Assembly: GCF_023022965.1 (NCBI RefSeq)
Contig: NZ_CP095462.1
Span: forward strand, 310,001 to 374,000
DNA from: Ectobacillus sp. JY-23
GTDB taxonomy: Bacteria > Bacillota > Bacilli > Bacillales > Bacillaceae_G
Reading direction: 5' to 3'
Length of the DNA: 64,000 bases
This document shows, piece after piece, positions 1 to 64,000 of this stretch. The notes under the pieces were generated by a model that was not told the DNA's origin, searched no databases, and saw only the letters and a list, made by a program, of their open reading frames with translations. Numbering within the stretch: the stretch's first letter is position 1; every line of letters begins with the position of its first letter. A program made the position numbers and the translations under genes.

Positions 1-575
1 AATATCTACTCACGATGGATACTGCAAAAGAAATTGCTATGGTCCAAAACAATGAAACTGGCCGCGTGGTTCGGAAGTACTTTATCAAAATTGAAAAGCA
101 AGCTAAACAGCAACCACAAACACAGGCGGAGATGCTTCTGTTATATGCACAACAAATGGTTGAGCAAGAACGTAAAGTACAACAACTCACACAAAAAGTA
201 GAAGAGACTGAACGCAAGGTCGAAGGTATAAGCGAAATCGTCGCCCTTAACTCCACAGATTGGAGGAAAGATACCACAGCAATCCTGAATAAAATCGCAT
301 TTAAAACAGGTGGATTTGACCAATACGGCAATATTCGAAACGAAAGCTATGAACTACTGGAACAACGAGCCAATGCAAATCTTGGCATCCGCGTCACAAA
401 CAAGAAAAAGAAAATGGCGCTGGAAGGTGTGGCCAAATCAAAAGTCGATAAGGTTTCCAAATTGGATGTCATTGATGATGACAAACGCCTGCTTGAGATT
501 TACTTAGCGGTCGTGAAAGAAATGGCGATTCGGTACGGTATTGATTACAGCCGTATAAAGGAGGAAAGTGCATGA
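1..575 (+). CDS. Phage antirepressor (AntA/AntB-like), C-terminal part
   Basis: The reading frame is open to the left edge (first full codon at 3), so this is the C-terminal part of a longer protein. The visible N-terminal stretch reads as the end of an Ant-type domain: YLLTMDTAKEIAMVQNN followed by RKYFIKIEKQ, the usual TLDMAKELAMV...RRYFIECEK pattern of phage antirepressors. A coiled coil follows at about residues 40-75 and a KilAC-like basic/helical C-terminal half comes after it. Such proteins relieve CI-type repression during induction. The gene overlaps the next by four bases (ATGA), so it heads the early operon. The ATG at 15 lies inside the conserved motif and is unlikely to be the true start. 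Confidence 0.8.
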   Translation, partial: YLLTMDTAKEIAMVQNNETGRVVRKYFIKIEKQAKQQPQTQAEMLLLYAQQMVEQERKVQQLTQKVEETERKVEGISEIVALNSTDWRKDTTAILNKIAFKTGGFDQYGNIRNESYELLEQRANANLGIRVTNKKKKMALEGVAKSKVDKVSKLDVIDDDKRLLEIYLAVVKEMAIRYGIDYSRIKEESA

Positions 576-940
576 TTAGCACAATCAAACGTTATACGCT
601 CAGTCAGCAAGTAGCGTCTACTGACCTTGAGTGCGCACTATCACTACAAAGCTATATCGCACATTGCAACAACTGGTTGCTGAGCACGATGAACCTAGCC
701 AACCCACAGGAAGCTGACGAACAATTTAGGTTTTGGAAACTTGAACAGCTAAGGGCTGAAATTGAATTGTTTGAGCTAAAAGAAAAGTTTGTTCAGAAAC
801 AAGCTGAGCAACAAAAGGTATCAGCTTTGCTACAAGATTTAGCAAACCGGGGTTTACATAGCGTAGCGCATGTCATCAGAGAAGCGCAGATGCGCGGTGA
901 GCAAGAGTATCTGCAGCTCATAGCACTTGAAGGGAGGTGA
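572..940 (+). CDS. Phage hypothetical protein, helical
   Basis: Protein of 122 residues that I do not recognise. It is rich in Gln, Glu and Leu. Residues 55-110 are predicted by eye to be long helices with coiled-coil character (QLRAEIELFELKEKF, KQAEQQKVSALLQDL). The start codon overlaps the stop of the antirepressor (ATGA) and is preceded by a strong AAGGAGG, so it is translationally coupled. Position suggests an early phage accessory protein. Confidence 0.75.
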   Translation: MISTIKRYTLSQQVASTDLECALSLQSYIAHCNNWLLSTMNLANPQEADEQFRFWKLEQLRAEIELFELKEKFVQKQAEQQKVSALLQDLANRGLHSVAHVIREAQMRGEQEYLQLIALEGR

Positions 941-945
941 GATAA

Positions 946-1128
946 GTGCAAGAGACACCTAAACGAAAAGAATTGCTAAAACGATTAAGTCGTTTTCGGA
1001 CTGTGCCTGGTCATGGTCGACACATCTCGAAAAAAACAGATGAAGAACTAGAGGTGTTTGTGAATTTGTTGGAATCCATGTTTAAACGAGGATCTAGTAA
1101 GGCTAAGGAGAGTGATACAAATGATTGA
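946..1128 (+). CDS. Small basic phage protein
   Basis: Sixty residues, GTG start behind GGGAGGTGAG. The N-terminal half is strongly basic (KRKELLKRLSRFRT) and the C-terminal half is acidic then basic. No family is recognised. It is tightly packed between neighbours in the early operon, which together with the good ribosome site supports it as real. Nucleic-acid binding is possible from charge alone, but that is inference. Confidence 0.65.
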   Translation: MQETPKRKELLKRLSRFRTVPGHGRHISKKTDEELEVFVNLLESMFKRGSSKAKESDTND

Positions 1129-1312
1129 GAACGGCATGACACTTCATAACGAGTATGACAGCTGTAAGAAAGACTTCAATGATTACTGCACAATCTGCGA
1201 TGGTGAGATTTATCACGGCATGAAGTATTACCAGATGGGGACTATCTTGATTTGCGAAGAATGCACACATCGGGTTTTAGAAATTGCCCTTGTGAGAGTG
1301 GCAGGAGAATAA
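1121..1312 (+). CDS. Small zinc-ribbon-like phage protein
   Basis: Protein of 63 residues counted from the ATG at 1121, which has AAGGAG 11 bases upstream; the in-frame GTG at 1112 sits on top of that site and is rejected. Two Cys pairs, CTIC and CEEC, are about 26 residues apart with an additional Cys earlier, a pattern that fits a small zinc-binding module. Function unknown. It overlaps the previous gene by eight bases. Confidence 0.7.
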   Translation: MIENGMTLHNEYDSCKKDFNDYCTICDGEIYHGMKYYQMGTILICEECTHRVLEIALVRVAGE

Positions 1313-1315
1313 AAA

Positions 1316-1337
1316 AGAACCCATTGGGGTGGGTTCT
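1316..1337. other. Short hairpin before the YqaJ nuclease gene
   Basis: AGAACCCA and TGGGTTCT form an 8-bp stem with a 6-base loop. A run of A precedes it and no run of T follows, so it would only resemble a terminator for leftward transcripts. It may instead stabilise or process the early message. Confidence 0.35.
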
Positions 1338-1386
1338 AGTGAAAAAGATTTCGGAATCAGTTTACCACAGAAAGAGAGGAAAAACC

Positions 1387-2322
1387 ATGCAAGCAAAAGT
1401 TTTGGTAAACACGCTTAATATGGATCGTGAAACGTGGTTAGCAATGCGGTCCAAAGGGATTGGGGGCTCAGATGTAGCTGCTCTTGCAGGATTAAGTAAA
1501 TGGAAATCACCAGTGCAAGTGTATCTTGAAAAAACAGGCTTGTTACAAAAAGAAGATGTACAAAGTGATGCTGCGTATTTTGGCAACATCTTGGAAGACA
1601 TAGTGGCAAAGGAATTCAGCTTACGAACTGGTTTAAAAGTCCAACGCCGTAATGCTATTCTGCAACATCCTGAGTATCCTTGGATGCTCGCTAACGTGGA
1701 CAGGCTCATTGTAGGGGAAAGAGTTGGTCTCGAGTGCAAAACCACCTCTGAATACAACAAGAAGGAATGGGAGGGCGATGAAATCCCTGCAGCTTATCTT
1801 TTGCAGTGTCAGCACTATATGGCGGTGACTGGCTATGAAGCATGGTGGATTGCTGTCCTGATTGGTGGGAACAAGTTCGTGTACAAAAAAGTGGAGCGTG
1901 ACGAGGATATCATTCATTACATCACCACTATTGAAAAAGACTTTTGGCAAGAGCACGTGGAGAAACAAGAGCCTCCAATGTTTGATGGTACAGAAGCATC
2001 AGGTGAATTGCTTAAACAAATGTATCCAGATGCCTTGAAAGACAGTTTTGTAAGTCTTGGTCAACAAGCTGAGTTGTTGATTGAGGCCCGGAACCAGGTG
2101 GAGGCAGAACTTAAAGCCTTAGAAAAACAGAAAGCAGAGTATGAGAACAAACTGAAAGCGATGCTTGGTGAAAATGAAGCTGGTGGTACTGAGAAGTACA
2201 CCATTACATGGAAGTCCGTTACATCTAAGCGTATCGACAGTAAGAAGCTTCAACAAGAAATGCCAGAAATCTATGCAAAGTATGTGAAGGAAAGTTCTTC
2301 TCGCCGCTTCGCAATTAAATAA
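1387..2322 (+). CDS. yqaJ: YqaJ-like phage recombination nuclease
   Basis: Exonuclease of the YqaJ/lambda-Exo-like PD-(D/E)xK superfamily, 311 residues. It should resect double-stranded ends and work with the adjacent RecT in single-strand annealing recombination. The N-terminus carries the family motif GIGGSDVAALAGLSKW at about residues 22-37; GNILEDIVAKEF and ANVDRLI...GLECKTTSEY follow, the last supplying the E-x-K of the catalytic core. A coiled coil occupies roughly residues 235-265. The ATG at 1387 has AGAGAGGA upstream and begins the conserved part; an in-frame upstream extension runs through the neighbouring hairpin and is rejected. Confidence 0.92.
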   Translation: MQAKVLVNTLNMDRETWLAMRSKGIGGSDVAALAGLSKWKSPVQVYLEKTGLLQKEDVQSDAAYFGNILEDIVAKEFSLRTGLKVQRRNAILQHPEYPWMLANVDRLIVGERVGLECKTTSEYNKKEWEGDEIPAAYLLQCQHYMAVTGYEAWWIAVLIGGNKFVYKKVERDEDIIHYITTIEKDFWQEHVEKQEPPMFDGTEASGELLKQMYPDALKDSFVSLGQQAELLIEARNQVEAELKALEKQKAEYENKLKAMLGENEAGGTEKYTITWKSVTSKRIDSKKLQQEMPEIYAKYVKESSSRRFAIK

Positions 2323-2338
2323 AGGGAGGATTCAACCA

Positions 2339-3172
2339 ATGGCAACTAACGACAAGTTGAAGAACCAATTAGCAAGCCGCACAAGTAATAAACCAGCACC
2401 AGTAGCAGACACCATCGAGGCGTATATGAAGAAGATGGCACCGCGTTTCGCAGAAGTTCTACCAAAGCACATGGATATGGAACGCATGAGTCGTATCGCG
2501 TTAACAACCATTCGTACAAACCCAAAGCTTCTTGAAGCGACGGTACCGTCTTTGATGGGAGCAGTTATGCAAGCAGTGCAATTAGGGTTAGAGCCAGGTC
2601 TGCTAGGTCATTGCTACTTGTTACCATTCAAAAACAATAAAGCAGGCACAACAGATGTACAGTTCATCATTGGCTATAAAGGGATGATTGACCTTGCACG
2701 TCGATCTGGTCACATCCAAAGTATTTATGCTCATGCTGTTTATCAAAATGATGATTTTGAATATGAATTGGGACTACACCCACAACTAACACATAAGCCA
2801 TCCTTCGGAGAACGTGGTGAATTTATTGGAGCCTACGCTGTTGCTCATTTTAAGGACGGTGGTTACCAAATGGAATTCATGCCAAAGTCGGAGATTGAAA
2901 AGCGTCGTGGTCGCTCTAAGTCAAAAGATTTTGGACCATGGAAGACAGATTATGAAGAGATGGCTAAGAAAACTGTTGTACGCGCCATGTTTAAATACTT
3001 ACCGATTTCTATCGAGGTACAAGCACAAGCGCAGCAAGATGAGGTTGTTCGCAAAGATATCACAGCAGATCCGGAGTACATTGAGGCAGATGCAGTTGAG
3101 ATTAATATGGGAAACGTGATTGAAACGGAGCCTGAAGAATCTAATGGAGATATTCCTGATTCACTAGTTTAA
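2339..3172 (+). CDS. recT: RecT single-strand annealing protein
   Basis: RecT/Bet-like annealase, 277 residues, which coats single-stranded DNA and anneals complementary strands in phage recombination. The hallmark RecT core is clear: PSLMGAVMQAVQLGLEPG, then VQFIIGYKGMIDLARRSG, then a C-terminal DYEEMAKKTVVRAMFKY segment. It starts 16 bases after the YqaJ nuclease gene behind GGGAGG, forming the classical exonuclease-annealase pair. The C-terminus is acidic (EPEESNGDIPDS), as in many RecT proteins. A GC-rich hairpin follows at 3182-3203. Confidence 0.95.
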   Translation: MATNDKLKNQLASRTSNKPAPVADTIEAYMKKMAPRFAEVLPKHMDMERMSRIALTTIRTNPKLLEATVPSLMGAVMQAVQLGLEPGLLGHCYLLPFKNNKAGTTDVQFIIGYKGMIDLARRSGHIQSIYAHAVYQNDDFEYELGLHPQLTHKPSFGERGEFIGAYAVAHFKDGGYQMEFMPKSEIEKRRGRSKSKDFGPWKTDYEEMAKKTVVRAMFKYLPISIEVQAQAQQDEVVRKDITADPEYIEADAVEINMGNVIETEPEESNGDIPDSLV

Positions 3173-3181
3173 ATAAAAAGA

Positions 3182-3203
3182 CTCCTCCCGGCCCAGGGAG
3201 GAG
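3182..3203 (+). terminator. Hairpin after recT
   Basis: CTCCTCCC and GGGAGGAG form a perfect 8-bp stem with a 6-base loop. The downstream tract is CACTTAAAAAAT rather than a run of T, so this is a weak or partial terminator that may lower expression of the replication genes. Confidence 0.5.
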
Positions 3204-3270
3204 CACTTAAAAAATATTAGATAATACAGGTTATTCCAAATATAAACATTTTATGCAAGGAGGAAGCAGC

Positions 3271-4155
3271 ATGGCCACGTTCAGACAAATTTACACTTCT
3301 TTCTGGCAAGATCCAAAGGTGCTGGAAGAAATGACTCCCGAAGATAAACTGTTTTACGTTTACTTGATGACAAACCCACAAACAAAGCAGATAGGTGTAT
3401 ATCCATTAACTAAAAAAACAATGGCATATGAAATTGGCTATTCTCCCCAAGCGATAGATAGCTTAATTGAAAGATTTGAAAGTCATCACAAGGTCATCAA
3501 ATATAATCCTCAAACGCGTGAGATTGCGTTGTTGAACTGGGGTAAATACAACTTTAATAAGGGCGGAAAGCCAATTGAAGATTGTGTTAGGAAAGAGCTG
3601 AATGAGATTAAAGACAAGTCACTGATTGCATTAGTAGCAGAACGGATTTCCAACGAGAAAATTCACTCTATTTACTTGCAACATCTCGTTGACGTATCGG
3701 GTAACGACACGTCCGACGATACGTATTACGATTCGCCAACGATACGGGGTACGACTTCCCCCCAAGAACAACAACAAGAAAAAGAACAACAACAAGAAAA
3801 AGAAAAAGAACAACAACAAGAAGAACCTGTCGATGGTGCCGTCGAGATTATAGCCAATAAATTTATGCAGTTACGAGGAAAAGGATTTCCATCCACAAAT
3901 GATTACAACGTCATTAAGCAAGTAATAGATGATGGTGTACCGACAAAAGACATTCTCTATTACTTGGAGGAGTGTTTCCGGCACTATACACCTAAACACA
4001 GCATGGATCGAATTAATTCATTTGCTTACTGTGCGCAATATATTTTAAATCGCTATATGGCTAAGAATTTACCAAAATCAAAACGAAAAGGAGGGGTTCA
4101 TAGTGGAGGCTCTCAATCAGGTGATGAGTCGGATTTTGAATACATCGGGTTGTGA
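3271..4155 (+). CDS. DnaD-like phage replication initiator
   Basis: Protein of 294 residues. The N-terminal winged-helix part (FRQIYTSFWQDPKV, KLFYVYLMTNP, YPLTKKTMAYEIGYS) and the C-terminal DnaD/DnaB_2 domain (about residues 195-265, with YLEECFRHYTPKH and FAYCAQYILNRY) define a primosomal initiator that binds the phage origin and recruits the helicase loader. Between them is a linker of EQQQEK repeats encoded by an 18-base tandem repeat near 3766-3825. The ATG at 3271 has AAGGAGGAAGC upstream. It overlaps the loader gene by 53 bases. Confidence 0.85.
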   Translation: MATFRQIYTSFWQDPKVLEEMTPEDKLFYVYLMTNPQTKQIGVYPLTKKTMAYEIGYSPQAIDSLIERFESHHKVIKYNPQTREIALLNWGKYNFNKGGKPIEDCVRKELNEIKDKSLIALVAERISNEKIHSIYLQHLVDVSGNDTSDDTYYDSPTIRGTTSPQEQQQEKEQQQEKEKEQQQEEPVDGAVEIIANKFMQLRGKGFPSTNDYNVIKQVIDDGVPTKDILYYLEECFRHYTPKHSMDRINSFAYCAQYILNRYMAKNLPKSKRKGGVHSGGSQSGDESDFEYIGL

Positions 4156-4930
4156 TGAAGGTACGGAAGGAGCTACTTGTCAGCACTGTGGAACGTTTGT
4201 ACCAGCGTTTTTAGTTGAGGTGAAAGAGTTGAAGATTAAGCGAAAGGTACAACCGACTTGTCACTGTGTAGTAGAACGTGAAGAAGCTTTTCTTAGAGAA
4301 GCGAACAACTATACAAAGCGAAAAGAGATTGAAAAGCTGTTCAGCATTAGTAACCTTGGCGAACGGTTTCAAAGATCAACATTTGAAGCCTTCTTAGAAC
4401 GTGAGGGGAGCACAAAGGCAGTATCTGCAGCTAAACAGTATGTGCAAGAGTTTGAATCTTGGAAAGGTGAATCACTTATGATTTGGGGTGACCCAGGGAA
4501 TGGAAAAACCCATCTTGCTGCGGCCGTAGCTAACACGCTCACAGCAAAAGGCTACATCGTTGTTTTTCAAAGTGTGCCGGAGCTTTTACAACGAATTAGA
4601 AGTACTTTCAACAGCGACAACAAAGAAAATGAAGCACAAATCATGCGGGCATTGTTGGAATGTGATCTGCTTATCTTGGACGATATTGGAGCAGAAAAAG
4701 CAACAGAATGGGTAGAAGAAAAGTTATTCAACATTATTGATGGGCGGTATCGAAAGGAGAAACCAACTTTCTTCACTAGTAACCTACAGCCTAAGCATTT
4801 ACAAGACCAAGTTGGGAAGCGCTCTTATGACCGCATGGTAGAAACGAGTTTGACCGTAGAAAACAAGGCCAGTAGCTATCGTCGAGAGATTGCAAAGCAG
4901 CGCCTTATGAAATATGGTGGTCAATTGTGA
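4103..4930 (+). CDS. DnaC/DnaI-like helicase loader ATPase
   Basis: AAA+ ATPase of the DnaC/IstB family, 275 residues, expected to load the host replicative helicase at the phage origin. Walker A GDPGNGKT is at residues 129-136, Walker B LLILDDIG at about 192-199, and the sensor segment PTFFTSNL follows. The N-terminus carries CQHC and CHC cysteines typical of a zinc-binding loader domain. The GTG start at 4103 lies inside the end of the DnaD-like gene behind AAAAGGAGGGG, so the two genes are coupled. Pairing with a DnaD-like initiator is the usual arrangement in Gram-positive phages. Confidence 0.9.
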   Translation: MEALNQVMSRILNTSGCDEGTEGATCQHCGTFVPAFLVEVKELKIKRKVQPTCHCVVEREEAFLREANNYTKRKEIEKLFSISNLGERFQRSTFEAFLEREGSTKAVSAAKQYVQEFESWKGESLMIWGDPGNGKTHLAAAVANTLTAKGYIVVFQSVPELLQRIRSTFNSDNKENEAQIMRALLECDLLILDDIGAEKATEWVEEKLFNIIDGRYRKEKPTFFTSNLQPKHLQDQVGKRSYDRMVETSLTVENKASSYRREIAKQRLMKYGGQL

Positions 4931-5157
4931 GTAAAGAGCAGAGGAGAAAGTTACATCTACCGTTAGAACATAGAAATCTCCATTGGTACTGGTATGAGGA
5001 TGACCTGGACAAGTTTCGGTGGCTTTGGAACAGAGGAGCTACGGTTGAAGAGATGGCCACAGAGCTTAAAAAGAATCCTTATGACGTAATTATCCTAATT
5101 TTGGACCAGGCAGATTTAGGGGAAATTAAGCCCCGCTCGATGGGGTTAGGGATATAA
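4927..5157 (+). CDS. Small phage protein with HTH-like segment
   Basis: Seventy-six residues, GTG start overlapping the loader stop (GTGA). An aromatic-rich N-terminus (HRNLHWYWYEDD) precedes GATVEEMATELKKNPYDV, which looks like a helix-turn-helix core. Not recognised further. Tight coupling to the replication genes suggests a role around DNA metabolism, by position only. Confidence 0.65.
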   Translation: MSKEQRRKLHLPLEHRNLHWYWYEDDLDKFRWLWNRGATVEEMATELKKNPYDVIILILDQADLGEIKPRSMGLGI

Positions 5158-5169
5158 GGGGGAACGGAG

Positions 5170-5286
5170 ATGAATAAACAAAAGCAGAGAAAACGCTTGA
5201 GACGTGCGATTAAGCTTCGCCAGAAAGCAGGTTTAAAACATGATTGGCGCAACATGTTGATTCGCTTAGGTTGGATTCAGCCGTGA
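5170..5286 (+). CDS. Very small basic phage protein (38 residues)
   Basis: ATG at 5170 preceded by AAGGGGGAACGG. The product is highly basic (NKQKQRKRLRRAIKLRQKAG) and ends RLGWIQP. Its stop overlaps the GTG of the next gene by three bases, so it exactly fills the gap in an otherwise continuous operon. That packing is the main evidence for it. Function unknown; nucleic-acid binding is plausible from charge. Confidence 0.6.
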   Translation: MNKQKQRKRLRRAIKLRQKAGLKHDWRNMLIRLGWIQP

Positions 5287-5453
5287 TACTAACAGGTAGG
5301 TGCGGGAATTGTGGTTGTGGTTCATTTAAACCCGGCTTAGGTAAAGGGAGTTTAAAAGGGCATTTACTCCGATGTTGTAAACAATGCAAGCAAATCGAGG
5401 ATACAGACACGGAGAAAGTGCTTCGTAAAGGGGAAGAGGTGAAATTTCAATGA
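5283..5453 (+). CDS. Small cysteine-rich phage protein
   Basis: Fifty-six residues from the GTG at 5283, which overlaps the previous stop. It contains CGNCGCG near the N-terminus and CCKQCKQ about 23 residues later, a likely four-Cys zinc ribbon. The stop overlaps the RusA start (ATGA). A longer frame starting at 5244 would run through the upstream small gene and is less likely. Function unknown. Confidence 0.65.
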   Translation: MILTGRCGNCGCGSFKPGLGKGSLKGHLLRCCKQCKQIEDTDTEKVLRKGEEVKFQ

Positions 5454-5887
5454 TCGCATTTACGGTGTATGGGGAACCTGTTGCACAGGGTAGACCGAGA
5501 GCAAGCACCATCAATGGCATGGTGCGCATGTACGATCCAAAGAAGTCCAAGGATTTTAAGCAAATTGTGAAATTAGTGGCGCAGGACTATGCGCCAACGC
5601 AGTTACTTGAAGGTCCTTTGTTATTAGAAGTTAAGGTGTTTAAATCATCGCTAAAAAGTTTCTCAAACAAAAAGAAGCTGCAGGCTGAGCAGGGTATCTT
5701 ACGGCCGACTTCTAAGCCAGATGTAGATAACTATGTAAAAGGGATTAAAGACGCCTGTAATAAGGTTCTTTGGAAAGATGATAGTCAAGTAGTGGAACTA
5801 CGTGTCAGTAAATGGTATAGCGAGAAGCCTCGTATTGAGGTGGCTGTCCAGCTGCTTGATGAAGAAAAACAACTAACAATTTTATAG
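5450..5887 (+). CDS. rusA: RusA-family Holliday junction resolvase
   Basis: Endonuclease of 145 residues that resolves four-way junctions made during phage recombination. The family pattern is clear: FTVYGEPVAQGRPRA at the N-terminus, KPDVDN at residues 89-94 supplying acidic metal ligands D91 and D93, and WKDDSQVV with D110/D111. Length matches RusA enzymes. It lies downstream of the nuclease, annealase and replication genes, completing the recombination set. Confidence 0.93.
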   Translation: MIAFTVYGEPVAQGRPRASTINGMVRMYDPKKSKDFKQIVKLVAQDYAPTQLLEGPLLLEVKVFKSSLKSFSNKKKLQAEQGILRPTSKPDVDNYVKGIKDACNKVLWKDDSQVVELRVSKWYSEKPRIEVAVQLLDEEKQLTIL

Positions 5888-5899
5888 GGGGATGGGGAA

Positions 5900-6481
5900 A
5901 TGAGCTACATTGAATTTAAACCTGTTTTAAAGAAAGTGAACCTAAAGCCGGATGGCAAGCAAGAAATCGTTTTGGAAGTAACAAACGGTACACTGAATGG
6001 CAAGTTAGATGCATTGTCTGAAATGATTGACTGCAAGGTAGAAGTTTCTTTGGAATCACTTGAAGTGAACTACAGCATCACAATTAACGCCCGAACAAAC
6101 AAGCCAATGCGTGAGTACACAGTAGATGATAAAGGTGTTGTGCAGGAGTTAAAGCCTTCGCATGAACAATTAGAAGCGGAATTGGACGTTGCAGAAGCAA
6201 AGGTACCAACAAAAGAAGAAAAACAAGAAGCGGATCGTGAAATCATTGATGCTTTTATTATCAGTGGTATGGCCCCAAGCTACGATGACCTGCCTAACGA
6301 CTTTGCGAACATCGTGAAGCGAAAACTTGAAGGGGAGTCGTACAACAAGCTTGCAAATGAATTAGGCATATCCTCTAGTGAAATTGTGACTTTCGTAGGC
6401 GAATACCGCCAGCGTGTTGCACCGCTTGCTGTGAAATGGAACGAGTGGAAGGAACAGCAAGACGAAGACGCTGACAAGTAA
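5900..6481 (+). CDS. Phage hypothetical protein with C-terminal HTH-like region
   Basis: Protein of 193 residues, ATG behind GGGGGATGGGG. The N-terminal 75 residues are beta-rich (IVLEVTNGTLNGKL, VEVSLESLEVNYSI), the middle is acidic, and residues 135-170 contain KRKLEGESYNKLANELGISSSEIVTFV, which reads as a helix-turn-helix. No family is recognised. It is the last gene of the early block, followed by a GC-rich hairpin at 6489-6504. Confidence 0.7.
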   Translation: MSYIEFKPVLKKVNLKPDGKQEIVLEVTNGTLNGKLDALSEMIDCKVEVSLESLEVNYSITINARTNKPMREYTVDDKGVVQELKPSHEQLEAELDVAEAKVPTKEEKQEADREIIDAFIISGMAPSYDDLPNDFANIVKRKLEGESYNKLANELGISSSEIVTFVGEYRQRVAPLAVKWNEWKEQQDEDADK

Positions 6482-6488
6482 ATAGTAT

Positions 6489-6504
6489 GGCGGCTAAGGC
6501 CGCC
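6489..6504 (+). terminator. GC-rich hairpin between early genes
   Basis: GGCGGC and GCCGCC form a 6-bp stem with a 4-base loop, followed by TGTTCTTT. The weak U-tract suggests only partial termination. Confidence 0.4.
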
Positions 6505-6529
6505 TGTTCTTTAAAGGGGGAGCAGAGAG

Positions 6530-7333
6530 ATGAGCACAGGAACAAGTGGTTATAGTGGCTCAGATCGTCGGAGAGGACTGCCACGATTTGGGGTAGGCAA
6601 AGACAATCGAGATACGTTTGATTACAGCAAAGTTACAACGTATCAAATGACAGAGGAGGAGTTAGCTATGGTTAGACAAGGTGGGAGCTTTAAAACCGAG
6701 GCAGAATGGGATGATATTTGTGCAAAAGCGGTGGAAGAATTAAAGACCGGCAAACAATTAGGGAGCATTGCGAAAATACTCGAGGTCAAGACACCAAGTT
6801 TACACGGGCATCTGAAAAAGCGTAAATTGCCCACTACGGCGAAATGGGCGCGCAAGGTAACAGATATACCGGAAAAGGAAAAAAATGCGACAGAGGCGAA
6901 ACTGGAGCCTGATAACAGTGTTGAAGATGCAACAATGCAGATTAGTATCAATTCAAATGATGCAAAACATGTAATTAAACAACATGTAGTTAGTTGGAAA
7001 GCACCTAGAAACGAAGCAGTAAATAGCGAGTTGCAACAAACTCTTGATAATCTGCGGAAAGAGTATGACCAATGGAGAGCGAATTACGACACGATTCAAA
7101 GAGACAACACACGACTGGAAATTGAAATGCGTGATTTGGCAGAGACTTTAAGTATAAAAGAAAAAGAGCTTGCTAGGCTGCAAGGAGAAATAAATCGCCT
7201 AACAGCAGAGCTGCAAGACGCGACAAGTCAGCAATTCGATCTGCAGCAAGCGGAAGTTAACGAAAGTATTCGGTTCCGGAAAGCATTAGCGGTCATCGCG
7301 GCTCAGCAAGATTTGCTAGATATTATGTTTTAA
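6530..7333 (+). CDS. Phage regulator-like protein: HTH plus coiled coil
   Basis: Protein of 267 residues. Residues about 55-100 hold WDDICAKAVEELKTGKQLGSIAKILEVKTPSLHGHLKKRKL, which reads as a helix-turn-helix. Residues about 165-250 form a long coiled coil (LQQTLDNLRKEYDQW, LARLQGEINRLTAELQ). The N-terminus is Gly/Ser/Arg-rich and looks disordered. It may bind DNA as an oligomer; target unknown. The ATG at 6530 follows AAAGGGGGAGC. The gene is convergent with the small reverse-strand gene at 7363-7620. Confidence 0.7.
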   Translation: MSTGTSGYSGSDRRRGLPRFGVGKDNRDTFDYSKVTTYQMTEEELAMVRQGGSFKTEAEWDDICAKAVEELKTGKQLGSIAKILEVKTPSLHGHLKKRKLPTTAKWARKVTDIPEKEKNATEAKLEPDNSVEDATMQISINSNDAKHVIKQHVVSWKAPRNEAVNSELQQTLDNLRKEYDQWRANYDTIQRDNTRLEIEMRDLAETLSIKEKELARLQGEINRLTAELQDATSQQFDLQQAEVNESIRFRKALAVIAAQQDLLDIMF

Positions 7334-7355
7334 AATGTGGAATTACAGATAAAAA

Positions 7356-7374
7356 GCCCACATTACCTGTGGAC
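7356..7374 (-). terminator. Terminator of the reverse-strand phage gene
   Basis: Read on the minus strand, GTCCACA and TGTGGGC form a 7-bp stem around GGTAA, followed by TTTTT. The stop codon of the 7363-7620 gene lies in the loop, so the terminator overlaps the coding end. Confidence 0.7.
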
Positions 7375-7620
7375 TAAATGACCGGGACCTTCTAACACTA
7401 TTTCTTCAATACTTCTTACTGGAAAGCAATAATCAGTCCCACTCTGGCCAGATTTTATAGCTACCAGTTCAACTTCGGGAAAGTATCCAGATACAATACC
7501 TTGTAACTTTTTATAGTCGTTACCAACTCGATATGTAACCGAAATAACCATATCATTTGTATGACAGAGATCAAAAAAGCTATATTTTTCATTCGTCTTC
7601 AATAAACAATTCTTTTCCAT
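7363..7620 (-). CDS. Small reverse-strand phage protein, Sm/SH3-barrel-like
   Basis: Eighty-five residues from the ATG at 7620, with GAGGTGATT upstream on the minus strand; the in-frame GTG nine bases earlier overlaps that site. The C-terminal part (LQGIVSGYFPEVELVAIK, PVRSIEEIVLEG) has the alternating strand pattern of small Sm-like or SH3 barrels such as YolD-like proteins, but I cannot assign it. It is transcribed against the early operon from its own promoter region and has its own terminator, so it may be expressed in the lysogen. Confidence 0.65.
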   Translation of the reverse strand: MEKNCLLKTNEKYSFFDLCHTNDMVISVTYRVGNDYKKLQGIVSGYFPEVELVAIKSGQSGTDYCFPVRSIEEIVLEGPGHLVHR

Positions 7621-7723
7621 ATTAATCACCTCGATAATAGATATAGCTTTGTTTGGCTCTTTAGAACATAAATGATAAAAGGCCGTGCTTTTAAATTTAC
7701 TAATGAAAAGGGGTGAAGAAGCT

Positions 7724-8335
7724 GTGAAGGATATTCAAATATTGAAGACTGATATTTGCATTGAATGTCCCGGCAGTCAATGGGGTGACAGCAGCTTCTG
7801 CTCTGTTCACCAGGAAAAGATTCAGCAAGTGCAATCTTGTCCGCAGTGGGAAGAGAAACTGTTTAAAGAGAAAGACGGCCAGCTCTCTATGCACGATCCA
7901 GAACAAATTATGGACATCATTCAACGTACTGAAGAAGACGTCCGTGACTACCGCTGGATGACAAAAGAGATTGATAAATTAGAAGCGGACCTCAACAACC
8001 CTGAGATACATAATAAATTGACCGCTAAATGGGGCATAGAGGCTGTTATGCCGAACGGGAAAGGGCAAAGGTCATCCGTTAACGAAAAACGCTACAAACG
8101 GCAAATGGAGCGCCTAGAGAGGCTTCAAGAAAAGGTGGGGCGAATCAATAAAGCAGCAGAGAAAATTACAGAGGAACGTAAGCTCACTGTGCTGGAATGC
8201 ATGCTTGATGGTGTGAAGATGAACATGATTGCTAAGCATGTGGGAGTGTCCCGCCAAACGTTAAACGAGATACGCCGCGAGATTATCACGAGCTTAGCGA
8301 CTGATATTTACAGAGAGGAACTGGAAAAAGCATAA
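7724..8335 (+). CDS. Probable phage late-gene regulator with C-terminal HTH
   Basis: Protein of 203 residues from the GTG at 7724 (AAAAGGGGTG upstream). The N-terminus has CIEC, then isolated Cys residues in SFCSVHQ and QSCPQW, a possible zinc site. The middle is a charged coiled coil. The end, LTVLECMLDGVKMNMIAKHVGVSRQTLNEI, is a clear helix-turn-helix of sigma-region-4/ArpU type. Its place just before the packaging genes suggests it switches on late transcription, as ArpU-like proteins do; that role is inferred. Confidence 0.7.
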   Translation: MKDIQILKTDICIECPGSQWGDSSFCSVHQEKIQQVQSCPQWEEKLFKEKDGQLSMHDPEQIMDIIQRTEEDVRDYRWMTKEIDKLEADLNNPEIHNKLTAKWGIEAVMPNGKGQRSSVNEKRYKRQMERLERLQEKVGRINKAAEKITEERKLTVLECMLDGVKMNMIAKHVGVSRQTLNEIRREIITSLATDIYREELEKA

Positions 8336-8416
8336 CAAATAATAAAATTTTAACAGTTTCTTAATTTATTGGATTTATATGGATATTAAAATAAAAAGAA
8401 AAAGGGAGAGATTGAC

Positions 8417-8683
8417 ATGCAAGAAAAGTACGAACAAAACGCAGAGTTATTAAAGGTATTGGCGCATCCAGTACGCCTGGGTCTTATAAACTTCTTACTT
8501 AAATCAGGCCCGTCAAATGTAACGCAGCTGCAAGGAGAGTTTGATATGCCGCAAAGCACAATCAGTCAGCACTTAGGTAAGCTTAGACATGCAAGAATTT
8601 TACGCGGTAATCGTAAGGGCTTAGAGATTTATTACGAAATCATTGATTCACGAATCGAACAATTGATTGGAGTATTAAAATAA
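8417..8683 (+). CDS. ArsR-family transcriptional regulator
   Basis: Eighty-eight residues forming one ArsR/SmtB winged helix: LKVLAHPVRLGLINFLL, then QSTISQHLGKLRHARILRGNRKG as recognition helix and wing, then IYYEIIDSRIEQLI. No cysteine is present, so the thiol-type metal site of arsenic or cadmium sensors is absent; it may respond to another signal or only bind DNA. It has its own AAAGGGAGAG site and terminator, so it is probably separately transcribed. ArsR-like proteins in this position are unusual but known in Bacillus phages. Confidence 0.88.
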   Translation: MQEKYEQNAELLKVLAHPVRLGLINFLLKSGPSNVTQLQGEFDMPQSTISQHLGKLRHARILRGNRKGLEIYYEIIDSRIEQLIGVLK

Positions 8684-8697
8684 GGCATATTTGAAGG

Positions 8698-8721
8698 TCC
8701 GGCTCACCGAGTCGGATTTTT
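8698..8721 (+). terminator. Terminator after the ArsR-like gene
   Basis: TCCGGCTC and GAGTCGGA form an 8-bp stem with loop ACC, followed by TTTTT. Confidence 0.85.
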
Positions 8722-8765
8722 ATATTGCTTTACCTTTTTGACAAAATAGACACATATTACACTTT

Positions 8766-8795
8766 TTGATGTCAATAAACACTATTTGCTATAAT
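8766..8795 (+). promoter_or_regulatory. Extended -10 promoter of a probable small RNA
   Basis: TTGATG at 8766-8771, an 18-base spacer, then TGCTATAAT with a perfect TATAAT at 8790-8795 and the TG extension. Predicted start of transcription is near 8802. Confidence 0.7.
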
Positions 8796-8801
8796 TGGTA
8801 C

Positions 8802-8896
8802 AGGCAGGTGACGGAAAACAATTGCTTTCATGATTCGGCAATTCTTTTCATCTATGTATCCCTTTTTGGCTACTCATTTTGAGTAGCTACTTTTTT
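8802..8896 (+). ncRNA. Probable ~95-nt phage small RNA or leader
   Basis: A strong promoter (8766-8795) and a strong terminator (stem GCTACTCA at 8869-8876 with TGAGTAGC at 8880-8887, T-run 8891-8896) enclose about 95 bases with no plausible protein. Inside is another hairpin: 8814-8825 pairs with 8838-8849 through 11 base pairs and one mismatch, with a 12-base loop. Two stable stems between a promoter and a terminator are the profile of a small regulatory RNA. It could also be an attenuated leader of the gene at 8967. Confidence 0.55.
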
Positions 8897-8966
8897 ATAT
8901 TTTGATTGAAGGATGTTGCTTCTTTTTGTCGAAATGTAAAAAAGAACAAAAATAAGGAGGGAAACC

Positions 8967-9401
8967 ATGCAATATTTGGAATTGAAAGATATTTTGAGTT
9001 TTGCTCAGAATATAGCCATTGAAGGGAATGGGAATGGTCATTATATTGCAGCTACGTTAATTGAGGATTTATATTCTGAGGAAGAAATAAAAGTTGTTTA
9101 TCCAAGGCATATTTTTCCGCGAGAAGAATATCAAAAAAAGTCAGAGATATTAGTATTCTTAGATGACAAACTTTGTATCGTGACAGCTGATAATAAAGAA
9201 TACGATGTAACGATAATTAAGTATCAAGAAATAAGGAAAGTGAATTATAAAGCGAATAGATACGAACAGGATCCAGCGGTTTTAATAATTGAATTATCTA
9301 ACGGGTCAGAAATTATATTAGATAGCAATCAAGACTGTAACGTGCATTGGGTATTTAAGTATAACTCAAAAATTAAACAGGTATTCCACTTATTTAAGTA
9401 A
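8967..9401 (+). CDS. Phage hypothetical protein (possibly DUF3908-like)
   Basis: Protein of 144 residues behind AAGGAGGG. The N-terminal part contains LELKDILSFAQ; the C-terminal part is a run of beta strands (ILVFLDDKLCIVTAD, AVLIIELSNGSEIILD) ending in an amphipathic helix, reminiscent of a PH-like fold. It vaguely recalls Bacillus DUF3908 proteins, but I am not sure. It sits alone between the small-RNA terminator and its own strong terminator, so it may be expressed independently. Confidence 0.6.
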   Translation: MQYLELKDILSFAQNIAIEGNGNGHYIAATLIEDLYSEEEIKVVYPRHIFPREEYQKKSEILVFLDDKLCIVTADNKEYDVTIIKYQEIRKVNYKANRYEQDPAVLIIELSNGSEIILDSNQDCNVHWVFKYNSKIKQVFHLFK

Positions 9402-9407
9402 TATTAG

Positions 9408-9431
9408 AGCATTCCTTCGGGAGTGCTTTTT
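9408..9431 (+). terminator. Terminator before the packaging genes
   Basis: AGCATTCC, tetraloop TTCG and GGAGTGCT form an 8-bp stem, followed by a T-run. It insulates the late operon from upstream transcripts. Confidence 0.88.
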
Positions 9432-9522
9432 CTTATGGCTAAAAGGGAAAACACATCTCATATGATGCGCAGGGGTGGGAGCGCGAGATGATGATATGAA
9501 GCAATTAGCGTGAGGTGGTGTT

Positions 9523-10020
9523 ATGGCAAAAGGGAAATATCAAGAATGGCTCACGAAGGAAGGTCTGCTACTCATAGAAGGATGGGCACGTGACGGACTT
9601 ACGGATGAGCAGATAGCAAAGAATATGGGAATTGCAGTTAAAACCTTATACAACTGGAAAAACAGCCATATGCCGATTTTACAAGCCTTAAAAAAGGGAA
9701 AAGAAGTGGTAGACCGTGAAGTCGAGAATGCTTTGCTCAAACGTGCACTTGGGTATCAATACGAGGAAGTTACGTATGAGATGGGTGTTGAGGTCAAACG
9801 AGTATGCAAAGAGGTAACACCAGATACAACCGCTCTTATCTTCTGGCTAAAGAATCGTATGTCAGATTGGGGCGGTGATCGTGCAAAACGAGTTTCGGAA
9901 CTTCGTAAACTAGAAGCTGATACACAATTGGTGCAAGAGCGCATTAAGTTGTTGAAAGGTGCAACAAAAGATACGTCTTTACTAGATGCTTTAATTAATG
10001 CGGTGAAAGGCGATGACTAA
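9523..10020 (+). CDS. terS: Terminase small subunit
   Basis: Protein of 165 residues that recognises phage DNA for packaging and delivers it to the large subunit. The N-terminal helix-turn-helix is clear (GLTDEQIAKNMGIAVKTLYNWKNS, residues about 27-50), followed by the family segment ENALLKRALGYQYEE and DTTALIFWLKNRM. The C-terminal helices are charged and probably mediate oligomerisation. It overlaps the large subunit gene by eight bases. The 90 bases upstream contain CATCTCATATGATG and GAGATGATGATATG elements that may belong to the packaging start, but this is a guess. Confidence 0.92.
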   Translation: MAKGKYQEWLTKEGLLLIEGWARDGLTDEQIAKNMGIAVKTLYNWKNSHMPILQALKKGKEVVDREVENALLKRALGYQYEEVTYEMGVEVKRVCKEVTPDTTALIFWLKNRMSDWGGDRAKRVSELRKLEADTQLVQERIKLLKGATKDTSLLDALINAVKGDD

Positions 10021-11296
10021 CATTACATTTTCACCTAAGCAACTTGAGATTATCCGCGCTCCGTTTGATGTGACACTTGAAGCCAATGAAGGGACACCCC
10101 GGTCGGGAAAAACAACAGCTGGACATTTCCGATATGCTTATTACTTATCTGTCACACCAGATGAAAACCATTTGATTGTAGCCTATAACCAAGAACAAGC
10201 TTATCGTTTATTCATTGATGGTGATGGAACAGGCTTGCTGCACATATTTGGTGACTTAGCTAAACCGAAAAGTGACAGGCTTGGTGACCATTTAGAAGTA
10301 CACACGTCGAAGGGTATTAAAAAGGTGTATTACAAGGGTGGAGGTAAGGTTGACAGTGTAAAAGCAATAACAGGTATGTCGCTTGGCTCTGTGGTCTTTT
10401 GTGAAATTAATCTATTGCATATGGATATGATTCAGGAGTGTTTCCGTCGCACCTTTGCGGCGCGGATGCGGTATCATCTTGCAGATCTCAATCCGCCGGC
10501 TCCAAATCATCCTGTTATTGAGAATGTGTTTAATGTGCAAAAGACGCGATGGAAGCACTGGACCATTCAAGATAATCCGATTATCACACCTGAACGAAAG
10601 CAAGAGATCTACGACACACTTGCTAAGAACCCGTATTTACTGCAGCGTGACTGGTATGGCAAACGAGTGATGCCGGAAGGCGTTATATACGCCATGTTTG
10701 ATATGGACAAGCACATTGTGTCTACTTTGCAGGGAGAACCCTTGGAAATGTACTTTACAGCGGATGGCGGGCAAAGCGACGCGACCAGCTGCGCGTGTTA
10801 TATTGTCACCCGGCAAAAGGTAGATGATCAACTAAAATATAAGCTGAATCGTGTCGCTCATTACTATCATTCTGGAAAAGAAACAGGTCAAACTAAGGCA
10901 ATGAGCATTTATGCTAAGGAAATCAAAGAGTTCGTTCAATGGTGCGTAGCCACTTTCCAGATGCGATATACCGAAGTATTCGTAGATCCCGCGTGTAAAT
11001 CCTTACGTGAGGAATTACACTTGCTGTTGATTGATACGCGTAAAGCAGATAACAATGCACATGATGTGAAGGGCAATGCAAAAGGCATTGAAGTCGGTAT
11101 TGAGCGCGGGCAAAATGCACTGTCTAATGGTCAGTTTTACTTAGTGGAGACAGAACAGTATGGCCATTATCATTTCTTGAAAGAGGTCGGGATGTACTGC
11201 CGCGATGATAGTGGGAAGCCAATAGACGAATGGAACCATGCAATGGATGAATTTCGCTATGGCGTGAACTATTTCTATAAACGATATGTCATTTAA
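10013..11296 (+). CDS. terL: Terminase large subunit (PBSX-type)
   Basis: Packaging motor of 427 residues, the usual length. Walker A GTPRSGKT is at residues 27-34 and the Walker B-like GSVVFCEIN near residue 125. The C-terminal RNase H-like nuclease shows MYFTADGGQSDATSC near residue 245 and VFVDPACKSLREEL near residue 325. It pumps DNA into the prohead and cuts it. It resembles PBSX/SPP1-type enzymes, which use headful packaging. Confidence 0.95.
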   Translation: MTNITFSPKQLEIIRAPFDVTLEANEGTPRSGKTTAGHFRYAYYLSVTPDENHLIVAYNQEQAYRLFIDGDGTGLLHIFGDLAKPKSDRLGDHLEVHTSKGIKKVYYKGGGKVDSVKAITGMSLGSVVFCEINLLHMDMIQECFRRTFAARMRYHLADLNPPAPNHPVIENVFNVQKTRWKHWTIQDNPIITPERKQEIYDTLAKNPYLLQRDWYGKRVMPEGVIYAMFDMDKHIVSTLQGEPLEMYFTADGGQSDATSCACYIVTRQKVDDQLKYKLNRVAHYYHSGKETGQTKAMSIYAKEIKEFVQWCVATFQMRYTEVFVDPACKSLREELHLLLIDTRKADNNAHDVKGNAKGIEVGIERGQNALSNGQFYLVETEQYGHYHFLKEVGMYCRDDSGKPIDEWNHAMDEFRYGVNYFYKRYVI

Positions 11297-11308
11297 GGAG
11301 GTGAGCGG

Positions 11309-12802
11309 GTGCTTAAAAGCCTAATCGCCAAGATAAGGCAGGTGTTATATAAAATGAATTTGATTAAAGGTATTAAGAGTGTATCGCAGGTCCGAGACAT
11401 TGCTGTAAGTGATGAACAGTATCGCCAAATCGAAGTCTGGAAACAACTTTATCAAGGCTATTACAGCGAGTTTCATGATATCCAATACCAAACTGTAAAT
11501 GGTAAAAAAGAACGCCGTATGAACAGCTTAAATATGCCAAAAGTCATCTCACAGGAGATGGCTTCTTTAGTTTTCAATGAAAAATGTAGCATTAATATTT
11601 CTGATGAAACGTTGGCTGCTAATATCGAAACGGTGTTTAAGGTAAACAATTTCCAAAGAGAGTTTCAAAGGTACCTAGAGTATAAGTTTGCTTTAGGCGG
11701 TATAGCTATCAAAGGATTCGTTCATGGCAAAGACATTAAATTGTCATACGTCACAGCTGATTGTTTTATCCCCCTCTCTTGGAGCAATAAAGAAGTTACA
11801 GAAGGTATTTTTGTAAATGAGTTTTTTAAAAGTGATAAGAAATATACCCACTTGGAGTGGCATGTGTGGGAAGGGCAAACCTACGTCATTCGCAATGAAT
11901 TGTATGAGAGTCAAAATAAAGAAAGTTTAGGTGTGAAAATATCGCTTCATAGCCATTTTCCAGAGTTACAAGAAGAGGTAGCTATAAACGGTCTAAAACG
12001 TTCTTTATTCGTCTATATCAAGCCAAATACGGCAAATAACGTCGACTTAAACAGTCCGTTAGGTGTTTCGTTGTATGCGAATGCACTGGATACGCTAAAA
12101 GCACTTGATACAGCGTTCGATAGCTTTGAGCGTGAGTTCCGTTTGGGTAAGAAACGGATTTTAGTTCCGACTAATGCCATTAAAACGGTAGTGGATCCGC
12201 AGACTGGGACTATGCAGCGGTACTTTGATGCAAATGATGAAGTATACGAAGCTTTTAACTTCAGTGAAGAAATGAAGCAAATCCAGGATATTAAAGTGGA
12301 GCTGCGGGTGGAAGAGCATATTGCTGCTATTAATGCCTTATTGACGCATTTAGCTATGCAAGTCGGCTTTAGTGCTGGAACATTCACCTTCGATAGCGCA
12401 GGATTAAAAACGGCTACAGAAGTCATCAGTGAAAACTCGAAGACATTCCGTACCAAAACTAGCCATGAAACCACAATTGAAGCGGGAATTCAAGAGTTAA
12501 TCAATGTCGTTATTGAAGTAGCGGCTTTATATAACATCTTTCCAAGACCTAGCAAAGAATATGAAGTCACTGTTACCTTTGACGACTCCATCACAGAAGA
12601 TAAAACAACGAATGCGACTTATTGGACTGGTCTTGTTATCAATGGGTTATCGAGTAAAAAATTAGCGATCATGAAAATCCATGGTCTTACAGAAGAGCAA
12701 GCACAGAAAATGCTACAAGAGATTCAAGAAGAGAACAAAACCATGCTTCCAGAAGCAGTAGATTTATTCGGTACATCCAAGCCGAAAGAAGAGGACGAAT
12801 AA
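11309..12802 (+). CDS. Portal protein (SPP1 Gp6-like)
   Basis: Portal of 497 residues, forming the dodecameric ring at the DNA-entry vertex. GTG start at 11309 behind AAGGAGGTGAGCGG. Typical features include the early YYSEFHDIQY segment, KKRILVPTNAIKTV, and the C-terminal helical stem and crown with KTATEVISENSKTF. The acidic C-terminus (KPKEEDE) and overlap with the next gene are usual for SPP1/A118-type phages. Confidence 0.93.
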   Translation: MLKSLIAKIRQVLYKMNLIKGIKSVSQVRDIAVSDEQYRQIEVWKQLYQGYYSEFHDIQYQTVNGKKERRMNSLNMPKVISQEMASLVFNEKCSINISDETLAANIETVFKVNNFQREFQRYLEYKFALGGIAIKGFVHGKDIKLSYVTADCFIPLSWSNKEVTEGIFVNEFFKSDKKYTHLEWHVWEGQTYVIRNELYESQNKESLGVKISLHSHFPELQEEVAINGLKRSLFVYIKPNTANNVDLNSPLGVSLYANALDTLKALDTAFDSFEREFRLGKKRILVPTNAIKTVVDPQTGTMQRYFDANDEVYEAFNFSEEMKQIQDIKVELRVEEHIAAINALLTHLAMQVGFSAGTFTFDSAGLKTATEVISENSKTFRTKTSHETTIEAGIQELINVVIEVAALYNIFPRPSKEYEVTVTFDDSITEDKTTNATYWTGLVINGLSSKKLAIMKIHGLTEEQAQKMLQEIQEENKTMLPEAVDLFGTSKPKEEDE

Positions 12803-13926
12803 TGGCTCTTACTCCTAACCAATTGCAACAGCTCTCTATGTTTATGGTCGATATTTATAATGCGATTGAAGAAGAATTGCTGGTCAACATAGCCCGAATC
12901 CTAAAACAAGATAGAGATTTATTACTGCTTGCTGAGAATGGCGCAGAATACCAACATTGGCGTATCGTGCAGCTTCAAAAACTAAACACGTTAACGCAAC
13001 AACAAATGAGGATCATTGCCAAACATTCGGGAAAAACAGCTGAGGAATTAAAGAAGATGCTGGAAACAGCAGGCTTTACCGCGGTGGAACAGCACGAATC
13101 GATTTTCCAAGAGGCGTTACAAGGAGGAAGTTCATTACTGACAGCTCCACCGCCACACACCAGCATGGCGCTCATTAGTGTACTGAATGCCTATGAACAG
13201 CGAGCGAAAGACACTTTTAATCTTATCAATACAACTATGCTACAGCAGTCTCAGCAGGTCTATATAGACGTTCTGAATAAAACAGTAGGTAAGGTATTAA
13301 GTGGCGTTATTACACCACAGCAGGCGTTAAAACAGACGGTTTCTGAATGGTCTCAGCGTGGCATTCCGGCATTGATTGATAAAGCAGGTAGGCGCTGGAG
13401 CACGGAAGCTTATGTCAACATGGTTACGCGTACGCTTAGCCAGCAAGTTGCAAACGATATGCAGCTTACTCGTATGGATGAATATGGTGTGGATTTAGTA
13501 GAAGTTAGTTCACACATGGGCGCCCGGCCACGATGCGCACCGTTTCAAGGTCGTATTTTTTCTAAAAGTGGTCAGAGTAAACGATACCCAGCATTCTCTA
13601 GTACATCGTATGGAGAAGCTGCGGGGCTCTTAGGTATTAACTGTCATCATGTGGTGTATCCGTACATTCAAGGGAAATCTACAAAGCGATATCAACCCTA
13701 TGATGCTGCTGAAAATAAGCAAGCGTATCAAGAAAGTCAACAACAACGGCACCTAGAGAGACAAATCCGGAAAGCGAAAAAAGAAGCAAATGTCATGCAA
13801 GCACTTGGTGATCTAGAAGGTGTAAAAGAAGCAAAAATGAAAGTGGCTCAGCGTCAAGCTGCAATGAGGGAATTTATTGAACAGACGAAGAGAACACGTA
13901 GATATGATCGAGAACGCATTGTATAG
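12802..13926 (+). CDS. Phage minor capsid protein (SPP1 Gp7/A118 Gp4-like)
   Basis: Protein of 374 residues of the phage minor capsid 2 family, which sits inside the capsid near the portal and helps DNA ejection. Diagnostic segments are RWSTEAYVNMVTRT, VSSHMGARPRCAPFQGRIFS and GINCHHVVYPY in the C-terminal half. The last 60 residues are a charged helix (RQIRKAKKEANVMQAL). It starts at the last base of the portal stop, so it is coupled. A terminator overlaps its stop codon. Confidence 0.9.
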   Translation: MALTPNQLQQLSMFMVDIYNAIEEELLVNIARILKQDRDLLLLAENGAEYQHWRIVQLQKLNTLTQQQMRIIAKHSGKTAEELKKMLETAGFTAVEQHESIFQEALQGGSSLLTAPPPHTSMALISVLNAYEQRAKDTFNLINTTMLQQSQQVYIDVLNKTVGKVLSGVITPQQALKQTVSEWSQRGIPALIDKAGRRWSTEAYVNMVTRTLSQQVANDMQLTRMDEYGVDLVEVSSHMGARPRCAPFQGRIFSKSGQSKRYPAFSSTSYGEAAGLLGINCHHVVYPYIQGKSTKRYQPYDAAENKQAYQESQQQRHLERQIRKAKKEANVMQALGDLEGVKEAKMKVAQRQAAMREFIEQTKRTRRYDRERIV

Positions 13927-13936
13927 CGTTCTTTTT
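13911..13936 (+). terminator. Terminator after the minor capsid gene
   Basis: AGAACGC and GCGTTCT pair across an 8-base loop and are followed by TTTTTCTTT. The stem begins inside the coding end. It probably tunes the transcript level between packaging and scaffold/capsid genes. Confidence 0.75.
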
Positions 13937-14007
13937 CTTTTGTCCGTTATTCGTAGTGGACGTTAAACAAAACGAAAGGACAAAAACCCTTTTGGGAGGT
14001 AGAAACG

Positions 14008-14580
14008 ATGGAGGAACAAACGCAACAACAAACAGCTGACCAACAAGCTGAAGGTCAACAAGTTGGAGGAGAACAAACTACTGCTACGCAATCGGTAAAA
14101 ACCTTTACACAAGAAGATGTAAATGGGATTGCTGCCAAAGAAGCAAAGAAAGCACAAGAGAAGCTTTTGAAACAGCTAGGCATTCAAGACTTTGAAAGCG
14201 CAAAAGACGGTCTTACAAAGTTTCGGGAATGGCAAGAGTCACAAAAAACGGAACAAGAAAAGGCAAATGAAAAGCTGACATCCTACGAAAATCAAGTCAA
14301 AGAAAGCCAAGATATCATTTTCTCTTTAAAAGCAGAAAATGCAGCTATTAAAGCCGGTATTACGGATGAAAAGAATCTAAATGCAGTCATCACATTGGCG
14401 AAAACCAAGATAACGGATGAGGTAGACATTGCGCAGGCTATCACGTTGGTTGTCGAGGAATTCCCACATTTCAAAACAACTCAGCAACAAGAAGAACAGA
14501 ACCCTCATTTCACAAGTGGACAGCACCAGAGGAAAACAGATACATCTGATGCGTTTGTCCGCGCATTACTAGGAAAATAA
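14008..14580 (+). CDS. Scaffold protein (DUF4355-like)
   Basis: Protein of 190 residues that should guide capsid assembly and then leave. The composition is typical: Gln/Thr/Glu-rich disordered N-terminus (residues 1-35), FTQEDVNGIAAKEAKK, a long coiled coil (residues 70-112), and a basic C-terminal tail TSDAFVRALLGK that would contact the capsid protein. It starts behind TTGGGAGGTAG and lies directly before the major capsid gene, the canonical position. Confidence 0.88.
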   Translation: MEEQTQQQTADQQAEGQQVGGEQTTATQSVKTFTQEDVNGIAAKEAKKAQEKLLKQLGIQDFESAKDGLTKFREWQESQKTEQEKANEKLTSYENQVKESQDIIFSLKAENAAIKAGITDEKNLNAVITLAKTKITDEVDIAQAITLVVEEFPHFKTTQQQEEQNPHFTSGQHQRKTDTSDAFVRALLGK

Positions 14581-14596
14581 AAGGAGGCACTAACCT

Positions 14597-15484
14597 ATGC
14601 CAAACGCAATTAACTATGCACAAAAGTATGGTCAGGAGCTTGATCAAGTCCTGAAACAAGAGTCTTTAACAGCGGAGCTTGAAACACCCAACGTGAACTG
14701 GTTGAACGCGAAAACGTTCCAAGTTCCAACTGTTGCTGTTTCTGGTTATAAAACGCACTCTCGTAACGGTGGCTACAACCGTGGAGATGTAACAACTACG
14801 AATGAGCCGTATACACTCGGCTTTGATCGTGACATTGAATTCTTCGTGGATCAAGCAGATGTAGATGAATCCAATCAAGCCGCTTCTGCCGCAAACATCA
14901 CAAAGGTGTTCATGACAGAAAACGCGATTCCTGAAGTGGATGCATACCGCTTCTCTAAAATGGCAACTCGTGCGAAAGCGGACACTCGCTTTGCTGCTGA
15001 AGCAGTAGATAAAACAAATATTTACGGGAAGCTAAAAGCAGCTATCTTACCAATTCGTAAATATGGTCCATCTAATATTATCGTATATATGTCTTCTGCG
15101 GCTATGGATGCATTGGAGCAATCTACAGACTTCCAACGCAAAATTGATGTTATGTCTAATAGTGGTGCGATTAGCACACGTGTAACATCCATTGATGGGG
15201 TGAAGCTTAAAGAGGTTTGGGATGCAGGGCGATTCCATACGTCTTTCAACTTTACATCAGGCTTTGTCTCTGCGACAGGGTCATTTGCTATTAATTTCTT
15301 GGTGGTAGCTAAGCCATCTATCGTAGCGAAAGCGAAGCTAAGCAGCATTTATCTGTTCCAACCAGGTCAGCATACACAAGGGGATGGTTACTTGTATCAA
15401 AACCGCATGTACCACGACCTGTTTGTGATGAAAAATAAAGCGGATGGTTTATACGTGTCTCATGGCACAGTAGCGAAGCCGTAA
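14597..15484 (+). CDS. Major capsid protein
   Basis: Protein of 295 residues, HK97-fold by position and by its sequence pattern. SGYKTHSRNGGYNRGDV near residue 55 and FDRDIEFFVDQADVDESNQ near residue 80 match the A118/P22-coat-like capsids of Gram-positive siphoviruses. It follows the scaffold gene by 16 bases behind AAAGGAGG. High and even codon use fits a highly expressed structural gene. Confidence 0.9.
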   Translation: MPNAINYAQKYGQELDQVLKQESLTAELETPNVNWLNAKTFQVPTVAVSGYKTHSRNGGYNRGDVTTTNEPYTLGFDRDIEFFVDQADVDESNQAASAANITKVFMTENAIPEVDAYRFSKMATRAKADTRFAAEAVDKTNIYGKLKAAILPIRKYGPSNIIVYMSSAAMDALEQSTDFQRKIDVMSNSGAISTRVTSIDGVKLKEVWDAGRFHTSFNFTSGFVSATGSFAINFLVVAKPSIVAKAKLSSIYLFQPGQHTQGDGYLYQNRMYHDLFVMKNKADGLYVSHGTVAKP

Positions 15485-15498
15485 AGGGAGGATGACAT

Positions 15499-15642
15499 AT
15501 GAAGTTGTTGAAGAAAGATAACGCGTATATCGAGGCAGATGATACTCTTGCAAAAGAATTGGAGCTAAACGGCTATGAAGTTGTAGAGGGCTACGAAGTA
15601 GAAGAGAAAGCGCCAGCAAAGACTTCAAAATCTAAGGAGTGA
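15499..15642 (+). CDS. Small acidic phage protein after the capsid gene
   Basis: Forty-seven residues, ATG at 15499 behind AAAGGGAGGATG. The product is KLLKKDNAYIEADDT...ELELNGYEVVEGYEVEE with a Lys-rich tail (PAKTSKSKE). It fills the gap between capsid and connector genes and ends seven bases before the next start. Short acidic proteins in this position are common in siphoviruses; function unknown. Confidence 0.75.
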   Translation: MKLLKKDNAYIEADDTLAKELELNGYEVVEGYEVEEKAPAKTSKSKE

Positions 15643-15648
15643 GCGTAA

Positions 15649-16035
15649 TTGGCATACATTGATACCAATTACTATCAAAATGAATATGGCGGTATTGCGG
15701 GAGGGGACAGCACCCTCCTTGCTGTTTTGATAAAGCGAGCTAGTGACGTCATAGACCAAATAACCGGTTATAAAATTGCAATGAGCCCGAATAAACTGAG
15801 TGATTTTCCTGCTTTTGTACAGGAACAAGTGAAAAAGGCAACAGCTGTTCAAACAGAGCATTTCGTGTTAAACGGTCAACAAGCATTCAATGGAGATGCA
15901 TTAAACAGTGTGAGTATCGGAAAGTTTCGGTATAGCGGATCAGGAGCAAGTGGCAATGCAGGCAGAACCAATCCAGCGGTTATTGAATACTTGAAACCAA
16001 CGGGATTGTTGTATACAGGAGTGGATACGCTATGA
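15649..16035 (+). CDS. Head-tail connector (adaptor) protein
   Basis: Protein of 128 residues with a TTG start at 15649, spaced correctly from TAAGGAGTGAG. The N-terminal half (DSTLLAVLIKRASDVIDQITGY...FVQEQVKKATAVQTEHFV) is the helical pattern of Gp6/Gp15-type adaptors that join portal to tail. The C-terminal FRYSG...RTNPAVIEYLKPTGLLYTGV is also typical. It overlaps the next gene by four bases. Confidence 0.85.
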   Translation: MAYIDTNYYQNEYGGIAGGDSTLLAVLIKRASDVIDQITGYKIAMSPNKLSDFPAFVQEQVKKATAVQTEHFVLNGQQAFNGDALNSVSIGKFRYSGSGASGNAGRTNPAVIEYLKPTGLLYTGVDTL

Positions 16036-16373
16036 CACGGCCCATTCCCTTACAATTATTGATTCACACTGTGGAATACCATCAATATAACGGGAACAGC
16101 ACCTGGGGAGAAGCCTATAAGGCTCCTGTTATGCTTTATAACGTTTTAGTGCAGTCCATTCCTTCTTATCGGCGTAAGATTGGGACAAGCGAGCGGGAAC
16201 AGGAGAATAATTCTTCTATTTTGTTCTTTGATGCCGTGCATTCTTATCCAAAAGTGAATTGGCAAGAAAAATCCAAGATTGTACTGAACGGTACAACTTA
16301 CTATGTAGCCAATGTGGATGAATTCTATGGATTTGGCACCACTCCCCACCACTGGGAGGTTACATTGGTATGA
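16032..16373 (+). CDS. Putative minor capsid protein 1 (head completion)
   Basis: Protein of 113 residues that matches the pattern of Minor_capsid_1 proteins of A118-like phages: beta-rich, with ILFFDAVHSYPK and a final PHHWEVTLV. Probably the head-closure protein, judged by family and order. It overlaps both neighbours by four bases. Confidence 0.8.
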   Translation: MTRPIPLQLLIHTVEYHQYNGNSTWGEAYKAPVMLYNVLVQSIPSYRRKIGTSEREQENNSSILFFDAVHSYPKVNWQEKSKIVLNGTTYYVANVDEFYGFGTTPHHWEVTLV

Positions 16374-16729
16374 TTAAATTCGATGTAAAGATTACGTATG
16401 ATGCCCAAAAAACGATGGATAAAGCGCAACAGGCCTTGAATAAAGCTCAATTGGCATTAGATGAGCAAATATTAAAGGACAGCAACAACTTTATCCCAAA
16501 AGATACAGGCGCGCTTGAACAGAGCTCCTTGCGTTTTAGTCGGCCGGGAGAAGGGCATATCGAATGGAATACACCATATGCCAGACGTCTCTATTACAAC
16601 CCACAATATAACTTTTCACAGGATAAAAACCCAAATGCACAAGGGTTATGGTTTGAAGAAGCCAAAGCGCGTCACGGATCAGATTGGGAAAAGATTGCAC
16701 AACATACTGTGAATCAGAATATGGGATAG
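16370..16729 (+). CDS. Minor capsid protein 2 (neck)
   Basis: Protein of 119 residues of the Minor_capsid_2/HK97 gp10-like group. Key segments are DSNNFIPKDTGALEQSS, WNTPYARRLYYNP, NPNAQGLWFEEAKARHG and W..IAQHTV. It probably forms part of the neck between head and tail. Starts inside the previous stop (ATGA). Confidence 0.85.
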   Translation: MIKFDVKITYDAQKTMDKAQQALNKAQLALDEQILKDSNNFIPKDTGALEQSSLRFSRPGEGHIEWNTPYARRLYYNPQYNFSQDKNPNAQGLWFEEAKARHGSDWEKIAQHTVNQNMG

Positions 16730-16740
16730 GAGGTGTTTGG

Positions 16741-17139
16741 GTGGATCTACTTCAGCGGTTAATTGACAAAATCACAACAAATATAGCATTACCCGCTCCT
16801 ATACAAGTTGGAGTATTGAGTACACAGTCTCCTGCTATCTGTATCCGGCAAACACCTTCTTATCCTTCAACAAAGTATTTGGATAAGGGAAATACGTATC
16901 AGTTTGCTTTTCAAATCCTTATCAAAGATCACAATCAACAGCAGGCTGTCTTCACACTGCAAGATATCACCTTTTTCTTAGATAATCTGGGAAATGGGGC
17001 TATCGTAAGTGGGAATGGCAGCTTTTCATTTGTATCGTGTAACGTGTATACCATGCCAAATTTCGTGCAGAAAACGGAACATGATGAATATGTCTACACT
17101 GCTTTATTCCAAGCGGAAATTGAAAGGAGAGGTGTTTAA
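16741..17139 (+). CDS. Minor capsid protein 3/tail terminator
   Basis: Protein of 132 residues from the GTG at 16741, correctly spaced from ATAGGAGGTG. A longer frame from 16684 runs back into the preceding gene and is rejected. The pattern (LLQRLIDKITTNIALPAPIQVG at the N-terminus, ALFQAEIERRGV at the end) fits the tail terminator of A118/SPP1-like phages, which stops tail-tube growth and joins the neck. Confidence 0.8.
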   Translation: MDLLQRLIDKITTNIALPAPIQVGVLSTQSPAICIRQTPSYPSTKYLDKGNTYQFAFQILIKDHNQQQAVFTLQDITFFLDNLGNGAIVSGNGSFSFVSCNVYTMPNFVQKTEHDEYVYTALFQAEIERRGV

Positions 17140-17903
17140 TGCCACCACAAGGGTTGTTATTGCAGTCTACTCATTTGTTTGAATTGAATACAACACCAGG
17201 TGTAGCGCCTGGTACGTTTGCACGTCTTGCGGAAGGACTAAATAATTTCGAGCCCAACACAAATGAAGAAGTTGCGCAGGATACGTATTTAGACGGCAAA
17301 GGGTTTGCATCTTCTACAGTGACGGGAGCTCAATTAATTCTAACGTTCACTGGTCACCGTAAATTCGGGAATCCAGCGCAGGACTATATCTTTAGCAAAT
17401 TAACGAAGTTAGGTTCGGAGCGTGAAACAGATTTTCGCTGGACATTACCGGATGGAAGTAAATTCGAAGGAGCCTGCACAATTGCGAACATTGAAGGACC
17501 AAGCGGGGATGCAAACGCAAAAGGTGAAATCTCCTTTGAGATCCACTTTAATGGTGAACCGACATTTACACCGGCTGCAGCGGATGGTACACCTCCTACA
17601 GTCACAACCAACCCGATTGATGGTGCAACCGGATTTGCTGTAGGTTCTAACATTGTTTGGACATTCTCTGAAGCCATTCAAAGCAGCTTAGTAACAGATG
17701 CAAACTTCTTCGTTACCAAAGCGGATGGCACGCCTGTAGCGGGGACGCTTGCGCTTAGTGCAGGCAACACAGTAGTTACCTTTGACCCGACAGCCAACTT
17801 AACCGCAGCCACAGATTACATTGCTGTTGCGACGAGGAATGTTAAGGATGTTGCGGGTAATGCACTCGCGGCCAACAGCATTACCAACTTTAGAACTGTA
17901 TAA
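17139..17903 (+). CDS. Major tail protein with C-terminal Ig-like domain
   Basis: Tail-tube protein of 254 residues. Residues 1-145 are the tube domain (QSTHLFELNTTPGVAPGTFA, ISFEIHFNGEPTF). Residues about 150-254 are a bacterial Ig-like domain of the SbsA/Big_5 type: GTPPTVTTNPIDGATG, IVWTFSEAI, TVVTFDPTANL, TDYIAVATRNVKDVAGN. Such domains decorate the outside of the tail and may bind cell-surface sugars weakly. A strong terminator follows, separating the tube gene from the tape-measure operon, as expected for a protein needed in many copies. Confidence 0.9.
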   Translation: MPPQGLLLQSTHLFELNTTPGVAPGTFARLAEGLNNFEPNTNEEVAQDTYLDGKGFASSTVTGAQLILTFTGHRKFGNPAQDYIFSKLTKLGSERETDFRWTLPDGSKFEGACTIANIEGPSGDANAKGEISFEIHFNGEPTFTPAAADGTPPTVTTNPIDGATGFAVGSNIVWTFSEAIQSSLVTDANFFVTKADGTPVAGTLALSAGNTVVTFDPTANLTAATDYIAVATRNVKDVAGNALAANSITNFRTV

Positions 17904-17908
17904 GAAGC

Positions 17909-17938
17909 AGGAAGTGTCTGAAAGGATACTTCCTTTTT
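17909..17938 (+). terminator. Terminator after the major tail gene
   Basis: A 10-bp stem (AGGAAGTGTC with GATACTTCCT, one G-T pair), loop TGAAAG, then TTTTT. Confidence 0.9.
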
Positions 17939-17959
17939 AATTGAGAAAGGGTGGAGAAC

Positions 17960-18349
17960 ATGCGTAAATTTGAATTTGCTAAGGCTTATGAAGAGGTAGA
18001 GATTGCAGGTAAAACGTATCGAATTGATTTTTCTGATGACAAAGTCGAACAGTATCAAAAGGGGTTTAAAGAGTTTTATGCAGAAGCACAAAAGTTAGAA
18101 ACTTTAGATTTGGAACATCTGACAGATGAAGAACAAAAACATGTGATAGACAATCAAAAAGATTTGGTAAAACGTTTTGCCAATCAATTATTAGGTGAAG
18201 ACGCATTTGAAGAACTGTATGAAAAAGCAGGACGGTCTATGCTCAATATGTTTGATTTGTTAGCCTATATCGCTGATATCATGAAAGAAAAAACAGAGCA
18301 ATCCCGCATTGAGAAAAAGAGCAAGTATGTGAAGAAGGGAAGGGCATGA
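17960..18349 (+). CDS. Tail assembly chaperone
   Basis: Protein of 129 residues from the ATG at 17960 behind AAAGGGTGG. Acidic and helical (RKFEFAKAYEEVEIAGKTYRI, DFSDDKVEQYQKGFKEFY). It lies between tail tube and tape measure, where the tail assembly chaperone pair is encoded. It ends KYVKKGRA and overlaps the Gp15-like gene by four bases (ATGA). I saw no obvious slippery sequence at the junction, so the pair probably uses coupling rather than frameshifting. Confidence 0.82.
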   Translation: MRKFEFAKAYEEVEIAGKTYRIDFSDDKVEQYQKGFKEFYAEAQKLETLDLEHLTDEEQKHVIDNQKDLVKRFANQLLGEDAFEELYEKAGRSMLNMFDLLAYIADIMKEKTEQSRIEKKSKYVKKGRA

Positions 18350-18966
18350 GCTCTTTTCTTCTTACATCTGATTTTGATGATTCTTTTTTATACAAAGGGC
18401 AAGTACTGCATGTAGATTTATCATTCGATAATGTATTACGTGTATTTGAACTATTCAAAGATCCTGTGTTCTCTGATGGGGAAAAGATTGAGATTGCATT
18501 AGAAATGTTACTTATAGAATATTCGAGTATACAACATCTTTCTACAAAGGATTTGTACACTCTTTTTTTATATATTTTTAAAGAATTTCTGGATATGGAT
18601 TTGACTCAGCAAGAAGAAGCGGACAGCCAAAAAGTATATGATTTTGAACAAGACGCAGGCATTATTTATGCGTCCTTTTTACGTGCATATCAAATGGATT
18701 TGTTTGAGCAACATGGGAAATTGCATTGGCGAAAATTCCTGCAACTCCTTACGCATTTAGATGAAAAGTCCAAATTTAAAGAGGTAATTAGTTATCGTCA
18801 AATGAAGGTGCCAGCACCAGATAAGCATAACCAGGAATACCGCGATCATGTCATGCGCATGAAGCGTATGTATCGTCTGGAACAAGAGATAAATGAACAG
18901 CAAGCCTTAGAACAATTGGACAAAAAATTTGATAACGTGGCAGCATTCTTGAAAACAAGGGGGTGA
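18346..18966 (+). CDS. Gp15-family tail assembly protein
   Basis: Protein of 206 residues with the Bacteriophage Gp15 pattern: YKGQVLHVDLSFDNVLRVFELFKD near the N-terminus, YDFEQDAGIIYASFLRAYQMDL in the middle, LHWRKFLQLL and SYRQMKVPA in the second half. It probably acts with the upstream chaperone in folding the tape measure. Tight coupling on both sides. Confidence 0.87.
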   Translation: MSSFLLTSDFDDSFLYKGQVLHVDLSFDNVLRVFELFKDPVFSDGEKIEIALEMLLIEYSSIQHLSTKDLYTLFLYIFKEFLDMDLTQQEEADSQKVYDFEQDAGIIYASFLRAYQMDLFEQHGKLHWRKFLQLLTHLDEKSKFKEVISYRQMKVPAPDKHNQEYRDHVMRMKRMYRLEQEINEQQALEQLDKKFDNVAAFLKTRG

Positions 18967-18970
18967 AACG

Positions 18971-20941
18971 ATGTCAGATGGCAGAGTCATTATTGATTCC
19001 AAAATAGATGGGACTGGTGCTGAACAAGGCTTACAACAAATTCAAACGAAATTGAATGAAGTGAAACAGAAGTTCCAAGAAGCAGAAAAAGCACTATTGC
19101 CATTTAAAACACAACTTTTACAAACGGAAGTGAAGATGCTGGAATTAGCGCAATCCATGGACACATTCCAAGGAACCAATGCACAGTTTATGGACCAGGT
19201 AAAACAGCTTGGGGCCGAGTATAAAAAAGCGTCTGATGCGATGATTGCCAATAATAATTTAGCGAAAGCCTCTATGATTCAGACAGCTGGACAAATGATG
19301 AACATGAGCACGCAAGCTCAAAAGATTTCCGAAAATTATGATCGGATGGGCAACCCGATTTACAAGGTGAATCAAGCGGGTTTAGCAGTCGCAAACACCT
19401 TAAATAAAATTGCATTAAACGGTAATGCTTCTGTATTAGCCTTACGATTGTTAGGTCCTACCGCTAATATGAAGCAACTTCGTGATATGCAAGGAATGAT
19501 TAATCAAGGTCTTGTGCGTTTTCAAATGGTTGCATTAGCAGCTTTAGCAACAAGTGTTTTAGTATATGGCGGGTTGCACAAAGCAGCAATGGACTCTGTT
19601 AAAGGTTATAAAGAAGCATTTGAAGAGATGAAAGCTACAGTACGCGAAGCATTCCAGCCTATGGTTGATGTGTTTGGGATGGTGATGATGAAAGTATATG
19701 AATTCATTACTGTCGTGGCAAATTTAGTCATTAAATTCAATGAAGCACATCCAGTACTGGCAAAAATCATCCAAGCAATTATGATGCTTGTTCCTGTACT
19801 TACACTGTTGTTATCACCGCTAGCCATTGGAATTGGATTAGTTGCAGGGTTTCAAGCTGCATGGGGCTTTCTGTGGACAATAATTGGAGCACTTACGACA
19901 GGGTTAGCTTCTATAAGTGCTACAATATGGATTTTAGCAGCAACCATCGTCGTAGCAGTTGCAGCGATCATGTATCTATGGAACACCAGTGAAGGGTTCC
20001 GTAATGCAGTTATTACCGCTTGGGAGGTTATTAAAGCTGCGGCGATGGCCACATGGAATTTCATCTTAAATAACGTACTTCTGCCTGTTTGGAATGCCAT
20101 TGTAAGTTTTGGGAAGCAATTATTCGGGAAACTAAAAGAGTTTTGGGATCAAAACGGCAAGCAAATTAAGCAAATTGCACAAACGATTTGGGCATTCGTG
20201 GTATCTTACGTCATTACTCATATCCAACGAATGGTCGCAACCGCTAAATTTATTTTTGAAGTATTAAAAAGCGTGGTACAAGCAGTCTGGGGAAATATCA
20301 AAGGTATCATTCAAGCTGCCATTGGCATCATATTAGGCATCATTGGTTTATTCGCTAATTTATTAACGGGGAATTGGCGTGGAGCTTGGGAAAACGTAAA
20401 AAGCATTTTGCAGAATGCTTGGGACTTGATGAAAAATGTAGCCACTATGGGAGTGAATGCATTCCTTGGGATAGTTCGTGGCTTAGGGAACGCGCTTGGC
20501 GGTGTATTTTCAAGTATTGGTAACAGCTTCTATAATGCAGGCCGCGGCTTCATTGACATGATGATTCAAGGCATTGAAGGCATGATTGGAAAAGTCACCT
20601 CCACGATTTCCAAAGTAGCGGGGAAGATTCGTAACTTCTTACCGTTTTCTCCTGCCAAGGTCGGTCCACTTTCTGACTTAGATAAACTGGATTTCGGCGG
20701 CCCAATTTCCGATAGCATTACAAAAGGTCTTCCTTTAGTACAAGGACTATTAGGGGATATGCTCGCATTACCAGCTATCAGTCCAGCCGGACCACAAACA
20801 AGCACCATACAAAAAAATTTAACTCGTAATATATTTGAAATTGGTCAACTTGTTGTACGAGAAGAAGCGGATATAGACCGTATTGCACAAAAGTTACATG
20901 TGCTGCAGCAAAGATCACAGAGAACAGGAGGGCGCGGTTAA
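18971..20941 (+). CDS. Tape measure protein
   Basis: Protein of 656 residues that sets tail length and is ejected with the DNA. The N-terminal 110 residues are coiled coil (GAEQGLQQIQTKLNEVKQKFQEAEK). Several hydrophobic helices lie between about residues 175 and 325 (IMMLVPVLTLLLSPLAIGIGLVAGF) and around 440-475, followed by GLGNALGGVFSSIG repeats and a conserved NFLPFSPAKVGPLSDLDKLDF segment near residue 560. No peptidase or lysozyme domain is visible. By the usual rule of about 1.5 angstroms per residue, the tail would be near 100 nm. Confidence 0.92.
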   Translation: MSDGRVIIDSKIDGTGAEQGLQQIQTKLNEVKQKFQEAEKALLPFKTQLLQTEVKMLELAQSMDTFQGTNAQFMDQVKQLGAEYKKASDAMIANNNLAKASMIQTAGQMMNMSTQAQKISENYDRMGNPIYKVNQAGLAVANTLNKIALNGNASVLALRLLGPTANMKQLRDMQGMINQGLVRFQMVALAALATSVLVYGGLHKAAMDSVKGYKEAFEEMKATVREAFQPMVDVFGMVMMKVYEFITVVANLVIKFNEAHPVLAKIIQAIMMLVPVLTLLLSPLAIGIGLVAGFQAAWGFLWTIIGALTTGLASISATIWILAATIVVAVAAIMYLWNTSEGFRNAVITAWEVIKAAAMATWNFILNNVLLPVWNAIVSFGKQLFGKLKEFWDQNGKQIKQIAQTIWAFVVSYVITHIQRMVATAKFIFEVLKSVVQAVWGNIKGIIQAAIGIILGIIGLFANLLTGNWRGAWENVKSILQNAWDLMKNVATMGVNAFLGIVRGLGNALGGVFSSIGNSFYNAGRGFIDMMIQGIEGMIGKVTSTISKVAGKIRNFLPFSPAKVGPLSDLDKLDFGGPISDSITKGLPLVQGLLGDMLALPAISPAGPQTSTIQKNLTRNIFEIGQLVVREEADIDRIAQKLHVLQQRSQRTGGRG

Positions 20942-21672
20942 TGTTTACATTCAATGGCATACATGCGAGTACGTATGGAATTAAGGTGATAAGCGTCTCA
21001 CGCCCTCCTTTACCTGCAATTAAAAATACCTTTGTAGAACCGCCTGGAAGAAACGGTGCATACTTTGCAAAGTCTGCATTAAGTAAACGTGAAATTGCAG
21101 TCAAAATAAAAATAAAAGCTATATCACAAGCAGCTCTTCGTACAAATGCTCGAAACATCGCTAAGTGGCTACACAACAATAGATTAGAAGCTCCACTGAT
21201 ATTTGATGATGAGCCAGACAAAGTCTATATCGCTATTACAGACGGTACAGACTGGGAAGAGATATTTCGCTTTGGTGATGGTACAATCCGGTTTGTTTGT
21301 GCAGATCCTTGTGCAGAAAGTAGTGCAGCTACTAACATCACGTTAACGAGTAATGGAAATAAAATTATAAACGTTACGGGAACTTCTGATGTCTCGCCGG
21401 TTATTACAATTACTTTTACCGGCGCCACTACCAATTTGAGTATTAAGCATGTAGAAAAAAATGAAGTTATTAAGCTAGTTAAGGCATTTGTAAGCTCAGA
21501 TACATTAATAATTGATTGTAGAAAGGGATTTATTACATTAAACGGTACAAACATTATGCCTGCATTAGATTTAAGTAGTGATTTTTGGTCATTGTATCCT
21601 GGAACAAACACAATCAACTGTACTACATTTTTAGGTACAATGACGTTGACATACAAGGATAAATGGCTGTAG
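20941..21672 (+). CDS. Distal tail protein (Dit)
   Basis: Protein of 243 residues that forms the hub ring at the tail tip. The N-terminus (MFTFNGIHASTYGIKVISVSR, then IKNTFVEPPGRNGAYF) is the Sipho_tail/Dit pattern. The C-terminal galectin-like part (SAATNITLTSNGNKIINVTGTSDVSPVI) is also standard. It starts at the last base of the tape measure gene. Confidence 0.9.
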   Translation: MFTFNGIHASTYGIKVISVSRPPLPAIKNTFVEPPGRNGAYFAKSALSKREIAVKIKIKAISQAALRTNARNIAKWLHNNRLEAPLIFDDEPDKVYIAITDGTDWEEIFRFGDGTIRFVCADPCAESSAATNITLTSNGNKIINVTGTSDVSPVITITFTGATTNLSIKHVEKNEVIKLVKAFVSSDTLIIDCRKGFITLNGTNIMPALDLSSDFWSLYPGTNTINCTTFLGTMTLTYKDKWL

Positions 21673-21684
21673 GAGGGCAAAAGC

Positions 21685-24600
21685 GTGAACCAGCTATTTT
21701 TATTTGACGGTTTAACTGAAAAGCTTGTTGCTGTTAGCAGTAATGATGGGAACATGATGCCTTTTTATGATGATAAACATGTGGAGCAGCTGAATCGTGA
21801 CTTCACGTTCACATTTTCTGTGCCTGCTACTCATGCTGATGCCATCTATGTAAAACGAGGTAACATTGCAGGATTTCTTGATTTGGATGGTAACTTGCAA
21901 GCTTTTACGATTTACAATACGGAAGAGTTTCATGATGGAGACACTTTTACCAAAACAGCTTCATGTGAGCATGTAAGCTATGAATTGCTTGACGATATCG
22001 TTGAGGATAAACGAACAGTGAATGGTACAGCATTACAGGCTGTAACGGATGCACTTTCGAAGAGTCGATGGCAAATTGGTACAGTGGACAGTTTAGGTAC
22101 AAACAATGTGAATTTTTACTACAACAACGCTTTAAATAACCTGCGTGAGATTGTCCGTGTGTATGGTGGAGAGCTGCGCTTCAGATTGACATACACGGCT
22201 GGATCCATTACAGGGCGATACGTAGATTTACTGACTAGACGCGGAGTTGATACAGGGAAACGTTTTGAATATACGAAAGACCTGACAAGTGTTAAACGTA
22301 CAGAAGATTTTGCAGATGTTAAAACCGCTTTATATGGGCGGGGTAAATCTAGCACAATTGAGGCTACAGGCGGCTATACGCGTAAAGCCACGTTTAGAGA
22401 CGTTGTTTGGACTACCGTTGGTAATCCTGCTAACAAACCCGCAGGACAAGAATGGGTAGGAGATACCAATGCTCTTGCTCTTTACGGCAGGGCGAATGGC
22501 ACGCGCCACCGTTACGGTGTTGTAGAGTTTAACGATATTGAAGATCCTAACGTATTACTACAGGCTACGTGGGATTTTTTACAAACTGTAAACAAGCCAA
22601 GGTTAACGTACGAAGTGCAGGCAGTTGATCTTGAGCGTGTGGCAGGGTTAAGTCACGAAAAGTCGCGGTTAGGCGATAACGTTTTTGTTATTGATAAGGA
22701 TTTTACGCCTGAATTACGAGTACAAGCACGCGTGATAGAGGTACGCCGTAGCCTAACAGACCCAGCAGCTACAGAGTTTGTTTTAGGTAACTTTATCCCT
22801 ATGTTGACGGATATTACTAGTCGTATTGAAGGGATTGAACAGACGATTAACGATAGGGGTGGTGTTTGGGACGGTGTTGTTAACCCAATTGATGACGGTG
22901 ACGTAGCGCCTGTAACGGCTACTACACCAACTAACTTTACGGCTAACGGCTTGTTTGAGCTTATTGCGCTTAAATGGGATTTTGATAGCCGTTTAGGACT
23001 TGCAGGTTATGAAGTTTACGGCTCCCAAGTTAACAACTTTACACCGCAAGCTAGCAACTTAATTTGGAAGGGTAAGGCGGGCGGTATTACGCACAAAGCA
23101 AACCCTAACGAAACATGGTACTTTAGATTACGTAGTTTTAACACAGCAGGGCAGTACAGCGCTTATACGGCGCAAGTTACCGCTAGTACAACTAAAATTA
23201 ACGGTACGTACATTGCAGACGCTACCATCGGTAATGCACAAATAGGTAACGTTAGTGCCGATAAACTAACCGCAGGTACTATTGATGCTGTAGAAATTGA
23301 TATTGTTAACATTAACGCAGATAACATTAATACGGGTTTGTTAAGCGCAGACCGTGTGCGCATTGGTGCGGGGACTACGTTTGAGAATGGTTACAACCCT
23401 GTAGAAATGGTAATTGGTAGTGCAAATATGTTAAAGGGGTGGGACTTTAGCCGTTTTAACGTAAACGATTGGCAGGTGTGGAATGCTAACACACAAGCGC
23501 CTACGGTGTTAAATATTACATTAAATAGCGGTGAGGTATTACCGTTTTTAAAAGTAGCTTCTAACGCAGGATTAGCCAAAGATAGTACGTTTGGGCTTGG
23601 TACTAAAAGTAGTGCGACAGGGCTTAAATTTACTGTGATTGGTGGCGAAAAGTACACGTTATCCTTTTTGGTAGCGAGACATCCTAATGCTACTGACGAT
23701 CTAAATTATACGTACCTTATTAACGATGGAGGCACTAACCAACGCATACCGACAACAAGCGTAAACATACAAAGGGTGTACGGCGGTATTACCAGCCCTC
23801 ATATTTTACCTGTATACCGTTATGAACTTACTTTTACCGCCACAGAGACATGCCCGACAGTACGTTTGTTAATTGGTGCACGTACAAGTAGCGATTTTAC
23901 AGGTACTAACGCCTTCGGGGTATTTTACGTCGCAAAAATAAAGTTAGAACAAGGTACAAAGGCTACAGCGTGGACACCTAATAATGAAGAGATTGTAGGG
24001 GAATTAACGGACACAAGCGGTAAAATTAACGCCGTAGTTACAAGTGAAAATAGCGCTACAGTTATTGATGGTAATAAAGTAGCTACAGGCTCTATTGACG
24101 CTAACAAACTAAAGGTTACAGCGTTTAATTTAATTAATAACCCTACTATGACCGAAACGGTTACTGATTGGGTTGCGAGTGCAGGTACCATTACGTTAGC
24201 GGATAACCCATTAACTACGGCAGGCGGTGGCGTTTCATCTGCTGTAAAAGTAGCAAAGTTGAGCAGCACAGGCAACGGAGCTTTTAACTCAAATTTGTTT
24301 TTAGTAGATCCTAACAAAGCGTATAAGTTTAAAGTGGCACTCTACAAACCTACAGGACAGGGCGGCCGTAGTTATTTTGGTATTGTGGCATATGATAAAG
24401 ACCTTGTACAGCTTACATGTGACTACTTTAACGTAAGTACCCGTACATTAAGTGGTAGCGCGAGTTTCCCGTACTTTTGGTTTAGTAACACGGGGAATAC
24501 CGACCAAACTAACGGTGTATGGCGTTATATGGAAGGGTATGCATTAGGACCTGATGCGAACGTAGACAACTATCCTAACGGTAAAAACGTAGATAGACAT

Positions 24601-26070
24601 GTGAAGCTACCACCTAACACGCGCTATATTTTAGTACGTGTTCTTAACTATGCCAACACGGTAAACAGCGACCTTTACATGTATTCTCCTTCTGTAACGG
24701 TAGCGGATAGCGGTAAGATATCATTCGACCAAGCAGAAGGCGGGAAACTAAAACTCGGGCAAGCATATGGTAACGGTGAGTTGGAAGTGTACGCAGATAC
24801 AGATGGTGACGGGCAACAGGAGCTTGTAGGACAAGTAAACGAAAAAGGGATATCTGGACCTACCATCACCAGCAATGACTTTAGAGGTAACGTCGTTAAC
24901 GTGTACCAAGGCGGTCACACTGCGATATATGTTGACGGCACAAATGGTAATGACGCTAATGATGGTAGTACAATGGCGCTTGCTAAAAAGAACTTATTTA
25001 ACGTGATCAACGGCTTACCTAAAAACCTAAACGGGCGTAATATTACGATTTGGATTAGTAACATTAAACTATACGGTGGTATGCACATAAACGGTTTTCA
25101 AAATGGGCAGTTACTGATTGCGGGATATAATGCACAAAAAAGTACAATTGTAGGATACACACGTATAAGTGGCAGCACTACTCGTGTACTGTTTCAGGAT
25201 ATTATATTTGAGGGCGATAACACTACGGTAGGTAAAGCGCTTGTTGACGTGTTTTTATGTACAAATGTAGAGTTGTACGCATGTAAATTATACGGATTTA
25301 ACAAGGCGCAACACGGTATTTATTACGACCGCGCAAGTGGCGTAGTTGGTGAAACGCATGTATATGGCGTTGCTGATCGTGGAATATACGTTACCTATGG
25401 TCGTGTTGATGTGTATAACAACTACGGTAATGCACCTGTAGCTTTTTTAGCAGACACAGGTGGGCATATATCCGGATTTGGCACACGTTGGGGCGGTACC
25501 TTAAGTCGTACAAATAGCGGTATGCTAGGTTATCATTCCTACACTGATAACACTTGGAAGCAGGACGTTTGGACAGTGAACTTAGGGGAGGCTACACCTG
25601 CAGTGCCGCCTGAGCAGACAACGGTATGGAATAGTACCTTTGGCGGGAACTACAGTTCCCAGGGATTCTTTACCGCAAATGAGGTCAAACAAGGCGATTA
25701 CGGCTATGGAAACCGTAAAGGTCTATGGGTATTTGGCAATATTCGCGGTACATTGGCCGGTAAAACCATTGTTAGTGCTAAACTTACCATTACACGCGAT
25801 AGCCGTGGTGGTGCAAGTGGTGGACGTACTGCACACATTGTGTGCCACGCACAAACAGCAAACCCTAACGGTGACTTTGCGGTAACAGGCGAAGTTGCAA
25901 GTGGTGTTTTAGGTTGGGGGCAAACGTTGGTGATTGACGTTACAAGCGCTACACAAACACAAATTGCAAACGGTACGCAGCAAGGGTTTGGCGTTTATAT
26001 CCCTAGCGGTGGTAGCACTGATTATATGAGTTTATCTACTAGCGCTAGTTTACAAGTCACATATAGATAA
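21685..26070 (+). CDS. Tail-tip/receptor-binding protein with FN3 and beta-helix
   Basis: Large protein of 1,461 residues, GTG start behind AGGAGGGC. Residues 1-390 are the Tal/prophage endopeptidase-tail domain that caps the tube. Residues about 410-505 form a fibronectin type III domain (IALKWDFDSRLGLAGYEVYGS). Then comes a short repetitive linker (ADATIGNAQIGNVSADKL), two carbohydrate-binding-like jelly-roll regions (about 575-775 and 815-1045), and a pectin-lyase-like right-handed helix (about 1080-1310, AIYVDGTNGNDANDGS, ITIWISNIKLYGG). The C-terminal 140 residues are a separate Gly-rich beta domain. It should recognise and perhaps degrade a cell-wall polymer. Codon choice changes after about 22.5 kb, suggesting exchange of the receptor part. 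Confidence 0.9.
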   Translation: MNQLFLFDGLTEKLVAVSSNDGNMMPFYDDKHVEQLNRDFTFTFSVPATHADAIYVKRGNIAGFLDLDGNLQAFTIYNTEEFHDGDTFTKTASCEHVSYELLDDIVEDKRTVNGTALQAVTDALSKSRWQIGTVDSLGTNNVNFYYNNALNNLREIVRVYGGELRFRLTYTAGSITGRYVDLLTRRGVDTGKRFEYTKDLTSVKRTEDFADVKTALYGRGKSSTIEATGGYTRKATFRDVVWTTVGNPANKPAGQEWVGDTNALALYGRANGTRHRYGVVEFNDIEDPNVLLQATWDFLQTVNKPRLTYEVQAVDLERVAGLSHEKSRLGDNVFVIDKDFTPELRVQARVIEVRRSLTDPAATEFVLGNFIPMLTDITSRIEGIEQTINDRGGVWDGVVNPIDDGDVAPVTATTPTNFTANGLFELIALKWDFDSRLGLAGYEVYGSQVNNFTPQASNLIWKGKAGGITHKANPNETWYFRLRSFNTAGQYSAYTAQVTASTTKINGTYIADATIGNAQIGNVSADKLTAGTIDAVEIDIVNINADNINTGLLSADRVRIGAGTTFENGYNPVEMVIGSANMLKGWDFSRFNVNDWQVWNANTQAPTVLNITLNSGEVLPFLKVASNAGLAKDSTFGLGTKSSATGLKFTVIGGEKYTLSFLVARHPNATDDLNYTYLINDGGTNQRIPTTSVNIQRVYGGITSPHILPVYRYELTFTATETCPTVRLLIGARTSSDFTGTNAFGVFYVAKIKLEQGTKATAWTPNNEEIVGELTDTSGKINAVVTSENSATVIDGNKVATGSIDANKLKVTAFNLINNPTMTETVTDWVASAGTITLADNPLTTAGGGVSSAVKVAKLSSTGNGAFNSNLFLVDPNKAYKFKVALYKPTGQGGRSYFGIVAYDKDLVQLTCDYFNVSTRTLSGSASFPYFWFSNTGNTDQTNGVWRYMEGYALGPDANVDNYPNGKNVDRHVKLPPNTRYILVRVLNYANTVNSDLYMYSPSVTVADSGKISFDQAEGGKLKLGQAYGNGELEVYADTDGDGQQELVGQVNEKGISGPTITSNDFRGNVVNVYQGGHTAIYVDGTNGNDANDGSTMALAKKNLFNVINGLPKNLNGRNITIWISNIKLYGGMHINGFQNGQLLIAGYNAQKSTIVGYTRISGSTTRVLFQDIIFEGDNTTVGKALVDVFLCTNVELYACKLYGFNKAQHGIYYDRASGVVGETHVYGVADRGIYVTYGRVDVYNNYGNAPVAFLADTGGHISGFGTRWGGTLSRTNSGMLGYHSYTDNTWKQDVWTVNLGEATPAVPPEQTTVWNSTFGGNYSSQGFFTANEVKQGDYGYGNRKGLWVFGNIRGTLAGKTIVSAKLTITRDSRGGASGGRTAHIVCHAQTANPNGDFAVTGEVASGVLGWGQTLVIDVTSATQTQIANGTQQGFGVYIPSGGSTDYMSLSTSASLQVTYR

Positions 26071-26080
26071 GGGGGATAAC

Positions 26081-26488
26081 ATGCGCATTTGTTTAATACA
26101 AGACGGTGCCATTTTATTAGACATTAAAAATGCATTGAATGTACAAATTACGGATTTAAACGAGTTTACTTGGCATGACGGCAGTATTTGCGGTATTGGC
26201 GAGGGACAGGAGGTTTTACTTTTGCCCTCTATCGCTGGCATAGAAGAGGATAGCGTAGAAACATTAAGGAGCCTCGCGCTAGAGCACGAACTATTTAAAG
26301 TGGTGCCAACAGAAAGCATTTTAAGTGAAACCATTAACGGGCTACAAGCCGTGGACGACTTTACGTTACAAAACTTAACTGTAACGGACGAACGTACCGC
26401 AGGCATGCAAGTTGTAGACGAATTTATACTAGCAAAACTTACAGAGTTGGAGCAGCGCATTATACAATTAGAAGGAGGAACTGTTTAA
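26081..26488 (+). CDS. Small tail-module protein, function unknown
   Basis: Protein of 135 residues behind AAGGGGGATAAC. The first half is mixed alpha/beta (RICLIQDGAILLDIK); the C-terminal half holds two related segments, QAVDDFTLQNLTVTDER and MQVVDEFILAKLTELEQR, i.e. an internal duplication ending in a coiled coil. It is coupled to the receptor-binding gene and shares its codon style, so it may be a fibre accessory or chaperone exchanged with it (inference). Confidence 0.65.
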   Translation: MRICLIQDGAILLDIKNALNVQITDLNEFTWHDGSICGIGEGQEVLLLPSIAGIEEDSVETLRSLALEHELFKVVPTESILSETINGLQAVDDFTLQNLTVTDERTAGMQVVDEFILAKLTELEQRIIQLEGGTV

Positions 26489-26697
26489 TGTTAGATGTAA
26501 GTATGTTTTATGATCCATATTGGAATGTGCGTGACCAAAAATACTGGTGCAAAATGGTGGGCTACGGCTTCCCTTTAACCAGCGTCAAGTTGACGTTTAG
26601 GAAGATTATTGAACAAAAACGTTGTAATACGTTTGAAGCTGAGTACGCAGCATGGCAGGCAGAACAAATGGCATTGCAATCTGCAGAGCTTATATAG
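26488..26697 (+). CDS. Small XkdX-position tail protein
   Basis: Sixty-nine residues, starting at the last base of the previous gene. DVSMFYDPYWNVRDQKYWCKMVGYG is followed by LTFRKIIEQKRCNTFEAEYAAW. It occupies the position of XkdX-like proteins just before hemolysin XhlA, but the match is weak. The stop codon lies within the stem of a terminator. Confidence 0.6.
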   Translation: MLDVSMFYDPYWNVRDQKYWCKMVGYGFPLTSVKLTFRKIIEQKRCNTFEAEYAAWQAEQMALQSAELI

Positions 26698-26708
26698 CTC
26701 TTTTTTTT
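26686..26708 (+). terminator. Terminator between tail and lysis genes
   Basis: GAGCT and AGCTC form a 5-bp stem around TATAT, followed by eight T. The stem is short but the T-run is long. Confidence 0.6.
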
Positions 26709-26727
26709 GTAGAAGGGAGCGATAATC

Positions 26728-26961
26728 ATGCCAGAAGCAACTGGTTTGCAGCAAGAAGTACAAGTGTTGAGACAGGATATCAAAAGCTTAGAACACCGTG
26801 TAAATGACCTATCCACACGGACGACGGTAGCAGAAAGGGACATTAAAGGCATCCAAGAAGATTTACGAGGCATTAAGAACAATACAACATGGATCCTGCG
26901 TCTTATCATTGGCGGTTTGGTGATGGCTGGTCTTGGATTTGTGTTAAAAGGGGGCATGTAA
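26728..26961 (+). CDS. xhlA: Hemolysin XhlA-like lysis protein
   Basis: Seventy-seven residues. A coiled-coil N-terminal half (EVQVLRQDIKSLEHRVNDLSTR) is followed by a single membrane helix (TTWILRLIIGGLVMAGLGFV). This is the XhlA arrangement: a small membrane protein that acts with holin and endolysin in PBSX-like lysis cassettes. It stands directly upstream of the holin. Confidence 0.9.
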   Translation: MPEATGLQQEVQVLRQDIKSLEHRVNDLSTRTTVAERDIKGIQEDLRGIKNNTTWILRLIIGGLVMAGLGFVLKGGM

Positions 26962-26963
26962 GG

Positions 26964-27194
26964 ATGTTTGAACAGATGGTTTTATATCTCATCGCTGTTA
27001 TTATCGGTTTGTCTCAGGTGGTAAAAGGTTTAGGGTTACAAGCTAAATACATTCCACTACTAAATGTAGCGCTTGGCGTATTGCTAGGCGTTTTCTTTTT
27101 GCCTGCAGGTGTACAGGAGAATATTTTAGGTGGCATTGTGGTCGGCTTGTCAGCATCAGGTCTTTTTGACCAATCCAAAATTATTAAGAAATAA
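26964..27194 (+). CDS. Holin
   Basis: Seventy-six residues from the ATG at 26964, two bases after the XhlA stop. Two to three hydrophobic segments are seen (MVLYLIAVIIGLSQVV, YIPLLNVALGVLLGVFFL, GGIVVGLSASGLF), then a basic tail SKIIKK. The A118/phage_holin_4-type topology and its place between XhlA and the endolysin make it the membrane-hole protein. A longer frame from 26889 lies inside xhlA and is rejected. Confidence 0.85.
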   Translation: MFEQMVLYLIAVIIGLSQVVKGLGLQAKYIPLLNVALGVLLGVFFLPAGVQENILGGIVVGLSASGLFDQSKIIKK

Positions 27195-27207
27195 GGGGGA
27201 ATAAAAC

Positions 27208-27855
27208 ATGACGTTTGTTATGACATACGATAAACGTAACCGCTCCAATTTAGATAAGTTGGCACCTAACACAAGAGCAGCTGCATACAAGTGGTATGAA
27301 AAATGTATTGAACTTCGTGCAGACATTCTAATTTACGAAACGTTGCGTACTTTGGAAACGCAAAAGATTTACCTGGCTCGTGGCGCAACAAAAACATTAA
27401 AGTCGTATCACTTGAAAGGTCAAGCATTGGATGTTGTTCCGATTATTAATGGAAAAGATGAATGGAGTCGCAGTGCATACTTACAAGAACCATATGCATC
27501 TGCCATCGCGTACGCAAAACAACTTGGCTTTGAGTGGGGTGGTGATTGGAAAGATTTTGTTGATCATCCGCACTTACAGTTTAATTACAAAGGCTATGGC
27601 ACAGATACAGTGCTTGAGGTCGCAACAGCTACATGTGAAAGTGGAATTATTGCTACGGTACGAGTGAAGGTAGATGTACTCAACATCAGAGCTGGTAACG
27701 GCACACAGTACCCAGTCATCGCTAAGGCGTACAAAGGAGAGCTGTATAATGTAACAGGAAACCTTGACGACTGGCATAAAATCATCCTGGCTAATAACGA
27801 TCACCGCGATGCATGGGTGTACGGTAACAAAGGAGAATATCTAGAATTGGTATAA
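27208..27855 (+). CDS. Endolysin: M15 L,D-endopeptidase with SH3 domain
   Basis: Lysis enzyme of 215 residues. The catalytic domain (residues 1-128) is of the VanY/L-alanyl-D-glutamate peptidase type (M15): SYHLKGQALD at 66-75 gives zinc ligands H68 and D75, and DHPHLQF gives H122. It should cut the stem peptide of the cell wall. Residues about 145-215 are an SH3_3 wall-binding domain (VKVDVLNIRAGNGTQYPV, GELYNVTG, DAWVYGNKGEYLEL). It is the last gene of the lysis cassette and is followed by a strong terminator. Confidence 0.93.
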   Translation: MTFVMTYDKRNRSNLDKLAPNTRAAAYKWYEKCIELRADILIYETLRTLETQKIYLARGATKTLKSYHLKGQALDVVPIINGKDEWSRSAYLQEPYASAIAYAKQLGFEWGGDWKDFVDHPHLQFNYKGYGTDTVLEVATATCESGIIATVRVKVDVLNIRAGNGTQYPVIAKAYKGELYNVTGNLDDWHKIILANNDHRDAWVYGNKGEYLELV

Positions 27856-27862
27856 TCAACTT

Positions 27863-27892
27863 AGCCGGTGCCTTTTGGTACCGGCTTTTTTT
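27863..27892 (+). terminator. Strong terminator after the lysis cassette
   Basis: AGCCGGTGCC and GGTACCGGCT form a 10-bp stem with a TTTT loop, followed by seven T. It marks the end of the late operon; genes beyond it are accessory. Confidence 0.93.
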
Positions 27893-27992
27893 ATTTATAA
27901 GGGCTGTAGTTTTTTAATGCAATCCAGTAGAAAATATAATAAACTGTTACATAATGTAATTATATATTGGTTTATCAAAAAGGAGGGGTAAA

Positions 27993-28715
27993 ATGGATTT
28001 ACATCAAATCGGTTTACTTGGTAAGGTATTTAAATTTATGATATTTTCTCTTCCGTGGGTTCTAGGCTTGGTGGGACTACATCAGTATTTATACACTAAG
28101 TTCCCTAAATACTATTTTTTTATTGCTAAAAAGTTTTCAAAATGGCGCGATACCAATTGGAATATTACGTGTATGTATACAGTTAAAAAGGATGTTGAAT
28201 TTTTTAAGGATTTTGAGGGTGTTATAAAAGAAGAATTTAATGAAATAAACCGTCCGTTTAACTTGAAAAACAAGAAACTGTATGGGTTTGGTGATTTTTC
28301 TGTTCAAGTACAATATGATTTAGACTTCAGTCAAACTGATTATGTAAGTGTGGAATTAATTTTTGCAAATGTTAATGTGACCATGGATACAGCCAACTAT
28401 AAGTTAAGGGTGTTACGTACGTTTTTTAATAGGCTGGAAAGAGAAATAGCGTTTGATAAAGTAACATACAATATGAATGTTAAGTTTACAAAAATGAATA
28501 ACCCGTTCTATGGATTGATGATACAAAGACTAGGAGAAGAACATGTCAATCATTTTGAGTGTGTTTTTCCTTTGTCTGTACTGACTAGAAGAGATATGAA
28601 TGACCCTGAAGCTGCTAAATATCAATTAAGAGTATTTAAGGAATATATATCGATAAATGAAAAGAATTTTGATAAAATAGAGACAATTGCAAAAAAAGTC
28701 TTATTACTGGGGTGA
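27993..28715 (+). CDS. Membrane-anchored accessory phage protein, unknown
   Basis: Protein of 240 residues behind AAGGAGGGG. One hydrophobic stretch lies at about residues 12-35 (VFKFMIFSLPWVLGLVGLHQYL); the rest is hydrophilic with beta-like segments (YGFGDFSVQVQYDLDF, VSVELIFANVNVTM). No family is recognised. It lies after the late terminator and is AT-richer than the structural genes, the usual profile of a moron expressed from the prophage. It is followed four bases later by an equally unknown gene. Confidence 0.7.
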   Translation: MDLHQIGLLGKVFKFMIFSLPWVLGLVGLHQYLYTKFPKYYFFIAKKFSKWRDTNWNITCMYTVKKDVEFFKDFEGVIKEEFNEINRPFNLKNKKLYGFGDFSVQVQYDLDFSQTDYVSVELIFANVNVTMDTANYKLRVLRTFFNRLEREIAFDKVTYNMNVKFTKMNNPFYGLMIQRLGEEHVNHFECVFPLSVLTRRDMNDPEAAKYQLRVFKEYISINEKNFDKIETIAKKVLLLG

Positions 28716-28719
28716 TTGT

Positions 28720-29388
28720 TTGATTAGCATCAATGTATACGATAAAATTTTTACCAATGAACAAGAACGTGAGCTAGGTACGGAGCACTTTGAAGAAAGT
28801 CGTTTTATTAATAACTTTGAAGAAAGATTAGAAACGTATATTATTCAAAACGAAGTGTCTCCAACAGGCTATCAGAACTTTCGAGTTATAACTGATGAAG
28901 TATATAACCAGACAGTTAGAGTAAGGGGGCAGGTAGTAGATCAAGTTATTAAACAAGAATTACATCAAGCCTATATAAAAGTGCGAAATCAACGTGCAAA
29001 TGGCGTAGGAAATTTGATAACATTGTGTCGAAAAGATGACTCATTCAAGGTAAAAGAAATCTTTGAAACACGCTTTAACTACAGTTATGAGAAGCATCGC
29101 TTTGATATTTTAGATATAATTGCAGCTTCTGCAGATGTAAGAGGAGCACGCTTTGATGTTCAGATTGAGACTGTACGTGGTGTAAGCATGAAAGGCACAA
29201 GAGTACATAATACGCAATATTATACTCAGATGTTAGCTTCGGGAGAGTTAACAGGTGTAATGCTTAACTATGATATGCCGGATAAAACGGTTACTTTCAG
29301 GATTTCTGTAGACGGATCTATACTGCTTTATACTAACCTTAGTGAGTATGAAATTTTAGAATTAGTAGAAGACTTACTGAATGTTTAG
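28720..29388 (+). CDS. Accessory phage protein, unknown, partner of the membrane protein
   Basis: Protein of 222 residues from the TTG at 28720, spaced correctly from GGGGTGAT; an in-frame TTG at 28687 lies inside the previous gene and has no ribosome site. It is soluble and charged, with ILDIIAASADVRGARFDVQIETVRG in the middle and a short C-terminal amphipathic helix (YEILELVEDLLNV). Not recognised. Probably made together with the membrane protein upstream, which suggests a two-component accessory function such as superinfection exclusion (inference). Confidence 0.65.
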   Translation: MISINVYDKIFTNEQERELGTEHFEESRFINNFEERLETYIIQNEVSPTGYQNFRVITDEVYNQTVRVRGQVVDQVIKQELHQAYIKVRNQRANGVGNLITLCRKDDSFKVKEIFETRFNYSYEKHRFDILDIIAASADVRGARFDVQIETVRGVSMKGTRVHNTQYYTQMLASGELTGVMLNYDMPDKTVTFRISVDGSILLYTNLSEYEILELVEDLLNV

Positions 29389-29409
29389 CATCATCCATTC
29401 TTTTTGTAG

Positions 29410-29434
29410 CCTTAAGGGGAGCGTCTCCTTAAGG
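29410..29434 (+). terminator. Hairpin after the accessory pair
   Basis: A 10-bp stem (CCTTAAGGGG with CTCCTTAAGG, one G-T pair) around AGCGT. The following tract ATATTTCTTATT is only moderately T-rich. Confidence 0.65.
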
Positions 29435-29514
29435 ATATTTCTTATTCTCTTAAAAAAATAAACTAACCTATTTACTTCATTATTTGGTAATATATGAATA
29501 TAGGAGGTGTTTAT

Positions 29515-29544
29515 ATGAAAAAAGATCCAGGTGGCGGCTATTAA
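29515..29544 (+). CDS. MicroORF encoding MKKDPGGGY
   Basis: Nine codons ending in TAA, with a nearly ideal AGGAGGTG five bases before the ATG. The DPGGGY sequence is the same motif as in the following repeat protein, in the same reading frame, separated only by the TAA. Either a peptide gene in its own right, a leader, or the front of a longer gene broken by a stop. The excellent ribosome site argues it is translated. Confidence 0.5.
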   Translation: MKKDPGGGY

Positions 29545-29607
29545 CTAATGCGGTTTGCAGGTGTCATAATTGTTGAAAACAAATATCTAGGCAAGGGGTG
29601 GAGAGGT

Positions 29608-29760
29608 ATGTTTAAAGATCCAGGTGGCGGAGTAGGATACATAAATGATCCAGGTCCAGGCGTTGGCTATAGAATAGATCCAGGTGGCGGTATTGGCTGT
29701 ATAGCAGACCCGGGGACAGGAGGGCTACATGTTATGAAAGACCCAGGAACAGGTTTCTAA
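29608..29760 (+). CDS. DPGxG repeat peptide (50 residues)
   Basis: ATG at 29608 behind GGGGTGGAGAGG. Five DPGxG units are seen: DPGGGVGYIN, DPGPGVGYRI, DPGGGIGCIA, DPGTGGLHVMK and DPGTGF, giving a period of about 10 residues. There is no signal peptide or membrane segment. The repeat could be a multi-copy peptide precursor, a structural bead, or a signalling substrate; no family is recognised. It is followed at once by a strong terminator, so it forms the end of a very short transcript. An in-frame extension back to 29548 is possible but has no good ribosome site. Confidence 0.6.
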   Translation: MFKDPGGGVGYINDPGPGVGYRIDPGGGIGCIADPGTGGLHVMKDPGTGF

Positions 29761-29766
29761 TAAAAG

Positions 29767-29789
29767 ACCCGCTTTTGATGAAAGCGGGT
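29767..29789 (+). terminator. Terminator after the DPGxG gene
   Basis: ACCCGCTTT and AAAGCGGGT form a perfect 9-bp stem around TGATG, followed by TACTTTATTT. Confidence 0.75.
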
Positions 29790-29871
29790 TACTTTATTTA
29801 CCATGTATAACCAATAGCATAGCTAGTAATTGAATAGTAAGTGTATGGAAAGCTAAATACGGGTAAAGATA

Positions 29872-30324
29872 TCAAATTTCTAATAATTGTTTTTTCTTAC
29901 TGTTAAACTCTTCATCAGTTAAAATACCGCTATCACGTAAGTCAGCCAATTTTTTAATCTGCTCTGCTACATCAACCGTATTTTGAACAATTGTTGGAGC
30001 ATGGGACTCATCTATTTTTTGTTCAATGGCTACTTTTATTTGTTCAAAAAGGGGTTGCTGTTTTTTATTAAACATAATGGTATTCTCATCTTTGGTTGCA
30101 TCCATCAATCCGCCTTTATTTTCTTTACCTCCAGAAAAAGCAAATTGAATATACCCATTTGTGAAAAGGTTTGCTGGTTTGAACTGAATAGAAGAAATTT
30201 GTTTAACTAATATTTCCTTGTCACCCTTCAAACCTTGTGTCATCTTCGCTAGTACACCTTTTCTTTTGATGATAATCTTATTACCTACTAGCTCTAACTG
30301 CCCATTAACGCCAATTGCCTCCAT
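29872..30324 (-). CDS. SHOCT-domain protein (DUF4429/PH-like)
   Basis: Protein of 150 residues on the minus strand, ATG behind AAGGGGGATTATC. Residues 1-90 form a PH-like/DUF4429 strand region (GQLELVGNKIIIKRKGVLAK, GYIQFAFSGGKENKGG), residues about 95-120 a linker, and the end is a SHOCT module (AEQIKKLADLRDSGILTDEEFNSKKKQLLEI). SHOCT proteins are widespread in Bacillus and on mobile elements, usually as oligomerising tails; exact role unknown. It is transcribed towards the DPGxG gene. Confidence 0.85.
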   Translation of the reverse strand: MEAIGVNGQLELVGNKIIIKRKGVLAKMTQGLKGDKEILVKQISSIQFKPANLFTNGYIQFAFSGGKENKGGLMDATKDENTIMFNKKQQPLFEQIKVAIEQKIDESHAPTIVQNTVDVAEQIKKLADLRDSGILTDEEFNSKKKQLLEI

Positions 30325-30491
30325 GATAATCCCCCTTGGATATGAATTTATTACGATATAAGTATAGCAGATGATAAGGAAAAATTTTCATATGAATTAA
30401 TATATTTTTTATTAATACTAGCAACTGACAACCCATACAGCGCATATGCTTTTGGTGAGCGAGTCACCGAAAAGCCGATGGAGGTGGGTGT

Positions 30492-30815
30492 GTGAACAAT
30501 CAGGAGCTTATCCAACGACTAACAGAATTGAATCAGGAAATCAGTAAAACAGAATTGGCGTATTATGATACGCTTCATAAAATCAAAGAAGTGGAGTATA
30601 CGATCCAGGAGAAAACCTCGCAATTGCTGCTAAGCGGTAAGATTGACGGGAAAACAGAGAAAATTCGTGATGCGCAGCTCTTTCCGCACATGAAGAATCT
30701 GCTGCTGGAAAAGATAGAAGCAGAAAAAGAAAGTGACCGAAAAAAAGAGCGCTACTATGCAAAGAAGCGCGAAGCAGTCCATATCCAATACATCATTCGT
30801 TTATTGACTCCGTAA
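30492..30815 (+). CDS. Coiled-coil phage/plasmid protein
   Basis: Protein of 107 residues, GTG start behind GATGGAGGTGGG. It is almost entirely helical and charged (ELIQRLTELNQEISKTELAYYDTLHKIKEVEYTIQEK), with a basic C-terminal third (KKERYYAKKREAVHIQYIIRLL). No family recognised. Upstream at 30455-30469 is an inverted repeat GGTGA-GCGAG-TCACC. Its last 23 bases overlap the end of the convergent HTH gene. Confidence 0.65.
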   Translation: MNNQELIQRLTELNQEISKTELAYYDTLHKIKEVEYTIQEKTSQLLLSGKIDGKTEKIRDAQLFPHMKNLLLEKIEAEKESDRKKERYYAKKREAVHIQYIIRLLTP

Positions 30816-31032
30816 CGGGGTCTTTTTTATTTTCCACCAAAGGTATCCATATTTCTTCAACAGGTAACCCTAACTCTTTTGCAATAATATAAGCATTTGT
30901 CAGACTAGGTAATGCCTGATTATTCACTAAAGAGCTTAATGTTGTTCTGCTGAGTTGAACCTTTTCTGCGAATACAGTCTGCTTAATATTCCTCTCTGCA
31001 AAAATAACCTTCAAACGACATATAATCTTCAT
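30793..31032 (-). CDS. XRE-family (Cro/CI-type) regulator
   Basis: Seventy-nine residues from the ATG at 31032 on the minus strand, with GAGGTGAAGG upstream. The HTH is clear: RLKVIFAERNIKQTVFAEKVQLSRTTLSSLVNNQALPSLTNAYIIAKELGLPVEEIW. It diverges from the actin-like gene across a 203-base region with repeats and probably regulates itself or that module. Its 3' end runs 23 bases into the convergent coiled-coil gene. Confidence 0.88.
   Translation of the reverse strand: MKIICRLKVIFAERNIKQTVFAEKVQLSRTTLSSLVNNQALPSLTNAYIIAKELGLPVEEIWIPLVENKKDPVTESINE
30806..30828 (+). terminator. Terminator inside the convergent overlap
   Basis: GACTCCG and CGGGGTC form a 7-bp stem with loop TAA, followed by six T. 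The stop codon of the plus-strand gene is the loop. Confidence 0.8.
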
Positions 31033-31096
31033 TTCCTTCACCTCGTAGCTATATTTCGGTAAACTTCATAGCTTATCCTGTTAAAAAATGACGATA

Positions 31097-31206
31097 TGCA
31101 CGTACTTTTTTAAGTGGTACATGCAAAATGTGTAAGCGTGTGTCATACATTTTAATACACAGTTGCTACACGGATTTGACACCATCACACAGATGTGTAG
31201 CATATG
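31097..31206 (+). promoter_or_regulatory. Candidate parC/centromere and par promoter
   Basis: The region between the divergent XRE and actin genes holds an imperfect inverted repeat (TGCACGTAC at 31097-31105, GTACATGCA at 31117-31125) and a perfect one: TGCTACAC at 31164-31171 with GTGTAGCA at 31195-31202. TTGACA (31176-31181) and TAGCAT (31198-31203), 16 bases apart, form a promoter whose -10 lies in the second arm. Repeats around the promoter of an actin/adaptor operon are the usual arrangement for a centromere bound by the adaptor, which also represses the operon. Confidence 0.5.
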
Positions 31207-31235
31207 TGCCACAATAGTGAAAAGGATGGGATAGA

Positions 31236-32072
31236 ATGAACATCATTACGCTTGATGCTGGCAACAACGAAGTAAAGGTAGCAACGGCAGAGGGTGTCTT
31301 TTCGTTCAATTCATTTTTAGGAGAAGCGCGAGATCGTCGTCTTGAGTCTCAATATGAAGATGAAATGATTGGTGTGTACAATGGAATGCCATTCTTCGCA
31401 GGTGAACTGGCACAGTACGAATCGGAATTCCCACGCAACTCTATGGGGCTTTCCAAAGCACATGAAGATGCCAAGTTAAGGATTCTCATCGCTTTACATC
31501 GTTACAGCAAGCATTACGATAATCATATTGTGGTAGGGCAACCAATTGAAAGCCATAAATCAGAGGAGAAACTACGGATTAAAGCGATGTTGGCGAAAGA
31601 ACACCGTCTTGTGTTAAATGGTGTAGAGAGGAAATTCTATATTCATAATACCGAGGTAGCACCAGAAGGAGCTGCAGCGTACTGGAGCTTACAAGAAGAG
31701 TTACCTGTTGTTCATATCGTCGATGTGGGCAGTGGCACAGTGAATATTGCAACGATTCGAGAAGGGCAATTCATCGATAAGGAAAGCTTTACATTACCGT
31801 TTGGTGCTGAATCCACCAAGACAAAGGATATGCAGGCTATGAGTTATGGTATTATTTCGGCCCTAAACCGCTTTAATCGTCAAGACTCATATCGAATCGT
31901 TGGGGGAGCTGCAGAGAAAGTGAAACCATATTTACAAATGCAGTTTCCAGATTGTAAAGTCATTCATCCTCTTGTAAAAGTCGGTACCAAAGTCATGTCT
32001 GTTCATCCAAAATACGCAACAGTTGTTGGTATGTATCATATTGCCAAGGCGGTGTACGGTTATGAAGGATGA
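31236..32072 (+). CDS. AlfA/ParM-like actin-type segregation ATPase
   Basis: Actin-fold protein of 278 residues that should form filaments driving DNA segregation. Phosphate loop 1 is LDAGNNEVKVA at the N-terminus, loop 2 is VDVGSGTVNIAT near residues 165-177, and the adenosine motif is RIVGGAAEKVKP near residue 224. The length is close to AlfA (about 275) and shorter than ParM (about 320). The adaptor gene overlaps its stop by 11 bases and repeats lie upstream, the three parts of a type II partition locus. Such loci belong to plasmids; one inside a prophage is unusual. Confidence 0.88.
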   Translation: MNIITLDAGNNEVKVATAEGVFSFNSFLGEARDRRLESQYEDEMIGVYNGMPFFAGELAQYESEFPRNSMGLSKAHEDAKLRILIALHRYSKHYDNHIVVGQPIESHKSEEKLRIKAMLAKEHRLVLNGVERKFYIHNTEVAPEGAAAYWSLQEELPVVHIVDVGSGTVNIATIREGQFIDKESFTLPFGAESTKTKDMQAMSYGIISALNRFNRQDSYRIVGGAAEKVKPYLQMQFPDCKVIHPLVKVGTKVMSVHPKYATVVGMYHIAKAVYGYEG

Positions 32073-32346
32073 AAATCGCTTGTTTAAAAACGTTTCTTTT
32101 AACCGAAAGGATTCCTTTGAAATGCAACTGTATCACCATGCGAAACAACAAGGTATGTTCGCAAAATACGTAAAACGACTTATCCAGCGCGATATGGAGC
32201 AGGCACATAGTTCAGCGCAGTGTGCGCCTTTACAACCAACACCGCAACCTTCCTTTACGCCTCCTGTAGAACAAAAACAAACTCCTCCCGTAATCGTACG
32301 AGAAGAGCCAAAAGAGAAAAAAGTATCTATGTCATCTTTTATTTAA
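32062..32346 (+). CDS. AlfB/ParR-like centromere-binding adaptor
   Basis: Protein of 94 residues from the ATG at 32062, inside the end of the actin gene. The N-terminal half (LFKNVSFNRKDSFEMQLYHHAKQQGMFAKYVKRLIQRDME) looks like a ribbon-helix-helix DNA-binding fold; the second half is Pro/Gln-rich and disordered, ending with a short basic VSMSSFI tail that may contact the filament. Length, fold and position match AlfB/ParR. It probably binds the repeats at 31097-31206. Confidence 0.75.
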   Translation: MKDENRLFKNVSFNRKDSFEMQLYHHAKQQGMFAKYVKRLIQRDMEQAHSSAQCAPLQPTPQPSFTPPVEQKQTPPVIVREEPKEKKVSMSSFI

Positions 32347-32438
32347 CGTGTGAGGGTAATGAGATCCGCAATAATTTTTAATACCAGCAATGTTGTTCCA
32401 GAGCCCACGAGAATTTTCCCAAGTAATACGAACGGCAT
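32343..32438 (-). CDS. 31-residue hydrophobic peptide on the opposite strand
   Basis: On the minus strand, AAAGGGGG lies eight bases before an ATG that encodes MPFVLLGKILVGSG followed by TTLLVLKIIADLITLTR and a stop. It is a single strongly hydrophobic helix with a short polar end, like type I toxin or small membrane regulatory peptides. Its stop overlaps that of the adaptor gene on the other strand. It sits between the partition operon and the pilin-like gene. No known toxin family is matched, so the function is open. Confidence 0.45.
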   Translation of the reverse strand: MPFVLLGKILVGSGTTLLVLKIIADLITLTR

Positions 32439-32497
32439 AAACGCAGCCCCCTTTTCTTGTTGTACCTATATTATTTACAAAAAGGGAGAGATAATGA

Positions 32498-32878
32498 ATG
32501 GCAAAAACTGTGACGTACAGCTTCGGTGAGTTTATGAGCGGTGAGTATAAGAACAAGAAAAAACAACCAAGTCCAGCATTACATGCCGTGGGTTTGGGAA
32601 CAGCATTGACGTTCGGTGGTTTGCATCCCGTATCAGCAATGGACACGACAGCACGTATTATCAGCGCATTTGATCCCATCATTAGCCTGGTGCAAGGTGT
32701 AGCCTATCCTGTTACGTTCCTGATGATTGGCGGCGGCTTTCTACTTATTATTATGGGGCAACGAAGCAAAGGGCTTTCCATGATTAAGTGGGCGGCAGTC
32801 GGTTATATCGGTTTACAGTTTGCACCATCCATTATGCAAATCTTGGTTGAGGTAGGAAAGGCGATGGTGACGAAATGA
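32498..32878 (+). CDS. VirB2/TrbC-like membrane (pilin-type) protein
   Basis: Protein of 126 residues. After about 25 basic residues there is a signal-like segment (ALHAVGLGTALTFGGLHPVSAMD) and two further hydrophobic helices (VAYPVTFLMIGGGFLLIIM and MIKWAAVGYIGLQFAPSIM) separated by a basic loop, the layout of VirB2/TrbC pilins of type IV secretion. The ATG follows AAAGGGAGAGA. Its stop overlaps the start of the large ATPase (ATGA), so the two are made together. Assignment is by topology and neighbour. Confidence 0.6.
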   Translation: MAKTVTYSFGEFMSGEYKNKKKQPSPALHAVGLGTALTFGGLHPVSAMDTTARIISAFDPIISLVQGVAYPVTFLMIGGGFLLIIMGQRSKGLSMIKWAAVGYIGLQFAPSIMQILVEVGKAMVTK

Positions 32879-35052
32879 AGCATATGCGGATCATGCCGGA
32901 TAGCCGCTTAGAAAACGGAAGGGTAGAACATTTTGCACAGTCCTTATGCAGTTACCGCTCCATGTTGGAACGTTTTAATAAGGAAACAAAACGCTTAGAT
33001 GCCAATTTCTTTTCATGGGAAATTATGCTTGAGCCAAAGAACACCAGCTTTCATATTACGTTACCAACAGATGCGGAACGAATTGTACAAAAAGCGGTTC
33101 ATTCTTCTTGGCCACAAGTGACTGTGCAAGAGCAGGAAGATATTCTGCATACTTTTACACCCACACTCACATCGGTTATGGAGATGAGACACCATTATTT
33201 CTTAGCGATGCGTGTAGATCGGAGGGGCAACTGGTTAAATTCGTTACTTGAGGTCCTGAACATCATGCAAGAAGGTGACAAAGTCGTCATTCAAGTGTTC
33301 AGTGAGCCAGCGTTTCATGATTGGTACGTGCCAGCAACGGATGCTTACACGCAGTTTAAAAAAGGAAGTATGCCCCAGCGCCTGCGTTTCACAAAAAAGG
33401 ATATGGTGCAGTCAACGGTGAAAGCAGCTGCTTATGTTACGTTTGGTGCCATATCTATCGTAACAGAGATACTCACAGGGGAAGAACCGGAAAAGGTGGA
33501 TTTATCCGCAGGCGAACGTGGGATGATTCTTAGAGACGGTCCCTTACGTCCGGAGACTGTCCAGAAGACACGAGGAGACGCATATGACGTGAGTATTAGG
33601 ATTGGTATCCAAAGCCCAAATACGAAGCAAGCGCACCTGTTAAATCGCGCTGTTAGTACAGCATTCCGAGAGTTTGATGGAGATAACCAATTACAGAACC
33701 GTATCACGAACACAAAAAAGACATTCTCTCTAATGAAAGAACGTCGCAAAGGGTTGAAGCTAGCGTCTGATTACATGTCTATTCCGGAAATAGCCCGATT
33801 ATTCACATTGCCGCCATTATCTCTACAAGAAAAGTATCATATCCCAGGCATTAAGCTCCAGGAGACAGAGGTGGCAGCTACATTATTTGAAGGTGGTTTA
33901 CTTCTTGGTGAACAAACACACCGTGGTGAGACTAAACAAGTGTATATGCCGACAACAAATTGGGATGAACTTTGCCTGCCGGTCTGTGCGATCGGTGGCA
34001 TGGGGCAAGGGAAAACAGATGGCTTTGGGGCAAATCGTGTAGTAGAAGCGGTGAGAAATGGATTTGGCGCCATGTTCATCGACCCAGCTAAACATCAGGT
34101 GAGCGAACAGGTGAAGAAGGTATTACAACCGGACCAATATGAAATTATCAATATCAAACACTTAAAACCTTCTTTTGATTGGTGTGAGGCACAGTACAGT
34201 GAGTATGGGAAGGGGCTACTCGCTGATGCAGTTCTTTCCTTCTTTGAAGATTCATTGGAAGATAGCGTGCAAACAGAGCGGTATTTACGGGCGTTTATCA
34301 TGGGTATGCAGACCGCCAAACTTAACGAGATATTCCGTATCATGGAGGACATGAACTACCTGGAGGAGGTTGCTGAGAAGCTTCCAGACGGGATGCACAA
34401 AACCACACTCATGCAGTTTTCTAAAGAAAGTGAGAACATGCGGATGAAGATTGTAAAGCCTATCTATAACCGCATGGATATGATTATGGGAGATTCTTTT
34501 ATGATGGAATGTTTCCATAGTGATGTATCACTTGACTTCGTGAAACTACTTAGTCAAAAGAAAGCAATCATTATTGATGTGGCTAAAAAGGATGGACTCA
34601 CGCCGAAACAAATCAATCTGATTGGTAATCTCATCATGACTAAGGTGAACCTGGCAATGCAAATGAGGAAAGAAGAAGATCAGTTTCCGTTCTTTGTACT
34701 GATTGATGAACCGCACCAATTTAACCGAAGTGCGAAGCTATGGGAGAGTATGGCGGTAGAAAGTCGGAAATGGCGTGTGGGGTTCGTGTGGCTGTTTCAT
34801 TACTGGGATCAGCTGCCGAAGCAAGCACAAAGCGCAGTGAAAAACGCATTGCCGCATTATCATTTGTATCCAACATCAAAAGAAACCTGGCTAAAGTTTA
34901 AAGAAGAGATCGCACCGTTTGATTTGGCGGACTGTTTCAATTTAAAGAGATTCCATGCAATTAATATCCTGCGTATTGGTGGAGAGTCTACTAAGCCATT
35001 TGTCGCACATATGGCAGCTCCGCCTATTATGAGGTTAAAAAGAAAATGCTGA
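32875..35052 (+). CDS. HerA/VirB4/TraC-like DNA-transfer ATPase
   Basis: Protein of 725 residues. Walker A GMGQGKT is at residues 375-381 and Walker B FFVLIDEPHQF near 605. The C-terminal RecA-like half also shows GNLIMTKVNLAMQMRKEE and WRVGFVWLFHYWDQLPKQAQ, as in HerA/FtsK-type motors used in conjugation (VirB4, VirD4, TraC). The N-terminal 330 residues hold several alpha/beta segments without clear identity and a weak hydrophobic stretch near 190. With the pilin-like gene before it, it looks like the ATPase of a reduced type IV secretion or DNA-pumping device. An FtsK-like role in phage DNA segregation is an alternative. Confidence 0.75.
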   Translation: MKHMRIMPDSRLENGRVEHFAQSLCSYRSMLERFNKETKRLDANFFSWEIMLEPKNTSFHITLPTDAERIVQKAVHSSWPQVTVQEQEDILHTFTPTLTSVMEMRHHYFLAMRVDRRGNWLNSLLEVLNIMQEGDKVVIQVFSEPAFHDWYVPATDAYTQFKKGSMPQRLRFTKKDMVQSTVKAAAYVTFGAISIVTEILTGEEPEKVDLSAGERGMILRDGPLRPETVQKTRGDAYDVSIRIGIQSPNTKQAHLLNRAVSTAFREFDGDNQLQNRITNTKKTFSLMKERRKGLKLASDYMSIPEIARLFTLPPLSLQEKYHIPGIKLQETEVAATLFEGGLLLGEQTHRGETKQVYMPTTNWDELCLPVCAIGGMGQGKTDGFGANRVVEAVRNGFGAMFIDPAKHQVSEQVKKVLQPDQYEIINIKHLKPSFDWCEAQYSEYGKGLLADAVLSFFEDSLEDSVQTERYLRAFIMGMQTAKLNEIFRIMEDMNYLEEVAEKLPDGMHKTTLMQFSKESENMRMKIVKPIYNRMDMIMGDSFMMECFHSDVSLDFVKLLSQKKAIIIDVAKKDGLTPKQINLIGNLIMTKVNLAMQMRKEEDQFPFFVLIDEPHQFNRSAKLWESMAVESRKWRVGFVWLFHYWDQLPKQAQSAVKNALPHYHLYPTSKETWLKFKEEIAPFDLADCFNLKRFHAINILRIGGESTKPFVAHMAAPPIMRLKRKC

Positions 35053-35356
35053 TTTATCTGATAAATTAAGTGATGACTAGAAGAATATAAACATTATATA
35101 ATAATGTTATACAGGGTTTTATGCAGAATGATGTTACGATCTATGTTATAAAATACAACCGCGGCAAGACTGTATAAAATCCTGCATACATAATAAAAGG
35201 GATAGAGGATTAAAAAACCTTGTGACTGCTGTATCTTGAAGAAATCGTGACTGTCTATAATGTAATCTTATGTTAACTAGCATTGTATGGGATATACAAA
35301 AAAGTAGATTATGCTTATAATTTAAAAGTAATAGCATTGGATGAGAATATTAAGAG
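35053..35356. other. AT-rich intergenic region at the end of the accessory block
   Basis: No gene is seen. It holds a small palindrome (AACATTATATAATAATGTT type, about 35,089-35,108) and an imperfect 17-bp inverted repeat: 35110-35126 (TACAGGGTTTTATGCAG) against 35170-35186 (CTGTATAAAATCCTGCA on the plus strand), 14 of 17 positions matching. A weak promoter for the next gene is possible: TATACA at 35293-35298 and TATAAT at 35316-35321, 17 bases apart. Confidence 0.5.
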
Positions 35357-36220
35357 GTGGTTAAAATAATTATTAAAAGTCTTGAGAACATAAATTTGCA
35401 AGAGTTTACAATTTGCTTTAATGACGCTTTCTCTGATTATATAATTCCGTTTAAAGTATCTCCGCATTATTTAGCTGAAAGATTCACAGGTGCAGGGGTT
35501 CATTATAATTTATCATTTGGTGTATTCAGTGAAGATAAGCAGGTAGCCTTTATTATGCACGGAATTGAAGAACACAATGGTGAAAAAATAGCTTTCGATA
35601 TTGGTACAGGAGTTATTCCCTCATATAGAGGTAAGCGTCTTGTGGCACAAATCTATAATCATGCTATTCCTATTCTGAAACAACATAATGTTCAAAAATG
35701 CTTATTAGAAGTTATCCAGACGAATGAAAAAGCTATTAAGGCTTATAACAATTTAGGGTTTCAGATAAAGCGAGAACTTTCCTGTTTCAAAGGTAGTATT
35801 CGGATTGATCTACCCCCCTCCACTACTCCTGAACATATATGTATAACCACTGTTAGTCCAAACAAATTTGATTGGAGCATAGTGCATGCTTTTTGGAACT
35901 TTGAACCCTCTTGGGAACAATCTGTTCAGGCTATATTACGTAATCCACACTTATATGATGTGATTACGATAAGTGAACAAAATACTATATGTGGATATGC
36001 TGTAATCGATTCAAAACAAGGGAGGATCCTCCAATTTGGTGTCCTTAAGGAAAAAAGAAACCAAGGCTTTGGTCACTCTTTATTTCAATGGATTGGGAAA
36101 AGACATTCAATAATCTCGATCAACAATGTAGACAAGTACGATATAGAGTCTATACGTTTCCTAAAAAAGATAGGTCTCAATATACACATCGAACAATATG
36201 AAATGGAGAAAACTTTATAA
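35357..36220 (+). CDS. GNAT-family N-acetyltransferase
   Basis: Protein of about 287 residues. The N-terminal GNAT domain contains DIGTGVIPSYRGKRLVAQIYNHA and YNNLGFQIKREL; the C-terminal half (VIDSKQGRILQFGVLKEKRNQGFGHSLF...FLKKIGL) is a second, partial GNAT fold. Substrate unknown. Start choice is difficult: the only regular start is the GTG at 35357, which overlaps the ribosome site GAGGTGG; the site is better spaced for ATA or ATT at 35366-35371. It may be cargo at the prophage end or chromosomal. Confidence 0.82.
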   Translation: MVKIIIKSLENINLQEFTICFNDAFSDYIIPFKVSPHYLAERFTGAGVHYNLSFGVFSEDKQVAFIMHGIEEHNGEKIAFDIGTGVIPSYRGKRLVAQIYNHAIPILKQHNVQKCLLEVIQTNEKAIKAYNNLGFQIKRELSCFKGSIRIDLPPSTTPEHICITTVSPNKFDWSIVHAFWNFEPSWEQSVQAILRNPHLYDVITISEQNTICGYAVIDSKQGRILQFGVLKEKRNQGFGHSLFQWIGKRHSIISINNVDKYDIESIRFLKKIGLNIHIEQYEMEKTL

Positions 36221-36230
36221 AAATAAAAAA

Positions 36231-36257
36231 ACCATCTTACATTAGATGGTTTTTTTT
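36231..36257 (+). terminator. Terminator after the GNAT gene
   Basis: ACCATCT and AGATGGT form a 7-bp stem, extended by flanking A and T runs, followed by eight T. The flanking A-run makes it bidirectional. Confidence 0.9.
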
Positions 36258-36616
36258 ATGAAACAACTGCTGATAATCCGCATTATGTCATCTGGATCAT
36301 CCAAAGAATAATCCTTTTCACTGTGCCAAAAAACTACCAGTAAGATATCTTATATGAATAAGGTTTGGAAGGATGACATGTGATTAGTATTTTAATCACG
36401 GGCGGAGTTCATAAATCCACTTATCACATATATGATACACTGCTACCTATGAGATTAAGTAAGTAATTAATAGAATTTAATTTAATTGTTAAAACTCTAC
36501 ATGAAAATGCTAACAAATTTGCTAACAAAAATGATAACGAAATGAAAAATCAGTGTTAAATAGAAGTAATAAGTTTAGGCTGATATGTCCAAGGAAATGC
36601 TTAATACCAAGGGTTT
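36258..36616. other. Intergenic junction with 12-bp direct repeats (candidate attR arm)
   Basis: No complete gene is seen. TGCTAACAA occurs at 36508-36516 and 36520-36528, and TGATAACGA at 36532-36540, three elements with an exact 12-base period. Such spaced repeats resemble integrase arm-binding sites. In one frame they would read NANKFANKNDNEMKNQC followed by a stop, which also resembles an integrase C-terminal tail, so this may be a remnant. A short frame at 36380-36466 with a ribosome site is not convincing. The region abuts the broken metallo-hydrolase gene. Confidence 0.4.
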
Positions 36617-37357
36617 TTAAAGGGTGGTAAAGCTTGGTGATGTAATGATTTTCAACCACTCTGGTTCGTAAGCACCAATCGGCATTAAAGCAATATCAAT
36701 TTGAAATCGTTCGTGTATATCATGAAAGCCTCGGAAATATCCAGTATCCCCGCAAAAATAAATCGTTTCTGACTCGTTCTTCATCACCCAGCCCCCCCAG
36801 TGTGAGCGGTTTAAATCAAATGGTGTACGGCGCGTCCAATGCTGTGCGGGTACAAAGTGAAATCTTACATGGTCTATAGTAGTCGATTCCCACCAATTGA
36901 ATTCCTGCACCCTTGAAAAGCCTTTACGAAGAAATATCTTCTTCATTCCAACTGGAACGAGATATAACACGTTGGGTGGTAGTTGACGAATTGTTGCAAA
37001 ATCCAGATGATCGTAATGACCATGTGATAATAATACAATATCGATAGGAGGTAATTCAGAAAGTAACAAACCGGGTTTTGTTAGCCTGGGTACAATCTTT
37101 AAGCGTTCAGACCACACGGGGTCCGTTAGAATATGTAAACCTTGCATTTGAATGAGAAAGGTTGCATGACCAACCCAAGTTACTGTAGTTTCTTGTGTGT
37201 TTTGTTGTAGAAATGTAGCTTTTTTGTTTGAACAGTGAGGAATGGTTTGTGAGTAATCTTTCTTTTTGCTGCTGCGCTCTCTTCGCCACCGTAAATACGT
37301 AAAAAGAGATTTGGTTGTTTGGACATCGTCCATATTTTTATACTTTTCTCCCATCAT
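36617..37357 (-). pseudogene. Metallo-beta-lactamase-fold hydrolase, 3' truncated
   Basis: The 246 residues belong to the UlaG/NAPE-PLD-like metallo-hydrolase family (COG2220). Present are the N-terminal VTWVGHATFLIQMQG, the zinc motif LLSHGHYDHLD, PAQHWTRRTPFD and YFCGDTGYFRGF. The family normally runs past 300 residues and has a last metal-binding His in a PMHWGTF-like motif. Here the protein stops just after IGAYEPEW with an unrelated tail (LKIITSPSFTTL). The missing end coincides with the prophage boundary, so integration or a later frameshift probably inactivated the gene. The 3' part may lie at the far left end of the prophage. Confidence 0.7.
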
Positions 37358-37532
37358 ATACCCCCCTTTTTAGAATATAAGTCTCTTTCAGTGACACGAG
37401 TTTCAATGTTTGATACGGAATTGCTTCTCAGTTCATTGTATACGAGTCAAAGAGGTGAAATCCTTTAAATTACTATTAAAAAAGTGTAAAATTACAATGA
37501 GCTTTTATTTACAAACGTATTGAGGTGTAGAC

Positions 37533-37991
37533 ATGAATAAAGAGGAAGTTATTACTCATATGGCACAATATATCAAGTTGGTACGAATTGAAAGTGGTTA
37601 TACACAAGAAAAAATGGCTGAAATTTTAGGGATTTCTAAGAAAACCCTTGTACAAATTGAAAAAGGTCGTATATCACCGGCGTGGTATACGGTTGTAACT
37701 ATTTGTGCATTATTTCGCGACAGCGAGATTTTACGCATTCAATTTGGTGATGATGCACTTGATACCTTAACAAATCTTGCACGGCAACATGTAGAGTATA
37801 GAAAAGAACGAACAATGGGCGGTAAAGTATGGTGGAAAGAGATTCAAAGAATGAGTTCGTTTCGATTGCAACAAAATATAATCAGTCAACATTATCGCAT
37901 TTTAGATGATGATGATTATCGATGGTATAGTACATTTGATAAGACAGAAGCGACAAAGAAATTGACAAAATTGTGTCAAGGAAGTGAATAG
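37533..37991 (+). CDS. XRE-family transcriptional regulator
   Basis: Protein of 152 residues. The HTH spans residues 12-65 (YIKLVRIESGYTQEKMAEILGISKKTLVQIEKGR), followed by a helical C-terminal part with KVWWKEIQRMSSFRLQQN and DDYRWYSTFDK. The C-terminus is not a known ligand domain to me. The ATG follows TTGAGGTG. It is divergent from the broken hydrolase gene and may once have regulated it (inference). Confidence 0.85.
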   Translation: MNKEEVITHMAQYIKLVRIESGYTQEKMAEILGISKKTLVQIEKGRISPAWYTVVTICALFRDSEILRIQFGDDALDTLTNLARQHVEYRKERTMGGKVWWKEIQRMSSFRLQQNIISQHYRILDDDDYRWYSTFDKTEATKKLTKLCQGSE

Positions 37992-38052
37992 GTTGGGAAT
38001 GCTAGATGTTTTTGATACACTGTAAGAGAAGTTGCAAAAAAGGAGAATCAAC

Positions 38053-38625
38053 ATGATGCGTACAAGGATATTAGGGGTGCTTGCTATTCTGCTTGTCATC
38101 ACAGGATGTACAGGTGCGAAAATTCGTGATCCATTAAATTGGAAAACAGAATCGTTTCAATACATAAATCAAGAGGGGAAACCGTTCGGCTCTAAAGATT
38201 TAAAAGGCAAGGTTTGGATTGCCAGCTTTATCTTTACCAGCTGCACCACTGTTTGTCCGCCAATGACAGCAAATGTGGCCCGTTTGCAAAAAATGACTGC
38301 TGAAAAAAACTTAGACGTTGAGTTTGTTTCGTTCAGTGTAGATCCTACGGTTGATACACCCGAGGCGATGCGATCATTTGGTGATAAATTTGCGGCTGAT
38401 TATAGCAATTGGAACTTTTTGACCGGCTACACACAACAAGAAATTGAGGCTTTTGCAAAGAAAAATTTTAAATCATTTATTAAAAAGCCAGAAGGGGAAG
38501 ATCAAGTTATTCATCAGACCTCCTTTTTTCTTGTCAGCGATGGAGTTGTCATGAAAAAGTACAGCGGGCTGGAAAATACACCGTATGAAGAAATATTGCG
38601 TGATATAGAGCGCTTGACGCAGTAA
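38053..38625 (+). CDS. SCO1/SenC-family copper/thiol lipoprotein
   Basis: Lipoprotein of 190 residues for assembly of the CuA centre of cytochrome c oxidase (BsSco/YpmQ-like). The signal peptide ends in a lipobox VITGC. The thioredoxin fold carries TSCTTVCPP with C64 and C68, and the copper-binding H154 lies in VIHQTSF. The ATG at 38053 has AAAGGAGAA upstream. It is anchored outside the membrane. A perfect palindrome follows and separates it from the convergent Hsp20 gene. Confidence 0.93.
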   Translation: MMRTRILGVLAILLVITGCTGAKIRDPLNWKTESFQYINQEGKPFGSKDLKGKVWIASFIFTSCTTVCPPMTANVARLQKMTAEKNLDVEFVSFSVDPTVDTPEAMRSFGDKFAADYSNWNFLTGYTQQEIEAFAKKNFKSFIKKPEGEDQVIHQTSFFLVSDGVVMKKYSGLENTPYEEILRDIERLTQ

Positions 38626-38650
38626 GGGATGCCATATGGCATCCCTTACT
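38621..38650. terminator. Perfect palindromic hairpin between convergent genes
   Basis: AGTAAGGGATGCC and its exact complement form a 13-bp stem with ATAT loop. The left arm includes the SCO stop codon. There is no long T-run, but the stem is strong and the location between convergent genes suits bidirectional termination. Confidence 0.75.
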
Positions 38651-38656
38651 ATACTA

Positions 38657-39115
38657 TTACTCAATTGTCAAAATATCAGATTGTACAACGACTTTCGGGG
38701 CACGGACTTCCAAAACACCATTATAGTAGGATGCTTTTGCCGCTTTCTTTTGGATAGGGTAAGGCAATTTAATAACGCGGGTCGCTTCTGTAATAGAGCG
38801 TTCTCTTCGATAATAGTTGTTACCGTCAACTTCTTCTGCAATATCGTCTTGGACGGAGATCTGTAAATATTCTCCTTGAATCTCAAGTTTAATTTGATTT
38901 TTAGCAATACCCGGAAGCTCAGCTTTTATCACAAGGTCATTTCCTGATTCATATAAGTCCACTGGAAATGTAAGCAGGCGATTGCCTTTTTGGAAAAAGT
39001 GATTCATTTCGGCGATAAGACCGCGCAATGGGGTTTGCTCAAAAAACTCATCAATTTGCTTTAAGTAATTTTTAATTTGTGAACGAGACGGATGATTTTT
39101 ATTTTCTTCGCTCAT
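38657..39115 (-). CDS. Hsp20/alpha-crystallin small heat-shock protein
   Basis: Protein of 152 residues on the minus strand. The alpha-crystallin domain covers about 45-150: FPVDLYESGNDLVIKAELPGI, LQISVQDD, YYRRERSITEATRVIKLP, then ASYYNGVLEVRAPK. It is an ATP-independent holdase. The N-terminal helical region (LKQIDEFFEQTPLRGLIAEMN) mediates oligomers. ATG behind GAGGTATTACG. Confidence 0.93.
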   Translation of the reverse strand: MSEENKNHPSRSQIKNYLKQIDEFFEQTPLRGLIAEMNHFFQKGNRLLTFPVDLYESGNDLVIKAELPGIAKNQIKLEIQGEYLQISVQDDIAEEVDGNNYYRRERSITEATRVIKLPYPIQKKAAKASYYNGVLEVRAPKVVVQSDILTIE

Positions 39116-39208
39116 CGTAATACCTCCCTCAAGTGAATCTGCAATATCATATGATGAAGATGCCTAAACGTGATACATTTTTAAAACAACATTTTTGGTT
39201 TTTCTCGC

Positions 39209-39236
39209 TTGATTGTCATTCTTATGCTAGTATAAA
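39209..39236 (+). promoter_or_regulatory. Probable SigA promoter of asnB
   Basis: TTGATT at 39209-39214, a 16-base spacer and TATAAA at 39231-39236, about 40 bases before the start codon. Confidence 0.55.
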
Positions 39237-39277
39237 TAAGGTTGATATGGATTTTATTATAGAAAGAAGGTAAGGCT

Positions 39278-41179
39278 ATGTGTGGCTTTGTAGGTTGCTT
39301 ATACGAGAAGCCTAGAGAACTTTCAACTGAAGAAATGCAGCAGTTTGAAACGATGAATTCAATTATTTTTCACCGCGGACCGGATGATGAGGGATACTTT
39401 AGGGACGAGCATGTTCAATTTGGATTCCGTCGTTTAAGTATCATTGATATTGAGGCAGGGCATCAACCGTTAACATATGAAAATGAGCGTTATGTGATTA
39501 TTTTTAATGGTGAAATTTATAACTACGTAGAATTACGGGAAATGCTTCTTGAAAAAGGAGCAACATTCGCTACGCATTCTGATACGGAAGTAATTATTGC
39601 GTTATACGCGCATATGAAAGAGAAATGTGTAGACTATTTGCGCGGCATGTTTGCGTTTATGATTTGGGATCGCGAAGAAAAGCGTTTATTTGGTGCTCGT
39701 GATCATTTTGGTATTAAGCCGTTATTTGTTGCGGAAGAAAGTGATGCAATCTACTTTGCTTCTGAAAAGAAAAGCATTGTTCATGCCTTGCAGGATAAGG
39801 GTGTAAATGTTGCGTCCTTGCAGCATTATTTTACGTATCAATACGCACCGGAGCCTGCTTCCTTGACAGCAGATATTAATAAAATTGAACCAGGTCATTA
39901 CTTTGTGAAGGAGCCTGGCAAACCATTAACAACGCATCGTTACTGGAAACCGTATTTCAAGCCATCTGGTGAGACAAAAGAGCAACATATCGCAAATATT
40001 CGTGACGTATTGTATGATTCTGTTAAAATGCATATGCGTAGCGATGTACCGGTTGGTTCTTTCTTATCAGGCGGTATTGATTCGTCCATTGTGGTATCTA
40101 TTGCAAAAGAATTTAATCCAAACTTACTTACGTTCTCTGTCGGTTTTGAGCGCGAGGGCTTCAGTGAGGTAGATGTTGCAAAAGAAACAGCAGAGAAATT
40201 AAATGTTAAAAATCATAGTGTCCTTGTTACGCCAGAAGAGTTTATGAACGAGTTCCCTAAAATCATGTGGCACATGGACGATCCACTTGCGGATCCAGCT
40301 GCAGTGCCATTGTACTTTGTCGCGAAAGAAGCGCGTAAGCATGTGACAGTTGTATTGTCTGGTGAAGGTTCTGATGAATTATTTGGCGGATATAATATTT
40401 ATCGTGAGCCAAATTCATTAAAAATGTTTCAATATATTCCGGAACCGGGTAAACGCGTGTTAAAGGCACTAAGCGGCGCTTTACAGGAAGGATTTAAAGG
40501 AAAGAGCTTTTTAGAGCGCGGATGTACGCCAATTGAAGAACGCTATTATGGAAATGCAAAAATCTTCCGAGAAGAAGAAAAGCAACAGCTAATGCGTTCT
40601 TACAATAACGCGATTCGTTATACTGATATTACTAAGCCGCTTTACAATGAAATTGACATGTATGACGATGTAAGCAAAATGCAATATATTGACATGTTTA
40701 CTTGGCTTCGCGGTGATATTTTAGTAAAAGCAGATAAAATGACTATGGCACATTCACTAGAATTGCGCGTTCCGTTCTTAGACAAAGAGGTGTTTGATGT
40801 AGCGTCTAAATTGCCAACAGAACTGAAAATTGCAAACGGTACAACAAAAGCGATATTGCGTGAAGCAGTGGAAGGAATTGTACCAGATCATGTATTAAAT
40901 CGCAAAAAGCTAGGTTTCCCTGTACCGATTCGTCATTGGTTAAAAAATGAAATGCGAGATTGGGCAATGGCAATTATTAAAGAGAGCGCTACAGATCATT
41001 TAATTGATAAGCAGTACGTTCTAAATCTATTGGATGCACATTGCGCTGGAACAGCTGATTACAGTCGCAAAATCTGGACAGTTTTATCATTCATGGTGTG
41101 GCATCAGATTTATGTTGAACACAAGTATGATATCAGCCATTTTCAAGAAGCAACAAAACAAACATATATGAATGTATAA
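39278..41179 (+). CDS. asnB: Glutamine-dependent asparagine synthetase
   Basis: Enzyme of 633 residues making asparagine from aspartate, ATP and glutamine. The N-terminal glutaminase domain starts directly with the catalytic Cys2 (CGFVGC) and includes IIFHRGPDDEGYF, FNGEIYNYVELRE and HSDTEVI. The C-terminal synthetase domain holds the ATP loop FLSGGIDSS and the segments VLSGEGSDELFGGY and DKMTMAHSLELRVPFLD. Length and sequence fit Bacillus subtilis AsnB (632) better than AsnO or AsnH. In Bacillus this enzyme also amidates meso-diaminopimelate in the cell wall. Single gene with its own promoter and terminator. Confidence 0.95.
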   Translation: MCGFVGCLYEKPRELSTEEMQQFETMNSIIFHRGPDDEGYFRDEHVQFGFRRLSIIDIEAGHQPLTYENERYVIIFNGEIYNYVELREMLLEKGATFATHSDTEVIIALYAHMKEKCVDYLRGMFAFMIWDREEKRLFGARDHFGIKPLFVAEESDAIYFASEKKSIVHALQDKGVNVASLQHYFTYQYAPEPASLTADINKIEPGHYFVKEPGKPLTTHRYWKPYFKPSGETKEQHIANIRDVLYDSVKMHMRSDVPVGSFLSGGIDSSIVVSIAKEFNPNLLTFSVGFEREGFSEVDVAKETAEKLNVKNHSVLVTPEEFMNEFPKIMWHMDDPLADPAAVPLYFVAKEARKHVTVVLSGEGSDELFGGYNIYREPNSLKMFQYIPEPGKRVLKALSGALQEGFKGKSFLERGCTPIEERYYGNAKIFREEEKQQLMRSYNNAIRYTDITKPLYNEIDMYDDVSKMQYIDMFTWLRGDILVKADKMTMAHSLELRVPFLDKEVFDVASKLPTELKIANGTTKAILREAVEGIVPDHVLNRKKLGFPVPIRHWLKNEMRDWAMAIIKESATDHLIDKQYVLNLLDAHCAGTADYSRKIWTVLSFMVWHQIYVEHKYDISHFQEATKQTYMNV

Positions 41180-41183
41180 AAGC

Positions 41184-41228
41184 AAGTGTGTCTAAGAATG
41201 GATTCCCCATTTTTAGACACACTTTTTA
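41184..41228 (+). terminator. Terminator after asnB
   Basis: An 18-bp stem (AAGTGTGTCTAAGAATGG with its near-perfect complement, one G-T pair) and a five-base loop, then TTTTT. Confidence 0.93.
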
Positions 41229-41388
41229 TTCATATCTCTAAATTTCATTTACCGAAAAAATGTATAAAAGATTTTTTATAAAATTATAGATAACTGCTGA
41301 TAGAAACTAGTCCATAATTCAATCATAAATGCTTGTTCTTTATGATACATTTATATTAACATGATAAGAAAACACCTATGGAGGACAT

Positions 41389-42348
41389 ATGTTTACTTTT
41401 GAACCAGTAACAGAAGAGTTTTTTGAAGTTGTGAAAGAGATTGTGAATTCAAACGATGTATATAATACGCTAGAGAATGGTTGCGAGTTTCGTACAGATG
41501 ATGAAATTCGGGAAGAGTTTTTCCATAATGACAATAATCGTGTGACTTATTTTATCAAAGCTGATGAGACGTATGTTGGTTTGGTCGAATATATGAAGCA
41601 ACATGAAAAAGATGGTCGTCCATGGTTGGGACTGTTGATGATTCATCGTGATTATCAAGGCTATGGCTATGGGACCAATGCGTATTATATGCTAGAGGAC
41701 ATGTGGAAACAGCAAGGAATAACGTCGATACGTTTAGCGGTGATAAAAGGGCATACACAGGCAAAACGTTTTTGGGAACATCTTGGCTTTTCTTTTTATG
41801 CCCAAAAGCAGTCTACTAAAGGAATTACAGTCGATTGCTTAGAAAAGAATTTTACTGTTTCTGTTTTTCTTCGAAGAGGAGAAGAGAGAGATGTACAAGA
41901 AATTACCAATATATATAATGATGCGGTGTTGCATACAACAGCTACCTTTGACTTAGATGTAAAATCAGTAGAAGAACGCAGGATTTGGTTTTCGAAATAT
42001 AATGAGCAGTATCCATTGCTTGTTGCGGAAAGGTTTGGAAATGTGATTGGGTACGCATGTTTATCTCCGTTTCGGGAGAAAGAGGCATATAAGCAAACGG
42101 TGGAAATATCTGTCTATGTTCATAAAGAAGCACGAGGAATAGGAGTTGCCAAGCAACTTGTTGCCCGTATTATTGATATGGCCAAAGATGCTGGATATCA
42201 TGTCATTATAGCGGGAATCACAAAGGGAAATGATGCAAGCGTCCATCTTCATGAACAATTTGGCTTTACACATGCCGGCACATTTCGTGAAGTAGGTTAT
42301 AAATTTGGACAATGGCAAGACGTTATGTTTTACGAGTTGCTTATATAA
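41389..42348 (+). CDS. Double-GNAT acetyltransferase fusion
   Basis: Protein of 319 residues joining two acetyltransferase domains. Residues 1-155 are a GNAT with LGLLMIHRDYQGYGYGTNAYYML and KRFWEHLGF. Residues about 160-319 resemble phosphinothricin acetyltransferases: LRRGEERDVQEITNIYNDAVLHTTATFDLD, ISVYVHKEARGIGVAKQLVARI, FGFTHAGTFREVGYKFGQWQDV. Both keep the acetyl-CoA loop (R/Q-x-x-G-x-G/A). One may acetylate an amino acid analogue or antibiotic; substrate unknown. Start at ATG 41389 behind TGGAGG. Confidence 0.87.
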   Translation: MFTFEPVTEEFFEVVKEIVNSNDVYNTLENGCEFRTDDEIREEFFHNDNNRVTYFIKADETYVGLVEYMKQHEKDGRPWLGLLMIHRDYQGYGYGTNAYYMLEDMWKQQGITSIRLAVIKGHTQAKRFWEHLGFSFYAQKQSTKGITVDCLEKNFTVSVFLRRGEERDVQEITNIYNDAVLHTTATFDLDVKSVEERRIWFSKYNEQYPLLVAERFGNVIGYACLSPFREKEAYKQTVEISVYVHKEARGIGVAKQLVARIIDMAKDAGYHVIIAGITKGNDASVHLHEQFGFTHAGTFREVGYKFGQWQDVMFYELLI

Positions 42349-42359
42349 GAAAGGGGGAG

Positions 42360-42674
42360 GTGGCGGTTTTAAGTATCATGTACGGAGTCATTTGTTTATT
42401 GATGGCTGAGTGGGTTCACATACGCTTGGCACGTACATTGCGCCAGGCAGGTGCTCCTTTTGAATTACAACACTTACCTCTATTTAGTATTATGCTACTG
42501 TCGTTGTATGCTATACTGCGTCTCATGGTACTATCACCTTCTGTATCACTTTGCTTAAAATTCGGTATTATTTACAGCGCTACCGGTTCTCTTTTTTTGC
42601 TGTTTTTATTTTTTATTAAGATTTTACATTACCAAACCTACATATTTCTGGTAAACTGGTTAAGAAGTGACTAA
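42360..42674 (+). CDS. Small membrane protein, unknown
   Basis: About 104 residues from the GTG at 42360 (or 98 from the ATG at 42378); both are possible behind AAAGGGGGAGG. Three hydrophobic segments are visible: SIMYGVICLLMAEW, LFSIMLLSLYAILRLMVL and SATGSLFLLFLFFIKIL. No family recognised. It follows the double GNAT gene closely, so they are probably cotranscribed. Confidence 0.6.
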   Translation: MAVLSIMYGVICLLMAEWVHIRLARTLRQAGAPFELQHLPLFSIMLLSLYAILRLMVLSPSVSLCLKFGIIYSATGSLFLLFLFFIKILHYQTYIFLVNWLRSD

Positions 42675-42690
42675 TGTCAGAACACGCAAC

Positions 42691-42715
42691 AGCCCCCATT
42701 TTTACAGTGGGGGCT
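42691..42715. terminator. Hairpin between convergent membrane-protein genes
   Basis: AGCCCCCA and TGGGGGCT form an 8-bp stem. No T-run is present on either side, so termination strength is uncertain; position between convergent genes supports the call. Confidence 0.5.
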
Positions 42716-43178
42716 ACGTACGTTCACGCTGCTGTATATATAAACAAATTCGTAAAAACAGATAGCCGATAAATAAACCAATAAAGAATGATAAGATAGG
42801 CAACCAAATTGGGCCTAGCAACACTCCAAACAGCTTTACACGTGCAGAATACATGAGTCCTATTGTTGTACTATACGCTGATGCAGCAAGCGGAATAGCT
42901 GAAAAAGGACTTTTCCCCCCACCGGCGTCTCGAAAGGCATCCCAAATGGCAAACGAATACACACAGGGATAAAACATTAACCATTGATAGTTGGCTTGCT
43001 GGATTGCTTTTTCAATTTCGCCATTGAAGCTTAATAAAATGATTTCATTAAAGTTAGCCTGTACATTGATGAGAAATTCTAAAAAGATAAATACGATACC
43101 TTTTAGATATTTACCGTTTAATAATTGTCCAAAACCGGGAAGTGCAACACTCCATAACACAGCTTGTAGTTTTCCCAC
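42714..43178 (-). CDS. Membrane protein with TM2-like start
   Basis: Protein of 154 residues with four hydrophobic segments. The start, LPGFGQLLNGKYLKGIVFIFLEF, has the G-x-G-Q...G pattern of TM2-type and YozE-unrelated small membrane proteins of Bacillus. Central residues include FRDAGGGKSPF. It is six bases from the DUF3231 gene on the same strand and probably cotranscribed. Function unknown. Confidence 0.7.
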   Translation of the reverse strand: MGKLQAVLWSVALPGFGQLLNGKYLKGIVFIFLEFLINVQANFNEIILLSFNGEIEKAIQQANYQWLMFYPCVYSFAIWDAFRDAGGGKSPFSAIPLAASAYSTTIGLMYSARVKLFGVLLGPIWLPILSFFIGLFIGYLFLRICLYIQQRERT

Positions 43179-43184
43179 ATGCCT

Positions 43185-44186
43185 CTAGCCTTTTGCGAGT
43201 TCGTCACGGTTAGGTGACATAGGGGGTTCTTCTACCCATCCGTGTTGAATCATCAAATTCGCTCCATCTTCTGCAAAACTCCCGATTTCAGCCATCAACC
43301 TTGTGTACATAGTTGCTATATCCCTTCTTGGGCTTGATGCGATACTGGCTCCGTAATAGCCCATTCCCAATGAAATCAATGCTGTAGTTTGAAATGCCAT
43401 TAGTTTATCAGAAAACGGAGCTGCTGTGGAAGCGGATACTTCTGTATCCCATCGCATCGGAGCTGGCACATCATCTTTTCTCATCAAAGTAGTGAAAATA
43501 TCAATATGTTTAGAAGCAATTTCTTTTCCACGAACCATCAAATGTCTAACATCCTCTGCTTCTGCAGCTTGACTAAAGGCAATCATAGTTGCCACCCCTA
43601 ATGCGTTACGTTGGATGTTTGCATAAAGGTTCGTAATTTCTAAAGCGGTTAAAGATCTTTTTTCACCTAAAAATCCTGTTAAGAATTTTTGTTTTTTTAC
43701 AAAATCAATTGTTGCAGGGATAGGTAAAAACGGAGGTCGCACATACAGCCCCTTATGAAGCATAATAGTATTAGCACGCTTTGTTAGCTCAACAGATTCC
43801 ATTAGGCATGTTTGAAAGTAGTCGAAAATGTCATCTCTGGTTGCTAATGAAACTGCCATACCGTAAGCGTTTAGGCCAGTTTTACCCAACTGTGAAAGAA
43901 AGTTAATGCAGTATGTATCAGAAAATAGTTTGGGTGCATCTAAGTTTAAATCTTCCGCCTCTGTAAATCCGTGAGGCAAAGGATAGTCGGCTTCTTGAAA
44001 AAAAGCCGTTAGTTTTGTGATGTGTTGCTGTGAAATTTCTAGAGCATATTCTAAAGCAGCACGAATTTCCTTATCTTCTGCATGTACCAAAAGTGATCGT
44101 AACATACATATAACAGCACTATCATTCATGTAAGAGGACCATATTTGGGAAGTTTCTGCGGATGACAACTTTACATTATGTTCCAT
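43185..44186 (-). CDS. DUF3231-family protein
   Basis: Protein of 333 residues made of two similar helical halves (e.g. SSAETSQIWSSYMNDSAVICMLRSLLVHAEDKEIRAAL and SLTALEITNLYANIQRNALGVATMIAFSQAAEAEDVR), the DUF3231 duplication typical of Bacillus. The fold is ferritin-like by pattern; no complete metal site is obvious. Members of the family are often made during sporulation. Function unknown. Confidence 0.88.
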   Translation of the reverse strand: MEHNVKLSSAETSQIWSSYMNDSAVICMLRSLLVHAEDKEIRAALEYALEISQQHITKLTAFFQEADYPLPHGFTEAEDLNLDAPKLFSDTYCINFLSQLGKTGLNAYGMAVSLATRDDIFDYFQTCLMESVELTKRANTIMLHKGLYVRPPFLPIPATIDFVKKQKFLTGFLGEKRSLTALEITNLYANIQRNALGVATMIAFSQAAEAEDVRHLMVRGKEIASKHIDIFTTLMRKDDVPAPMRWDTEVSASTAAPFSDKLMAFQTTALISLGMGYYGASIASSPRRDIATMYTRLMAEIGSFAEDGANLMIQHGWVEEPPMSPNRDELAKG

Positions 44187-44409
44187 GAATGCCTCCTAAC
44201 AGCTTTGTTGCCATTAGATTGCCTAAAGTCATACACATTTATTCTTATGAACTGGGCAGAAAGAAAGAGACAAAAGGAGTATTATCATAATATGTCGAAA
44301 AAGTATAGTTTAGAAAGAGAAGAAAGAGAAAAACGTCGTTTTCTCTTGTTTCCCATGAAACGGTAATAAACCGTACCTCAGTACGCTAGCTAGCAAAGGA
44401 GAGATAACC

Positions 44410-45525
44410 ATGGATATACATCGACTACAAGCACTTAAAGAGATAGCCGAACATTTAAATGAAGCGACTGACATGAATGACATGTTAGAGAATGTATTGT
44501 ACCGTCTTCTTGAAGTAATGAGTTTAGAAACTGGTTGGATTTTATTTGTAAATGAAACTGGGAAACATGAATTAATTGCCGATGCAAACTTACCAGCCGC
44601 ATTACAGCATGAACAAAAAAAGCTGATGTGTACAGGTGCATGTTGGTGCACAGAGCGTTTTGCTTCAGGTCGTCTGCAAAAGGCTACAAATATTATTGAA
44701 TGTAAACGAATTGAAGAAGCTTTGGATTTAGAATGGAACGGAACAGGCGGCATTACACATCATGCAACGGTTCCGCTACGTGCTGGTGAAGAAAGGTTGG
44801 GTGTTCTGAATGTAGCGGCAGCCGGAAAGCAAACATTTACAAATGAAGAACTAGCGTTGCTTGAGGCAGTAGCACTGCAAATTGGAACAACGATTAAGCG
44901 GATGAAGCTGGTTGAACAAGAGCGCAAGTATGATATTATCTCTGAACGAAATCGCTTGGCACGTGATCTACATGACTCTGTCAAACAATTATTGTTTACA
45001 ATTTCCTTAACAGCTAAAGGGATGCAAAATCGAACTGAAGATAGAGAACTTGGACAAACGCTTGCTTATATCAGTGAACTTTCAACAACTGCATTACAGG
45101 AAATGCGCACATTGATATGGCAATTACGTCCTGAAGGGCTAGAAGAGGGAATTGCTACTGCGCTGACGCGTTATGGTGAAATATTAGGGCTGGAAGTTGA
45201 TTGTCGCGTTTCGTCAGTACTGATGTTGCCAAGTGAAATTGAAGAGACACTTTGGCGGATTGGACAAGAAGCATTAAATAATTGTAAAAAGTATGCAGAG
45301 TGTAGCAAAGTAACAATTATCCTTTCCTTACACCGGTCTAAAAGAGAAGTTCGAATGGTTATACAAGATGAAGGAATTGGATTTGAAAGTACTCACACAA
45401 AGAAGCATGGACTTGGGTTAAAGAGTATGAAAGAAAGAGCGGAATTAATGAAAGGCACCTTTCAAATTCAAGACAATAATGGTACAACAATTACTGTCAC
45501 TATTCCTTGGGGGGACATAGCATGA
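44410..45525 (+). CDS. yhcY: GAF-domain sensor histidine kinase (YhcY-like)
   Basis: Cytoplasmic kinase of 371 residues. A GAF domain covers about 22-165 and includes CTGACWCTERFASGR, a Cys-rich motif that may bind a cofactor. The dimerisation domain (HisKA_3) has ERNRLARDLHDSVKQLLF with H188 as phospho-acceptor. The ATPase domain shows EALNNCKKYAECSKV, DEGIGFE and GLGLKSMKERAELM. No membrane segment. It matches YhcY of B. subtilis in domain order and size, and overlaps the response regulator gene (ATGA). Confidence 0.85.
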   Translation: MDIHRLQALKEIAEHLNEATDMNDMLENVLYRLLEVMSLETGWILFVNETGKHELIADANLPAALQHEQKKLMCTGACWCTERFASGRLQKATNIIECKRIEEALDLEWNGTGGITHHATVPLRAGEERLGVLNVAAAGKQTFTNEELALLEAVALQIGTTIKRMKLVEQERKYDIISERNRLARDLHDSVKQLLFTISLTAKGMQNRTEDRELGQTLAYISELSTTALQEMRTLIWQLRPEGLEEGIATALTRYGEILGLEVDCRVSSVLMLPSEIEETLWRIGQEALNNCKKYAECSKVTIILSLHRSKREVRMVIQDEGIGFESTHTKKHGLGLKSMKERAELMKGTFQIQDNNGTTITVTIPWGDIA

Positions 45526-46139
45526 AATTATTAATTGTAGATGACCATCCCATTGTTCGAAAAGGATTAGTATTCTTTTTAGAAAGCCAACCAGGGATTT
45601 CTTTTATCCAGCAAGCAAACAACGGAAAAGAAGCATATGAGATGGTTCAAAAAGAGAGACCTGATGTTATACTTATGGATTTGGCAATGCCTGTTATGGA
45701 TGGGATTGAAGCAACAAAGAAAATAAAGGAATGGGATTATACCATAAAAATTCTAATATTGACCAGCTTTTCCGAACAGGAGTATGTACGTCCTGCCTTG
45801 CAAGCAGGAGCAGACGGCTATCAGTTAAAAGATGTAGAACCAACACAATTAGTTGCTGCCATTCAAGCAGTATACGAAGGCACAATCTCATTGCATCAAA
45901 AAGTATCGTCCCTGATGTGGCAACATACTGCGCAGCAAGACGTAGTAAAGCTCACACGTCGGGAAAGGGAAGTGCTTCGCGAGTTGGCAAGCGGGAAAAG
46001 TAATAAAGAAATCGGTGCTGCATTACATATTACAGAGCAAACTGTAAAAACACATGTTTCTAACATTCTGATGAAACTCAATCTAGAAGATCGAACACAA
46101 GCTGCACTATACGTAGTAAAAAACCATATTATATTATAA
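45522..46139 (+). CDS. yhcZ: NarL/LuxR-type response regulator (YhcZ-like)
   Basis: Protein of 205 residues. The receiver domain has KLLIVDDHPIVRKG and D53 in VILMDLAMPVMDG; the C-terminal LuxR HTH is LTRREREVLRELASGKSNKEIGAALHITEQTVKTHVSNIL. The partner of the kinase just upstream, with which it overlaps by four bases. The ATG at 45522 is preferred over an in-frame start at 45507. Confidence 0.9.
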   Translation: MKLLIVDDHPIVRKGLVFFLESQPGISFIQQANNGKEAYEMVQKERPDVILMDLAMPVMDGIEATKKIKEWDYTIKILILTSFSEQEYVRPALQAGADGYQLKDVEPTQLVAAIQAVYEGTISLHQKVSSLMWQHTAQQDVVKLTRREREVLRELASGKSNKEIGAALHITEQTVKTHVSNILMKLNLEDRTQAALYVVKNHIIL

Positions 46140-46165
46140 AACAAGTATTTGGATAAGGAGAGACA

Positions 46166-46720
46166 ATGAAGCGTGTATTACAAATATGTATAATAATGAG
46201 TTTGATATACTTTATTGTAGCAACATTTTTAATGATATCGGCAGCGAAGCACAAGCCAACGCAAAATGCAGAATATATCTTAATATTAGGAGCGCGAGTC
46301 TACGACGATCGTCTATCGCTTGCTTTAAAAGCGAGAATGGACAAGGCGCTTATATATTTACATCACAACACAAACACTAAAGTCATTGTTTCAGGAGGAC
46401 AAGGGCATAATGAAACAATAGCAGAAGGTGTAGCAATGGAACGTTATTTACTTGAGCAAGGCATTTCACAAGAACGAATTTTAGTGGAAGATCGTGCCAC
46501 AAGCACATACGAGAATATTAAGTATACAATGGACAAATTTTCAGTAAATAAGGTTGTACTTGTATCAAATGACTTTCATATGTATCGTGCTAAGTTGATA
46601 GCTAAGCGCCTCGGTATGGAGACTGAAAGCCTCGCAGCACCTACACCGTGGAAAGCAAAGCCTAAGTCGTATGTGCGCGAATACATTGCAATTTTAAAAA
46701 CATGGTTATTCGATCAATAA
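46166..46720 (+). CDS. YdcF/SanA-like DUF218 membrane protein
   Basis: Protein of 184 residues. One N-terminal membrane helix (ICIIMSLIYFIVATFLMI) is followed by the DUF218 domain: YILILGARVYDDRLSLALKARMDKAL, KVIVSGGQG, EDRATSTYENI and VSNDFHMYRAKLIAKRLG. Such proteins probably bind nucleotide or act on envelope lipid carriers. It lies 26 bases after the response regulator gene and may be cotranscribed. Confidence 0.85.
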   Translation: MKRVLQICIIMSLIYFIVATFLMISAAKHKPTQNAEYILILGARVYDDRLSLALKARMDKALIYLHHNTNTKVIVSGGQGHNETIAEGVAMERYLLEQGISQERILVEDRATSTYENIKYTMDKFSVNKVVLVSNDFHMYRAKLIAKRLGMETESLAAPTPWKAKPKSYVREYIAILKTWLFDQ

Positions 46721-46733
46721 AGGGGGGAGTTCA

Positions 46734-47657
46734 ATGATTCGATTTGAGAACGTTACGAAATGTTTTCCGAATAAAACTAGCGCTGTTACCAATGTGAACT
46801 TTCAAGTAGAACAGGGTGAATGCTTTGTATTAATCGGACCTAGTGGTTGTGGAAAAACCACGACGATGAAGATGATGAATCGATTGCTAGAGCCATCTCA
46901 GGGAAGCATTTATATGCAAGGTAGAAATATACAAGACTATACTATTCACGAATTACGATGGAATATTGGTTATGTATTGCAACAAATTGCCCTGTTTCCA
47001 CATATGACAGTAGCAGAAAATATTGCCATTGTGCCAGAACTTCGGAAATGGAATAAAAATAAAATACATAAGCGAGTAGACGAATTACTGGACATGATAG
47101 GATTATCGCCAAGTTCTTACCGAGAGAGAAAACCAATCGAACTCTCAGGAGGTCAACAACAGCGAGTTGGTGTGGCAAGAGCTCTTGCAGGAAATCCAGA
47201 TATTATTTTAATGGATGAGCCGTTTAGTGCTTTAGACCCTATCAGCAGGGAGCAATTGCGACAGGATTTAAAGTCATTACAAAAACGTATTCAAAAAACA
47301 ATCGTTTTTGTTACACATGATATTGAAGAAGCTTTAATGTTAGGTGATCGTATTTGTTTAATGCGAAACGGAGAGATTGAACAATTAGGAACACCTGAGG
47401 AATTATTGATGCGACCTAATACGGAGTTCGTTCAAATGTTTATGGGTATAAATAGACATACTGTTTATGATTTGCAAGAAGTGTTCTTGCCATGGAACGG
47501 AGAAACGAATCCAATCTCTATAAAGGCCTCGCTACAAGAGCTGTACCATCGCTTAGAGAATCAACAAGCAGTTCCCGTTGAGCAAAATGGTAATATTGTG
47601 GGTGTTGTGACAGATCGTACGATTGTTAGCTATTTTGCAAAGGGGGCAAAAATGTGA
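46734..47657 (+). CDS. ABC importer ATPase, quaternary amine/ergothioneine type
   Basis: ATP-binding subunit of 307 residues. Walker A GPSGCGKTT, the Q-loop LQQIALFPHMTV, signature LSGGQQQRVGVARAL and Walker B IILMDEPFSALDP are intact. The C-terminus, after about residue 255, holds part of a CBS module (VEQNGNIVGVVTDRTIVSYF). It is paired by a four-base overlap with a permease/binding-protein fusion. The set resembles OpuB/OpuC, BilE and EgtUV importers. Confidence 0.9.
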   Translation: MIRFENVTKCFPNKTSAVTNVNFQVEQGECFVLIGPSGCGKTTTMKMMNRLLEPSQGSIYMQGRNIQDYTIHELRWNIGYVLQQIALFPHMTVAENIAIVPELRKWNKNKIHKRVDELLDMIGLSPSSYRERKPIELSGGQQQRVGVARALAGNPDIILMDEPFSALDPISREQLRQDLKSLQKRIQKTIVFVTHDIEEALMLGDRICLMRNGEIEQLGTPEELLMRPNTEFVQMFMGINRHTVYDLQEVFLPWNGETNPISIKASLQELYHRLENQQAVPVEQNGNIVGVVTDRTIVSYFAKGAKM

Positions 47658-49153
47658 ATGTAATAGAGGTGTTTTTGACCCGTCGCGCGGAATTAACGGT
47701 TGCGTTACTCGAACATTTGCAAATTTCATTTACTGCATTATGTATTGCTGTTTTAATAGCTGTCCCTGTAGCTGTTTTGTTAACCAAAACAAGAAATGCA
47801 GAGTGGTTTATTGGTAGTGCTGCAGTTATTCAAACCATTCCTTCGTTGGCATTATTAGGTTTGCTTATTCCTCTTGTGGGAATTGGAAAGATTCCTGCCA
47901 TTGTTGCACTTGTCCTTTATGCACTACTTCCTATTTTAAGGAATACGTATACAGCGATTACTGAAATTGATGCAGCTTTAATTGAGGCTGCTGAAGCAAT
48001 GGGAATGAACCGGCTGCAAAGATTACAGAAAGTAGAGCTGCCATTAGCTCTACCAGTTATGATGGCTGGTATTCGAACGGCTATGGTATTAATTGTGGGT
48101 ACAGCTACACTGGCAGCCTTAATTGGAGCAGGCGGCCTTGGGAAATTAATCTTACTTGGAATTGATCGTAATGATCACTTCCTAATTATATTAGGGGCTG
48201 TTCCTGCTGCGGCATTAGCATTGATTTTGGATCGATTATTACGGTTTATAGAGAAGCGCCGTTCAGTGAAACTGTTACTTATAACCGCCATTGTTTTGAT
48301 AGGCACTTTAATTGCACCTGTATTGGGTAGCGGAAAGCCTGATCTTATTATTGCCGGTAAATTAGGGTCTGAACCAGAAATCTTAATTCATATGTACAAG
48401 TTACTCATCGAAGAGGAAACGGATTTAGATGTTGCCATTAAACCTGGATTTGGCAAAACATCATTTGTATTTAATGCCTTGCAATCGGGTGAGATTGACA
48501 TATATCCCGAATTTACGGGAACCGCTATCTCTACATTTTTGAAGGAGAACGCCATAAGTACTGACCGTCAGGTGGTATACGAACAAGCACGTGATGGTAT
48601 GAGAAAGAAATTTGGAATGATTATGCTAGCACCAATGCAATATAACAATACTTATGCTCTTGCAGTGCCTTCAAAGGTCGCAAAGCAATATAACTTAGAA
48701 AGCATTTCAGGTTTGCAAGCTGTCGCCAGTAATTTGAAAGCAGGCTTTACTTTAGAGTTTTCAGATCGAGAAGATGGCTATCAAGGGATAAAAAAGCGCT
48801 ATGGGCTACAATTTCAAAATTTAGTAACAATGGAGCCGAAATTGCGCTATAGTGCTATACAATCCGGGGATGTGACTGTGATTGACGCATATTCAACTGA
48901 CAGTGAGTTAAGACAATATGACCTAAAAGTGCTAGCTGATGATAAAGGTGTATTTCCTCCTTATCAAGGTGCCCCGCTATTACGACAGGAAACACTGCAA
49001 CAATATCCTGAGCTTACATCTATATTAAATCGTCTTGCAAATCAAATCACAGATGATGAAATGCGCGATATGAATTATCAGGTAAATGTAGAAGGACAAA
49101 CTTCTGCCAAAGTGGCTAAGCGGTATTTACAAAACAAAGGCTTGCTGAAATAG
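47654..49153 (+). CDS. ABC permease fused to substrate-binding domain (EgtU/OpuBC-like)
   Basis: Protein of 499 residues, GTG start overlapping the ATPase stop. Residues 1-205 are the permease with six hydrophobic segments and the EAA motif (EIDAALIEAAEAMGMNRLQRLQKVELP). After a final helix (VKLLLITAIVLIGTLIAPVLG), residues about 230-499 form an OpuAC-type periplasmic-binding domain (DLIIAGKLGSEPEIL, SGEIDIYPEFTGTA, VIDAYSTDSELRQYDL, DDKGVFPPYQGAPL). Fusion of this sort is seen in Streptococcus EgtU and Listeria BilE. Substrate is betaine, choline or ergothioneine; I cannot decide by eye. Confidence 0.9.
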   Translation: MNVIEVFLTRRAELTVALLEHLQISFTALCIAVLIAVPVAVLLTKTRNAEWFIGSAAVIQTIPSLALLGLLIPLVGIGKIPAIVALVLYALLPILRNTYTAITEIDAALIEAAEAMGMNRLQRLQKVELPLALPVMMAGIRTAMVLIVGTATLAALIGAGGLGKLILLGIDRNDHFLIILGAVPAAALALILDRLLRFIEKRRSVKLLLITAIVLIGTLIAPVLGSGKPDLIIAGKLGSEPEILIHMYKLLIEEETDLDVAIKPGFGKTSFVFNALQSGEIDIYPEFTGTAISTFLKENAISTDRQVVYEQARDGMRKKFGMIMLAPMQYNNTYALAVPSKVAKQYNLESISGLQAVASNLKAGFTLEFSDREDGYQGIKKRYGLQFQNLVTMEPKLRYSAIQSGDVTVIDAYSTDSELRQYDLKVLADDKGVFPPYQGAPLLRQETLQQYPELTSILNRLANQITDDEMRDMNYQVNVEGQTSAKVAKRYLQNKGLLK

Positions 49154-49161
49154 TATTCTAT

Positions 49162-49195
49162 ATTACACCTCTGCGTGCAGAGGTGTAATATTTTT
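49162..49195 (+). terminator. Terminator after the ABC importer
   Basis: ATTACACCTCTG and its perfect complement give a 12-bp stem with a CGTG loop, followed by ATTTTT. Confidence 0.93.
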
Positions 49196-49238
49196 GAGGA
49201 AAAGAGAAAGTATAAGACATAGAGAGGAGGGGACGGGT

Positions 49239-50627
49239 ATCGAGAAAAAGCTTGGATTTTTAGCGCTCATGTCTTTAGTAGTAGGTACAATGGTTGGCGG
49301 CGGTGTATTTAGTTTACCGCATGATCTCGCAGAAGGAGCGAATAGCGGTGCAGTTTTAATAGGATGGTTGGTAACGGCTATGGGGATGATTCCGCTAGCT
49401 GTAGTATATCAAACATTGGCGCAAAAAAAGCCAGAGTTAGAAGGGGGTATATATACGTATGCTCGCGAGGGATTTGGTGAATATATGGGGTTCAATAGCG
49501 CTTGGGGATATTGGATTGCCGGTGTTTTAGGAAATGTGGCCAGCATTATCTTATTATTTAATGCATTATCTTACTTTTTCGCTGTTTTTCATAATCACAC
49601 ATATGCTGTTATCGGCTCATCTCTATTCTTGTGGACGTTGCATGGACTTGTTTTAATGGGGATTAAAGAGGCATCTGTTGTAAATATCATTGCAACAATC
49701 GCGAAGCTTGTTCCTATTCTCGTATTCATTACAATCATGACAACTGTATTTAAAGGGGAAACATTTCATGTGGATTTCTGGGGGGGCGGAGAACCTATCA
49801 TGATACAAGTAAAAAATACGATGCTCGTTACACTATGGGTATTTGTAGGGGTAGAAGGAGCAGTCGTTCTATCGGGACGAGCCAAGCAACATGGTGATGT
49901 TGGAAAAGCAACTGTATGGGGTCTTCTTATTGTTATGTTTATCTATATCGCTATTTCTGTTTTATCACTTGGAGCAATGGAGCGTCAGGAGCTGTCTAAG
50001 CTGGAGACACCCTCAATGGGTCAGGTGCTAGAGCATGTAGTAGGGCCATGGGGAGCATCGCTAATCAACATTGGTCTCATCATATCGCTTTTAGGTACAC
50101 TGATTGGCTGGTTTCTACTCGTTTCTGAAATTTCTCATGTTGCTGGAAAAGACCACGTGTTTCCCCGTATATTTGAAAAAATAGATAAGAAGCACACACC
50201 TTATGCAGCGTTATGGATATCAAGTGGTGTTGCACAATTTTTATTCATCATTATTTTGTTTTCTAATTCAACCTATCAAATTATGTACTTTATTGCTACT
50301 ACGTCCATTCTTTTACCGTACTTATTTTCCGGCTTGTATGCGTTGAAACTTACATTTCAGCCAAATTACGGAACGAATAAAGTGAGAGACAGAATACTTG
50401 CTATTTGTGCGGTAACATATTCTTTTTGGTTGGTTTATGCTGCTGGAATGCAAAATTTATTGCTAGTGTCAATTGTATACGGTATCGGAATTTTAGTATA
50501 TATCATAGCTCGAAAGCAACAAAATCAATACATATTTACCAAATGGGAACGATTTATTATGTTAAGCATCTTACTATGTGCTGGTATTTCCGCTTTCATG
50601 TTGATGGCAGGAAAAATCAGTATGTAA
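49239..50627 (+). CDS. APC-family amino acid permease/antiporter
   Basis: About 462 residues and roughly 12 hydrophobic segments; ArcD/LysP-like basic amino acid antiporter pattern with LGFLALMSLVVGTMVGGGVFSLP at the N-terminus and GGIYTYAREGFGEYMGFNSAWGYWI. The start is odd: the ribosome site GAGGAGGGG (49222-49232) is correctly spaced for the ATC at 49239 (ATC GAG AAA AAG), where related proteins begin MEKKLGF. The nearest regular start in frame is a TTG at 49194, inside the T-run of the preceding terminator and without a ribosome site. So the start is either non-standard or a mutated ATG. Confidence 0.85.
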   Translation: MEKKLGFLALMSLVVGTMVGGGVFSLPHDLAEGANSGAVLIGWLVTAMGMIPLAVVYQTLAQKKPELEGGIYTYAREGFGEYMGFNSAWGYWIAGVLGNVASIILLFNALSYFFAVFHNHTYAVIGSSLFLWTLHGLVLMGIKEASVVNIIATIAKLVPILVFITIMTTVFKGETFHVDFWGGGEPIMIQVKNTMLVTLWVFVGVEGAVVLSGRAKQHGDVGKATVWGLLIVMFIYIAISVLSLGAMERQELSKLETPSMGQVLEHVVGPWGASLINIGLIISLLGTLIGWFLLVSEISHVAGKDHVFPRIFEKIDKKHTPYAALWISSGVAQFLFIIILFSNSTYQIMYFIATTSILLPYLFSGLYALKLTFQPNYGTNKVRDRILAICAVTYSFWLVYAAGMQNLLLVSIVYGIGILVYIIARKQQNQYIFTKWERFIMLSILLCAGISAFMLMAGKISM

Positions 50628-50709
50628 CAGGAATTCCGTATATGTGAGGCGAATACTATTCTACATAGGTATATGAATGGCGAGAACACATACATGAGGG
50701 GGCGTGTAA

Positions 50710-50976
50710 ATGATGAATGAAAGAGAGCAGTTACAACGCATTCAAGAGTTGGCCCGAGAGATTATGGAGATGCTGTTGCAAGAATCACTGTTTGATCGCA
50801 ATTCTTACTTAAGAGATTCGGTAGAGCATTTAGCTAATACGGTTGATGCGTTAACAAAAATTCAATTAGATCAAGATGTAAATGTACAAGATACATTACG
50901 ATATACAATTACTAAAATGCGAATTGCACGAAATGCTATGCAGCATGAAAAAGAAACTAAAAAGAACCTAGCTTAG
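50710..50976 (+). CDS. Small helical protein, unknown
   Basis: Eighty-eight residues (ATG at 50710, or 50713), behind GAGGGGGCG. Highly helical and charged (EREQLQRIQELAREIMEMLLQE, LRYTITKMRIARNAMQHE). No family recognised. It has its own terminator, so it is monocistronic. Confidence 0.65.
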   Translation: MMNEREQLQRIQELAREIMEMLLQESLFDRNSYLRDSVEHLANTVDALTKIQLDQDVNVQDTLRYTITKMRIARNAMQHEKETKKNLA

Positions 50977-50998
50977 CCTCTCTACAGAGAGGTTTTTT
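50977..50998 (+). terminator. Terminator after the small helical gene
   Basis: CCTCTC and GAGAGG form a 6-bp stem around TACA, followed by six T. Confidence 0.85.
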
Positions 50999-51060
50999 AT
51001 TTCTATCGAGTTTGTCTTCTTCATATAATGATAAAAGTTGAACAGAGGGGAGAGAGACAA

Positions 51061-52839
51061 ATGAGATTGCGGCAAGCTCTTGACTCACATACTATCAAGC
51101 GATTACAACGCATGATTTTCGTCGGTACGTATGAACATAAAAACGAAAGTTACTTTTTGACAAGATGTTTGTCACCTGTTCCAAATGTGATTACAAGCGC
51201 AGCTGAAGGAAAAGAGCCTGTGTTTAAGGGGTTATATACGTATAAAGGAAATCAAAAGTTGTTAAATGAGCAAGGTAGAGAAGTACTATTGTTTTTTAGA
51301 TTAAAGTATGCACATCGTACTTTTTATGCAGAAACAGTTCGAATAGAACCTTATACAACAGAAGAACCATATCAAATGATTCCGATTCCGCAGCTCCAAA
51401 AAGGGCAAGAACGGGAAGTCTTTGAACGTAAGTTAACAAACGGTTACATCTCTTTTTTACTAGGACGGTATCCGAGTGATTTACCTACTCCTAAACTACT
51501 TTTACATGGAGGGCGTTTATATGGAAATTTAAATATAAGCGCTACGTTTAGTCCATTTTTATATGTAGAAAAGAAAAGACAAGTAAAGTATGTAGAAATA
51601 GATGATATTTACGATTGGAAAGGTATTTTGATTGAAGAACAGCTGTATTTTGTCACACAAAGTACCTATGATCATCTCATAAAAAAAATAGAAGAACACG
51701 GAAGGGAACTAGTGGTCAACAGTGTAGAAGAAAAAGTGCGTACTCCTGTTACTCCAGAGAAGGAACGCATGTTTTTACGAACGTTTAAACAAATTGCTTA
51801 CAATAAAAGATTATTTTTTGAAGAAACTGATTTTTGTAATATTCATGTATGTATAAAAAGTTCTTCTATTACGATCATTGGCGGTATGTCAGGTATAGGT
51901 AAATCACAATTAGTTGGGGCATATGCGTCTGCCTTAGGATTGCGCTATGGTGCGGAACTTTTGTGGGTGCCTTGTTCACCAGCATTTCAAGACCCTCAAG
52001 ATATACTGGGCTATTTGCATCCAGATGGTATGTATGTAGCGAGTGAAACAGGAGTAGTGCGAACACTCCTTGCAGCTGCTAAAAACCCTGGGCAGTTATA
52101 TATGATTGTATTTGATGAAATGAATATGTCACATATTGAACATTGGTTCACCTCGTTTTTATCTTTGCTTGAGCTGGAGGCTACACAGCGTATACTCACT
52201 CTATATGAACCTGATGGGATAGAACGGGACATTCCACCTACAATTGCTTTGGGTTCCAATCTGATTTTTGTGGGTACAGTAAATTTTGATGAAACTACAA
52301 AAGATTTATCTGATCGATTGTTGGACAGAGTCAACATCATACAACTGGAAAAACTATCATTTCGAGAATCTCTTCATATGAATAGTGCGAAAAAGCCGGC
52401 AGAAATTCATGTTTCCACATCTGATTTTCGGGAGAAATGGACACACACTGGGGATGTATTATCTGCTTTTACAGAAGCAGAACTTGAACTCTTAGATACA
52501 TTGCACGATGCTTTACATGCAAATGATCCAACAAAGGGAATTTCGTTTCGGTGTGTAACCGGTATAGCAATCTATTTGCACAATATACCAAAGGATGAAA
52601 ATCAATTAACGCTCATTACAAGAGAAGAAGCTTTTGATTTACAAATCAAACAGCGTGTATTAACGAAAATACGAGGTATTGATACTGCAATTGGTCATTT
52701 ACTTGACATAAAAAAAGACAGCGCACTACAACATATCCTGCGATCTCCATTGGCGCAACAAGTGTCTAATTTTGAGCACAGTATTACCTATATGAATAAA
52801 AAGGCTAAAGAGCTGGAGCTGTATGGATATGTTAAATGA
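51061..52839 (+). CDS. McrB-like AAA+ motor of a type IV-like restriction system
   Basis: Protein of 592 residues from the ATG at 51061 behind GAGGGGAGAG. The N-terminal 240 residues are a specificity-like region of unknown fold. The AAA+ module has Walker A GGMSGIGKSQ at about 272-281, the McrB-type Walker B VFDEMNMSHIEHWF near 350, and GTVNFDETTKDLSDRLLDRVNI near 405-425 with the arginine finger. McrB-type motors translocate DNA for a McrC-type nuclease. The downstream gene overlaps by 17 bases and carries DUF2357 and nuclease features, which makes a two-gene defence system likely. Confidence 0.85.
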   Translation: MRLRQALDSHTIKRLQRMIFVGTYEHKNESYFLTRCLSPVPNVITSAAEGKEPVFKGLYTYKGNQKLLNEQGREVLLFFRLKYAHRTFYAETVRIEPYTTEEPYQMIPIPQLQKGQEREVFERKLTNGYISFLLGRYPSDLPTPKLLLHGGRLYGNLNISATFSPFLYVEKKRQVKYVEIDDIYDWKGILIEEQLYFVTQSTYDHLIKKIEEHGRELVVNSVEEKVRTPVTPEKERMFLRTFKQIAYNKRLFFEETDFCNIHVCIKSSSITIIGGMSGIGKSQLVGAYASALGLRYGAELLWVPCSPAFQDPQDILGYLHPDGMYVASETGVVRTLLAAAKNPGQLYMIVFDEMNMSHIEHWFTSFLSLLELEATQRILTLYEPDGIERDIPPTIALGSNLIFVGTVNFDETTKDLSDRLLDRVNIIQLEKLSFRESLHMNSAKKPAEIHVSTSDFREKWTHTGDVLSAFTEAELELLDTLHDALHANDPTKGISFRCVTGIAIYLHNIPKDENQLTLITREEAFDLQIKQRVLTKIRGIDTAIGHLLDIKKDSALQHILRSPLAQQVSNFEHSITYMNKKAKELELYGYVK

Positions 52840-54658
52840 GCCATATACAGAAGTATTGGATGGGGAGAGTTTACCTTTTTTGGTTCAACTGATTATTGGA
52901 TCGGCGGATAAAGGAGAAAAGTTGTCATTGTCACGTTTATGTTCTTCACCTAGCCAAATTCATATGTGCGTATACAATGTACCAGAGTTAAAGCCATTAC
53001 GTTTGCAACTTTTCGGCAGTGTAGCAGTGACTTTTTTATGGAACAAAATCTACGAAGGAAAAAAAGAACGAGAGAATCGCCATATATTAACGAAAAAACA
53101 ACCCATCATACTGCTTTATGAACATGGTAAAACGGATTACGTATATCCGTGGCGATGCGGCATTTATCACTTTGAAGTCATATACAATCAAAACGTATAT
53201 TATGGTGCCTTTCGTATTTATCCTAAAAATTTTTACGATGAGCAATTAACTTTAATTCAAAATAAGGTTAAGTCCATAATGGGTAGTTTGATTGCAGATC
53301 GGGGGTATTATAAAAAAACATTTTCTGTGTTTCAAGACCTAGAGGAGCATTCTCAATTAAAAACAATTCGCTGGCTTTCTCAACAGGTAGCACAAATCAC
53401 ACGGATGTATAAGAAGATTGAGAGAGACGTAGGGTATAAATATATATTGCATCAGGAAAGGTGTTATCGAAAACCTATCAGCGCGACTATACGGAGAAAT
53501 GCGCTATATGCAGCTAAAGGGGAGACTAAATACTGGAATAGACGTCTGATAGAAGCAAAGCAGAGAACGGATTTACAATATGTGAAAATGCAATCTATTT
53601 CGTTTTTAGGTGTATTAGAAGAGCTGAATGAATTCCTTACTGATAATATTCAAAAATTACAAGGCATTGAACAAAGTGGCAAACAAGAAAAACAAGCTGT
53701 TCAAAATATTGTACAAAATATTGAGAAAAACGGGTCTGTAACAGAGCGTGATAAACAAAAGTATAAGAATATACAACTGTTAAAAGAGACAGATCTGCGG
53801 AAAGTCTCTGTAAAATTGCAGGAATATAAAGTGTTATACAGTCTCATCAATAAACTGATGTGTGACATGCGAGGGAGGTTGCATACGAGTTTTTGGAATG
53901 AAGTAAAGGTAAGTGATGCAAAACCACCTACTGCTCCTGTATATCAAGAGTTTTGTCATTTTATGCGTAAGCTTTTGAAAAAAAGAGAAGAAGTATATGA
54001 TGAACCCATATATTTATTTGTTTATAAACCAACGTTTTTGATTTATGAATATTATGTCTTTTTTGCCGTTCTTACTATCTTAGAGGATATGGGGTTCATA
54101 GCAAATCCATCTGTGTCTGAACAAATAAAATCTTATTTTTACTTAGATGGTTTACAGGATGGAACTGCAGTTGTAACAGAGAAAGAAGATGTTCGCCTGC
54201 GCATCGTTTTTAATGAATTGATTGAAACACATCCGCTGATTGCGCTCAGTAAAGGAAGTAATTTTTATAACGGAGAGGACACAAAAAAGCCGGATGTACG
54301 AATTGATTATTTTCGTAAGAAGGATGAGGGTTGGATGTATCAATCATCTATCATTATTGAGGTTAAATATAGTCCTATGTATAATATTTTCCAACCAATA
54401 GGGAATACGAAAGCTACAGAACAGATGTATAAGTATTGGTCCATTAAATATGTTGAGCAGCAAGATGGACGAAATGTGTTTCATAGAAGAGCAATCTACG
54501 AAGTAATTTGTGTATATCCAGGCAGCCAAATGCATGCAAAAAAAATTGAGGCTGGGTGCGGTATTTTTTTGCAGTTTTATCCGTATATCAAAAAAGAGGT
54601 AGAACATCTTATGGGACAAAAAGAATTAAAGCGTATTATTACGGAATGGGTGCAGTAA
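52823..54658 (+). CDS. McrC-like DUF2357/PD-(D/E)xK nuclease partner
   Basis: Protein of 611 residues starting inside the McrB-like gene. The first 170 residues are a beta-rich DUF2357-like part (PELKPLRLQLFGSVAVTFLW, WRCGIYHFEVIYN). The middle (about 260-370) is coiled coil (EELNEFLTDNIQKLQGIEQS, RKVSVKLQEYKVLYSLINKL). The C-terminus carries a nuclease core: KPDVRIDYF near 489-497 and IIIEVKYSP near 510-518, i.e. D...E-x-K. Hence it is probably the DNA-cutting subunit. The long coiled coil between the two halves recalls expanded McrC variants. A strong terminator follows. Confidence 0.78.
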   Translation: MDMLNEPYTEVLDGESLPFLVQLIIGSADKGEKLSLSRLCSSPSQIHMCVYNVPELKPLRLQLFGSVAVTFLWNKIYEGKKERENRHILTKKQPIILLYEHGKTDYVYPWRCGIYHFEVIYNQNVYYGAFRIYPKNFYDEQLTLIQNKVKSIMGSLIADRGYYKKTFSVFQDLEEHSQLKTIRWLSQQVAQITRMYKKIERDVGYKYILHQERCYRKPISATIRRNALYAAKGETKYWNRRLIEAKQRTDLQYVKMQSISFLGVLEELNEFLTDNIQKLQGIEQSGKQEKQAVQNIVQNIEKNGSVTERDKQKYKNIQLLKETDLRKVSVKLQEYKVLYSLINKLMCDMRGRLHTSFWNEVKVSDAKPPTAPVYQEFCHFMRKLLKKREEVYDEPIYLFVYKPTFLIYEYYVFFAVLTILEDMGFIANPSVSEQIKSYFYLDGLQDGTAVVTEKEDVRLRIVFNELIETHPLIALSKGSNFYNGEDTKKPDVRIDYFRKKDEGWMYQSSIIIEVKYSPMYNIFQPIGNTKATEQMYKYWSIKYVEQQDGRNVFHRRAIYEVICVYPGSQMHAKKIEAGCGIFLQFYPYIKKEVEHLMGQKELKRIITEWVQ

Positions 54659-54690
54659 GTCTTAAAATTTCATGTAACGTATAAAAATAA

Positions 54691-54720
54691 GAAAAAGGCT
54701 TGCTATAGCAAGCCTTTTTC
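54691..54720. terminator. Bidirectional terminator between convergent genes
   Basis: GAAAAAGGCTTGCT and its exact complement form a 14-bp stem around AT, with A-run and T-run on the two sides. It serves the restriction pair (plus strand) and oppA (minus strand). Confidence 0.95.
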
Positions 54721-56352
54721 TTATTTAACGTACGCCCATTTATAGGAGTAATCGCCGCCAATTTGATGATAATATACATCTTTTACATACGGTTTTGTGA
54801 TAATGGCGCGTCCGCGTTGATAAATAGGTGCTAATGCAGCATCTTCAAATAAGATCTTTTCTGCATCTAACAATGCTTTAAAACGAGCTTCTTCATCGGT
54901 GGCTAATGAGGATTTCACGTCACTAATCAGTTTGTCATATTTTGGATTGCTGTAAGAAGAGCTATTGTTCGGACTGCTTGAAACAAAGATATCCAGATAG
55001 GAGACCGCATCTAAATAATCAGCACCCCACCCGTCAATCGACATTTCAAATTCTTTTTTGCTGACTAACTCTAACTTTTGTTTAAATGGTTGCTGTTTAA
55101 TAGTAACAGTTAAACCTTCCAAGTTTTTTTCCATTTGTTCTTTTAAATATTCGCCAACCTTTTTACTTGTTTCGGTATCAAAGTTTAAAAGCTCTAACGT
55201 AACTTGTTGTTGACCAGTTTCTTCTTTTGCCTTTGCCCAAAGCTCTTTAGCTTTTTTGGTATCTGTTTTATTAAAGTCACCGTTCAATTCTCTAAAATCC
55301 TTGCCGGCAGGGTTACTGACAAAGTCTTTTGGTACAAAGAAATATGCTGGCTTTGAACCATTGTTTAAAATAACCGTCGTTAATGCTTTTTTGTCGATAG
55401 CTAAATCTATTGCTTTACGGGCATTAACATTTTTAAGCACTGGATTGTTAAAGTTCATACGCAGATAAAAAATGGTTGCTTCCGGTTCTGTTTTGAAATC
55501 AGGACTGTTTTTGTACTTATCTACAAATTCTGAAGAAAGTCCCACTTGGTCCACCTGACCGCCTTCATACAGGTTGACTGCAGTAGAGACATCCTTAACA
55601 ATGTTAAAATTAATAGTATTCAGTTTAACTGTTTTGGCATCCCAATAGGAATCATTTTTCTTAAATTGGAAGCTTTCATTGTGCTTCCATTCGCTTAACT
55701 GGAATGGACCATTATACAATGTATTAGCAGCTTCTAAACCGAATTTTCCACTTTGTGCATTGATGAATTTTTCATTTAATGGAAAGTAGGACGGAAACGT
55801 TGTTAACGCCAGTAAGGTTGTTTCTGGCAAAGCGGATTCTAATTCTACTACTAGTGTTTTATCATCTGTTGCTTTCACGCCCAGCGTATCTAACCCAGCT
55901 TTACCTTCGTTGACTTGTTGGGCATTTTTTATGTAGTACATAATATAAGCATATTCCGCTCCAACTTTTGGGTCTACTAATCGTCGCCATGCGTATACAA
56001 AATCTTGTGCTGTAACTGGATCACCATTTGACCATTTAGCATCGCGAAGCTTAAAGGTATATGTTTTTTTGTCATCACTTACTGTATAAGATTCTGCCAT
56101 ACCAGGGATTGGTTTGTTTTCTTTATCAAGACGATATAAACCTTCCATAGTGTTAACCATGATACGGAACGCAATAGCATCTGTCGCTTTTGTTGTATCC
56201 ATCGTTGGAATTTCATCTGTTTCAATTAAATTTAAAACCTGTGGACGCTTTTCACCTGTGCTCTCTTTACCTTCGTCTTTGTTGCCACCGCAACCGACAA
56301 TCATGGAAAGTGAGAGCACAGAAGAGAGCGCTATTAATGCCTTCTTTTTCAT
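54721..56352 (-). CDS. oppA: Oligopeptide ABC transporter substrate-binding lipoprotein
   Basis: Protein of 543 residues on the minus strand, from the ATG at 56352 that is nine bases after AAGGAGG. The signal peptide KKKALIALSSVLSLSMIVGCG ends in a lipobox. SBP_bac_5 features are YTFKLRDAKWSNGDPVTAQDFVYAWRRLVDP, NTLYNGPFQLSEW, GWGADYLD and the end YSYKWAYVK. It captures peptides outside the membrane for the OppBCDF importer; none of those genes is adjacent, so it is an orphan receptor. Confidence 0.93.
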   Translation of the reverse strand: MKKKALIALSSVLSLSMIVGCGGNKDEGKESTGEKRPQVLNLIETDEIPTMDTTKATDAIAFRIMVNTMEGLYRLDKENKPIPGMAESYTVSDDKKTYTFKLRDAKWSNGDPVTAQDFVYAWRRLVDPKVGAEYAYIMYYIKNAQQVNEGKAGLDTLGVKATDDKTLVVELESALPETTLLALTTFPSYFPLNEKFINAQSGKFGLEAANTLYNGPFQLSEWKHNESFQFKKNDSYWDAKTVKLNTINFNIVKDVSTAVNLYEGGQVDQVGLSSEFVDKYKNSPDFKTEPEATIFYLRMNFNNPVLKNVNARKAIDLAIDKKALTTVILNNGSKPAYFFVPKDFVSNPAGKDFRELNGDFNKTDTKKAKELWAKAKEETGQQQVTLELLNFDTETSKKVGEYLKEQMEKNLEGLTVTIKQQPFKQKLELVSKKEFEMSIDGWGADYLDAVSYLDIFVSSSPNNSSSYSNPKYDKLISDVKSSLATDEEARFKALLDAEKILFEDAALAPIYQRGRAIITKPYVKDVYYHQIGGDYSYKWAYVK

Positions 56353-56413
56353 CGTAATCATCCTCCTTGTACGTACTGTCAATTAGTATAAATCGTTTTG
56401 GGAGAATTATGCG

Positions 56414-56452
56414 AAAAAGGCACAATGAACCGTAAGTTCGTTGTGCCTTTTT
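56414..56452. terminator. Terminator between racA and oppA
   Basis: A 17-bp stem with one G-T pair (AAAAAGGCACAATGAAC with GTTCGTTGTGCCTTTTT) around CGTAA, with A/T runs on both sides. It ends the racA transcript on the minus strand. Confidence 0.93.
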
Positions 56453-56539
56453 GAAGAAGACTGGATAGCATTTTATGGTATTGTCTTGCTGCATTATTAT
56501 AAAAAGATTGCTTATACATGTTCGAGAGGATATCAAGTA

Positions 56540-57073
56540 TTAAAACCCAAAAATACTTAAAATCATACGACGTCTCTTTTTATCCGCTGTAATTTCTCGA
56601 ATGGGGGCAAGGGGTTTTGCTTCCTCCAATTTTTGTAATTGCGTCTGTAGTAGTTGAATTTGTATTCGAAGTTCTTCAATCTCATTGCGATGCTGTAAAA
56701 GTTGATAAGCTACCACTTCATCAGCCTTGGTGTCTAGCTTTTCTTCCATTCGATCCAGGCGTGAAAGGAGTTCTGTGCTGGATATCTTTTCTTTTATGGA
56801 GCGTTCATCTTGCATGAAAGGTATTGTGTTTGGTTTCATGTCAAGAACTTGAGTTGGTGCAGATGTAACTTCATAAGCAACCGTAGCAGCAACTTCAGTA
56901 TTGGCAACTTCTTTTGTATAGTAATCTATAATTCGATTCACATCTGCTTCGCTGAATATATAATGACCAAATTTATTTTTTTCAACGTCCATCTGTAGTT
57001 GACTGACAATCCGCATTATAACCTTTGGACTAACACCTAATTTTCGAGCGACCATGGGAGTTTTATATTCCAT
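56540..57073 (-). CDS. racA: RacA chromosome-anchoring protein
   Basis: Protein of 177 residues. The N-terminal MerR-like winged HTH begins MEYKTPMVARKLGVSPKVIMRIVSQL and contains KNKFGHYIFSEADV; a coiled coil follows at about 95-150 (LLSRLDRMEEKLDTKADEVVAYQLLQHRNEIEEL), and the C-terminus is basic, DKKRRRMILSIFGF, with the hydrophobic end that contacts DivIVA. RacA binds near the origin and ties it to the cell pole during entry into sporulation. The family motifs are well conserved although the middle region differs from typical B. cereus sequences. Confidence 0.92.
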   Translation of the reverse strand: MEYKTPMVARKLGVSPKVIMRIVSQLQMDVEKNKFGHYIFSEADVNRIIDYYTKEVANTEVAATVAYEVTSAPTQVLDMKPNTIPFMQDERSIKEKISSTELLSRLDRMEEKLDTKADEVVAYQLLQHRNEIEELRIQIQLLQTQLQKLEEAKPLAPIREITADKKRRRMILSIFGF

Positions 57074-57218
57074 CTTAATCCCTCCTACATTCTGAATAGA
57101 ATACGATTTCTCGCTTAGAATGTAATTACCTGCAAGCGTGACAAAAGAAGTGGGGAATCGTCAAAGAAAGTGAAAATTCCCGAGTTCTCTCAGGAATTTG
57201 TCAAATTACTATATAGAT

Positions 57219-57611
57219 TTATGGAAGTGTAGCAGGTATTTCTGCATGGAAAATCTCATCTCGTATGTAAATATCTGGTGTATCAACTGCTTGGTCATAA
57301 GTAAGGACAAGGCCGAATGGAGAATTTCCTTTTTCATTTTGAACGATGGTAAATGGGATTTTTTTTTCGTTTGCAAACCTAATATACGGCGATAAATAAG
57401 AGTATGCAACATCCCCGTTCAACAGCATTTTTACGTTCTTCTGCAGCGCTGTGCCAATTTGATAAGGCGTCTGTCTCATAACTTGTCCTTTTGTTAATGC
57501 AAGTTCAACTCTTTCTCGTAAAGTACCTAAAAACAAGCGGCGCTCTTCCGGGTGTTGCTCTTTCGCACCATATATTCCTTCTTGTAAGTAATCATCTAGT
57601 TTTTTGTTCAT
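57219..57611 (-). CDS. yueI: YueI-family protein
   Basis: Protein of 130 residues on the minus strand, ATG behind GGAGG. Diagnostic segments are LQEGIYGAKEQHPEERRLFLGTLRERVELALTKGQV, YQIGTALQKNVKMLLNGDVAYSYLSPYIRFANE and FGLVLTYDQAVD. A conserved Bacillales family of unknown function; about half is helical and half mixed. Monocistronic by position. Confidence 0.9.
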   Translation of the reverse strand: MNKKLDDYLQEGIYGAKEQHPEERRLFLGTLRERVELALTKGQVMRQTPYQIGTALQKNVKMLLNGDVAYSYLSPYIRFANEKKIPFTIVQNEKGNSPFGLVLTYDQAVDTPDIYIRDEIFHAEIPATLP

Positions 57612-57725
57612 AACAGTCCTCCTTCTCTATAATAATTTATGTCAAAATGCCGTTGAACATCCAAATTAAAAATTTTTGTCTAAAAAGCAGGAAATACAGG
57701 TATCACTTTCGAAAGATGTAAAAGA

Positions 57726-58955
57726 ATGTTTTTCAATAAATTGTGGGCGAAGTTATCTTCTTATGTTACGATACAACATATAGATATACGGCAAGATTTA
57801 ATGGAGGAACGGGAGGTTTTTCACATTATTAGCCAAATTGAACAACAATTTTGTACATATTTGATAGAGAACAGTAAAAGATTTGTAGCAACATGGCAAA
57901 GTAAAATTATTGTTTCAAAACATGATCCATTTCAAAAAGAGATGATAGAAAATGGAGAGAATTTATTTCGATTTATTATTTCACTGTTAAAAGGTGAAAC
58001 AGTTATTGAGGATATTCAGCCAATTTGTCATAAGATTGCATCGGAACGTGCGCAAGCCGATGTGAATATTGGAGAGTTTGTATATAATGTAAATGTTGGG
58101 AGAAATGAGCTGTTTGAAGCCATGTACGGACTGGATGTTCAAGCAAGCGAACTAAAGCCGCTTATTACAAAGGTTCATCATTGTTTTGATGCGATGATTT
58201 ATCACACGGTACTTAAATATTCTGAAATCATCACAAAAACGTTAGAAGAAAAGCAGCACTTTATTGATGAAACACATAAAGAACGACTTACTATTTTAGG
58301 TCAAATGTCAGCGAGCTTTGTCCATGAATTTCGAAATCCCCTGACCTCAATCATGGGATTTGTAAAATTACTTCGAGCAGATAATCCAATGTTACCGTAT
58401 CTTGATATCATTTCTCATGAACTTGATCAGCTAAACTTTCGCATTTCGCAATTTTTACTCGTATCCCGAAAAGAAATGTGGAATGAGAAAGAGATGTTTA
58501 GTTTAAATGAACTATTTCATGAGATTATTCATTTTCTATATCCGAGCTTGGTGAATTCAAACGTGTCGATTGAAAAAAATATGTTTTATCCTATTGATTT
58601 GTATGGATACAGAAGTGAAGTGCGTCAAGTCCTTTTAAATATCTTATTGAATTCTATTGATGCTTTAGAAGCACACGGGAAAAATCGTAAAATTATAATT
58701 GATACATTTGAAGATGAACAAGATATTCATATCATTATTAAAAATAACGGTCCTATGATACCAGTTGATAAAATTGAAACCATATTTGAACCGTTTGTTA
58801 CAACAAAAAAGCTTGGTACGGGTATTGGCTTGTTTGTTTGTAAGCAAATTGTCGAAAAGCATGATGGTCATATTTCATGTGAATCTTCACCTGAATGGAC
58901 ACGATTTTGTATGACATTTCAAAAGCAAGCCAATCCTAGCCGAACAAGGTCATAA
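57726..58955 (+). CDS. HisK_N sporulation-type sensor histidine kinase
   Basis: Soluble kinase of 409 residues. Residues about 25-175 are a globin-fold HisK_N sensor domain (QIEQQFCTYLIENSKRFVATW, ERAQADVNIGEFVYNVNVGRNELF), similar to those of B. anthracis BA2291 and pXO1-118-type proteins. The HisKA domain holds H200 in SFVHEFRNPLTSIMGF and the ATPase domain NILLNSIDALEAHG, EPFVTTKKLGTGIGLFV. It has no partner regulator nearby, so it probably feeds Spo0F/Spo0A, or acts as a phosphatase as BA2291 can. Confidence 0.88.
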   Translation: MFFNKLWAKLSSYVTIQHIDIRQDLMEEREVFHIISQIEQQFCTYLIENSKRFVATWQSKIIVSKHDPFQKEMIENGENLFRFIISLLKGETVIEDIQPICHKIASERAQADVNIGEFVYNVNVGRNELFEAMYGLDVQASELKPLITKVHHCFDAMIYHTVLKYSEIITKTLEEKQHFIDETHKERLTILGQMSASFVHEFRNPLTSIMGFVKLLRADNPMLPYLDIISHELDQLNFRISQFLLVSRKEMWNEKEMFSLNELFHEIIHFLYPSLVNSNVSIEKNMFYPIDLYGYRSEVRQVLLNILLNSIDALEAHGKNRKIIIDTFEDEQDIHIIIKNNGPMIPVDKIETIFEPFVTTKKLGTGIGLFVCKQIVEKHDGHISCESSPEWTRFCMTFQKQANPSRTRS

Positions 58956-58969
58956 TAACAAATGCCGCT

Positions 58970-59542
58970 TTAATTGGTGATGTATAAAAGCTCCATTTTA
59001 GATAGGAAGTCAACTGTATAAAAAGTGTAAACTCGGTTTGCTTCAATGTGTAGACGAGGCGATGTTAACAAAGGTTTCTCACTTTCTGATGCGCGAATTT
59101 CGAAGTCTGCTACACCTGGACTTACCTGTAGATATGCAGTTAATTCTGTAAATGCTACACTTGAAAATAACGGCTCACCAGTCTTAAGAAATAAATCAAT
59201 GGGTGGCGCATCAGAAGAAAAATGGCCCAATCGAATTTTGGCTTGACCAAATGGCAAAAACGTATCTTCTGTATACTGAAGAATGCGCGGCGTACTTTTG
59301 CCTGTGATAATAAGCAAGTAACTCATCCCGCTACGTATAGGAATGATAGCAGAAAGGGCTGTCTTTACACCTTCCATTACATCAAATCGATATTGCCCTG
59401 GGGGTAAGGAAAAGGTCTCGCTACATTGTTTAAGGGCAAGTTTCTGCAGGACAGGTTGGTGGTTTACGTGTATATCATAAACAGGATATTTGGGAAATGC
59501 GTGTAAAACGCGTACTTTTGCAGGAGTAGCAGAACGATACAT
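58970..59542 (-). CDS. DUF4397-domain protein
   Basis: Protein of 190 residues on the minus strand built of two beta repeats: RVLHAFPKYPVYDIHVNHQPVLQ with YLLIITGKSTP, and KIRLGHFSSDAPPIDLFLK with VYTFYTVDFL. This is the DUF4397 pattern. No signal peptide. Function unknown; in Bacillus such proteins are often made in the spore. The 3' end is convergent with the histidine kinase gene 14 bases away. Confidence 0.82.
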   Translation of the reverse strand: MYRSATPAKVRVLHAFPKYPVYDIHVNHQPVLQKLALKQCSETFSLPPGQYRFDVMEGVKTALSAIIPIRSGMSYLLIITGKSTPRILQYTEDTFLPFGQAKIRLGHFSSDAPPIDLFLKTGEPLFSSVAFTELTAYLQVSPGVADFEIRASESEKPLLTSPRLHIEANRVYTFYTVDFLSKMELLYITN

Positions 59543-59672
59543 AAGAATATATCACATCCTTTGCTTAGATGTAATTCCGTTGTATGTATATGCATGAAGC
59601 ATTGGAATTATTAACGTATAACAACTACCATCAGGTTATACCTTAAGAAAGGTGATAGGTATTTCAAGAGAA

Positions 59673-59700
59673 ATCTCCCAATACACTGGGGGATTTTTTT
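59673..59700 (+). terminator. Intrinsic terminator without an assigned gene
   Basis: ATCTCCCA and TGGGGGAT form an 8-bp stem (one T-G pair) around ATACAC, followed by six or seven T. What transcript it ends is unclear: a short RNA from the 59543-59672 interval, or a translated leader starting at GTG 59651. Nothing else is supported there. Confidence 0.75.
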
Positions 59701-59787
59701 ATGGTATGGGCAAATGCACATACGCATGTATACCTGTCCGACATACCTTGTAGATGTAAGCACTTTTGTATGTAAGGAGTGAAAACT

Positions 59788-59904
59788 ATGTGGGGTTATG
59801 GAGGTTATGGAGCCGGTTGTGGTTACGGCGGCGGCTATGGCTTTGCTTTATTGATTGTATTGTTTATTTTATTAGTAATTATCGGAGCAGCATGGTATCA
59901 CTGA
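59788..59904 (+). CDS. YjcZ-type small Gly/Tyr-rich membrane peptide
   Basis: Thirty-eight residues, ATG behind TAAGGAGTG. The N-terminal half is [17 protein letters not shown] and the C-terminal half is one membrane helix ([20 protein letters not shown]). This is the YjcZ/sporulation-associated small protein family of Bacillus. It is monocistronic with its own terminator. Confidence 0.88.
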
Positions 59905-59935
59905 TGTAATTAGAAAGGGCGCTGTTTCTTTTTAA

Positions 59936-59965
59936 ACCGATCACGGTAGTGTGATCGGTATTTTT
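59936..59965 (+). terminator. Terminator after the YjcZ-type gene
   Basis: ACCGATCAC and GTGATCGGT form a 9-bp stem with a 6-base loop, followed by ATTTTT. Confidence 0.92.
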
Positions 59966-60166
59966 CGTTTTTTTATGGATAATAGGGTTTTCAAGCCCTT
60001 AAAGTAAGAGGTCTGACGAATTTAATACGAACATTATAAGGTTTGTTTGTATTTATAATTCGTAAATTTGTTGACTTTAAAGTGTGGTTATGGTAATTTT
60101 AAAAAGGATTTTTTGATATAGCTACTTATGAAATTACGAAAGATAAGTGAACTGGGGGATACGTAG

Positions 60167-61630
60167 ATGAAGCGAGATTATGATGTGATTGTTGTAGGAG
60201 CAGGTCCTGCCGGGATTTTCACTTGTTATGAACTTACATTGAAAATGCCACAAGCTAACATACTGTTAATTGATAAAGGACATGATATTTATCGAAGAAA
60301 TTGCCCGATTTTACAAAAAAAAATCACGAAATGTCCACCTGCAGCAGGGAAAAAAGAATTTGCAGGCTGCTTACCGGCTTGCTCTATTACAAATGGGTTT
60401 GGAGGAGCGGGTGCATACTCAGACGGTAAATTCAATATTACGAGTGAGTTTGGCGGGTGGATGACAGATTACTTATCACCTTCCACTGTTATGGAGCTCA
60501 TTCGCTATGTAGATGAAATCAATTTAGCACATGGGGCTACAACGTCTATTACCGACCCATTAACAGAAGAAGTGCGTGATATTGAGCGGAGAGGATACGC
60601 AGCTGGCCTAAAACTGCTACGTGCTCAAGTTCGTCATTTAGGAACAGAACAAAACCTAGAGATTTTGCAAAGCATATTTGAATACTTAAAGACGAAAATT
60701 GACATGCAATTCAAAACAGAAGTAGAAGATCTTATTACGGAAAAAGTTGAAAATACACTTGCTGTTCGTGGGGTATTGTTGAAAGATGGAACAGAAATCT
60801 CAGCACAAAAGGTAGTGATTGTACCGGGCCGTGATGGATCTGCTTGGCTAACGAAAGTAATGAAAAAGCGCCGTTTAAAAATGAGTACGAATCAAGTGGA
60901 TATTGGTGTTCGCGTTGAAACTTCCAACGTGGTTATGGAAGAAATCAATAAGCACTTATATGAAGGAAAATTTGTGTTTAATACATCTGTTGGAACAAGG
61001 GTACGTACATTTTGTAGCAACCCTTCTGGACACGTTGTAGTGGAAAATCACTCTGGCATTATGACCGCAAACGGACACGCTTATAAAGATCCAACATTAG
61101 GAAGTGAAAATACGAACTTTGCTTTGCTTGTATCACATCAATTTTCAGAGCCATTTGATCAACCAAATGAATATGCACATGAGGTCTCAAGATTAGCAAA
61201 CCGAATTTCAATGGGCGGTGTCATTGTGCAAAAGTACGGTGATATCTTAAAAGGACGACGTTCAACTGAAAAACGAATTCGGGAAGGGTTCCTAGAGCCA
61301 ACGTTGAAAGAGGCTGTTCCAGGGGATTTAGGACTTGTTTTGCCATATAATACAATGAAAAGTTTAATTGAGATGACAGAAGCCCTAGATAAAGTGACGC
61401 CGGGTATCGCATCAGAGCATACTTTATTTTATGGTGTAGAAGCAAAATTTTATTCAGCGCGTCCGAAGTTAAATGAGTATTTTGAATCAGAAATCGGCGG
61501 CCTGTATTTAGGCGGTGACGGTGCAGGTGTTACACGCGGGTTGGCGCAGGCAAGCGCATGCGGTGTATGGATTGCACGTGATATTGTAAAAAAAATAGAG
61601 GCGCCAAGCAGAGAAGCTGTTGTTTTGTAA
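60167..61630 (+). CDS. FAD-dependent dehydrogenase (COG2509)
   Basis: Flavoprotein of 487 residues. The Rossmann motif VIVVGAGPAGIFTCYEL is at the N-terminus; CLPACSITNGFGGAGAYSDGKFNIT near 67-93 and GGLYLGGDGAGVTRGLAQASACGVW near the end are hallmarks of the COG2509 family. The isolated cysteines in KCPPAAGKKEFAGCLPAC may be redox active. Reaction unknown. Its own promoter region (60.0-60.16 kb) is AT-rich. ATG behind GGGGGATACG. Confidence 0.9.
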   Translation: MKRDYDVIVVGAGPAGIFTCYELTLKMPQANILLIDKGHDIYRRNCPILQKKITKCPPAAGKKEFAGCLPACSITNGFGGAGAYSDGKFNITSEFGGWMTDYLSPSTVMELIRYVDEINLAHGATTSITDPLTEEVRDIERRGYAAGLKLLRAQVRHLGTEQNLEILQSIFEYLKTKIDMQFKTEVEDLITEKVENTLAVRGVLLKDGTEISAQKVVIVPGRDGSAWLTKVMKKRRLKMSTNQVDIGVRVETSNVVMEEINKHLYEGKFVFNTSVGTRVRTFCSNPSGHVVVENHSGIMTANGHAYKDPTLGSENTNFALLVSHQFSEPFDQPNEYAHEVSRLANRISMGGVIVQKYGDILKGRRSTEKRIREGFLEPTLKEAVPGDLGLVLPYNTMKSLIEMTEALDKVTPGIASEHTLFYGVEAKFYSARPKLNEYFESEIGGLYLGGDGAGVTRGLAQASACGVWIARDIVKKIEAPSREAVVL

Positions 61631-61782
61631 TATGTGGAAAGAAAACAAGATGCTGTGCATACTATGTACAGACAAACTAAAAAACTCACGATAAGTGAGT
61701 AGGGTACTTACCGAAGATGTTCATACAGTCCGTACTCAAGGGAAAGAAGTTGCCAAAATATGGGCGCGAAACGAAAGAAATG

Positions 61783-61816
61783 AAAAAGAACTGCTGAAAA
61801 ATCAGCAGTTCTTTTT
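61783..61816. terminator. Bidirectional-looking terminator before kamA
   Basis: AAAAAGAACTGCTGA and its exact complement give a 15-bp stem around AAAA, with a T-rich end. It separates the dehydrogenase from kamA. Confidence 0.92.
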
Positions 61817-61948
61817 ATGTTGTCTCTGTTTCACAGACTGTTGCGCTCGTTCATATAAAGAAAGTAGGCGAATGTTTACAGAGTTGCGACAGAGCAAGCG
61901 GCATAGCTTTTGCTTATGTATAGATGAAAGCCAAAGGAGGAGAATTGT

Positions 61949-63358
61949 ATGCATTATGATTTATATAAACCGAACAGGCATTGGAAGGATATTGAGCTAT
62001 GGAAAGATGTTACAGAAGAGCAATGGAATGATTGGATTTGGCAACTCACCAATACAATCAAAACATTAGAAGATTTGAAGAAGGTGATACACCTTACACC
62101 AGATGAAGAAGAAGGTGTTAGAATTTCTACGAAAACCATTCCTCTGAATATAACACCTTATTATGCATGGCTCATGAATCCAGATGATTTTCGTTGCCCG
62201 GTTCGTATGCAATCCGTTCCCATTTCAAAAGAGCTGTACAAAACAAAATATGATCAAGAAGATCCACTCCATGAGGATGAAGACTCTCCAACACCGGGTT
62301 TAACACATCGATATCCGGATCGTGTATTATTTTTAGTTACGAATCAATGCTCTATGTATTGTCGGTATTGCACACGCCGTCGCTTCAGCGGGCAAATCGG
62401 TATGGGTGTACCTAAAAAGCAACTTGATGATGCCATATCTTATATTGCTTGTACGCCTGAGGTACGGGATGTGCTTATTTCAGGAGGAGACGGATTGCTA
62501 ATTAATGACAATATCTTAGAATACATTTTAAAACATTTACGTGCTATTCCTCATGTGGAAATTATTCGAATCGGTACAAGAGCACCAGTCGTATTTCCTC
62601 AGCGTATTACTGAGAATTTGTGCAATATTTTAAGAAGATATCATCCAATCTGGCTTAATACACATTTCAATACCTCCATTGAAATTACCGAAGAATCAAA
62701 AAAGGCTTGTGAAATGTTAGTGGACGCAGGTGTTCCACTTGGTAACCAAGCTGTTATTTTAGCGGGCATTAATGACAGCGTGCCAATTATGAAGAAATTG
62801 ATGCATGATTTAGTAAAAATTCGTGTTCGGCCTTATTATATCTATCAATGTGATTTGTCTGAAGGAATCAGCCATTTTCGAGCACCAGTTTCAAAGGGGT
62901 TGGAAATTATCGAGGGATTGCGCGGTCACACATCAGGTTATGCAAATCCACAATTTGTAGTTGATGCGCCTGGTGGAGGTGGGAAAATTACTCTACAACC
63001 CAATTATCTGCTATCTCAAAGTCCGGATAAAGTAGTACTTCGTAATTTTGAAGGCGTAATTACGACATATCCCGAGCCTGAAAACTATATAGCAGGTCGT
63101 GCAGAAGACTATTTTAGTACAGTTTATCCAAATTATTCTACTAAACAATCAAATGTTGGTGTGTCTGGTTTGATGAACGATGTAAAGCAAAATATAGTGC
63201 CGGAAGGACTACAACGAATTAATCGCCGCAAGCAATACGAAAGCAACCCTGAACACGTTTCTTTGAAGAACAAACGTGAAAAACGTGATGAACTGAAGGA
63301 AAAGAAGTTTCAATCTCAATTAAAGAAGTTGCATGAAGGTGTTGATAAGGAGGGGTAA
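61949..63358 (+). CDS. kamA: L-lysine 2,3-aminomutase
   Basis: Radical SAM, PLP-dependent enzyme of 469 residues converting L-lysine to beta-lysine. The iron-sulfur motif CSMYCRYC supplies C134, C138 and C141, and the PLP lysine is K346 in PGGGGKIT. Family segments YPDRVLFLVTNQCSMYCRYCTRRR, RDVLISGGDGLL and LNTHFNTSIEITEES are present. In Bacillus the enzyme is made in the mother cell. It is followed by yokU two bases after its stop, the usual order. ATG behind AAAGGAGGAG. Confidence 0.96.
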   Translation: MHYDLYKPNRHWKDIELWKDVTEEQWNDWIWQLTNTIKTLEDLKKVIHLTPDEEEGVRISTKTIPLNITPYYAWLMNPDDFRCPVRMQSVPISKELYKTKYDQEDPLHEDEDSPTPGLTHRYPDRVLFLVTNQCSMYCRYCTRRRFSGQIGMGVPKKQLDDAISYIACTPEVRDVLISGGDGLLINDNILEYILKHLRAIPHVEIIRIGTRAPVVFPQRITENLCNILRRYHPIWLNTHFNTSIEITEESKKACEMLVDAGVPLGNQAVILAGINDSVPIMKKLMHDLVKIRVRPYYIYQCDLSEGISHFRAPVSKGLEIIEGLRGHTSGYANPQFVVDAPGGGGKITLQPNYLLSQSPDKVVLRNFEGVITTYPEPENYIAGRAEDYFSTVYPNYSTKQSNVGVSGLMNDVKQNIVPEGLQRINRRKQYESNPEHVSLKNKREKRDELKEKKFQSQLKKLHEGVDKEG

Positions 63359-63360
63359 AT

Positions 63361-63645
63361 ATGTTGACGTGTGAATGGTGTGGTTCAACACATGTAAAAG
63401 AAAGTAGCAATACAGTGTTTTGGGAATTGCCAGACGGTACAAAAACAATCGGCATTATAGATACGCCATGTATATGCTGTGCTGAATGCGGCATGGAGTA
63501 CCAAACAACTGAGATTGTGAAAAACATTGAAGACCAGTTATTTCTAATCAACACAAAGCAGTTGGAAAAGTCCTTAGCATATGAAGAGCTTATGGCAAAA
63601 CCCCGGTTATTAAAGCGAAATTATTTTGACTTTACGCAAGGTTAA
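63361..63645 (+). CDS. yokU: YokU-family zinc-finger protein
   Basis: Protein of 94 residues. CEWC near the N-terminus and CICCAEC near residues 38-44 form a four-Cys zinc finger of the YgiT/YokU type, followed by a helical C-terminus (LEKSLAYEELMAKPRLLKRNYFDF). It is cotranscribed with kamA in Bacillus and probably regulatory or accessory; exact role unknown. Confidence 0.9.
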   Translation: MLTCEWCGSTHVKESSNTVFWELPDGTKTIGIIDTPCICCAECGMEYQTTEIVKNIEDQLFLINTKQLEKSLAYEELMAKPRLLKRNYFDFTQG

Positions 63646-63808
63646 AAGTGAGACGCTGTCGTGTCCGGCGTTCTTTCATTTACAATTGTAAATTTCATGT
63701 ACCATAATAAAAAAATAAATATGTTGCAAAATATATAACATCTCCTTATATTGTAGGGATAAGTGATAACCACAAAAACGTTAAAGCTACAAAAGGGGAT
63801 ATAGAGGT

Positions 63809-64000
63809 ATGACAAAGTCTTTTTATCACTACATGATGAAATATCGCGATACATTTCAACGAGATGATTTAAGTGATTTGGCACAAATCATGTATGAAGA
63901 TCATAGCTTTCCGAAGCAATCCAATGATTACGAAGAAATCAGCTCTTATCTGGAGCTAAGCGGACTACTTCCTAATATGTCTGTTTTTGACAGCGCCTGG
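63809..64000 (+). CDS. yozE: YozE-family protein (start only)
   Basis: ATG at 63809 behind ATAGAGG. The visible 64 residues begin TKSFYHYMMKYRDTFQRDDLSDLAQIMYED and continue to LPNMSVFDSAW, matching the YozE/UPF0346 family of about 70-75 residues. The frame is open at the window edge, so only a few C-terminal residues are missing. Confidence 0.92.
   Translation, partial: MTKSFYHYMMKYRDTFQRDDLSDLAQIMYEDHSFPKQSNDYEEISSYLELSGLLPNMSVFDSAW

Follow-up and report, generated by a model that had tools for sequence, protein, structure and literature searches.

What does a prophage of a spore-forming bacterium do with an actin-type partition pair that adjoins a VirB2-like protein and a conjugation-type ATPase? 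The sequence-only reading had proposed this neighbourhood in the window, the 64,000-nucleotide stretch of Ectobacillus sp. JY-23 DNA analysed here, and our analysis supports it: all four claimed genes are open frames and lie where that reading had placed them. The module is probably a tool with which the virus moves its own DNA at the membrane, rather than a plasmid leftover, because other viruses of Bacillus, never-dormant ones among them, have related sets.

Locus and prophage context

The prophage is 41.4 kb long, chromosomal, and carries a tyrosine-type integrase. Its 14-bp core repeat (AACCACTCTGGTTC), which splits a host gene, forms the right junction at 36654..36667, and the partner copy at G000:C1:305280 adjoins the integrase. 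Chromosomal integration between these repeats, together with the integrase, argues against the earlier suggestion of a phage-plasmid for this copy. The final prophage gene ahead of the right junction encodes a GNAT acetyltransferase (35357..36220, plus strand; Pfam). Upstream of the module lie the gene of a 107-aa protein (30492..30815, plus strand; phrog_31827, 5e-7) and a divergent HTH regulator of 82 aa (30793..31041, minus strand; PF01381, 1.1e-10). Genes similar to the former adjoin the module in Ectobacillus antri and in G016, the latter likeness being judged by eye.

The host genome contains no second copy of the module, the sole match being that in the window. The ATPase is present in 5/19 host-family genomes, and a scan of genome contigs returned E. 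antri as the only match. Compared with this near copy (one pair), dN/dS is 0.014 for the actin, 0.022 for the VirB2-like protein, 0.064 for the ATPase and 0.18 for the adaptor.

The actin-like protein and its adaptor

The AlfA/ParM-type actin-like protein (278 aa; 31236..32072, plus strand) matches Pfam ALP_N (PF17989, 3.3e-18, over the family cut-off) and phrog_691 'partition protein' (1.1e-41), and its residues 6-233 match AlfA in the PDB (6f95, 1.3e-9). This strong family match supports, at the level of sequence, the predicted actin identity on which the earlier interpretation depended. Upstream, an inverted repeat (31158..31208, arms 31158-31171 and 31195-31208) flanks a promoter-like site, TTGACA-16-TAGCAT at 31176-31203, and is a possible operator or centromere. 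Of the repeats previously described around the promoter, this arrangement stands, but neither promoter-like sites (10 in the region vs 11.0 in shuffles) nor repeated motifs (8/60 shuffles score at least as high, in the most favourable of four tests) are in excess. With counts not above shuffles, the repeats do not mark out a centromere in the window. Iteron-like arrays were found upstream of the actin in two of four relatives tested (0/60 shuffles in their best test), the other two having none.

The adaptor gene (94 aa; 32062..32346, plus strand; families A5/A6 and model) lies directly downstream and, as previously proposed, overlaps that of the actin: its start at 32062 leaves 11 nt shared between the two. 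An ALP-family actin followed directly by its adaptor is the arrangement of type II partition loci. The plasmid partition pair AlfA/AlfB resembles the window pair in actin family and length, and AlfB is likewise a small adaptor directly downstream of AlfA; the window pair differs in being located on a chromosomal prophage and linked to a motor. The structure model of the adaptor contains two confident helices (18-29 and 33-53), found no match among PDB structures by VIA-align, and its profile gave nothing credible against structures. The putative RHH-like assignment is accompanied by an RHH_9 match in 1/29 family members.

The adaptor ends in a hydrophobic C-terminal SFI tail. A C-terminal hydrophobic dipeptide is present in 18/19 actin-coupled adaptors vs 0/25 uncoupled ones, a test that is partly after the fact because the motif was first spotted by eye in alignments A5/A6. 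An earlier hold-out includes near-copies; the later, strict one, restricted to loci unseen at first sighting and at most 90% alike to those, gave 7/8 coupled and 0/9 uncoupled. Phage D6E has both adaptor types.

The antisense microprotein

An antisense membrane microprotein of 31 aa is predicted at 32343..32438 (minus strand; MPFVLLGKILVGSGTTLLVLKIIADLITLTR). Its ORF recurs in 25/36 loci vs 0.4 expected, under a filter chosen after inspection of the ORF list, and codon changes among relatives also argue for it. Past the antisense unit, within the adaptor gene, a terminator-like hairpin is formed by a 13-pair stem and a T-run (32280..32309, minus strand; dG -16.7, with single-base shuffles used for the comparison). 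Terminator-like sites in the region number 5, vs 3.3 (sd 2.1) in shuffles. In L005, L010 and L048 the terminator test used a small ORF that differs from, or is missing in, the microprotein count.

The VirB2-like protein and the ATPase

The VirB2/TrbC-like protein (126 aa; 32498..32878, plus strand; family A2) has a leader with an FMSGE motif, an AxA-like site and hydrophobic helices. It matches phrog_5422 (1.2e-29), TrbC/VirB2 (PF04956, 7.7e-5) and T4SS_pilin (2.3e-4), the latter two each under their Pfam cut-offs; its profile found no relative among PDB structures. Its gene is indeed coupled by ATGA to that of the ATPase, as the sequence-only reading had it.

The ATPase (725 aa; 32875..35052, plus strand) is assigned to the HerA/VirB4/VirD4 type by profile and structure comparison; it matches PHROG 5156 (2e-191), whereas no Pfam or NCBIfam family matched it. 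Its predicted fold scores 27.3 with TrwB, 26.9 with VirB4, 24.7 with HerA and 16.4 with FtsK (VIA-align). Among the 50 structural entries listed, alignments of 533-540 residues that include the N-terminal half were formed with two TrwK/VirB4 entries and with the whole R388 secretion system, whose matched chain we take to be VirB4. Identity to the conjugative T4SS ATPases VirB4/TrwK and TrwB is 10-14% in the best structural matches. Profile comparison gave 98.5% for HerA, 97.3% for VirD4, 93.1% for VirB4 and 2.4% for FtsK, with 0.1% for a column-shuffled control, and the profile matched the structures of TdpA (3e-4) and HerA (0.02). The FtsK value led us to reject an FtsK/SpoIIIE-type motor. 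This disfavours the case that had been named against the earlier reading, an FtsK-like phage gene without a pilin partner; a VirB2-like partner accompanies the ATPase in 51 of the 56 loci described below.

Recurrence of the module

A viral contig scan with the window ATPase alone found nothing; a search with the alignment returned at least 77 loci. L042 is absent from the ATPase alignment, as its stretch hit a stop. Manual removal first took out 11 loci that were partial copies or lacked the ATPase. Of the 96 ATPase loci then considered, 20 had less than 2.5 kb upstream and were discarded, as were 20 more with 90% or higher identity to a retained locus, leaving 56; those of SPO1, Microcystis and Staley were added to the study afterwards and stand outside this set. 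The VirB2-like gene was found in 51/56 and the adaptor in 41/56, with an E limit of 1e-3 and profiles that had been iterated on the very loci being counted; 5 and 15 loci, respectively, had none detected by this search. Since all three genes occur together in 36/56, a chance neighbourhood was rejected for adaptor, VirB2-like protein and ATPase. The actin, present in 20/56 and accompanied by the adaptor in 19 of these, is less certain, as the pair also occurs alone: five ATPase-less loci among those removed by hand (phages PVJ1 and Lietuvens and three plasmids) all have the actin, with neither ATPase nor VirB2-like gene within about 7 kb. The actin could thus have joined as a cassette of its own. 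On a quick ATPase tree with long branches, in which G016 is represented by a piece, the actin label requires 13 changes (11 forced; shuffle mean 16.6, 10/500 equally low), which implies repeated gain or loss.

The usual order is actin, adaptor, VirB2-like protein, ATPase; exceptions are L090, with an actin relative downstream of the ATPase, and SPO1, with the VirB2-like gene ahead of the actin. The ATPase has an M23 gene no more than 400 nt away in 13/56 loci, and in two loci such a gene lies outside the block. In SPO1 and PJN02 a Replic_Relax-type gene adjoins the ATPase. The window and L016 contain no match to these relaxase-like proteins. Differing from conjugative T4SS in this respect, the window copy has no relatives of these relaxase-like genes or of the M23 genes, and may therefore be a reduced or different device.

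The search for the same gene order in other phages led to the deep-sea thermophilic phage D6E (NC_019544, gp22-gp23 and unannotated genes). Its module likewise follows the lysis genes and reads actin, adaptor, antisense microprotein, VirB2-like protein, ATPase, with the integrase next; it differs in having two adaptor paralogues, and its ATPase and actin are 49% and 43% identical to those of the window. In the virulent phage SPO1, genes 29.1 and 27.9-27.3 comprise a VirB2-like protein, actin, small membrane proteins and ATPase. It differs in the upstream VirB2-like gene, the relaxase-like gene 27.3, and 27.8, which occupies the place of the adaptor without matching the adaptor profile. The earlier impression that the combination is new is therefore not supported at the level of sequence, and parts of the SPO1-type version already bear the annotations 'partition protein', 'plasmid replication-relaxation protein' and 'VirD4 component-like'. 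A description of the module as one unit was not found in the literature searched, a scope outside which the SPO1 genome paper lies.

Proposed function

We propose, with a probability of about one half, that the module is a phage DNA-handling device built of type-IV-secretion-like parts and serving phage growth. Growth rather than lysogen maintenance is indicated because virulent phages have the module; for the same reason, anchoring of the lysogen, raised earlier, is ruled out as its general job. The RHH-like adaptor would bind sites on phage DNA. Where actin is present, the hydrophobic adaptor tail may dock on actin filaments, which would carry or position DNA at the cytoplasmic membrane, as the tail statistics and the AlpAC precedent suggest. 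The VirB2-like protein would form a membrane conduit, to which many relatives add a second membrane protein, maybe with a wall-cutting M23 domain, and the ATPase, of VirB4/TrwB type by predicted fold, would drive DNA through or along it. The antisense microprotein could, at a guess, be an additional membrane subunit or a regulator.

AlpAC of the Corynebacterium prophage CGP3 is similarly a prophage actin and DNA adaptor in one operon with an upstream regulatory region; in the sections of the source considered, AlpC delivers phage DNA to the membrane and aids replication, and both proteins are required for efficient phage replication (PMC4446434). AlpAC is not arranged like ParM-ParR, which has the motor gene in first place; its alpA adaptor gene precedes alpC, the actin gene, and in this it also differs from the window, where the actin gene leads. 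Unlike the window module, AlpAC comes with no mention of a pilin or pump ATPase in those sections (PMC4446434).

If the module moves phage DNA, many prophages as well as the classic virulent phage SPO1 harbour an unnoticed relative of conjugation machines, and phage growth, DNA segregation and horizontal transfer become linked. From the proposed device one would expect a tail that binds actin and conservation of the microprotein, and the role of SPO1 genes 29.1 and 27.9-27.3 is open to direct test in laboratory B. subtilis.

Alternative explanations

Tentatively, the module of tailed phages of spore-formers, including SPO1, could be T4SS-derived machinery that passes the phage genome across the membrane without a virion, into a neighbour or the forespore. 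Its parts would be the adaptor, an optional actin rail, the VirB2-like conduit, the VirB4/TrwB-type motor and the antisense microprotein, with a relaxase and a wall hydrolase in some phages only. It is possible, though we would hesitate to favour it, that nothing crosses: adaptor, actin and ATPase would hold and sort DNA at the membrane during growth, for replication and segregation, with the VirB2-like protein as tether. The AlpAC findings agree with such an anchor, as does the position of the TP-84 genes directly ahead of recombination and replication genes, but a VirB4/TrwB-type motor is superfluous for a mere tether, and the M23 wall-hydrolase domains (13/56) and the Replic_Relax-type gene suggest envelope passage.

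That the genome is moved specifically into the forespore and carried in the spore seems unlikely. Relatives of SPO1 gp27.4 were found in 64 phage records, which by the first word of the organism name fall to Bacillus (52), Geobacillus (5), D6E (2), Lysinibacillus (2), Alicyclobacillus (1), Brevibacillus (1) and Microcystis (1). All these genera but Microcystis are spore-formers, and SPO1-type capsids are spread over 620 records, 343 of them from Staphylococcus, 69 from Enterococcus, 55 from Listeria and 27 from Lactobacillus. However, an adaptor-like gene accompanies the ATPase in Microcystis phage MaeS, and the Brevibacillus record is titled Staphylococcus phage MRSA107 and unverified. Spo0A is found in 27/27 Bacilli genomes with an ATPase match, but in 325/398 Bacilli genomes regardless, so this enrichment is weak and confounded by descent; moreover, several of the 27 match part of the ATPase model only and may carry other HerA/VirB4-type proteins. 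That phage genomes can become entrapped in spores is described in the part of the source considered (PMC9429907).

Small phage membrane proteins often act in superinfection exclusion or host take-over, and here they might, with the motor, keep out or eject incoming DNA, or have the host chromosome as their target. The occurrence of the module in both temperate and virulent phages and of HerA-type motors in anti-phage complexes (by structure entry titles) would suit this, but the linked adaptor, actin and relaxase-like gene are left unexplained, and we regard it as very improbable. A phage-plasmid kit, combining partition of an extrachromosomal lysogen with conjugation-like spread, is rather improbable given the integrated window copy and a core found in virulent phages such as SPO1. 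In its favour, the circular 162-kb 'plasmid' NZ_CP076118 has actin, adaptor, ATPase, replication-relaxation gene and recombinase in the order of PJN02, and actin relatives occur on other large plasmids, as do actin-adaptor pairs without the ATPase.

The module within its prophage

In the source genome (3.89 Mb, one contig), an exact 14-bp repeat is found at contig positions 305,280 and 346,654, and the two ends of one host gene, which we take to be metallo-beta-lactamase-fold-like, flank the repeat points on the outside (window 36617-37357 and, in the contig piece left of the window, L016:10028-10279). The compared genome G003 contains an open frame of 327 aa with a 68% match to the window piece of this split gene. 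The element is therefore a chromosomal prophage of ~41.4 kb. A tyrosine-type integrase and HTH regulators, named from sequence features, are located left of the window (L016:10411-13743). The module lies at the prophage end away from the integrase, and circularisation would bring it close to the integrase, as in phage D6E.

The four genes flagged by the sequence-only reading exist and are intact. Family search places the first (31236-32072) among ALP-family actins. The adaptor gene (32062-32346, 94 aa) overlaps the actin gene, and the VirB2-like gene (32498-32878, 126 aa) directly precedes the ATPase gene (32875-35052), which starts within an ATGA common to both. All four have dN/dS far under 1 in a single pair, the window and its Ectobacillus antri copy, whose ATPase is 96% identical and whose downstream genes differ. 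The ATPase gene of another prophage, in G016 (L018:10809-13046), has an in-frame stop. Immediately upstream of the module region lies a gene for a DUF4429 plus SHOCT protein (29872-30324, minus strand). Two genes (27993-29388) are located 3' of the endolysin gene; the second matches phrog_18260 (1e-63), and a Pfam search gave neither a match above cut-off. The rightmost prophage gene (35357-36220), for a GNAT acetyltransferase, is possible cargo.

Gene order among relatives

ATPase relatives occur in 65 phage records (tblastn), some being the same phage entered twice, and an alignment as query adds at least 77 viral loci. In D6E the window's order recurs, the lysis genes being followed by actin, adaptor, a second adaptor, the VirB2-like gene, ATPase and integrase. 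TP-84, vB_BpsM-61 and 035JT001 possess adaptor, VirB2-like and ATPase genes, with no actin detected upstream. Among 56 non-redundant ATPase loci, 51 have the VirB2-like gene, 41 the adaptor and 36 both; actin is present in 20, a second membrane protein in 21 and an M23 gene in 15 (within 400 nt of the ATPase in 13). In several loci, the M23 domain and the second membrane protein form a single open frame. Actin, where present, comes first, followed by the adaptor, the VirB2-like gene, any M23 or second membrane protein gene and finally the ATPase; the exceptions are two lysin-like M23 genes off the block and, at locus L090, an actin relative downstream of the ATPase. On the ATPase tree, actin was repeatedly gained or lost. 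It also occurs in phages PVJ1 and Lietuvens and in three plasmids, four of the five having a detected adaptor as well, and searching the 15 kb around each revealed no ATPase and no VirB2-like gene. A plasmid labelled Arthrobacter citreus (CP053689) carries an actin relative (38% identity) elsewhere met in Bacillales, and this host label may be wrong.

The suggestion that the combination is undescribed fails at the sequence level, because public databases annotate its parts singly and the complete order is present in D6E. No description of the module as one unit was found in the searchable literature, a scope outside which the SPO1 genome paper falls. We rate the module as a combination of known kinds, type II partition and a T4SS-type motor.

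Adaptor tail

A C-terminal hydrophobic dipeptide ends 18 of 19 adaptors encoded directly behind an actin gene versus 0 of 25 others (Fisher 2e-11), a pattern first spotted by eye in alignments and then tested; hold-out loci, outside those alignments and not 90% like them, give 7/8 versus 0/9. Both tail kinds, one adaptor of each, coexist at three loci including that of D6E. A C-terminal actin-binding peptide is known in ParR, and on the simplest reading the adaptor tail would be a similar peptide.

Antisense microprotein

The window encodes a 31-aa membrane microprotein on the minus strand (32343-32438), at a position conserved across phages and followed by a terminator-like hairpin with a T-run (32309-32280, minus strand). 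With a filter fixed only after an initial look at candidates, 25 of 36 loci have a hydrophobic antisense peptide of 20-40 aa, preceded by a ribosome-site-like stretch, between the adaptor and VirB2-like genes (sense strand 1/36; 0.4 expected from shuffles). Comparisons of D6E with locus L058 and with locus L029 each give 9 synonymous and 0 non-synonymous changes over 25 codons, L072 with L087 gives 8 and 3 (22 codons), and the window with E. antri 4 and 2 (31 codons); the signal is less distinct in two pairs at greater distance (10 and 8; 7 and 6). A hairpin and T-run follow the microprotein in 15 of 31 loci versus 2.9 expected from single-base shuffles. The D6E and TP-84 annotations list no minus-strand feature at this position. 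Our guess is that the peptide is a membrane subunit or regulator.

SPO1 and PJN02

Profile comparisons identify SPO1 gp27.4 as the family's ATPase (3e-143) and relate gp27.9 to the actin (8.5e-17) and gp29.1 to the VirB2-like protein (6e-12). The protein gp27.8, occupying the adaptor's position, has no match to the adaptor profile. SPO1 gp27.3 is a relative of PJN02 gp22, scoring 61.6 bits when three sequences were compared and 1e-11 by tblastn across the whole phage collection; PJN02 gp22 contains a Pfam Replic_Relax domain (5e-11, over cut-off). Genes 29.1 and 27.9-27.3 (SPO1 record, 2250-8307) form a rearranged module version with a relaxase-like gene. PMC9429907 describes SPO1 as strictly lytic. 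Since SPO1 as well as prophages have module genes, the bearers include temperate and virulent phages.

Proposed function

The analysis establishes gene order, conservation, a predicted motor fold, the tail correlation and the microprotein statistics. With a probability of about 0.5, we read the module as a membrane DNA-translocation device. The adaptor would bind phage DNA, and actin, where present, would bring it to the membrane, the role of AlpC, which carries DNA of an induced prophage there (PMC4446434). The VirB2-like protein and other membrane proteins may form a conduit, and the ATPase, from its predicted fold, would drive the DNA. A module that anchors DNA with no passage across the membrane is a rather unlikely reading. 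A bolder form of translocation, in which the phage genome passes without a virion into a neighbour cell or forespore, is likewise doubtful.

In PJN02, where no VirB2-like gene was detected, actin and adaptor come with small proteins, the ATPase, a Replic_Relax-type gene and a recombinase, and all of these are also found in a circular record entered as a plasmid. For the module at large, here in a chromosomal prophage, the phage-plasmid kit proposed from sequence is very improbable. A role in exclusion or take-over is the least probable of the readings. Delivery to the forespore as the specific purpose is improbable, and its bearing evidence is host range. The 64 records of gp27.4 relatives carry the names Bacillus, Geobacillus, Lysinibacillus, Alicyclobacillus, Brevibacillus, D6E (a Geobacillus phage according to PMC5727402) and one Microcystis phage; Staphylococcus, Enterococcus, Listeria and Lactobacillus are absent from this genus tally. 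SPO1-type capsids occur in 620 records, including 343 of Staphylococcus, 69 of Enterococcus, 55 of Listeria and 27 of Lactobacillus. This host range fits a link to spore-formers, confounded by descent. Spo0A is found in 27 of 27 ATPase-matching Bacilli genomes versus 325 of 398 Bacilli genomes overall, a weak test in which part of the 27 match the model only partially. The Brevibacillus record bears the unconfirmed title Staphylococcus phage MRSA107.
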